DNA from: Spirochaetaceae bacterium
GTDB taxonomy: Bacteria > Spirochaetota > Spirochaetia > SZUA-6 > Fen-1364
NCBI GenBank assembly: GCA_003141795.1
Contig: PLNO01000261.1
Span: forward strand, 1 to 23,539
DNA: 23,539 bases
Direction: 5' to 3'
Shown here: one piece after another, positions 1 to 23,539 of the stretch
How the letters are laid out: every line of letters starts with the position of its first letter
Numbering within the stretch: the first letter of the stretch is position 1
Notes under the pieces: generated by a model
Seen by the model: the letters and a program-made list of their open reading frames with translations, nothing else
Told to the model about the DNA's origin: nothing
The model's database searches: none
Program-made: the position numbers and the translations under genes

Positions 1-127
1 CCCGGGTGACGCCGAACGCGCCCCCGTAGGGGCCGACGTCCTCGCCGAGGAGGAAGACCAGGGGGTCGCGACGCATCTCCTCGCACATCGCGTCCTTGAT
101 GGCCTGGGCGTAGGTGATTTCCGGCAT
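1..127 (-). CDS. TPP-dependent dehydrogenase E1 component, beta subunit (N-terminal part)
   Basis: The minus strand opens with ATG at 127 and reads [20 protein letters not shown], then a GEDVG motif near residue 29. This is the usual start of the beta subunit of pyruvate/acetoin/branched-chain 2-oxoacid dehydrogenase E1, which pairs with the alpha subunit and helps form the thiamine diphosphate site. An AGGAG ribosome site lies in the 14-base gap after the alpha gene, so the two are co-transcribed and probably made in equal amounts. Only 42 codons are in the window. Which 2-oxo compound (pyruvate, acetoin or another) is used cannot be decided from this fragment. The lipoyl acyltransferase partner, if present, would lie outside the window. 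Confidence 0.85.
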
Positions 128-141
128 TGGGTGCTGCTCCT

Positions 142-1098
142 TCAGGCGTACACGTCGTCCTCGACGGTGTCGAGGGACGGCTCGGGGCTGGACTCGGCGA
201 AGGCGACGGCCTTCTCGACGATGGAGACGCCCGTGGCATCCATCGCGGCGATCTCGGGAGCGGTGCACACGGCGTGCTCCTGGAGGAAGGCGGCCATTCG
301 TCGCAGCGGATCCTTCTTCTTCCACGATTCCACCTCGTCCTTCGAACGGTACCGTCCCGCGTCGCTCTTCGAGTGGCCCATGATACGGTAGGTGTTCAGG
401 ACGAGCAGGAAGGGTCCGCCGGCAGCCACGGCTGCCCGGGCCTCGCGCGTCGCCTCATAGACGGCCGTGGCGTCGTTTCCGTCCACCGATCGCCCGGGCA
501 TACCGTACGAAGCGGCCCGCACGGCGATGTCGGTGATGTTCATGCTCTTCTGCACGTGCATGGACATCCCGTACTGGTTGTTGATGCAGACGAAGAGGAC
601 GGGCAGCTTCCACACCGAGGCGAGGTTGAGCGCCTCGTGGAACGTGCCTTCGTTGGATGCCCCGTCGCCGAAGAAGTCCACGACGATCCTGTCGATCTTC
701 TGCATCACGGTGCCCAACGCCGCGCCGACGGCGATGGGTATTCCCCCTCCCACGATGCCGTTTGCGCCCAGGTTCCCCGCGGCGACCTCGGCGATGTGCA
801 TGCATCCGCCCTTGCCTTTACAGACGCCCGTGGCCTTGCCGAGGAACTCGGCCATCATGGTGTTCACCTCCATGCCCTTGGAGATGCTCTGGCCATGCCC
901 GCGGTGGGTCGCATAGATAAGATCCTCTGGCTCGATCGCGGCGCACACGCCGGCCGCCGTGGCCTCCTCTCCTACGCAGAAGTGCGCGGTGCCGTGCACC
1001 TTGCCAAGGCTGAACAGGCGCATGGCCATTTCTTCAAAAGCCCTGGTGGTTGCCATGTTCTGATACATGAGGAGAAGCTTCTCTTTGGGAATCTGCAA
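142..1098 (-). CDS. TPP-dependent pyruvate/acetoin dehydrogenase E1 component, alpha subunit
   Basis: This is a 318-residue E1 alpha subunit, close to the usual 320-330. The TPP motif is clear: GDG at about residues 144-146 and NN at 173-174 about 28 residues later ([15 protein letters not shown] ... INNQYG). The phosphorylation-loop region ([10 protein letters not shown]) and the early TTRAFEE segment also fit. It decarboxylates a 2-oxoacid, or cleaves acetoin, and passes the acyl group to a lipoyl E2. I place the start at TTG 1098 because AGGAGG (1104-1109) sits five bases upstream. The in-frame ATG at 1161 overlaps the -35 box of the promoter, so it cannot be on the message. The gene is transcribed divergently from the sugar operon, which suggests it may handle an end product of that pathway; this is inference. 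AcoA-like and PdhA-like proteins cannot be told apart here. Confidence 0.9.
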
Positions 1099-1114
1099 AG
1101 AACCCTCCTGACAA

Positions 1115-1160
1115 ATGACAGAAATTAAATGAAAAATAGCATATGACAGAATGCATGTCA
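1115..1160. repeat. Repeated TGACA half-sites around the E1 promoter
   Basis: The 9-mer ATGACAGAA occurs twice in direct orientation (1115-1123 and 1143-1151), on both sides of the -10 box. A third TGACA in opposite orientation (1156-1160) is part of the -35 box and forms an imperfect dyad with the second copy (arms TGACA and TGTCA, 7-base spacer). This could be a repressor or activator site, but the elements are short and AT-rich DNA here makes chance repeats likely. Confidence 0.25.
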
Positions 1161-1161
1161 A
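1133..1161 (-). promoter_or_regulatory. Sigma-70-type promoter for the E1 alpha/beta operon
   Basis: On the minus strand, TTGACA (1156-1161, perfect) is followed by a 17-base spacer and TATTTT (1133-1138, four of six matches). Transcription would start near 1126, leaving a leader of about 28 bases with AGGAGG at 1104-1109 before the TTG start at 1098. The promoter rules out the longer reading frame beginning at 1161. Confidence 0.7.
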
Positions 1162-1217
1162 CCGGGCGGGAGCTTTTCATGGCCCGTGCACTGCTCGAAC
1201 CGCTGGCGCCGAACGCT

Positions 1218-1281
1218 CAATTGTGGATTTTCGCTCGCCCGACAATTAGTCTTACCAATTGGAAAATTAATACTACAATTC
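1218..1281. promoter_or_regulatory. AT-rich divergent control region with CAATT motifs and a CCAATTGG palindrome
   Basis: CAATT appears four times (starting at 1218, 1243, 1256 and 1276). The third copy sits inside the palindrome CCAATTGG (1255-1262). The stretch is markedly more AT-rich than the surrounding genes and lies just upstream of the aminotransferase promoter. The GntR/UTRA regulator encoded second in the operon is the natural candidate to bind here. The sites do not match a GntR/HutC consensus I know, so the assignment is a guess. Confidence 0.3.
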
Positions 1282-1283
1282 TG

Positions 1284-1312
1284 TTGACAAAGCATACCAG
1301 CGGGACTACTCT
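1284..1312 (+). promoter_or_regulatory. Candidate promoter of the aminotransferase-led sugar operon
   Basis: TTGACA (1284-1289, perfect) is followed by a 17-base spacer and TACTCT (1307-1312, three of six matches). Transcription would start near 1319, about 44 bases before the ATG at 1363. The weak -10 box would fit a regulated promoter. No other convincing plus-strand promoter is visible in the gap. Confidence 0.5.
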
Positions 1313-1362
1313 GCGACACATCCGCCCAGGCGGAATCACACATCTATACGAACGGTGGGAAT

Positions 1363-2520
1363 ATGGCGAAAGAGAAAGATTTGGTGGAGAAAGCCGCCCT
1401 CTCCGATGGCGGCCACGTCATCAGCGGGGCGCAGAGCATTTTCGAAGCACCCGGGCCCGACAAGCTCAGGTTCGATCTCAACGAGAACCTGTTCGGCCCC
1501 TCGCCCAAGGTGAACGAGGCGATAAAGACCTTCGTGGATAAGGTCGGCGTGAATTGGTACAACGCATTCATGCGCAAACAGTGCGCGGGGGCCATCGCCA
1601 CGTATGCCGGCGCCAAACCGGAAAATGTGTTCGTGTGCAACGGCTCGGCCGAAATTCTCGTCCTCATTGCGGAGGTGTTCCTGCAACCGGGGGACGAGCT
1701 CCTGACCGAATACCCCACCTACCGGGTCCTGCTCAACTACGCGAAGGTTTATGGCTCAGATATCGTCAAGGTGCAGCAGGCGGAGGATTTCAGCACCGAT
1801 CATTTCACGCGCGAGTTCATCTCGAAGATCAGCCCGAAAACGAAGATCATCTACATCTGCAACCCCACGACGTTCAGCTCCCGCGTCTCCTATGACGGGA
1901 TCGTCGAGATCCTTGAAGCATCCCGCAAGGCTCCCAACCCGATCGTCGTCATCGACGAGGCCTACTGGGACAGCGCGACGCATCCCTTCAGCAACAGGAC
2001 CGTCGCCGGTCTCATCGAGAAGTACGACAACCTGATCGTGACCAGGTCGTGCTCCAAGGGGTTCGCGCTCGCGGGCTTGCGCGTCGGCTACTCTTTGAGC
2101 AGCCGCAAGATCGCGGAAAGCTTCAACAAGGTATTCTCTCCCCTGGGGGTCAGCTCCCTGGGCTACGTGGGGCTCATGGCCGCCATCAGCGACCCTGGGT
2201 ACTATGCGAAGGTCAGGCAGGAGCTGGAAGCCAGCAAGACATATCTGGCCGAAGAGCTTGTGAAGCTGGGCCTGACGGTGTTCCCCTCGTATGCGAACTT
2301 CATGCTCGCACGACTTCCCGAAGGAATCATCAATGATCACGACGGCAAGAAAGGCGTCTGGTCCCTCCTTGTGGCCGAAGGCATCTACATTCGAAACAAG
2401 AGCGTCATGTACCCCGACACCGATCTGTGTCACGACATGCTTCGCATCACGCCGGGAACCCGGGCGCAGAGCGAGCGGCTCATCGGTGTTTTGAAGAGGA
2501 TACTGAAAGAGCTCAGGTAA
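1363..2520 (+). CDS. HisC-like PLP-dependent aminotransferase (fold type I, class I/II)
   Basis: This 385-residue protein has the hallmarks of histidinol-phosphate aminotransferase relatives: DLNENLFGPSP near residues 38-48, NP at 157-158, DEAYW at 198-202, and the PLP lysine K232 in SCSKGFALAGLRVGY. Enzymes of this family move an amino group between a phosphorylated or polar amine and 2-oxoglutarate. No other his gene is nearby, and the gene heads a sugar-catabolic operon, so biosynthesis of histidine is unlikely. I infer that it deaminates, or aminates, an intermediate of the imported compound, possibly the amine freed by the PIG-L deacetylase. The ATG at 1363 has only a modest GGTGGGA upstream, at tight spacing. 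The next gene follows after 8 bases. A CobD-like decarboxylase is a less likely alternative. Confidence 0.85.
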   Translation: MAKEKDLVEKAALSDGGHVISGAQSIFEAPGPDKLRFDLNENLFGPSPKVNEAIKTFVDKVGVNWYNAFMRKQCAGAIATYAGAKPENVFVCNGSAEILVLIAEVFLQPGDELLTEYPTYRVLLNYAKVYGSDIVKVQQAEDFSTDHFTREFISKISPKTKIIYICNPTTFSSRVSYDGIVEILEASRKAPNPIVVIDEAYWDSATHPFSNRTVAGLIEKYDNLIVTRSCSKGFALAGLRVGYSLSSRKIAESFNKVFSPLGVSSLGYVGLMAAISDPGYYAKVRQELEASKTYLAEELVKLGLTVFPSYANFMLARLPEGIINDHDGKKGVWSLLVAEGIYIRNKSVMYPDTDLCHDMLRITPGTRAQSERLIGVLKRILKELR

Positions 2521-2528
2521 GGGGAGCG

Positions 2529-3245
2529 ATGTCGACTCATCAGGCCCTCAGGGAGTCCTTCATTGATTTCGTCAATGCCAACGGCTACGAAATCGGTGAC
2601 CGGCTCCCCACCGAAAACGAGCTTGCGAAAAAGCTGCGGGTGAGCCGCGTCACCCTGCGGGAGGCCATGAGGCAGCTCCGGGAGGACGGCTTCATCTATA
2701 GCCGGAGAGGGAGCGGCACCTACCTCTCGGGGCACGTGAAACAGATAGCCGGCACGCTGGACGTCAACAACGGGCTGTCGAGAACCCTCACGGCAGCCGG
2801 TTTCAAGCCGGGCGTCGCGGAATATGAGACTGAGCTTATACATGCCTCCCCGTATCTGGCTGACAAGCTCAGGGTGAAGAAGGGCTGCGGAATAGTCCTG
2901 TTGAAGCGCGTCAGGACTGCGAACGACAAACCGGTCGTGTTCTCCCTGGATCATCTGAGCCCTCGTGTTGCCACGATATTCCTTTCCATTGACGGAAAGA
3001 TCGGCTCGCTTTTCGAGATGATAGAGCAGAGCGGAATCAAGATCGGCAACAGCTTCGCGGAGCTGAGCCCGGAGAACTGCTCGAAAGAGCTGGCCCTGAA
3101 GCTGTCGTACAAGGCGGGCGGTCCCATCCTCGTGATGAAACAGGTCCTGGTGGATCAGAAGGGGTCGCCCCTCTTCTATGGTGAGGACTATTTCCGACCG
3201 GACTGTTTCGTCTTCTCGATCAACAGAAAGAGAAGCGAGACATGA
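2529..3245 (+). CDS. GntR-family transcriptional regulator with UTRA domain (HutC type)
   Basis: This is a 238-residue regulator. Residues 1-75 form the GntR winged helix-turn-helix, with RLPTENELAKKLRVSRVTLR followed by a conserved wing (SRRGSGTYLSG). Residues from about 95 to the end form the UTRA ligand-binding domain, which usually senses a sugar phosphate or other pathway intermediate. GGGGAG at 2521-2526 fixes the start at ATG 2529. A longer in-frame reading from 2427 would run back into the aminotransferase gene and is not needed. The stop overlaps the start of the sugar kinase (ATGA). As a local regulator inside the operon it probably represses the operon, and perhaps also the divergent E1 genes, until its ligand appears; this is inferred from position. 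Confidence 0.92.
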   Translation: MSTHQALRESFIDFVNANGYEIGDRLPTENELAKKLRVSRVTLREAMRQLREDGFIYSRRGSGTYLSGHVKQIAGTLDVNNGLSRTLTAAGFKPGVAEYETELIHASPYLADKLRVKKGCGIVLLKRVRTANDKPVVFSLDHLSPRVATIFLSIDGKIGSLFEMIEQSGIKIGNSFAELSPENCSKELALKLSYKAGGPILVMKQVLVDQKGSPLFYGEDYFRPDCFVFSINRKRSET

Positions 3246-4741
3246 ACGCCCTGCGCATCCTCGGCCTGGACGTCGGAACGAGCGGCTGCAAGGCCATCGT
3301 TTTCGACGGCAGGTGGAACATCATCGCCCGCTCGTACAAACCCTATGACCTCATCCGCATCGGCGAGACAGGCTACGAGCTGGAAGCGCAGACCGTCTGG
3401 GCACAAGTCCGGGAAGCGATAGCCGAGGCGCATGCCCGTGCCGGCGGGAAAACGGATGCGGTTGCCGTCTCGGCGCTCGGCGACGTGGTCATTCCCCTGG
3501 ATGTCTCCGGAACGCCGGTGAGACCCTGCATCTTGGACTTCGACCCGCGCGGGAAGGACGAAATCCATGATTTCGTCCAGGAGTTCGGTGACGAGCGGCT
3601 CTTCAGTGTCACGGGGATGCCCCCCCTCCACATCAACAGCCTGGCAAAGATCCTGTGGTTCAAGAAGAACGAGCCTCGCACTTTCCGGCAGGTGCGCAGG
3701 TGGGCCACTTTCGAAGACTACATACTGCAGAAACTTGGCGCGGGAACGTCCGCAAGCTATTCCATGGCGGCGCGGACCATGCTCTTCGACATCCATAGCA
3801 AGATCTGGTCACCCGACATCCTCGCGGCAGCCGGCGTGCGTGAGTCCGAGCTTCCGCAACCCGTGGCCTCGGGGAAGGTGATCGCGCGGCTCGAAGGCGG
3901 TGTGGCGGAGGATCTCGGTTTCTCGGCCGGGGCGGCGGCCTGTAGCGGGGGGCACGACATGGTCTGCGCGGCCATAGGCGCGGGGCTCGACGTGGATGAC
4001 CACCGAACCGCCCTGGACATCATGGGGACCATGGAGGCGGTCATCGTCCTGACCAGGAAGCCGAATCTGGAAAAGGCGATGCTGGACAATCTGTACCCCT
4101 GCTACCCGGCCTGGAACGAATACATATCGCTGAGCCTGAGTCTCACTTCCGGAAGCGTCCTTGACTGGTACCGGAATCTCTTCCCGGGTTCGAGCGGGGT
4201 TCGTGAAAGCGACATCTACCGCGAGCTGCTCAAGGATGTCGACAGTGGAAAACCGGGGGATCTGGTGCTCGTTCCCCATTTCTCGGGGGTATGCAACCCC
4301 GTCTTCAATCCGGATGCCAGGGGATTTCTCTACGGCTTGTCCCTGAACACGAGCCCGGGCGATCTCGCGCAGGGTATCCTGGAGGGGCTGTGCTACGACC
4401 TGAACTCCCACGTGCGGGGCTTCCGCGCGGCAGGCATCCCCATAGAAAAGCTGAAAATCGTCGGAGGGGGATCGCAATCGGACGCGTGGCTGCAGCTCAA
4501 GGCGAACATCACCGGCCTGGAGATGACCCGCTCGGACGTCCATGACGCTTCCGCCATGGGGGCCGCAGCGCTCTGCGGAGCGGCCGTCGGCCTCATCGAC
4601 GATCCCTATAAGGCGTCGGGTCTGATGGGGCTGAAAGAGACACGGTTCCTTCCCGAGCCAGGGGCCGCGCACCGCTTCGAGAAGAAGTTTCTGAGATACC
4701 TCTCACTGAGGGACAGCGTAGGCGTTTTCGAGTCGAACTGA
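3242..4741 (+). CDS. FGGY-family carbohydrate kinase (uncharacterised, xylulokinase-like)
   Basis: At 499 residues the length is normal for FGGY kinases. The N-terminal phosphate-binding loop GLDVGTSGCKAIVFD carries D10, and the catalytic base is probably D239 in SGGHDM. The C-terminal ATP-site segment (VGGGSQSDAWLQLKANITG) is complete. These enzymes phosphorylate ketoses, polyols or sugar acids with ATP. The GGHD version of the catalytic motif is common in uncharacterised COG1070 members rather than in true xylulokinases, so the substrate is open. The gene overlaps the regulator by four bases and is followed after 16 bases by the deacetylase, so expression is coupled. Its product probably traps the processed substrate inside the cell before further breakdown. 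Confidence 0.9.
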   Translation: MNALRILGLDVGTSGCKAIVFDGRWNIIARSYKPYDLIRIGETGYELEAQTVWAQVREAIAEAHARAGGKTDAVAVSALGDVVIPLDVSGTPVRPCILDFDPRGKDEIHDFVQEFGDERLFSVTGMPPLHINSLAKILWFKKNEPRTFRQVRRWATFEDYILQKLGAGTSASYSMAARTMLFDIHSKIWSPDILAAAGVRESELPQPVASGKVIARLEGGVAEDLGFSAGAAACSGGHDMVCAAIGAGLDVDDHRTALDIMGTMEAVIVLTRKPNLEKAMLDNLYPCYPAWNEYISLSLSLTSGSVLDWYRNLFPGSSGVRESDIYRELLKDVDSGKPGDLVLVPHFSGVCNPVFNPDARGFLYGLSLNTSPGDLAQGILEGLCYDLNSHVRGFRAAGIPIEKLKIVGGGSQSDAWLQLKANITGLEMTRSDVHDASAMGAAALCGAAVGLIDDPYKASGLMGLKETRFLPEPGAAHRFEKKFLRYLSLRDSVGVFESN

Positions 4742-4757
4742 ACGACAGGAGGAGACC

Positions 4758-5477
4758 ATGAGAGTCCTGGCCATTGGAGCGCATCCGGACGACATCGAGT
4801 TCCAGATCGCCGGCACCCTGGCGAAGTACGCGAAGAGGGGTGACGAGGTGTACATGGCCGTTGCAACCAACGGCAATATCGGGTCCTACCGGATGAGCAA
4901 GAAGGAAATCGCCGAGGTGCGTCACGCCGAAGCGCAGAAGTCCGCCGACGTGATCGGCGCTCATCTCATCTGGATGGGGTTCGACGACGAGTTCCTGTTC
5001 GACAATGAGAAGAGCCGGCTCACGTTCATCGATGCCTTCAGGGTCGCGAAGCCCGACGTCGTCTTTTCCCACGTGCCGTCCGGGGACTACAACCCGGATC
5101 ATAACATGACGGGATACCTCGCCTTCATTGCGCGCATCAATGCAACGATCAAGCTCATCGAAACGGAGCATCCTCCCATGCCGAAAGTGCCGGCCCTGTT
5201 TCACTGGCCCGCCCTCGGACTGGCGAAATACATACCGGAGTACTACATCGACGTGACGGATACCTATGAAACCAAGAAGAAGATGTGGTTCTGCCACGAC
5301 AGCCAGCAGGGGGACTGGTGCAAGGACGCTTTCGGCGTGTCCTACAACGACATGCTGGAATCGGAGCTGAAGATCGCCGCGACCCAGGCGGGTACCCCCG
5401 GCTGCGACTACGCGGAATGCCTGCAGCTGTGCAAGAGCTGGCCGGCGATCGCCGGCGCCTACAAGCTGCTTCCGTAG
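4758..5477 (+). CDS. PIG-L / LmbE-family N-deacetylase
   Basis: This 239-residue protein starts with MRVLAIGAHPDDIEFQIAG, the zinc-site motif of the PIG-L family (H9, D11, D12). A second motif, HVPSGDYNPDH, gives D110 and H115, completing the likely metal site. Relatives remove N-acyl groups from glucosamine-type sugars, for example GlcNAc-inositol (MshB), GlcNAc-PI and bacillithiol precursors. AGGAGG precedes the ATG by a good distance. Sitting between a sugar kinase and an epimerase in a transport operon, it is best explained as a catabolic deacetylase acting on an imported N-acyl amino sugar or aminocyclitol. That function is inference. It is the strongest clue to what the operon consumes. 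It lacks a signal peptide, so it acts in the cytoplasm. Confidence 0.88.
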   Translation: MRVLAIGAHPDDIEFQIAGTLAKYAKRGDEVYMAVATNGNIGSYRMSKKEIAEVRHAEAQKSADVIGAHLIWMGFDDEFLFDNEKSRLTFIDAFRVAKPDVVFSHVPSGDYNPDHNMTGYLAFIARINATIKLIETEHPPMPKVPALFHWPALGLAKYIPEYYIDVTDTYETKKKMWFCHDSQQGDWCKDAFGVSYNDMLESELKIAATQAGTPGCDYAECLQLCKSWPAIAGAYKLLP

Positions 5478-5491
5478 CACGCGGGCTCACC

Positions 5492-6361
5492 ATGAGAATC
5501 GGCATACATCAGCACGTCTTCACGAAGAAGCTGTCCGCGGACAATCTCGACCTCATGAACGTCCTGCGGGGCTACGGGTTCGATTCCATGGACGTCAATG
5601 TGCGCGCTCTGGATCTGCCCACCGCGAGGCTCATCCGGAAAAGGGCGGAGGAGCTCGGCCTCCGCCTCATGGGGGGCGGCTCGCTGCCGGTGGACAAGGA
5701 GCTCCTGTCGAGCGAACCCGAGAAGCGGCGGGAAGCGATCGACTACATGAAGGAGCTGGTAAGGCGGGTGCACGAGCTGGGCTCCACGTTCTACGGCGGC
5801 ATCATCTACGCCCCGTTCAGCAAGCGCACCGGAAAAGCGCCGACCCGGGAAGAGTTCGAGCGCTCGGCCGAGGGGCTGCGCGAGGTCGCCCGCTATGCCC
5901 AGGGCTTCGGGATCCTGATGGGGCTCGAGCCGGCCAACCGGTATGAAACCTACATGATCAACACGATCGCGGACGGACTGCGGCTGGCCGATACGATCGG
6001 TGAAAAGAACGTGGGGATCCTCTTCGATACGTTTCACTGTTCTATTGAAGAAAAGAGCATGTACGAGGCGCTCACCGCGGCGGGAAAAAGGCTGTATCAC
6101 GTCCACGTGTCCGCGAACGATCGCGGCATCCCGGGAACGGGCCAGATCCGCTGGGACGAGGTCTTCCAGGGCATCAAGGACGTCGGGTATGACGGCGCGA
6201 TCTCCATCGAGGGGTTCGTCGACGCGTCGGCCGATGTCGCCGCGGGTGCATGCATCTGGCGGAAGTTCGCATCCAGTCCGGAGGAGATGGCGGTACAGGG
6301 ATTCAGCTTCATCCGTTCAATGCTGGAGAAGTACGGGATGAACGAAAGGGGGGGGCGATGA
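5492..6361 (+). CDS. Sugar-phosphate isomerase/epimerase, D-tagatose 3-epimerase-like TIM barrel
   Basis: This is a 289-residue TIM-barrel protein of the AP-endonuclease-2 superfamily. Metal ligands are visible as E146 (GLEPANRYE), D179 (FDTFH), H205 (HVHVSANDRGIPGTG) and E240 (SIEGF), with H182 and R211 as substrate contacts. From memory, the equivalents in Pseudomonas cichorii D-tagatose 3-epimerase are E152, D185, H211, E246, H188 and R217, a constant shift of six, so the active site is intact. Such enzymes epimerise free ketoses at C3 or isomerise related sugars. The start at ATG 5492 follows the deacetylase by 14 bases; an upstream open reading frame is only read-through of another frame. 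The end overlaps the SDR gene (ATGA). The natural substrate cannot be named. Confidence 0.88.
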   Translation: MRIGIHQHVFTKKLSADNLDLMNVLRGYGFDSMDVNVRALDLPTARLIRKRAEELGLRLMGGGSLPVDKELLSSEPEKRREAIDYMKELVRRVHELGSTFYGGIIYAPFSKRTGKAPTREEFERSAEGLREVARYAQGFGILMGLEPANRYETYMINTIADGLRLADTIGEKNVGILFDTFHCSIEEKSMYEALTAAGKRLYHVHVSANDRGIPGTGQIRWDEVFQGIKDVGYDGAISIEGFVDASADVAAGACIWRKFASSPEEMAVQGFSFIRSMLEKYGMNERGGR

Positions 6362-7197
6362 TCCCTAAGGAGTTCGGCGTCGAAGGAAAGACGGCCATCG
6401 TGACGGGCGCTGGAGGCGGCATCGGCACGGCCATCGCGACGGTTCTCGCGGAGGCGGGCGCGGACGTGGCGGTGCTCGACATTGCCCTTGCCAAGGCCGA
6501 GGAGACCGCTCATGCGATCGAGAAGCTGGGACGCAGGGCCCTTCCCCTCAAGGTGGACGTTTCGAGCGACGAGCAGGTGCATGCCACCGTGGAGAAGGTC
6601 GTCTCCCACTTCGGCACGGTGGACATCCTGTGCAGCAATGCCGGCATCTTCCTCACCAAGCCGGTCGCGGTCGCCCCGGGCGGGGACGGCACGATCGCCA
6701 ACCGGGAGCTCGCCGGGGAGAACGCGGAAACCCCGCTCGAGCTGGCGGATTGGCAGAGGGTGCTCGGCATCAACCTGAACGCCGCCTTCTACTTTGCCCG
6801 TGCGGTCGGCCCCCACATGATGCGGCAGAAGAAAGGAAAGGTCGTATTCACCAGCTCCACGGCCGGCGACGAGGGCCAGAGCACCCTGGCCGCCTACTGC
6901 GTGAGCAAGGGAGGGCTGAACTCGCTGACCCGCGTTCTCTGCTCGGAGTGGGGCCCTTACAACATCACGGTGAACGCGATCGCCCCGGGCATGGTGCGCA
7001 CCGACATGATCAAACAGTTCGAGGCCGATCCGTCGGTCATCAATCATTCCATCAGCCTCGTTCCGCTCGGGAGGCTCGGCACTCCGCGCGAGGTGGCGCT
7101 CCTCGTCCTCTTCCTTTCATCCGATGCCTCGAGCTATCTCTCGGGGCAGGTATTCACTATCGACGGCGGGGCCAGGGGCAGAGGGACCGGCATATGA
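6358..7197 (+). CDS. Short-chain dehydrogenase/reductase (SDR) with an insertion
   Basis: This is a 279-residue classical SDR. It has the dinucleotide motif TGAGGGIG (residues 17-24), D41 at the end of the second strand suggesting NAD(H) preference, NAGI at 94-97, a serine at 166/167 and the catalytic pair Y180 and K184 (YCVSK). The C-terminal GQVFTIDGG is typical. Compared with common family members there are about 20 extra residues, roughly 101-128, Gly/Ala/Glu-rich, between the NAG strand and the helix starting DWQRVL, near the substrate side. The gene is coupled by ATGA overlaps to both neighbours. It probably oxidises a hydroxyl of the sugar or polyol intermediate. Confidence 0.92.
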   Translation: MIPKEFGVEGKTAIVTGAGGGIGTAIATVLAEAGADVAVLDIALAKAEETAHAIEKLGRRALPLKVDVSSDEQVHATVEKVVSHFGTVDILCSNAGIFLTKPVAVAPGGDGTIANRELAGENAETPLELADWQRVLGINLNAAFYFARAVGPHMMRQKKGKVVFTSSTAGDEGQSTLAAYCVSKGGLNSLTRVLCSEWGPYNITVNAIAPGMVRTDMIKQFEADPSVINHSISLVPLGRLGTPREVALLVLFLSSDASSYLSGQVFTIDGGARGRGTGI

Positions 7198-7694
7198 GGA
7201 GCATGAAGCTGCTCCCCCTGACGGACCCGAGCTTCAGGATGGTAGGAGCCTGCCACGACATGTTTCACCCCGAGGGGGAGAAGCTTGGCGACAATCCCGT
7301 CGAGTTCTTCAGGGATATGCTCCCGTTGAAGCTGGGCAAGGACACGACGGCCTCTTTTTCCCTGTGCCGTGCCCAAGCTCGGGAACCTTTCGTCGATGCC
7401 GTCGAATACCACACTTTCACCGAGGAGGCGATTGTCCCCCTCGACGCTGACATCGCCATGGCATTCGCACCCGCCACTGCCACCGGCACTGTGCCGCGCG
7501 AAAAGATGAACGCGTACCGTATCCCCCGCGGGACCATGATCGTGCTGAAGACGGGTGCATGGCACAGCGGTCCCTACGTCATCGGGAAGGGGCCCGCGCA
7601 TATTCTCGTTGCATTGCCCGAGCGGACCTACGCGAACGATTGCATCGTGAAGGTGCTGAGCGACGCCGAGAGGCTCTCGATCACGGGACTATGA
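7194..7694 (+). CDS. Cupin-fold / ureidoglycolate-lyase-like protein of unknown role
   Basis: This is a 166-residue protein with no signal peptide or membrane segment. The pattern VEYHTFTEEAIVPLDAD, a later proline-rich turn, then GTMIVLKTGAWHSGPYVI, resembles the RmlC-like cupin core of ureidoglycolate lyase (AllA) relatives, where the first histidine/glutamate group and the late histidine line the barrel. No purine-degradation gene is nearby, so the AllA reaction is unlikely. Such cupins in sugar operons may act as isomerases or lyases. It overlaps the SDR stop (ATGA); an alternative ATG lies at 7203. The family match is from motif memory only, and the function is unknown. Confidence 0.7.
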   Translation: MRSMKLLPLTDPSFRMVGACHDMFHPEGEKLGDNPVEFFRDMLPLKLGKDTTASFSLCRAQAREPFVDAVEYHTFTEEAIVPLDADIAMAFAPATATGTVPREKMNAYRIPRGTMIVLKTGAWHSGPYVIGKGPAHILVALPERTYANDCIVKVLSDAERLSITGL

Positions 7695-7720
7695 CCCATG
7701 CCGAAGGCAAGGAGACCCTG

Positions 7721-8710
7721 GTGAAATACAGAAAGCTCGGGAATACGGATCTGAACATGAGCCCCATCATCATGGGCGCGTGGCAATACGGGTGCGAGCG
7801 GTACTGGGGGGATGTTCCGACGAAAGATGCGTGCGACGTGATCGCGAAGGCCGTCGACAAGGGCATCAACACGATCGACACGGCCATCGGCTACGACGGT
7901 TCCGAGGACATAGTCGGTAAAGCGATAAAGAACATCCGGGACAAGGTGATCGTCATCTCCAAGGGCGGCGCCGACCCGAGAAAGATGGAGAGGAACGTCG
8001 ACATCAGCCTTTCACGGATGGGCCTGGATGTCATCGACCTCTATCTCGTTCATTACGCCGACACCGCCATCCCTATAGCGGAAACAATCGGGGGTATGGT
8101 GCGGCTGAAGCAAAAGGGAAAGATCAAGCACGTGGGCGTCTCGAACTTCTCCCGCGAGCAGGTCCTGCAGGCCCTTGATGTCGCCGACATCGCCTGCTGC
8201 GAGCAGGCCTACAATCTCCTGTGGCGGGAGATCGAGGACACGGGCACCCTGAAGGTCTGTACCGATCACAATGTCGGCATCCTTGCCTATTCATCCCTTG
8301 GCCAGGGGCTTTTCACCGGAAAAATCAGATCCGAGGCGGACATCCCGAAGAGGGAGGGAGACATCCGTCACCTCACCCTTCTCTTCCAGGGAGAAGCGTT
8401 CAAAGCGGGGCTTGCCATGGTGAAACATCTGGATGCTCTGGCCGCAAAGTACAAGAGGACGCCGGCGCAGGTCGCCATCAACTGGGTCGTCAATCAGAAG
8501 GGCATCACCTCCGCCATCGTGGGGAGCAAGACGGTGAAGCAGCTGGACGACAATCTCGGCGCCCTCGGATGGGAAATGGATAAAAAGGACTACGAGCTCC
8601 TGAGCACCGAGGGGAACAGGACGTCAAGGCTTTTCGATTACAGCTACAGCATGTTCGGAATGAAATACGACGGCATCAAGGTCGACGAGATGATCGATTC
8701 GTCCCTGTAG
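7721..8710 (+). CDS. Aldo-keto reductase
   Basis: This 329-residue protein is a (beta/alpha)8 aldo-keto reductase. The catalytic tetrad is visible: D53 and Y58 (TIDTAIGYDGSE), K81 (VISKGG) and H111 (YLVHYAD). The C-terminal NADPH-binding region includes AIVGSKTVKQLDDN. I choose GTG 7721 because AAGGAG lies six bases upstream and the protein then begins VKYRKLGNTDLNMS, the normal family start. An in-frame ATG at 7691 that overlaps the previous stop would add ten unconserved residues. It probably reduces an aldehyde or ketone, or oxidises a hydroxyl, of the pathway compound. A 37-base gap leads to the transporter genes. Confidence 0.9.
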   Translation: MKYRKLGNTDLNMSPIIMGAWQYGCERYWGDVPTKDACDVIAKAVDKGINTIDTAIGYDGSEDIVGKAIKNIRDKVIVISKGGADPRKMERNVDISLSRMGLDVIDLYLVHYADTAIPIAETIGGMVRLKQKGKIKHVGVSNFSREQVLQALDVADIACCEQAYNLLWREIEDTGTLKVCTDHNVGILAYSSLGQGLFTGKIRSEADIPKREGDIRHLTLLFQGEAFKAGLAMVKHLDALAAKYKRTPAQVAINWVVNQKGITSAIVGSKTVKQLDDNLGALGWEMDKKDYELLSTEGNRTSRLFDYSYSMFGMKYDGIKVDEMIDSSL

Positions 8711-8747
8711 CGGACGGTTTTCGGCGCGCTATCACGGGAGGTGGGGA

Positions 8748-10283
8748 TTGGCGGAACATGTGCTCGAGCTGGAGAAAATCGGCAAGACATTCGCGGGCGT
8801 GACGGTTCTGCGCAACATCAATCTCACACTGCGGAAGGGAGAAGTTCACGCCCTTCTCGGGGAAAACGGCGCGGGGAAGTCGACCCTGATCAAGATCCTG
8901 AGCGGCTATTACATGCCGGACCGTGGCGGGACCATCCGGGTGAACGGCACGCCCGTCGTCTTCTCCAATCCTAAAGACGCCATGGATGCCTCGATACACA
9001 CCATCTATCAGGAGCTCACCCTCTGCCCCCTGATGAGCGTCGCGGAAAACATCGTTCTCGACAAGCAGCACTCCTTCCCCGGCTTTCTTCAGAAGACACG
9101 CGGCTTCCACGACATGTCGGTGAAGGCCCTGGAGAAGCTCGGACAAAACGACATCAAACCGAACGCGATGGTAAAGGACCTGTCCATTGCCCAGCGGCAG
9201 GTCGTCGAGATCGCGAAGGCAATCACCGCGAATGCGCAGATCGTCCTCATGGACGAGCCTACATCCTCCATTTCGCAGTCCGATGCCGACAAGCTCATGA
9301 ACATCATCCGGGGCTTAAGGGATGACGGAGTCACGATCATCTACATCTCCCATCGCCTGCATGAGATCGACGGCATCGCCGACAGGATCACGGTCCTGAG
9401 GGACGGGGACCTCGTCGGCACCGTCAACAAGACGGACGTCACGGAACGGGACCTGATCAGCATGATGGTCGGCAGGGAGCTGACCAACATGTACCCGAAA
9501 ACGGAGGTTCCAATCGGGGAACCAGCTCTCCGCGTGGAGAACCTCGCGAGCGAGGGCGCCTTCCGGGGCGTATCGTTCGAGGTGCGCAGGGGGGAGATAT
9601 TCGGCATCGGGGGGCTTGTCGGCGCGAAACGAACCGAGGTCCTGGAGACGATCTTCGGCCTCCGCCCGATCACGGCCGGGAGGATACTCCTGAAAGGGAA
9701 GGCGTTCACGCCGAAGAATCCCCTGCACGCGATACGAAACGGGATCGCCTTCGTGACCGAGGACAGGAAGAAGTCCGGCCTGGTTCTCTGTCTGCCCGTC
9801 TTCGAGAACATCAACCTAGTCAATGCACGAAAGAAGGCTCGCTTCGGCTGGCTCGACTGGCGGCAGCTGATGCGGATCGCGGAAAACCAGAAGAAGGCCC
9901 TGAATATCCGGTTGAACAGGATCGAGCAGACGGTGGGGACCCTTTCCGGGGGAAACCAGCAGAAGGTCGCGCTTGCGAAATGGCTCGAGTTCGCCCCGGA
10001 CGTTCTGCTCTTCGACGAGCCGACGCGGGGAATCGACATCGGCGCAAAGACGGAGATCTATTCCATCATGGGAGCCCTTGCCGCGAAAGGCACGGCAATC
10101 ATCATGGTGTCCTCCGAGCTTCCCGAGCTCTTGAGCGTCGCGGACAGGATCATGGTCCTGCGCGAGGGGGAAATGCAGGGCATCGTCGGACGACAGGAGG
10201 CGACGCAGGAGATGATCATGTCGCTTGCAGCCCTGAAACACGTTGAGACAACCAACGGCACGCAGGAGAGGACCCAGGTATGA
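8748..10283 (+). CDS. Sugar ABC transporter ATP-binding protein, RbsA type (two ATPase domains)
   Basis: This is a 511-residue tandem ATPase of the ribose/xylose/galactose importer class. The first half has Walker A G38-T46 (GENGAGKST), the signature region LSIAQ at 145-149 and Walker B D169-E170. The second half has the degenerate Walker A GIGGLVGAKRT (286-296) normal for RbsA, the signature LSGGNQ (399-404) and Walker B D423-E424. It energises uptake through the permease encoded next. The start is TTG 8748, preceded by GGAGGTG at 8737-8743; no ATG suits the frame. Its end overlaps the permease start by four bases (ATGA). Confidence 0.95.
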   Translation: MAEHVLELEKIGKTFAGVTVLRNINLTLRKGEVHALLGENGAGKSTLIKILSGYYMPDRGGTIRVNGTPVVFSNPKDAMDASIHTIYQELTLCPLMSVAENIVLDKQHSFPGFLQKTRGFHDMSVKALEKLGQNDIKPNAMVKDLSIAQRQVVEIAKAITANAQIVLMDEPTSSISQSDADKLMNIIRGLRDDGVTIIYISHRLHEIDGIADRITVLRDGDLVGTVNKTDVTERDLISMMVGRELTNMYPKTEVPIGEPALRVENLASEGAFRGVSFEVRRGEIFGIGGLVGAKRTEVLETIFGLRPITAGRILLKGKAFTPKNPLHAIRNGIAFVTEDRKKSGLVLCLPVFENINLVNARKKARFGWLDWRQLMRIAENQKKALNIRLNRIEQTVGTLSGGNQQKVALAKWLEFAPDVLLFDEPTRGIDIGAKTEIYSIMGALAAKGTAIIMVSSELPELLSVADRIMVLREGEMQGIVGRQEATQEMIMSLAALKHVETTNGTQERTQV

Positions 10284-11251
10284 GCACGATTGCACCCCCC
10301 ATCAGAAGGCGAATGACGGTCGCCGACGTCCTCATCAGGTATCGGACCGTCGTCATTCTCCTGATTCTCGTCGCGACGTTCACGATTCTCCAGCACGTGT
10401 TCATTCTCCCTGCGAATCTCCTGAACATGCTGAAGCGGATGAGCTTCGTCGCGATCACCGCCTTCGGCATGACCTTCGTCATCACCCTGGGCGGGCTCGA
10501 CCTGTCCGTCGGAGGGACGGCGGCGATCGTGGGCGTCGCACTCGCCTTGATGCTCGGCGCCGGGATTCCCCTCGTCGTCGCCCTGCTGCTGTGCCTGCTC
10601 ATCGCCGCGGCCCTGGGAGCCATCAACGGAGTCATCATCGTCAAGGGAAGGATCGAGCCGTTCCTCGTCACCCTCGCGACGATGAACATCTTCCGTGGCA
10701 TTGCCCTCGTGGCCACGGGGGGGAGGCCCGTTCCCATCGTGAGCGAAGGATTCATCGAGTTCTTCGGCAACGGCTTCCTCTTCCGGGTCATCCCCATCCC
10801 CGTTCTCATCACGGCGGTCTTTTTCGCGATATCCCTGTTCCTGTACAAAAAGACCAAGTTCGGCTTCTACGCCCGTGCGATCGGCGGCAACCCCGAGGCG
10901 GCGAGGGTGGCGGGAATCGGCATCCAGTCGGTCAAGTTCCTGACCTACGTCATCAACGGGGTGTTCGCATTCTTCGCGGGGCTCATTCTTTCGGCCCTCA
11001 TGGGCAGCGGCATTCCGAGCATCGCCTCGGATCTTCCCCTGGATGCGATCTCCGCGGTCATTCTCGGAGGGACGGCCATCGCGGGAGGGTTCGGCAATGT
11101 CCTCGGGACCCTGGGGGGAGCGCTGATCATGTCGACGCTCAACAGCGGCATGTCCCTCCTGGGCGCGCAGTACCCGGTGCAGATTTTCGTGAAGGGCGTC
11201 GTGATCATATTCGCGGTACTCCTGGACAACGTGGTCAGGCCGAGGAACTAA
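10280..11251 (+). CDS. Sugar ABC transporter permease, RbsC type
   Basis: This is a 323-residue integral membrane protein with roughly nine to ten hydrophobic segments, the first at about residues 28-45. Family markers are MTFVITLGGLDLSVG, the EPFLVTLATMNIFRG motif and GGTAIAGGFGNVLGTLGGAL near the C-terminus. It would form a homodimeric channel with the RbsA-type ATPase. The ATG overlaps the ATPase stop. The binding-protein gene follows after 133 bases, an order (ATPase, permease, binding protein) less usual than binding protein first. Confidence 0.95.
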   Translation: MSTIAPPIRRRMTVADVLIRYRTVVILLILVATFTILQHVFILPANLLNMLKRMSFVAITAFGMTFVITLGGLDLSVGGTAAIVGVALALMLGAGIPLVVALLLCLLIAAALGAINGVIIVKGRIEPFLVTLATMNIFRGIALVATGGRPVPIVSEGFIEFFGNGFLFRVIPIPVLITAVFFAISLFLYKKTKFGFYARAIGGNPEAARVAGIGIQSVKFLTYVINGVFAFFAGLILSALMGSGIPSIASDLPLDAISAVILGGTAIAGGFGNVLGTLGGALIMSTLNSGMSLLGAQYPVQIFVKGVVIIFAVLLDNVVRPRN

Positions 11252-11384
11252 ACGATCATAGTCTCGTGAGCGGAAAGCCAGTTGAAAAGGAGGGATGTGC
11301 AGTAAGGAGTTCGGGTTCAGCTGCGACGTGCTCGCAGGCTCATTGAAGTCTTCATAGTCGAAACGAAAAAGGAGAGGAAGCGCG

Positions 11385-12560
11385 ATGAAAAGAATGATTC
11401 TTGGGCTCGTTGTTCTCTGCATGATCCTTGTCCCCACGCTCGTGATGGCCGGGGGGACCAAAGAGGGAACCGGGGATACCACCGCGGCGGTGGCAAGCTC
11501 GAAAGTCCACTCGAACGCCGATGAGTTCACCTATGTCCAGAAGGCGGGCACCAAGGTCGACCTCACCAGCTACTACGCCCAGTACAAGGTCGACAGCAAG
11601 AGCGTCATTTCGGCGATGGGCGGGGTTGTGACGGTAAAAGGGCTGCCGAAGAAGCTGCCGACGCCGAACAAGAAGTACAAGATCGGCCTCGCACTCTACT
11701 TCACCGTGGACGAGGTCGGCGCGTTCGTCCTCGACGGGACGAAGAAGGCCGCGGAGAAGATGGGGATCGAGCTGTTGGTGAACGACGCCAACTATGACCA
11801 GAACATCCAGGACCAGGCCATCGAGCAGTGGATACTGCAGAAGGTCGACGGCGTCATCTTCTACCCCGCGAACTTCAACGCCTGCGAAGGAATCCTCAAG
11901 AAGCTGAAGGCCGCGAACATCCCCGTCATGGCGGGAAATCCTCCCCTGGTCGGCGAGGTCAACAGCGTCATGACCATCGACAACGTTGAAATCGGCAGGC
12001 AGTCGGCGCAGTTCATCGTGAACGCCCTGAAGGCCAAAGGCAAGGTTGAAGGCACGGTCGTTTTCCAGACCCTTCCGTTCCTCCATCCGAACGCTGAAAC
12101 CCGCGAGGCCGGCTTCCGGGAAGTCCTCGGCAAGTACCCCGACATCAAGATCATCAAGCTGACCGGTATCACGCCTGAGGAGCACTACGCCGCCTTCGAA
12201 GGGGCCATGCAGGCGAACCCGAACATGGTGGCGGCATGGGGTCTGTACAGCTCGGCGGTCATCGGCATGGCCAACGCGCGCAAGGCCGCGGGCAAGACCA
12301 ACATCGTCCTGGTCGGCGTGGACAACGACCGCCCCATCCTGGCGGGCATCGCCAAGGGGGAGATCACCGGGAGCGTGGGCTACAACGCGTACAACCACGC
12401 GGAGTGGACCCTGTCCAACCTGGTCAACCTGCTGAACGGTGTGGAAGTGCCCGGGCAGATCATCGGACCCATCGAGGTGATCAACAAGGACAATGTTTCC
12501 AGCCTGTTCAAGATGTACTACGGCGGGAAGACTCTCGAAGATTACATGGCGGGCAAGTAG
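11385..12560 (+). CDS. Periplasmic sugar-binding protein of the ABC transporter (Peripla_BP_4/RbsB-like)
   Basis: This is a 391-residue exported binding protein. Residues 1-22 are a signal peptide (MKRMILGL... LVMA) with a likely signal peptidase I cut before GGTKEG; no lipobox cysteine is present. The bilobal fold begins near residue 97 (KYKIGLALYFTVDEVGAFVLDGTKKAA is its first strand and helix region) and includes DGVIFYPAN and LVGVDNDRPIL. About 70 residues between signal and fold are extra compared with RbsB and contain Tyr/Lys-rich sequence. GGAGAGG at 11371-11377 supports the ATG. A strong hairpin follows the stop, so this gene may be expressed above its neighbours. Ligand class: pentose, hexose, polyol or a derivative; not determinable here. 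Confidence 0.93.
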   Translation: MKRMILGLVVLCMILVPTLVMAGGTKEGTGDTTAAVASSKVHSNADEFTYVQKAGTKVDLTSYYAQYKVDSKSVISAMGGVVTVKGLPKKLPTPNKKYKIGLALYFTVDEVGAFVLDGTKKAAEKMGIELLVNDANYDQNIQDQAIEQWILQKVDGVIFYPANFNACEGILKKLKAANIPVMAGNPPLVGEVNSVMTIDNVEIGRQSAQFIVNALKAKGKVEGTVVFQTLPFLHPNAETREAGFREVLGKYPDIKIIKLTGITPEEHYAAFEGAMQANPNMVAAWGLYSSAVIGMANARKAAGKTNIVLVGVDNDRPILAGIAKGEITGSVGYNAYNHAEWTLSNLVNLLNGVEVPGQIIGPIEVINKDNVSSLFKMYYGGKTLEDYMAGK

Positions 12561-12574
12561 GGCCCTTGCATTCT

Positions 12575-12614
12575 CCGCGTGCGGATGGGCCGGGAGACGG
12601 TCGTCCGCACGCGG
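12575..12614 (+). terminator. Strong hairpin after the binding-protein gene (terminator or mRNA stabiliser)
   Basis: A perfect 11-bp inverted repeat, CCGCGTGCGGA (12575-12585) and TCCGCACGCGG (12604-12614), encloses an 18-base loop and begins 14 bases after the stop codon. It is followed by GCTTTC, which is not a true T-run. It may act as a partial terminator separating the VOC gene, or as a 3'-end stabiliser that raises binding-protein mRNA. Confidence 0.6.
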
Positions 12615-12643
12615 GCTTTCGAAGATCGGCGGTACGGCAAGAC

Positions 12644-13165
12644 ATGAGACAGCAGAAGGACATCCAGCTCCCCTTCCTCTCCCACGGCGTCACGCAGGTC
12701 GCCTGGGTCGTGGAGGATCTGGAGCGGGCAGTGGAGACGCAGTATCGCCTTTTCGGCATCGGCCCATGGCACTTCTACCTCTACGATCATGAGCTCCTCT
12801 CGATGATGCGCATACGCGGCAAGGATGCGGGGTTCGCAATGGATACCGCGGTGGCGAACGCGGGGCCGACGAGACTTGAAATCATTCAACCCCTTTCGGG
12901 CGACACGACATACCACGAGTTCGTGAGGAAAAACGGATACGGCAGGATCCACCACTTCGGGCTTGCCGTGGACAACATGGCGGAATCCCTGGAGCTCGCC
13001 CGGCAGGCAGGCATCGACGTCATAATGGAGGGCAGCGGCTACGGCCTCGACGGGGACGGACACTTCGCCTACCTGGACACCGAAGAAATCTATGGCATCA
13101 CCCTGGAGCTGATGGAAAGACCCGCCAGACGCCGCACGCCGAGGAAGATCTTTCCCGCGCCGTAG
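12644..13165 (+). CDS. VOC-superfamily (glyoxalase/methylmalonyl-CoA epimerase-like) protein
   Basis: This is a 173-residue protein with two beta-alpha-beta-beta-beta units. The first starts SHGVTQVAWVVEDLERAVE with GIGPWHFYLY following; the second starts RIHHFGLAVDNMAES. The candidate metal ligands include H14, a glutamate in RLEIIQP, H105/H106 in the second unit and a terminal glutamate in ITLELME. VOC enzymes do epimerisation, dioxygenation or isomerisation of oxo compounds at a metal centre. It ends the plus-strand run, after the hairpin, with a weak ribosome site, so it may be expressed less than the transporter. Its role in the pathway is unknown; removing or epimerising a reactive dicarbonyl intermediate is one possibility. 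Confidence 0.82.
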   Translation: MRQQKDIQLPFLSHGVTQVAWVVEDLERAVETQYRLFGIGPWHFYLYDHELLSMMRIRGKDAGFAMDTAVANAGPTRLEIIQPLSGDTTYHEFVRKNGYGRIHHFGLAVDNMAESLELARQAGIDVIMEGSGYGLDGDGHFAYLDTEEIYGITLELMERPARRRTPRKIFPAP

Positions 13166-13184
13166 AACCGGCACGCCCGCTCCT

Positions 13185-14390
13185 TCAGCGAAGAGGGGCG
13201 CTCCGCCGCGCGAGCCTCCCCAGGCCGAGCTGCGCAAGTGCAGCCAGTGTTCCCACGGCACAACATCCGATCCAGAGGGTCGAGCCGCCCAGATTCTGAT
13301 ATACGAGCCCACCGAGCCAGGGACCGAGGAACAGCGAGAGCCCCCATGCCGAGCCGTACACGCCCTGGAAGAGTCCGCGCAGGGCGACGGGTGCGCGGTC
13401 CGCTATGATCGCAGGTGCTACCGAGGTTCCGAGCAGCTCTCCGATCGTCCAGATGAAAACACTCACCATATACAACGGAAGCGTCGATGCCAGGGCGGTG
13501 AAGCCGAACCCCAGCCCGCAGGAAAGCGCGGAGACGGCCATGGTGCGGAAGCGCGGCCATCGCGCCGCCATGGCGGAGAGCGGGATCGTGGTGAGGATGA
13601 TCAGCAGGCCGTTGACGGAAATCGCCAGGCCGAAATCGCGCGGGAGAAGGCCGTTTGCGGCCATCGCGAGGGGAAGTGTGACCGCGTGCTGGGAGTAGAC
13701 GATTCCGGTGGCGAGTGTGAGAAGGCTGAACAGGAGGAGGACCGGAGCAGCGGTGAGCTGTGAAACCCGTTCCCCTATTCGGGCGTGGGCGGCGTGATGC
13801 GCAGCCTCTGCCGGCCGCGTCTCCTTGAACCCGAACAGGACGATGAGGCCGAAGGCGAGCGTCGTCAGTCCGTCGGCGACGAACAGGGCGAGGTAGGAGG
13901 CGCCCGCGATCAGGCCGGCCAGAACGGGTGCGATGGCCGCACCGAGGTTGATCGCCCAGTAGATGTAGCCGTAACCGCGCGTGCGCGCCTCGGGCGCCAC
14001 GAGGTCAGCCACTGCCGCGCTGACCGCGGGGCGGTACAGGTCGGTGAAGAACCCGACGATGAACGTGCAGATGGCGATCGGCAGGAGCCCGTGGGCAAGC
14101 CCGAGTGCCACCATTGCGAAAGGGGCGATGAGGAAGCTCATGAGCATCACCGGCCGTCGTCCCAGGCGGTCCGCCATGACGCCGCCGCTCATCTGCGCGA
14201 GGAAAGAGCCCGCCCCGAACAGGGACACCATGAACGCGGCCCGGCCTGCGGGAATGGCGCGCTGCGTCGTGAGGTACAAGGTGAGGAAGGGGATGACGAG
14301 CCCGCCCAGCCGATTGACCAGAGTCCCGATCCACAGCAGCCAGTATGCGGGAGGGAGGCCAGCGGTGAGTCCGGCGAACCGGGAAGGCAT
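13185..14390 (-). CDS. Major facilitator superfamily transporter (DHA1-like)
   Basis: This 401-residue protein has about twelve hydrophobic segments. The MFS motif A between TM2 and TM3 is clear (GGVMADRLGRRPVM, residues 69-82), and motif-C-like glycine-rich helices follow. Such proteins export drugs or metabolites using the proton gradient. I start it at ATG 14390; GTG 14396 is two codons upstream in the same frame, and much longer readings cross into the opposite promoter region. It is convergent with the VOC gene (19-base gap) and divergent from the FAD oxidoreductase. No regulator is adjacent, and substrate cannot be predicted. Confidence 0.9.
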   Translation of the reverse strand: MPSRFAGLTAGLPPAYWLLWIGTLVNRLGGLVIPFLTLYLTTQRAIPAGRAAFMVSLFGAGSFLAQMSGGVMADRLGRRPVMLMSFLIAPFAMVALGLAHGLLPIAICTFIVGFFTDLYRPAVSAAVADLVAPEARTRGYGYIYWAINLGAAIAPVLAGLIAGASYLALFVADGLTTLAFGLIVLFGFKETRPAEAAHHAAHARIGERVSQLTAAPVLLLFSLLTLATGIVYSQHAVTLPLAMAANGLLPRDFGLAISVNGLLIILTTIPLSAMAARWPRFRTMAVSALSCGLGFGFTALASTLPLYMVSVFIWTIGELLGTSVAPAIIADRAPVALRGLFQGVYGSAWGLSLFLGPWLGGLVYQNLGGSTLWIGCCAVGTLAALAQLGLGRLARRSAPLR

Positions 14391-14402
14391 TTTCACCGGC
14401 CG

Positions 14403-14411
14403 AGCATACCA
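14403..14411 (-). promoter_or_regulatory. Possible extended -10 promoter for the MFS gene
   Basis: On the minus strand TGG precedes TATGCT (14403-14408), matching the extended -10 form. No clear -35 box is present. Transcription would begin close to the GTG at 14396, so the message would be almost leaderless. Weak evidence. Confidence 0.25.
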
Positions 14412-14496
14412 GAAAAGCCGGCGGGCGTTCACCCCGCAGCTGCGGGCGCGCGCGGCGCCCCGACCGGCGATGCGACTATCCGATCCGCGCAACCTT

Positions 14497-14523
14497 TGGC
14501 ATAATTGATGGAGTATGCTCCAT
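14497..14523 (+). promoter_or_regulatory. Extended -10 promoter with overlapping inverted repeat
   Basis: TGG followed by CATAAT (14500-14505, five of six matches) gives an extended -10 element for the FAD oxidoreductase. No good -35 box is visible. Directly downstream, ATGGAG (14508-14513) and CTCCAT (14518-14523) form a 6-bp inverted repeat with a TATG spacer, positioned as an operator would be at the start of transcription. Confidence 0.45.
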
Positions 14524-14622
14524 GAAAAAAAGGATCTTTCAGCGAGGGCCTGCATTGCTATCACGCTGTTCGCATGCGCCGTATTCGTTCTGAGCGGACG
14601 ACATATATACCATGCAGACTGA
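14515..14622 (+). CDS. Possible 35-codon leader peptide with one membrane segment
   Basis: ATG at 14515 opens a 35-codon frame. Its charged start (MLHEKKDLSARA) is followed by a hydrophobic stretch of about 17 residues (CIAITLFACAVFVLSG), and its stop overlaps the first codons of the FAD oxidoreductase by 11 bases. It would be nearly leaderless from the extended -10 promoter. The hydrophobic segment and the overlap suggest translational coupling, but there is no ribosome site at a proper distance. A competing 23-codon frame starts at 14522 with GGAG eight bases upstream. Either or both could be chance. Confidence 0.2.
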   Translation: MLHEKKDLSARACIAITLFACAVFVLSGRHIYHAD

Positions 14623-15769
14623 CGTGATCGTGATCGGGGGTGGCGCCACGGGCTGTGGGGTCGCATGGGATCTCAGCCTGCGCGGAGTCCGTGTCATCCT
14701 CGTGGAGAAGGGCGGGCTCGGTGCGGGGACGAGCGGCCGCTACCACGGCCTGCTGCACTCGGGAGGCCGCTACGCGGTGGCCGATCCGGATACGGCACGG
14801 GAATGCGCGCTGGAAAACTGCACCGTGCGCCGCATTGCGGCGCCTGCCGTTGCTGCCACAGGCGGGCTTTTTGTCCAGGGCAGGAACGACGATGCATCAT
14901 ATATCGATGAATGGCTGCGGGCCTGCATTGTGGCGGGGATCCCCGTCCGGGAGATCCCGGTGACGAAGGCACTCGCGCAGGAGCCGGGTCTCGATCCCGG
15001 GATACGTGCAGCCTTCTCGGTCCCGGATGCGGTGTGCAACGCCTTCACCCTCTGCTCGCTCCTGGCACGGGGCGCGGAAGCGCGGGGAGCGTCGATCCTC
15101 ACACACCATGAGATGAAAGAGTTCCTCCGAGAGGGATGCAGCGTGGTCGGTGTCCGCGTGCAGGACGCGCGAAGCGGAGCTGCGGTCGTCCTGCACGCGC
15201 GGCTCACCATCATTGCCGCCGGACCCTGGGGCGGGGAGCTTGCCCGCCGCGCGGGCGCCGGGCTCACGATGTCACTGGCCCGGGGCGCGATGCTCGCCTA
15301 CGAGGGCCTGCTCGTGCGGGGCGTCGTCAACCGTCTGCAGCCCCCCGGCGACGGCGACATCCTCCTCCCCCGGGGGAGCGTGAGCATCGCCGGCACGACC
15401 ATCGTCCCCACCGAGGACCCCGACGACCGCACCGTATCCTCCGCTGAGATCGATCGGATCACCGAGCAGATCGCCAATGTCGTTCCCGTGATCCGCGGCC
15501 GTGCCGTCAAGCATTCCTGGGCCGGCGTCCGCCCGCTGTACGGTGGAGGTCAGGGCCCGGACGCAGCCCGGGGTGCGGATCCCCACTTGTGGAGCAGGGA
15601 CTTCGCGGTGATCGATCACGCGGCAGCTGACGGCATCGAGGGGCTCATGACGATAGTCGGGGGAAAGCTCACGACCTTCCGTCTCATGGCGGAGCGCACC
15701 GCGGACGCGGCGTGCCGCATCCTCGGGGTCGCCGTACCGTGCAGTACCGCGACCACGCCCCTGACATGA
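14612..15769 (+). CDS. FAD-dependent oxidoreductase, GlpA/GlpD (glycerol-3-phosphate dehydrogenase) family, short form
   Basis: This is a 385-residue flavoprotein. It starts with the FAD-binding motif VIGGGATGCGVAWDLSLRG (residues 8-25) and VEKGGLGAGTSGR, and near the end has GGKLTTFRLM (350-359), both typical of GlpA/GlpD. It stops soon after, so it lacks the C-terminal domain of GlpD (about 500 residues) and the iron-sulfur region of GlpA (about 540). It probably oxidises a hydroxyl of glycerol 3-phosphate or a similar polyol phosphate and passes electrons to a quinone or partner protein. No GlpB/GlpC partner is adjacent. The ribosome site at ATG 14612 is poor. Confidence 0.87.
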   Translation: MQTDVIVIGGGATGCGVAWDLSLRGVRVILVEKGGLGAGTSGRYHGLLHSGGRYAVADPDTARECALENCTVRRIAAPAVAATGGLFVQGRNDDASYIDEWLRACIVAGIPVREIPVTKALAQEPGLDPGIRAAFSVPDAVCNAFTLCSLLARGAEARGASILTHHEMKEFLREGCSVVGVRVQDARSGAAVVLHARLTIIAAGPWGGELARRAGAGLTMSLARGAMLAYEGLLVRGVVNRLQPPGDGDILLPRGSVSIAGTTIVPTEDPDDRTVSSAEIDRITEQIANVVPVIRGRAVKHSWAGVRPLYGGGQGPDAARGADPHLWSRDFAVIDHAAADGIEGLMTIVGGKLTTFRLMAERTADAACRILGVAVPCSTATTPLT

Positions 15770-15972
15770 GCGCCTAGTTGCCGGAATCCCCCGCGAGTTG
15801 ACCGACAGCGTCATCGAAATCCGACGATGTGCTGGGTGCGACGGCCCTCGTCACGTCCGTCCCGCCGAGCGCGGAGCTCATGCTGCTCAACTTCCAACCA
15901 GCGCGCCGGGGCGCGAAACCCGGATTGCCGCCGTCCCGCCGATCCCGTTATCCTTGTCGCAAGAGGTACATC

Positions 15973-17031
15973 ATGCTCTTCACCCCCTTCACTCTCAGGA
16001 CGGTAACGCTCCGCAATCGAATAGCGGTTTCCCCCATGTGCCAGTACTCGAGCGAGGACGGGTTCGCTTCGGATTGGCATCTCGTGCACCTGGGAAGCCG
16101 GGCGGTCGGCGGGGCCGGGCTCGTGCTCACCGAGGCAACCGCCGTGGAACCCCGCGGCAGGATCAGCCCGCACGACCTGGGGATCTGGAAGGACGATCAC
16201 GTCTCCATGCTGGAGAGGATCACGCGATTCATCGCCGCACAGGGAGCCGTGCCGGGCATACAGCTTGCACACGCCGGCCGCAAAGCCTCGGTGGCGGCGC
16301 CGTGGGCGGGCGGAGGGCCCGTGGGGGAGGCCGACGGCGGCTGGACACCGGTTGCGCCCAGCGCGATGGCTTTCGCGGAAGGCGCCCTGGTTCCCGAAGC
16401 TCTTACCACCGCAGAGGTCACCGGTGTAGTGGAGGCGTTCGCGAAGGCCGCCCGGCGGGCTTTGGCCGCCGGCTTCAAGGTGGCGGAGCTGCACTTCGCG
16501 CACGGGTACCTCGTCCACGAGTTCCTCTCCCCGTTGTCCAATACGCGCGCAGACCGCTACGGCGGCTCGTTCGACAACCGGACGCGCATTGCGGTGGAGA
16601 CAGCCCGGGCGGTGCGCGCGGTGTGGCCTGACGGTCTTCCGTTGATCGCCCGCATTTCCTGCACGGATTGGACCGCGGGCGGTTGGGACATCGAGCAATC
16701 GGTGCAGCTTGCAGTCGCGTTGAGGCGGGAAGGCGTGGATCTCGTCGACTGCTCAGCGGGGGGAAACGTACACGGGGCGAAGATGGACGCGGGCCCCGGC
16801 TACCTCGCCCCGTATGCGGAAAGGATCAGGCGGGAGGCCGCGGTGCCCACAGCGGCTGTCGGTTTCATCACGTCACCGCAGCAGGCGGATCATATCGTTC
16901 GCACCGGCCAGGCGGATCTGGTCGTCCTGGCGCGCCAGCTGCTCCGTGAGCCGTACTGGCCGCTGCGCGCGGCGGCGGAGCTGCATTCGGAGCTCGAGTG
17001 GCCGAATCAGTACAAGAGGGCGAAGACGTAG
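15973..17031 (+). CDS. NADH:flavin oxidoreductase / old yellow enzyme family (YqjM-like ene-reductase)
   Basis: This is a 352-residue FMN TIM-barrel protein. It has the YqjM-class signature C23 and Y25 (PMCQYSS), the substrate-anion pair in LAHAGRKAS, and the motif HGYLVHEFLSPLSNTRADRYG followed closely by FDNRTR. Family members reduce activated C=C bonds with NAD(P)H. AAGAGG at 15961-15966 fixes the ATG at 15973; a longer frame reaching back to 15829 has unconserved basic residues and no ribosome site. The 203 bases before it hold no convincing promoter or hairpin. Its link to its neighbours is not evident beyond shared redox chemistry. Confidence 0.93.
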   Translation: MLFTPFTLRTVTLRNRIAVSPMCQYSSEDGFASDWHLVHLGSRAVGGAGLVLTEATAVEPRGRISPHDLGIWKDDHVSMLERITRFIAAQGAVPGIQLAHAGRKASVAAPWAGGGPVGEADGGWTPVAPSAMAFAEGALVPEALTTAEVTGVVEAFAKAARRALAAGFKVAELHFAHGYLVHEFLSPLSNTRADRYGGSFDNRTRIAVETARAVRAVWPDGLPLIARISCTDWTAGGWDIEQSVQLAVALRREGVDLVDCSAGGNVHGAKMDAGPGYLAPYAERIRREAAVPTAAVGFITSPQQADHIVRTGQADLVVLARQLLREPYWPLRAAAELHSELEWPNQYKRAKT

Positions 17032-17113
17032 CGGAAGGGGCGTCCGCGGAGCACGCGCCGTTTCCCCCGGCTCCACCGGTGTGAGTATGTTTGTCCAGCA
17101 CAAGGAGGAATGA

Positions 17114-18190
17114 ATGAAGTATCGCAGTCTCGGCCGTTCTGGCCTTATCGTGAGCGAGGTAGCCCTGGGGACGATGCAATTCGGGAGGAACAAGCTCGGC
17201 AACCTCGACCAGGGGGCCACCACCGCGATGGTGAAGCTCGCCCTGGACCGGGGGATCAATTTCATCGACACGGCGGACGTGTATACGCGCGGAGAAAGCG
17301 AGACGCTCCTGGGCAACGCATTGAAGGGCATACGGGAGGAGATAGTCCTTGCCAGCAAGGTGCGCCTGCCCATGAGCGACAACTTCAACAGGGCGGGGGC
17401 GACCCGGGTGAACATCATGCGCGGCATCGAGACGAGCCTGAAGCGCCTCCAGACCGATCACCTCGACCTCTACCAGGTGCACAGCTGGGATTCGAGCACC
17501 CCGCTGGAAGAGACGCTGCGCACCTTCGACGACCTCGTGCGCCAGGGTAAGGTGCGTTACATCGGCTTCAGCAACTGCATGGCATGGCAGGGGGCTGCCG
17601 CCATCGACATGCAGGAGCGTCTGGGCCTGGAGAAGTACGTCACGGCCCAGATGTACTACAGCCTCGTGGGCAGGGGCCTGGAGCACGAGTTCCTCGACTT
17701 CGCTGAAGCCTACGGGATCGGCATACTCGTGTGGAGCCCGCTCGCGGGCGGGTTCCTCTCCGGCAAGTACGAGCGCGGCAAACCCGCCCCCCGTGGCACG
17801 CGCTTCGACGAGGCGGGCGCGTTCATTCCGCTGGACATGGACCGGGCCTACCGCGTGATCGACGTGCTGCGCGCGGTTGCCGGCCGGCACGGGGCGAGCC
17901 CCGCGCGGGTCGCGCTCGCCTGGCTCCTGGGCAGGCCCGCCATCACGAGCGTCATCATCGCCGCGCGCACAAGCGAGCACCTGGAGGACAACATCAAGGC
18001 GGTGGATCTTGCGCTGTCCGCGGAGGATCTCGCGGAGCTGAACGGCGTGTCGGACTCAGGCGTTCCCTATCCGCGGTGGATGGTCCTGCAGCACGACACG
18101 GTGGAAGACCCCCGCAAGAGAGTCCTGCATCCGGAGTTGTACCAGAACGGGGGTCCGTGGCAGAATCTCAGCCGTGAGTGGAAGGGATGA
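17114..18190 (+). CDS. Aldo-keto reductase (second copy in the window)
   Basis: This is a 358-residue aldo-keto reductase with tetrad D52 and Y57 (FIDTADVYTRGE), K82 (LASKVR) and H123 (YQVHSWD). It starts MKYRSLGRSGLIVSEVALGT, the family norm, after AGGAGG (17103-17108) at a five-base spacing. The C-terminal coenzyme loop (SVIIAARTSEHLEDN) is complete. The similarity to the copy in the ABC operon is only at family level, so the two are not a recent duplication. It overlaps the DUF1349 gene. Likely substrate: a sugar or polyol aldehyde or ketone. Confidence 0.93.
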   Translation: MKYRSLGRSGLIVSEVALGTMQFGRNKLGNLDQGATTAMVKLALDRGINFIDTADVYTRGESETLLGNALKGIREEIVLASKVRLPMSDNFNRAGATRVNIMRGIETSLKRLQTDHLDLYQVHSWDSSTPLEETLRTFDDLVRQGKVRYIGFSNCMAWQGAAAIDMQERLGLEKYVTAQMYYSLVGRGLEHEFLDFAEAYGIGILVWSPLAGGFLSGKYERGKPAPRGTRFDEAGAFIPLDMDRAYRVIDVLRAVAGRHGASPARVALAWLLGRPAITSVIIAARTSEHLEDNIKAVDLALSAEDLAELNGVSDSGVPYPRWMVLQHDTVEDPRKRVLHPELYQNGGPWQNLSREWKG

Positions 18191-18809
18191 GACGAAGGTG
18201 GGCGCCGAAGGCTTCTCGCTGAAGGCCCTGCCGGGAGGACTGGTGTGGGCGGGCACGCCCGTGGACTGGAGCGCCCAGGGGGACGCCGGACTCGCGATCA
18301 GCGCGGGGGAGAAGACGGATCTCTTCATCGATCCCGCCGGAACCGTGAGGAACGAAACGGCACCCGCGGCGCTGTTCGTGCCGCCGGACCCGAGCTTCAT
18401 CCTCTCGGCGCGCGTGAAAGTGGCGTTTGCTGCCACCTACGACGCCGGGGTGCTCCAGGTGAGATGCGCGAACGACATCTGGGCGAAGCTCTGCTTCGAG
18501 CGCTCCCCGCAGGGTGAGCCCATGGTGGTGTCCGTCGTAACGCGCGGCGTATCCGATGACTGCAACTCGGTGCCCGTGAAGACCGATACCGTGTGGCTTC
18601 GCATCGCGCAGACGGAGCGGACGACTGCATTCCACTATTCCCTCGACGGGAAGTGGTGGAGCTTCGTGCGCTACTTCTCTCTCGGCGCTCACTTCGAGCT
18701 TCGGGCAGGGCTCTCCAGCCAGTCGCCCACGGGCACGGGGTGCAGGGCCGAGTTCTCGGAGATCAGCTACCGGGCCGGCACGCTCCCCGATCTCAGGTCA
18801 GGGGTGTGA
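18174..18809 (+). CDS. DUF1349 family protein (concanavalin-like fold)
   Basis: This 211-residue protein matches the DUF1349 pattern: an early PGGLVWAGTPVDWS, the central acidic/aromatic strand region, GKWWSFVRYFSL and the closing SSQSPTGTGCRAEFSEI. The fold is a lectin/glucanase-like beta-sandwich; members may bind carbohydrate but have no established reaction. There is no signal peptide. The GTG at 18174 overlaps the reductase by 17 bases; another in-frame GTG at 18198 would give 203 residues and avoid the overlap, and I cannot decide between them. Its 3' end overlaps the convergent kinase gene by 12 bases. Confidence 0.8.
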   Translation: MSGRDETKVGAEGFSLKALPGGLVWAGTPVDWSAQGDAGLAISAGEKTDLFIDPAGTVRNETAPAALFVPPDPSFILSARVKVAFAATYDAGVLQVRCANDIWAKLCFERSPQGEPMVVSVVTRGVSDDCNSVPVKTDTVWLRIAQTERTTAFHYSLDGKWWSFVRYFSLGAHFELRAGLSSQSPTGTGCRAEFSEISYRAGTLPDLRSGV

Positions 18810-20522
18810 GGGGCTGAGCGCCGGCGGGGCCCCGGTCACGGGCGCGCCGCCCGCCCCAGGCGGGGTCCTCGCCAGCGAGGACCCCACGGCCGGAGTGGCC
18901 GCTGTGGCCGGACCCGGCTCCGGCGCGTTGAGGATCGCGAAGCTCCTCTTGTTGTTTTCGTGCAGCCTCGTGTACACGGCAAATCCCCGATTGTAGACGC
19001 GCGCGTTCGCCGCTTGCGGTGCGTAGGTCCTGCGCACGGGCACCATGGCAGCGGCGGCCTCGAAGCCGTTCACCCGTCCCAGCGCGATGCCGCAGAGGAG
19101 CGCCGCGCCGGCAGCCCCGGCGTTCTGCGGGTTGACCACCGCCTCCACTCTCTTTCCCGTGACATCGGCGAGGATCTGGCTCGTGCTGTCGGACACGGCC
19201 CCGCCTCCGGCGAAACGCAGCCTATCCACTGCCTGGCTTTTGTGCTCAATGCATTCGAGGATCCAGCGGCTGTGATACGCAATGCCCTCCACCACGGCGC
19301 GGATCAGCTTCCGCTTTCCCGTTGCCAACCCGATGTTGAAGAACATTCCCCGCGCGTACGGGTCCTCGAATGGCGAGCGGTTGCCGTGCAGCCACGGGGT
19401 GAAGATTGCCCCGCCGCTCCCCGGCTCGGTCTCCTTCACGATGTGGTCGAGGTAGTCGAGAAGCGTCGCGTACTGGCTGTCGGGATGATCGTGGATGCTT
19501 TTCGCATCGAGGTACACGCCGATCTCGTCCAGCGCGAGGTGGTCGCGCACCCACTCCAGGCATTTGCCTGAGGTTTCCTGCTCGCCGACGTAGTTGTAGT
19601 AGCCGGGGCGCGCCGCGGGGAGCGGGCCGATGAGATGCGCCACGTCCACCGCGCGGCGGGGCATGACCTGCGACACCCACCCCGACGTTCCCACGTACAC
19701 GTGGGTGTCGCCGGGGGCCACGCACCCGCAGCCCACCGCCATCATCGTCACGTCCCCGCCGCCCGCCACGACGGTGACTTCCGGCATCAGCCCAAGCTCC
19801 GCCGCGGCGCGCGGGGACAGACGCCCCACGGTTGCCGTGGAGGCCACCACGTCCGGCATGTGCCGGCGCTCGACGCCGAAGGCCCTGAGCAGCGCCGTGC
19901 TCCACCTGCCCCGGCCCGGCCGTGAATCGTAGAGGAACGTCGCATTGGCGCTGTCCTCCGTCATCACGGCCCTGCCCGTGCAGCGCAGGACGAGGTACTC
20001 CTTCACGTCGAGCCATGCGTGGACACGGGCGAAAAGCTCGGGCTCGTTCTCCTTGACCCAGAGGTACTTCCAGACGGGGTCCTTCACGCTGGCCGAGGCG
20101 CCGCCGGTGTAGTACAGGGAGAGCAGAAGCCTGCGCGCATTGAGGCCCTCCACGCGCAGCCCGCTCCCCATGCCGCGTTTCCACTGATCGATCGCCCGCT
20201 GGTCCATGTAGCTCATCGCCGGGCGCAGAGCCGTGCCCGCGGCGTCCACGAGGACGAGGCCCTGCATCTGCGAGCAGAACGACAGCGCCCGTATCGAGGC
20301 TGCCTTCACCCCCGTGCTGCGCAGCACCGCGTGGGTGGATTCGCAGAGCGCCGTCCACCAATCGTCGGGGTTCTGTTCGGCGCCGCCCGAGGCGAGGATG
20401 GTAAGAGGGTAGGGGTGGGAGACGCTGCCCAGGAGGGTGAGTGAATCCCCCAGCTCGTACAGGCAGGTCTTCGCGCTCGTCGTGCCGACGTCGAACGAAA
20501 GGACAATGATGGGCTCAGACAT
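18798..20522 (-). CDS. FGGY-family carbohydrate kinase with Pro/Ala-rich C-terminal tail
   Basis: This is a 574-residue kinase; the family norm is about 500. It has the N-terminal FDVGTTSAKTCLYELG loop with D11, catalytic D257 in AGGGDVTMM, and the C-terminal GGGAVSDSTSQILADVTG ATP site. The fold ends near residue 531 (NNKRSFAIL). The last 43 residues are rich in Pro, Ala, Gly and Thr and look disordered. They include a perfect hairpin in the DNA and may come from loss of the original stop. ATG 20522 overlaps the aldolase stop by eight bases; GTG 20534 is an alternative. With the upstream aldolase it probably phosphorylates a ketose, polyol or related compound whose phosphate is then cleaved. 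Confidence 0.9.
   Translation of the reverse strand: MSEPIIVLSFDVGTTSAKTCLYELGDSLTLLGSVSHPYPLTILASGGAEQNPDDWWTALCESTHAVLRSTGVKAASIRALSFCSQMQGLVLVDAAGTALRPAMSYMDQRAIDQWKRGMGSGLRVEGLNARRLLLSLYYTGGASASVKDPVWKYLWVKENEPELFARVHAWLDVKEYLVLRCTGRAVMTEDSANATFLYDSRPGRGRWSTALLRAFGVERRHMPDVVASTATVGRLSPRAAAELGLMPEVTVVAGGGDVTMMAVGCGCVAPGDTHVYVGTSGWVSQVMPRRAVDVAHLIGPLPAARPGYYNYVGEQETSGKCLEWVRDHLALDEIGVYLDAKSIHDHPDSQYATLLDYLDHIVKETEPGSGGAIFTPWLHGNRSPFEDPYARGMFFNIGLATGKRKLIRAVVEGIAYHSRWILECIEHKSQAVDRLRFAGGGAVSDSTSQILADVTGKRVEAVVNPQNAGAAGAALLCGIALGRVNGFEAAAAMVPVRRTYAPQAANARVYNRGFAVYTRLHENNKRSFAILNAPEPGPATAATPAVGSSLARTPPGAGGAPVTGAPPALSPSHP
18862..18885. repeat. Perfect short hairpin at the convergent junction
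   Basis: GGGGTCCTCGC (18862-18872) and GCGAGGACCCC (18875-18885) are perfect 11-bp inverted arms around a 2-base loop. The hairpin lies 53 bases past the DUF1349 stop and inside the tail-coding part of the kinase gene. It may serve as a rho-independent-like or pausing signal for the plus-strand transcripts, although no T-run follows on either strand. Confidence 0.5.
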
Positions 20523-21180
20523 CGTCTTGCGCACCCGCCCTGGGCGCGTACTTTTTCAGGTAGAACTGGTGCATGAGCCCGGCCTCGATCTTTCCCAGCG
20601 GCTTTGCCCCGCCGAGGAACTCGGCCTCGATGAACGCTCTGCAGCCCTTTTCCAGGACCTGGCAGCAGGTGAACGCTTCCTCCAGGTCTCTGCCCACGCA
20701 GACCGCGCCGTGGTTGGCAAGGAGGGCCGCATTGCGCCCGCGCAGCGCTTTCATCGTCACGCGGACGATCTTCTTCGTGCTGGGAAGCGCGTACGGCGCG
20801 CAGCGCACGCCCGGGCCGACGATCTGCGCGAGGTCGTCCAGAATGGGTGGCACGTCGCGGCGCGTTGCGGCAACGGTGGATGCGCTCATCGAGTGGGTGT
20901 GGATGACGGCGTTTACTTCCGGCCTCTCCGCGTAGATGGCGGCGTGCAGCTTCCACTCGCTGGAGGGCTTTTTCCCGGTGAAGCTGCCGTCGGTGATGCA
21001 CACCTCGGGGACGTCGGAGGGCGCCATGCGCATGTAGTCCTCGCCGGTCGGCGTGATGGCCATGTGGTCGGCATCGATGCGCACGCTGATGTTCCCCCAC
21101 GTGCCCGCCACGAGGCCGGTCTCCAGGAGCTTGCGCCCCATCGCGCAGATCATGGTCCGTGCAAGTGACGCGTCCATCAT
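20515..21180 (-). CDS. Class II aldolase / FucA-AraD family
   Basis: This is a 221-residue zinc aldolase or epimerase. The metal ligands are H94 and H96 (VIHTHS) and H157 (ANHGAV), with catalytic acid E75 (SSEWKLH). From memory, E. coli L-fuculose-1-phosphate aldolase has E73, H92, H94 and H155, a constant shift of two, so the site is complete. The GNISVR and TPTG motifs for substrate phosphate binding are present. The enzyme probably cleaves the phosphorylated product of the neighbouring kinase to dihydroxyacetone phosphate or a similar fragment plus an aldehyde; AraD-type epimerisation is less likely given the FucA-like set. ATG 21180 overlaps the aminotransferase stop (ATGA), and GGAGG at 21185-21189 is close by. 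Confidence 0.92.
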   Translation of the reverse strand: MMDASLARTMICAMGRKLLETGLVAGTWGNISVRIDADHMAITPTGEDYMRMAPSDVPEVCITDGSFTGKKPSSEWKLHAAIYAERPEVNAVIHTHSMSASTVAATRRDVPPILDDLAQIVGPGVRCAPYALPSTKKIVRVTMKALRGRNAALLANHGAVCVGRDLEEAFTCCQVLEKGCRAFIEAEFLGGAKPLGKIEAGLMHQFYLKKYAPRAGAQDDV

Positions 21181-22625
21181 GTGGCCTCCACGTTGGCAAA
21201 GACGCGGTCGAACCGCGCCAGTGCGTCGTCGATCACCTCGTCGGTGTCCGCCGCGCTCGTGTAAAGGCGGCTTCCGGCAAGGGTGATGATCCCCTCCGCC
21301 GTGTACGCCGCCCCGTACTCTTCCATCATCTGCTTGCGATGCTTGATCTCCTTGAGGACGGATACGATGTGGAGGTAATTCAGATCGATGAACATCCCGC
21401 CGACGGTCTCCAGGTGGCAGATCGAGCCCTGGTTGTACGCGACGAAGGGGAGCTTGCGGGCGTCGATGAGGGCTGTCAGGCCCCGGGTGAGCCGATCGCC
21501 GGCTCTGCCGGCGATCTCGCACGCCGCGGTGCGTGCGATCTCTTTGATCGTGAAGTAGCCCGCGGCGGCGCTCAGCGGCGTTGCGGCGAGCGTTCCGCCG
21601 CAGTAGGCCCGCTTCTTTCCGCTCTCGATCCCGGCGGCGAGCCTGTTGACGAGGTCCGCGCGTCCGCCCACCCCGCCCGCGCCGGGGAAGCCCCCGGCGA
21701 CGATCTTGCCGAAGATCGTGAGGTCGGGCCGCACGCCAAAGTATCCCTGGGCGCCGCCCAGGCCTACGCGGAATCCCGTCACCACCTCGTCGAATATGAG
21801 AAGCGCTCCGTACTTCGTGCACAGCCGCCGCGCCTCCCGGTTGTACTCCGCGTCCACGGGCCGCGTGCCGCTTTCCGGTCCCAGCGGCTCGAGGATCACC
21901 GCCGCGGTGCCGCCGCGCAGCCTGTTGAACGCGAGCACGCGCTCCAGGGATGCGATGTCGTTGGGTCGGGCCTCCGTGGTGTGACGGGAGCTCGCCCGGG
22001 GGATGCCGTGCGCCTCGAACCTGCGCGTCCCGGGGATCTTCAGGCTGTACACCATCTGGTCCGACCAGCCGTGGTACGCCCCCCCGATCTTCACGATCTT
22101 TCTCTTTCCCGTGGCGAGCCGCGCGACGCGCAGCGCCGCCATCACCGCCTCGGTTCCGCTGCCCAGCATGCGAAACATCTCCACCGCGGGCATGTGCGCG
22201 TGGATTTCCTTCGCCAGCGCGAGCTCGAACTCGTGGAAGAGTCCGGTGGACGGGCCGCAGCGGTTGAGGACGTCGATGACCTGGTCCCGGACCTCTTTCG
22301 CGTTGCTGCCGAGGATGGTCGGGCCGCCGGCCTGGAGGAAGTCGATGTAGCGGTTTCCGTCGAGGTCGTACAGGTACGCGCCCTCGGCCCGGTCCACCAC
22401 GAGGGGGAAGGGGTAGTTGAAGGCGAGGTTGTGCTGGACGCCGCCGGGGATGTACAGCTTCGCCTCCGTGATCACAGCTTTCGACCTGGCGCACTTCGTT
22501 TCGAAGGAGTCGAGGTACCCTTCCATCCTGTCGCGCCGCACGCCGATCGCGGGACGCTTCATCAGGGCGGCGATTTTTTCGTAGACTTGCGCAGCATCGG
22601 GGTACTGGGTGATTCCGCTCGTCAT
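21177..22625 (-). CDS. Class III aminotransferase, glutamate-1-semialdehyde aminomutase-like
   Basis: This is a 482-residue PLP enzyme. It has D279 (LLIFDEVVTGFR), the PLP lysine K307 (LTIFGKIVAGGFPG) and GSGTEAVMAALR, as in HemL. It carries about 50 extra N-terminal residues before the IPGGVQHN start of the family core. No haem-biosynthesis gene is nearby and it leads an operon with an aldolase and a sugar kinase, so a catabolic transaminase or aminomutase is more likely than HemL itself. A ribosome site AGGAGAG precedes ATG 22625. It would supply an oxo (or amino-shifted) compound to the kinase and aldolase. Confidence 0.9.
   Translation of the reverse strand: MTSGITQYPDAAQVYEKIAALMKRPAIGVRRDRMEGYLDSFETKCARSKAVITEAKLYIPGGVQHNLAFNYPFPLVVDRAEGAYLYDLDGNRYIDFLQAGGPTILGSNAKEVRDQVIDVLNRCGPSTGLFHEFELALAKEIHAHMPAVEMFRMLGSGTEAVMAALRVARLATGKRKIVKIGGAYHGWSDQMVYSLKIPGTRRFEAHGIPRASSRHTTEARPNDIASLERVLAFNRLRGGTAAVILEPLGPESGTRPVDAEYNREARRLCTKYGALLIFDEVVTGFRVGLGGAQGYFGVRPDLTIFGKIVAGGFPGAGGVGGRADLVNRLAAGIESGKKRAYCGGTLAATPLSAAAGYFTIKEIARTAACEIAGRAGDRLTRGLTALIDARKLPFVAYNQGSICHLETVGGMFIDLNYLHIVSVLKEIKHRKQMMEEYGAAYTAEGIITLAGSRLYTSAADTDEVIDDALARFDRVFANVEAT
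21494..21516. repeat. Perfect hairpin inside the aminotransferase gene
   Basis: GATCGCCGGC (21494-21503) and GCCGGCGATC (21507-21516) are perfect 10-bp arms around TCT. It is within conserved coding sequence (residues EIAGRAGDRL). In GC-rich DNA a stem this long can arise by chance. Confidence 0.3.
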
Positions 22626-22651
22626 GGTTAGACTCTCCTCTCTCTCTCGTT

Positions 22652-22680
22652 TTGAGAGTGAGCGCTCACTCGTTAATTAT
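22652..22680 (+). promoter_or_regulatory. Possible promoter of the TetR gene
   Basis: TTGAGA (22652-22657) and AATTAT (22675-22680) are 17 bases apart. The palindromic operator overlaps the -35 box by two bases and fills most of the spacer, which would give autorepression. The match to consensus is modest. Confidence 0.35.
22656..22671. promoter_or_regulatory. TetR-type operator, perfect 16-bp palindrome
   Basis: GAGTGAGCGCTCACTC is a perfect palindrome between the TetR gene and the divergent operon. It resembles known TetR/FadR-type operators with TGA(A/G)TGA..TCA(C/T)TCA half sites. It lies just downstream of the minus-strand promoter start and within the plus-strand promoter, so a bound dimer would block both. 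Confidence 0.8.
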
Positions 22681-22685
22681 TCCTC

Positions 22686-22713
22686 ACTTTATCACAGGTT
22701 TTACGAATTGCAA
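22686..22713 (-). promoter_or_regulatory. Promoter of the aminotransferase-aldolase-kinase operon
   Basis: On the minus strand TTGCAA (22708-22713) precedes TAAAGT (22686-22691) with a 16-base spacer; each matches consensus at four of six positions. Transcription would start near 22679, so the operator at 22656-22671 falls in the early transcribed region, where repressors act as roadblocks. The leader to ATG 22625 is about 55 bases. Confidence 0.45.
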
Positions 22714-22743
22714 GTACTATCTGAGAGGGAGTACACTCATGCG

Positions 22744-23403
22744 ATGGAAGAGAATCTCTCCACGCCGACGTTTCGCCGTCTTCCGGCAGAAAAACAGGAA
22801 AGGCTGCTTGCCGTCGCCAAAAAGGCTTTCTCCGAGACGGGATTTGCAGGAACGAGCATCAATGTCATCGCCGAATCAGCCGGCATCAGCATCGGATCGC
22901 TCTACAAGTACTTCAGGTCCAAGGAGGACCTCTTCCTGGCGATCATCGAGCAGGGGCGGGGCGTTCTGGAGGAGGTGCTGGGCGGAATCGTGGGGACCGA
23001 TGCGCCGGTTCCCGTCCGGATCGAAAACCTCCTGCGCGCCGCCGTGGAGTATTCCCGCAAGGACCCCGAGTTCGTGAGGATCTACATCGATTGTACGACG
23101 CAGGGTCTCGCGCCGCTTGCCGCCCGGTTGTCGAGCAGGATCGAAAGTATCGCGGCCGAAGCGTACGGGCGGCTCATCAGGGAGGCGCAGGCGCGGGGCG
23201 ACGTCGACCCCTCGCTCGATCCGTCCATCACCGCTTTCTGCCTCGACAACCTGCTCCTCATGCTGCAGTACTCGTTCGGCTGCGATTATTACGGCGAGCG
23301 CCTTGCGCTCTTTGCCGGCAGGGCCGCGGTGGAAGACGTCGACGCGACGATCCGCTCGAGCGCCCGGTTCATCTCCAACGCGCTGGGGCTCAGGCAGGCC
23401 TGA
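22744..23403 (+). CDS. TetR/AcrR-family transcriptional regulator
   Basis: This is a 219-residue TetR-type repressor. The helix-turn-helix region is about residues 20-60 (AFSETGFAGTSINVIAESAG followed by SIGSLYKYFRSKEDLF). The rest is an alpha-helical ligand domain. The ATG at 22744 with AGGGAG upstream (22726-22731, slightly long spacing) fits the family; an upstream in-frame reading from 22609 would cross the promoter and operator. It is divergent from the aminotransferase operon, with the palindromic operator between, so it probably controls that operon and itself. The inducer is likely the pathway substrate or an intermediate; this is inference. Confidence 0.94.
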   Translation: MEENLSTPTFRRLPAEKQERLLAVAKKAFSETGFAGTSINVIAESAGISIGSLYKYFRSKEDLFLAIIEQGRGVLEEVLGGIVGTDAPVPVRIENLLRAAVEYSRKDPEFVRIYIDCTTQGLAPLAARLSSRIESIAAEAYGRLIREAQARGDVDPSLDPSITAFCLDNLLLMLQYSFGCDYYGERLALFAGRAAVEDVDATIRSSARFISNALGLRQA

Positions 23404-23412
23404 TCGTTGCCG

Positions 23413-23539
23413 CTATGCTTTTCCTGCGCGCGCCTTGTCATCGTCGGTGACGATGAGCGGGGATTCCCGCAGGAGCAGCACCCCGATGAGGGAGACCACC
23501 GAAAGCGCGACGAAGATCCCCATGAACAGGGGCAGGACC
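23413..23539 (-). CDS. C-terminal end of a membrane protein, probably a transporter
   Basis: The minus strand reads a final hydrophobic segment, LPLFMGIFVALSVVSLIG, then a charged tail ending RAGKA before the TAG at 23413-23415. The pattern fits the last transmembrane helix and cytosolic tail of an MFS-type transporter, but 41 residues are too few for a family call. It is convergent with the TetR gene (nine-base gap). A perfect 8-bp hairpin in its tail coding region (TCATCGTC at 23438-23445 and GACGATGA at 23449-23456) may help end the TetR transcript. Confidence 0.65.
   Translation of the reverse strand, partial: VLPLFMGIFVALSVVSLIGVLLLRESPLIVTDDDKARAGKA

Follow-up and report, generated by a model that had tools for sequence, protein, structure and literature searches.

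Organization of the operon

The window, that is, the whole stretch of 23,539 nucleotides that was analysed, holds twelve genes that all lie on the + strand between positions 1363 and 13165, as established by an open reading frame (ORF) listing and family scans. The coordinates given below come from these two sources, with the starts of overlapping ORFs picked among candidates and that of the aldo-keto reductase set by the matching ortholog in L092.

142-1161, -, gene like the E1-alpha subunit of PDH/acetoin-DH, divergent, left of the operon
1245..1259, no strand, candidate GntR operator, palindrome ATTAGTCTTACCAAT, exact match to ATTAGTNNNACYAAT
1284..1312, +, conserved sigma-70-like promoter TTGACA-17-TACTCT, aligned upstream of the aminotransferase gene
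1363-2520, +, HisC-like aminotransferase (AT) of a separate clade; PF00155, TIGR01141 226.2 bits
2529-3245, +, GntR/UTRA regulator (HutC type); PF00392, PF07702
3242-4741, +, FGGY (xylulokinase-like) kinase; PF00370, PF02782
4758-5477, +, PIG-L family deacetylase; PF02585, best NCBIfam family BshB1 (97.7 bits)
5492-6361, +, TIM barrel like psicose/tagatose (ketose) 3-epimerases; PF01261
6358-7197, +, short-chain dehydrogenase (SDR); PF13561, NF005559, PDB relatives
7194-7694, +, metal cupin of the AllA/DUF4867 kind; PF16161, PF04115
7721-8710, +, aldo-keto reductase (AKR), GSP69/IolS-like; PF00248, best PDB matches 1pz1 and 1pyf
8748-10283, +, RbsA-type ABC ATPase (family scan)
10280-11251, +, RbsC-type permease (family scan)
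11385-12560, +, CUT2 sugar-binding protein (SBP); PF13407
12644-13165, +, VOC/glyoxalase-fold protein; PF13669, nearest PDB structure 3gm5
13185-14666, -, MFS gene, convergent, right of the operon

Judging from these coordinates, eight of the 11 junctions are either 4-base overlaps (four cases) or gaps of at most 26 nucleotides (8, 16, 14 and 26), the remaining three measuring 37, 133 and 83. A previous sequence-only reading of this DNA had claimed a co-directional operon of twelve genes, and the ORF listing, this spacing and the recurrence of the gene order in relatives bear it out: the operon is real. Its proposed ends at 1363 and 13165 are exact, given the divergent E1-alpha-like gene on the left and the convergent MFS gene on the right, and the enzyme families that it named were recovered in the family scans. 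The same reading noted that genes for ordinary GlcNAc use are absent, and indeed neither NagA nor NagB is named among the families listed (at most 25 per protein) for 20 proteins of the window or for the aldolase; as far as the window goes, the GlcNAc (Nag) pathway, with NagA and NagB next to an importer, was thus not recognised. No Rfam match was obtained in the window. Among the families listed for the operon proteins, the only NCBIfam cut-off reached is that of a broad subfamily, by the SDR, and no operon protein attains the cut-off of an equivalog.

Candidate promoter and operator

The promoter upstream of the AT gene derives solely from an alignment of three genomes, in which L003 and L001 share the -35 box and the spacing and have TAYTYT as -10 box. 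This pattern appears twice in the window against 0.01 expected, the second time at the divergent gene. The motif ATTAGTNNNACYAAT, allowing up to two mismatches, has three occurrences in the window, where 0.40 are expected, and a perfect palindrome is found at the corresponding place in L003; the motif was defined after viewing the upstream alignment and all its counts are therefore post hoc. The GntR regulator would act from the palindrome at 1245-1259, repressing the operon until an intermediate is present. General scans for promoters (4 found versus 2.7) and for terminators gave numbers close to those of shuffled sequence and were not used as evidence. A pattern written from two sites, RGTTATACWAA, was also discarded: of the five loci it matched among 113, three are one and the same site and another is an unrelated locus from Calothrix.

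The aminotransferase

HisC is the best family of the AT, whose 226.2 bits fall below the cut-off of 276.55 for this equivalog (TIGR01141). In the tree, the AT belongs to a monophyletic clade with a support of 100/100, whose stem is 2.16 changes per column long. The clade comprises 83 rows, window AT included, many of which have been labelled histidinol-phosphate aminotransferase by JGI. In all 21 aligned clade rows, positions 169 and 170 carry Thr or Ser and position 171 carries Phe; outside the clade these positions are N169 (18/18), N170 (14/18) and P171 (18/18). A pattern search extended this result, since a P[TS][TS]F-type loop, not Asn-x-Pro, was found in 81 of the 83 clade rows, while 31 of 37 further rows have PNxP; among the six that lack it is P0206, itself a piece of the clade. 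The AT is thus not an ordinary HisC: it forms a separate, fully supported clade and is devoid of the PNxP loop of most of its relatives. It shares with HisC the fold, the PLP lysine (K232) and both substrate arginines (R344 and R361), these three residues being present in 21 of 21 clade rows, and it differs from HisC in the loop, in a clade-specific insertion around N324-D325, in R121, C356 and D358, which are invariant in the 21 clade rows, and in its location in a sugar operon.

In the fold comparison, the nearest structures to the AT are those of HisC, including complexes with histidinol-phosphate, and threonine-phosphate decarboxylases (CobD) are also found among the matches. The Asn of the PNxP loop lies near PLP and the phosphate in HisC, a role taken partly from the available text of PMC4703992 and a position mapped in this analysis. 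This third phosphate holder is Thr or Ser in the AT clade, so that phosphorylation of the substrate cannot be taken for granted. The role of the arginine pair is likewise drawn from the available text of PMC4703992, where the two arginines of the related ArAT also hold a dicarboxylate; because of this, the pair does not settle the matter of a phosphorylated substrate either. Regarding the distribution of the AT, none was found in viral contigs, HisC-type matches in plasmids are distant (best 32% among the 5 of 580 records listed), and in the phylum of a Bathyarchaeota metagenome-assembled genome (MAG) described below only one of 250 genomes carries it, namely the MAG already known.

The deacetylase

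The PIG-L protein is a member of PF02585 (91.8 bits versus a gathering score of 28.2) and contains both catalytic motifs of the family, HPDD (at residue 9) and PDH; the former is kept in 117 of the 120 PIG-L homologs listed. Its best PDB sequence matches include diacetylchitobiose deacetylases and BshB1, and the protein is close by sequence to deacetylases of GlcNAc derivatives. The likeness to the BshB/Dac de-N-acetylases, which covers the two motifs and the ranking among best matches, does not extend to family assignment, as the protein scores 97.7 bits against a BshB1 cut-off of 182.5 (TIGR04001) and stays below the BshB2 cut-off too, and no further bacillithiol gene was named in the window scans. 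The 4-oxalmesaconate hydratase 5cgz, another PF02585 protein, is also among the matches. A search of the class of an Angelakisella genome, in a set that held no positive control, returned 0 of 391 genomes at E 1e-55. In plasmids (73 records) only distant matches appeared, the best at 38%; of two such regions, one had no features and the other, haloarchaeal, had no listed aminotransferase within 8 kb.

Putative sugar-converting enzymes and transporter

The closest PDB structures to the TIM barrel are D-tagatose and D-psicose 3-epimerases (best E 5.7e-43), and its score for D-psicose 3-epimerase (NF051856) is 191.0 bits, below the cut-off of 300. The Glu/Asp/His/Glu site of these enzymes, whose residues we take to be metal ligands, is complete and lies inside the alignment with 7dz2. 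The kinase reaches 254.1 bits with the xylulokinase family TIGR01312 (cut-off 380.25). The SDR surpasses the cut-off of NF005559, a glucose 1-dehydrogenase subfamily model and not an equivalog, with 217.6 bits against 215, scored on an ORF with 36 extra N-terminal residues; the sequence VLDI after strand 2 suggests a preference for NAD. The S/Y/K motif of the SDR and the D/Y/K/H motif of the AKR are present, and the motif residues of these two proteins, as well as those of the PIG-L protein, the AT and the TIM barrel, are presumably catalytic. PDB matches of the VOC protein after 3gm5 include methylmalonyl-CoA epimerases.

The cupin lies below the gathering scores of DUF4867 (PF16161, 22.5 bits versus 28.7), a domain carried by several of its homologs, and of the AllA ureidoglycolate lyases (PF04115, 21.8 bits versus 23). 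Residues E71, H73, E78 and H124 are invariant in 33 aligned rows, and the structural model folds like ureidoglycolate lyase (TM 0.81 to 2bdr). According to the available text of PMC11968277, SftX/SqvB are DUF4867 proteins of sulfoglycolysis, E97, H99 and E103 are cupin residues of SqvB, FGGY kinases neighbour the largest DUF4867 clusters, and a role in ketose ring-opening or as a mutarotase is proposed and unproven. The window cupin resembles these proteins in a site made up of two Glu and two His residues and in its FGGY kinase neighbour, and departs from SqvB, as described there, in the E-x-H-x4-E spacing, in a fold nearer to AllA and in falling under both Pfam gathering scores.

Ribose-binding proteins use an Asp-Arg pair to hold their ligand. 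When the SBP is aligned with 2ioy, the Asp is replaced by Asn and the Arg falls in a gap, which makes a ribose-like ligand doubtful. The rhizopine-binding family NF052284 gives the SBP 20.7 bits against a cut-off of 420.

Relatives and co-occurrence of the genes

Two other spirochaete MAGs inform on the conservation of the operon: G003, a Spirochaetaceae MAG, and G001, a more distant Spirochaetes MAG of the HyVt-370 lineage. The record name of one relative contains 'fen', and HyVt, in that of the other, may be read as hydrothermal vent. In G003 the gene order is that of the window as far as the contigs extend. A single contig carries the 3' part of the GntR gene, the FGGY kinase (85% identity), PIG-L, TIM barrel, SDR, cupin and AKR genes and the 5' part of the RbsA gene; the contig of the AT stops within this gene, the 3' end of the VOC gene is present at a contig end, and no SBP match was found. 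In G001, orthologs of nine of the 12 genes were identified at 58-82% identity, spread over three contigs. There the AT gene adjoins that of PIG-L, and the order AKR-RbsA-RbsC-SBP is preserved on a different contig, with 72% identity for RbsA, 73% for RbsC and 78% for the SBP (82% over residues 32-391). No cupin match and no close TIM barrel or VOC protein (best 35-36% in both cases) were found in G001; accordingly, the epimerisation and cupin steps either lie outside the conserved core or are missed by this MAG. The order recurring in G003 and the two blocks of G001 argue against a chance grouping, and the presence of most of the gene set in two other spirochaetes suggests a real nutrient pathway.

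The AT was detected in two of 392 Spirochaetota genomes and the PIG-L protein in the identical two, one of which (G001) is also the only one with the SBP, the sample including these two carriers, which were known beforehand. The sequence-only reading would have been refuted had the deacetylase and the aminotransferase shown no linkage with the transporter in any relative; this case is countered by the G003 contig that joins PIG-L to RbsA, and by the AT-PIG-L pair and the AKR-to-SBP block of G001. Outside the window, the AT and a CUT2 transporter were not seen together on one contig. Longest-contig values common to different match lists were rejected as proof of co-occurrence and are hints only: the AT and PIG-L lists share 1034, 1338 and 3971 (0.88 expected after jittering, 0.17 for values of at least 3000), the AT and cupin lists have 11673 and 289484 in common (0.30 expected), the second of which probably belongs to the window's own contig, and the PIG-L and cupin lists share none (0.52 expected).

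G001 contains two further PIG-L-like places, one of 42% identity (C382) and a piece of 67% with internal stops (C250), with nothing tied to the pathway around them. It also harbours a co-directional block formed by an MttB family gene, a CUT1-type SBP, the GntR regulator (66%), the FGGY kinase (58%) and a corrinoid protein. Both the MttB protein (412.4 versus 525) and the corrinoid protein (214.8 versus 370) remain below their NCBIfam cut-offs. An operator-like palindrome with one mismatch lies between the MttB gene and divergent permease genes; 0.13 such sites are expected, and one turned up in 20 of 200 shuffled sequences. The Bathyarchaeota MAG encodes an AT of 64% identity, next to a transporter read as ECF, together with more distant FGGY (28%), VOC (32%) and SDR (31%) proteins. 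No PIG-L match was obtained in its 1.4 Mb, and hence either the AT works there without a PIG-L deacetylase or the assembly misses it.

A putative route for an N-acylated amino compound

The operon is real and rare, and no published description of such an operon was found in the literature listings searched. For the N-acyl amine degradation route advanced in the sequence-only reading, support comes from the operon, the co-occurrence of AT and PIG-L and the transporter linkage, and the acylated amine on the imported compound is something that we still infer. We give about an even chance to the reading in which the operon is induced by its substrate and breaks down an amino-deoxy sugar or amino-alditol that is N-acylated, with its steps, their order and the substrate proposed from enzyme families. 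The CUT2 ABC importer would bring the compound into the cell, where the PIG-L enzyme would strip the N-acyl group. By handing the amine thus freed to pyruvate or 2-oxoglutarate, the AT would generate a ketone, which would be a 2-ketose in the case of an alditol aminated at C2 in the manner of histidinol phosphate. The SDR and the AKR could tune oxidation at C1 or at a different hydroxyl; ring opening or anomerisation may be the task of the cupin. The 3-epimerase would set C3, and phosphorylation by the FGGY kinase would trap the ketose and direct it to central metabolism. The 3-epimerase and the xylulokinase-like kinase point to a ketose rather than a cyclitol as the intermediate. As PF02585 also holds a hydratase and decarboxylases exist among enzymes of the HisC fold, roles beyond de-N-acylation and transamination are conceivable for these two proteins.

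Several alternatives have to be weighed against this route. The gene set of transporter, epimerase, kinase, SDR and AKR would make a normal pathway for a plain sugar or polyol, with no acylated amine involved, in which the PIG-L protein might be an O-deacetylase or, like 5cgz of its family, a hydratase, and the AT might supply nitrogen or handle a side product. This is unlikely, since it is AT and PIG-L whose Spirochaetota carriers are the same two genomes and whose genes are adjacent in G001, which lacks precisely a close epimerase, and since the SBP has no ribose-type Asp-Arg pair. A more restricted alternative, for which the prospects are slim, takes the AT as standing outside the pathway, be it a HisC of biosynthesis that has ended up in the wrong place or a decarboxylase resembling CobD: the best family and the CobD fold matches agree with it, but the score under the HisC cut-off, the separate clade with its Thr/Ser-Thr/Ser-Phe loop (21/21 and 81/83 rows) and the vicinity of PIG-L in G001 argue otherwise.

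Two other proposals retain the amine and change its carrier or its mask. The catabolism of an N-acyl-inosamine, in which deacylation and transamination would yield an inosose, would fit the amine on a polyol, the CUT2 SBP and the IolS-like AKR, and it recalls rhizopine, for which a biosensor pairs MocB with an inositol ABC transporter in the available text of PMC10107442. Such an aminocyclitol route is nonetheless improbable in view of the SBP score far below the rhizopine cut-off, of a regulator that is GntR/UTRA and not MocR, of a TIM barrel that is a relative of ketose 3-epimerases with only 42.6 bits for IolE, and of operon scans in which no Gfo_Idh_MocA gene was named. Little credence can also be given to N-methylated amines linked to polyols, in which the quaternary amine would be demethylated by an MttB-type enzyme in the HyVt-370 lineage and the PIG-L enzyme would take the acylated form. 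The MttB block of G001 and its neighbouring palindrome favour this idea, but the window operon has no MttB or corrinoid gene, the block was seen in one genome, its two proteins do not reach their family cut-offs, and the palindrome is of a kind that shuffled sequences also produce.

A wider and rather improbable extension of the N-acyl amine route would see in the AT clade a novel type of enzyme, namely a transaminase of HisC fold that converts a 2-amino-2-deoxy-alditol, free or phosphorylated, directly into a ketose. It would anchor a module of spirochaetes and Bathyarchaeota with varied importers and N-unmasking enzymes (PIG-L for N-acyl groups, a corrinoid MttB-type enzyme for N-methyl groups in HyVt-370) under one GntR operator. 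If the proposed route is true, the amine is lost by transamination after deacylation, in contrast to the NagB type of reaction, in which a phosphate is deaminated, and the cell keeps the nitrogen in the form of an amino acid; the AT clade gains a name that corrects the label of histidinol-phosphate aminotransferase, and there is a concrete starting point for the study of a rare amino compound in dissolved form. The SBP makes the question of the ligand directly testable.

Comparison with the closest known systems

The oxidative chitin route, which according to the available text of PMC12017989 processes GlcNAc1A via OngB, OngC and KdgK, would be similar in that both the deacetylation and the deamination of an acylated amino sugar derivative take place before any phosphorylation. 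OngB is described there as a D-aminoacylase-like barrel; the window has a PIG-L protein instead, in addition to a 3-epimerase, an FGGY kinase and a CUT2 importer. PF02585 is the sole deacetylase family named in the operon, and no KdgK-like gene is named among the families listed for the scanned window proteins. Rhizopine, scyllo-inosamine, is catabolised by the moc genes (PMC10107442, available text). From this system the window differs in having no MocR (NF052281, 30.6 bits versus 650), in an SBP under the cut-off, and in its deacetylase, as none is described for moc in the available part of that source; the two would be alike in the import of an amino polyol, as a source of carbon and nitrogen, through an ABC solute-binding protein.

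Organization and putative control of the operon

Twelve co-directional genes fill positions 1363-13165 (+), as established by the ORF listing and the family scans of the window. Of their eleven junctions, four are 4-base overlaps and another four leave 8 to 26 bases between genes; at the other three the distances are 37, 133 and 83 bases. Because the flanking genes on both sides point the other way, the set looks like a single unit, and the limits that the sequence-only reading had given to its twelve-gene operon are confirmed as exact. No tRNA was found in the window, and an Rfam scan of it gave no match. Alignment of the DNA upstream of the aminotransferase gene in the window, in L003 (a locus of the Spirochaetaceae MAG G003, isolate fen_1365) and in L001 (a locus of the Spirochaetes MAG G001, isolate HyVt-370) revealed one promoter common to all three.

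142-1161 (-): 2-oxoacid dehydrogenase E1-alpha-like gene, divergent from the aminotransferase gene in the window and in G003
1245-1259: palindrome ATTAGT-CTT-ACCAAT, candidate GntR operator
1284-1312: promoter, TTGACA - 17 bases - TAYTYT, upstream of the aminotransferase gene (three-locus alignment)
1363-13165 (+): operon, in the order HisC-like aminotransferase, GntR/UTRA regulator, FGGY kinase, PIG-L protein, ketose 3-epimerase-like TIM barrel, SDR, small cupin, aldo-keto reductase, RbsA, RbsC, binding protein, VOC protein

Two copies of the promoter pattern are present in the window, where 0.01 would be expected, the second lying at the E1-alpha gene. The palindrome, whose motif was defined only after the alignment had been seen, is also perfect in L003 and is the predicted operator of the GntR regulator.

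Conservation of the gene set

A genome scan with the aminotransferase returned 65 loci, three of them orthologs and the other 62 at no more than 36% identity in their best segment. At L003 the aminotransferase is 90% identical over 202 residues, lies at a contig end and diverges from the same E1-alpha gene (74%) as in the window; in this locus the E1-alpha gene is followed by E1-beta- and E2-like genes (all within L003:1953-5197). Contig C147 of the same genome holds the 3' part of the GntR gene and, in the order of the window, the FGGY kinase (85-86%), PIG-L (99.6%), the TIM barrel (92%), the SDR (93%), the cupin (70%), the aldo-keto reductase (83%) and RbsA up to residue 306 (86%). Of the VOC region, the final 78 bases were located at a contig end, and no binding-protein match was found in this MAG at E 1e-20. 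At the DNA level, the PIG-L region (window 4700-5500 against locus L095 of G003) is 93-94.5% identical, as is one SDR stretch (94.5%), most of the rest being at 77-92%; the high PIG-L identity possibly reflects recent exchange.

The more distant G001 carries orthologs of nine of the twelve genes. On contig C424 the aminotransferase (68%) adjoins PIG-L (74%), with the SDR (65%) divergent; contig C474 keeps the window's order of aldo-keto reductase (69%), RbsA (72%), RbsC (73%) and binding protein (78-82%); and on contig C188 GntR (66%) and FGGY (58%) lie side by side. When the remaining three were sought in G001, the best matches to the TIM barrel and the VOC protein reached just 35-36%, and the cupin had no match. 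Of the whole set, the binding protein is conserved best between the window and G001, which suggests that both take the same ligand. A third PIG-L-like piece of G001 (L070/L093, contig C250; residues 168-239 at 67%, three internal stops) is taken to be a remnant.

Among 392 sampled genomes of G003's phylum, a sample that includes both carriers already known from the aminotransferase scan, the aminotransferase occurs in at least two (E 1e-80) and PIG-L in two (E 1e-45), and the carriers of both are the same, G001 and G003. The binding protein occurs in at least one, G001 (E 1e-60); its count and that of the aminotransferase are lower bounds, at most four candidates having been scored per genome. 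An arrangement that counts against the linkage of aminotransferase and deacetylase is that of G002, a Bathyarchaeota MAG of 1.4 Mb in whose phylum one of 250 genomes has the aminotransferase. Here the gene (64%) lies at a contig end, followed by a putative ECF transporter (our reading; its first protein, the only one scanned, has no Pfam match), an FGGY kinase (28%), a VOC protein (32%), an SDR (31%) and a class II aldolase, and a search of this MAG for PIG-L gave no match. The kinase, VOC protein and SDR are too distant to count as the same genes, and the arrangement is read as a parallel assembly built round the same aminotransferase and not as the same operon. As tested across these genomes, the linkage of the genes is largely upheld.

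The aminotransferase clade and the cupin

A database search with the aminotransferase gave 3775 matches. Among the best 120, 83 (P0121-P0203, the window's own included) share 57-100% identity over whole or part length, and beyond these identity falls to 36% or less, except for P0206. The latter (longest contig 82,334 bases) is a piece of the same clade that runs from the aminotransferase end into a GntR gene in a broken reading frame, and places the two genes side by side in another assembly. In a tree of 21 of the 83 clade members, 18 of the 37 further proteins and E. coli HisC, the 21 form one branch (support 100/100, stem 2.16 changes per column), with long branches on some outside proteins. 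In each of the 21, P[TS][TS]F occupies the position where the 18 others have P-N-x-P (x being Asn in 14). [NS]P[TS][TS]F is present in 81 of the 83, the misses being P0191 and the frame-broken P0203; YPTYR (77/83) and SDGGH (70/83) occur in none of the 37 others, 31 of which have PNxP.

The PLP lysine is retained, as are the two substrate arginines. For the predicted structure (mean pLDDT 83.9; residues 1-28 below 50) the nearest fold is that of HisC, including its histidinol-phosphate complex, with threonine-phosphate decarboxylase further down. Docking to M. tuberculosis HisC, as described in PMC4703992, positions the phosphate at a pair of Arg and an Asn; the clade's aminotransferase keeps the Arg pair, and the Asn, as mapped here, is Thr or Ser. 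Many of these proteins are labelled histidinol-phosphate aminotransferase by JGI, a label that we think is wrong for this clade.

The cupin has weak Pfam matches only and belongs to a small family (39 members, its own included), in which two Glu and two His fitting a cupin metal site are invariant across 33 aligned sequences. Its model (pLDDT 95.4) resembles ureidoglycolate lyase (2bdr, TM 0.81) and is less like SqvB, the solved DUF4867 protein (TM 0.43-0.47). According to PMC11968277, the largest DUF4867 clusters have FGGY kinases in their neighbourhoods, and these proteins are proposed to serve ketose metabolism as mutarotases or in ring opening, activity having been undetectable there. That work offers the best hint to the role of the operon's cupin.

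A proposed pathway

From what is known of the families, the CUT2 system would import the compound, PIG-L would N-deacylate it and the aminotransferase would transaminate the product; the SDR and aldo-keto reductase would adjust its oxidation state, the cupin would open the ring, the TIM barrel would 3-epimerise and the FGGY kinase would phosphorylate. HisC acts on an amine whose neighbouring group is CH2-O; by this logic the simplest substrate of the aminotransferase would be a 2-amino-alditol and the simplest product a 2-ketose, which is what tagatose-type 3-epimerases and xylulokinase-type kinases use. Since the PIG-L family includes a hydratase, its presence is no proof of deacylation. The operon itself is confirmed, and the N-acyl amino sugar or aminocyclitol degradation route put forward earlier is supported in part, an acylated amine as substrate being plausible. 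The closest route in logic that was found, GlcNAc1A catabolism (PMC12017989), combines deacetylation and deamination without prior phosphorylation and employs other enzymes. Among the papers listed by searches of the open PMC library, none was seen to describe this gene combination.

On contig C188 of G001 (L111:642-8577) the GntR and FGGY orthologs are flanked on one side by a CUT1-type binding protein and on the other by an MtgC-like corrinoid protein; an MttB-family methyltransferase (PF06253, 293 bits) heads the same strand, and permease genes, named by eye, are divergent. The MttB-family and corrinoid proteins are both below NCBIfam cut-offs. The stretch between MttB and the permeases contains a palindrome that differs from the window's candidate operator by one mismatch; the core derived from it and the G001 aminotransferase promoter occurs in 5 of 113 loci, three of which are one place. 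Abstracts describe MttB-type enzymes as demethylating quaternary amines. If this is one regulon, the amine may arrive acylated or methylated, a lead that comes from one genome.

Other genes in the window

14612-18809 (+): in a row, GlpA-like FAD dehydrogenase (385 aa; its profile has 530 positions), NamA-like flavin reductase, second aldo-keto reductase, DUF1349 protein
18798-22625 (-): second unit, of class III (HemL-like) aminotransferase, class II aldolase and another FGGY kinase
22609-23403: TetR-type gene, divergent from the second unit

The aldolase of the second unit is L-fuculose-phosphate aldolase-like, below the cut-off, and the unit may serve the same amino compound as the operon or a related one.
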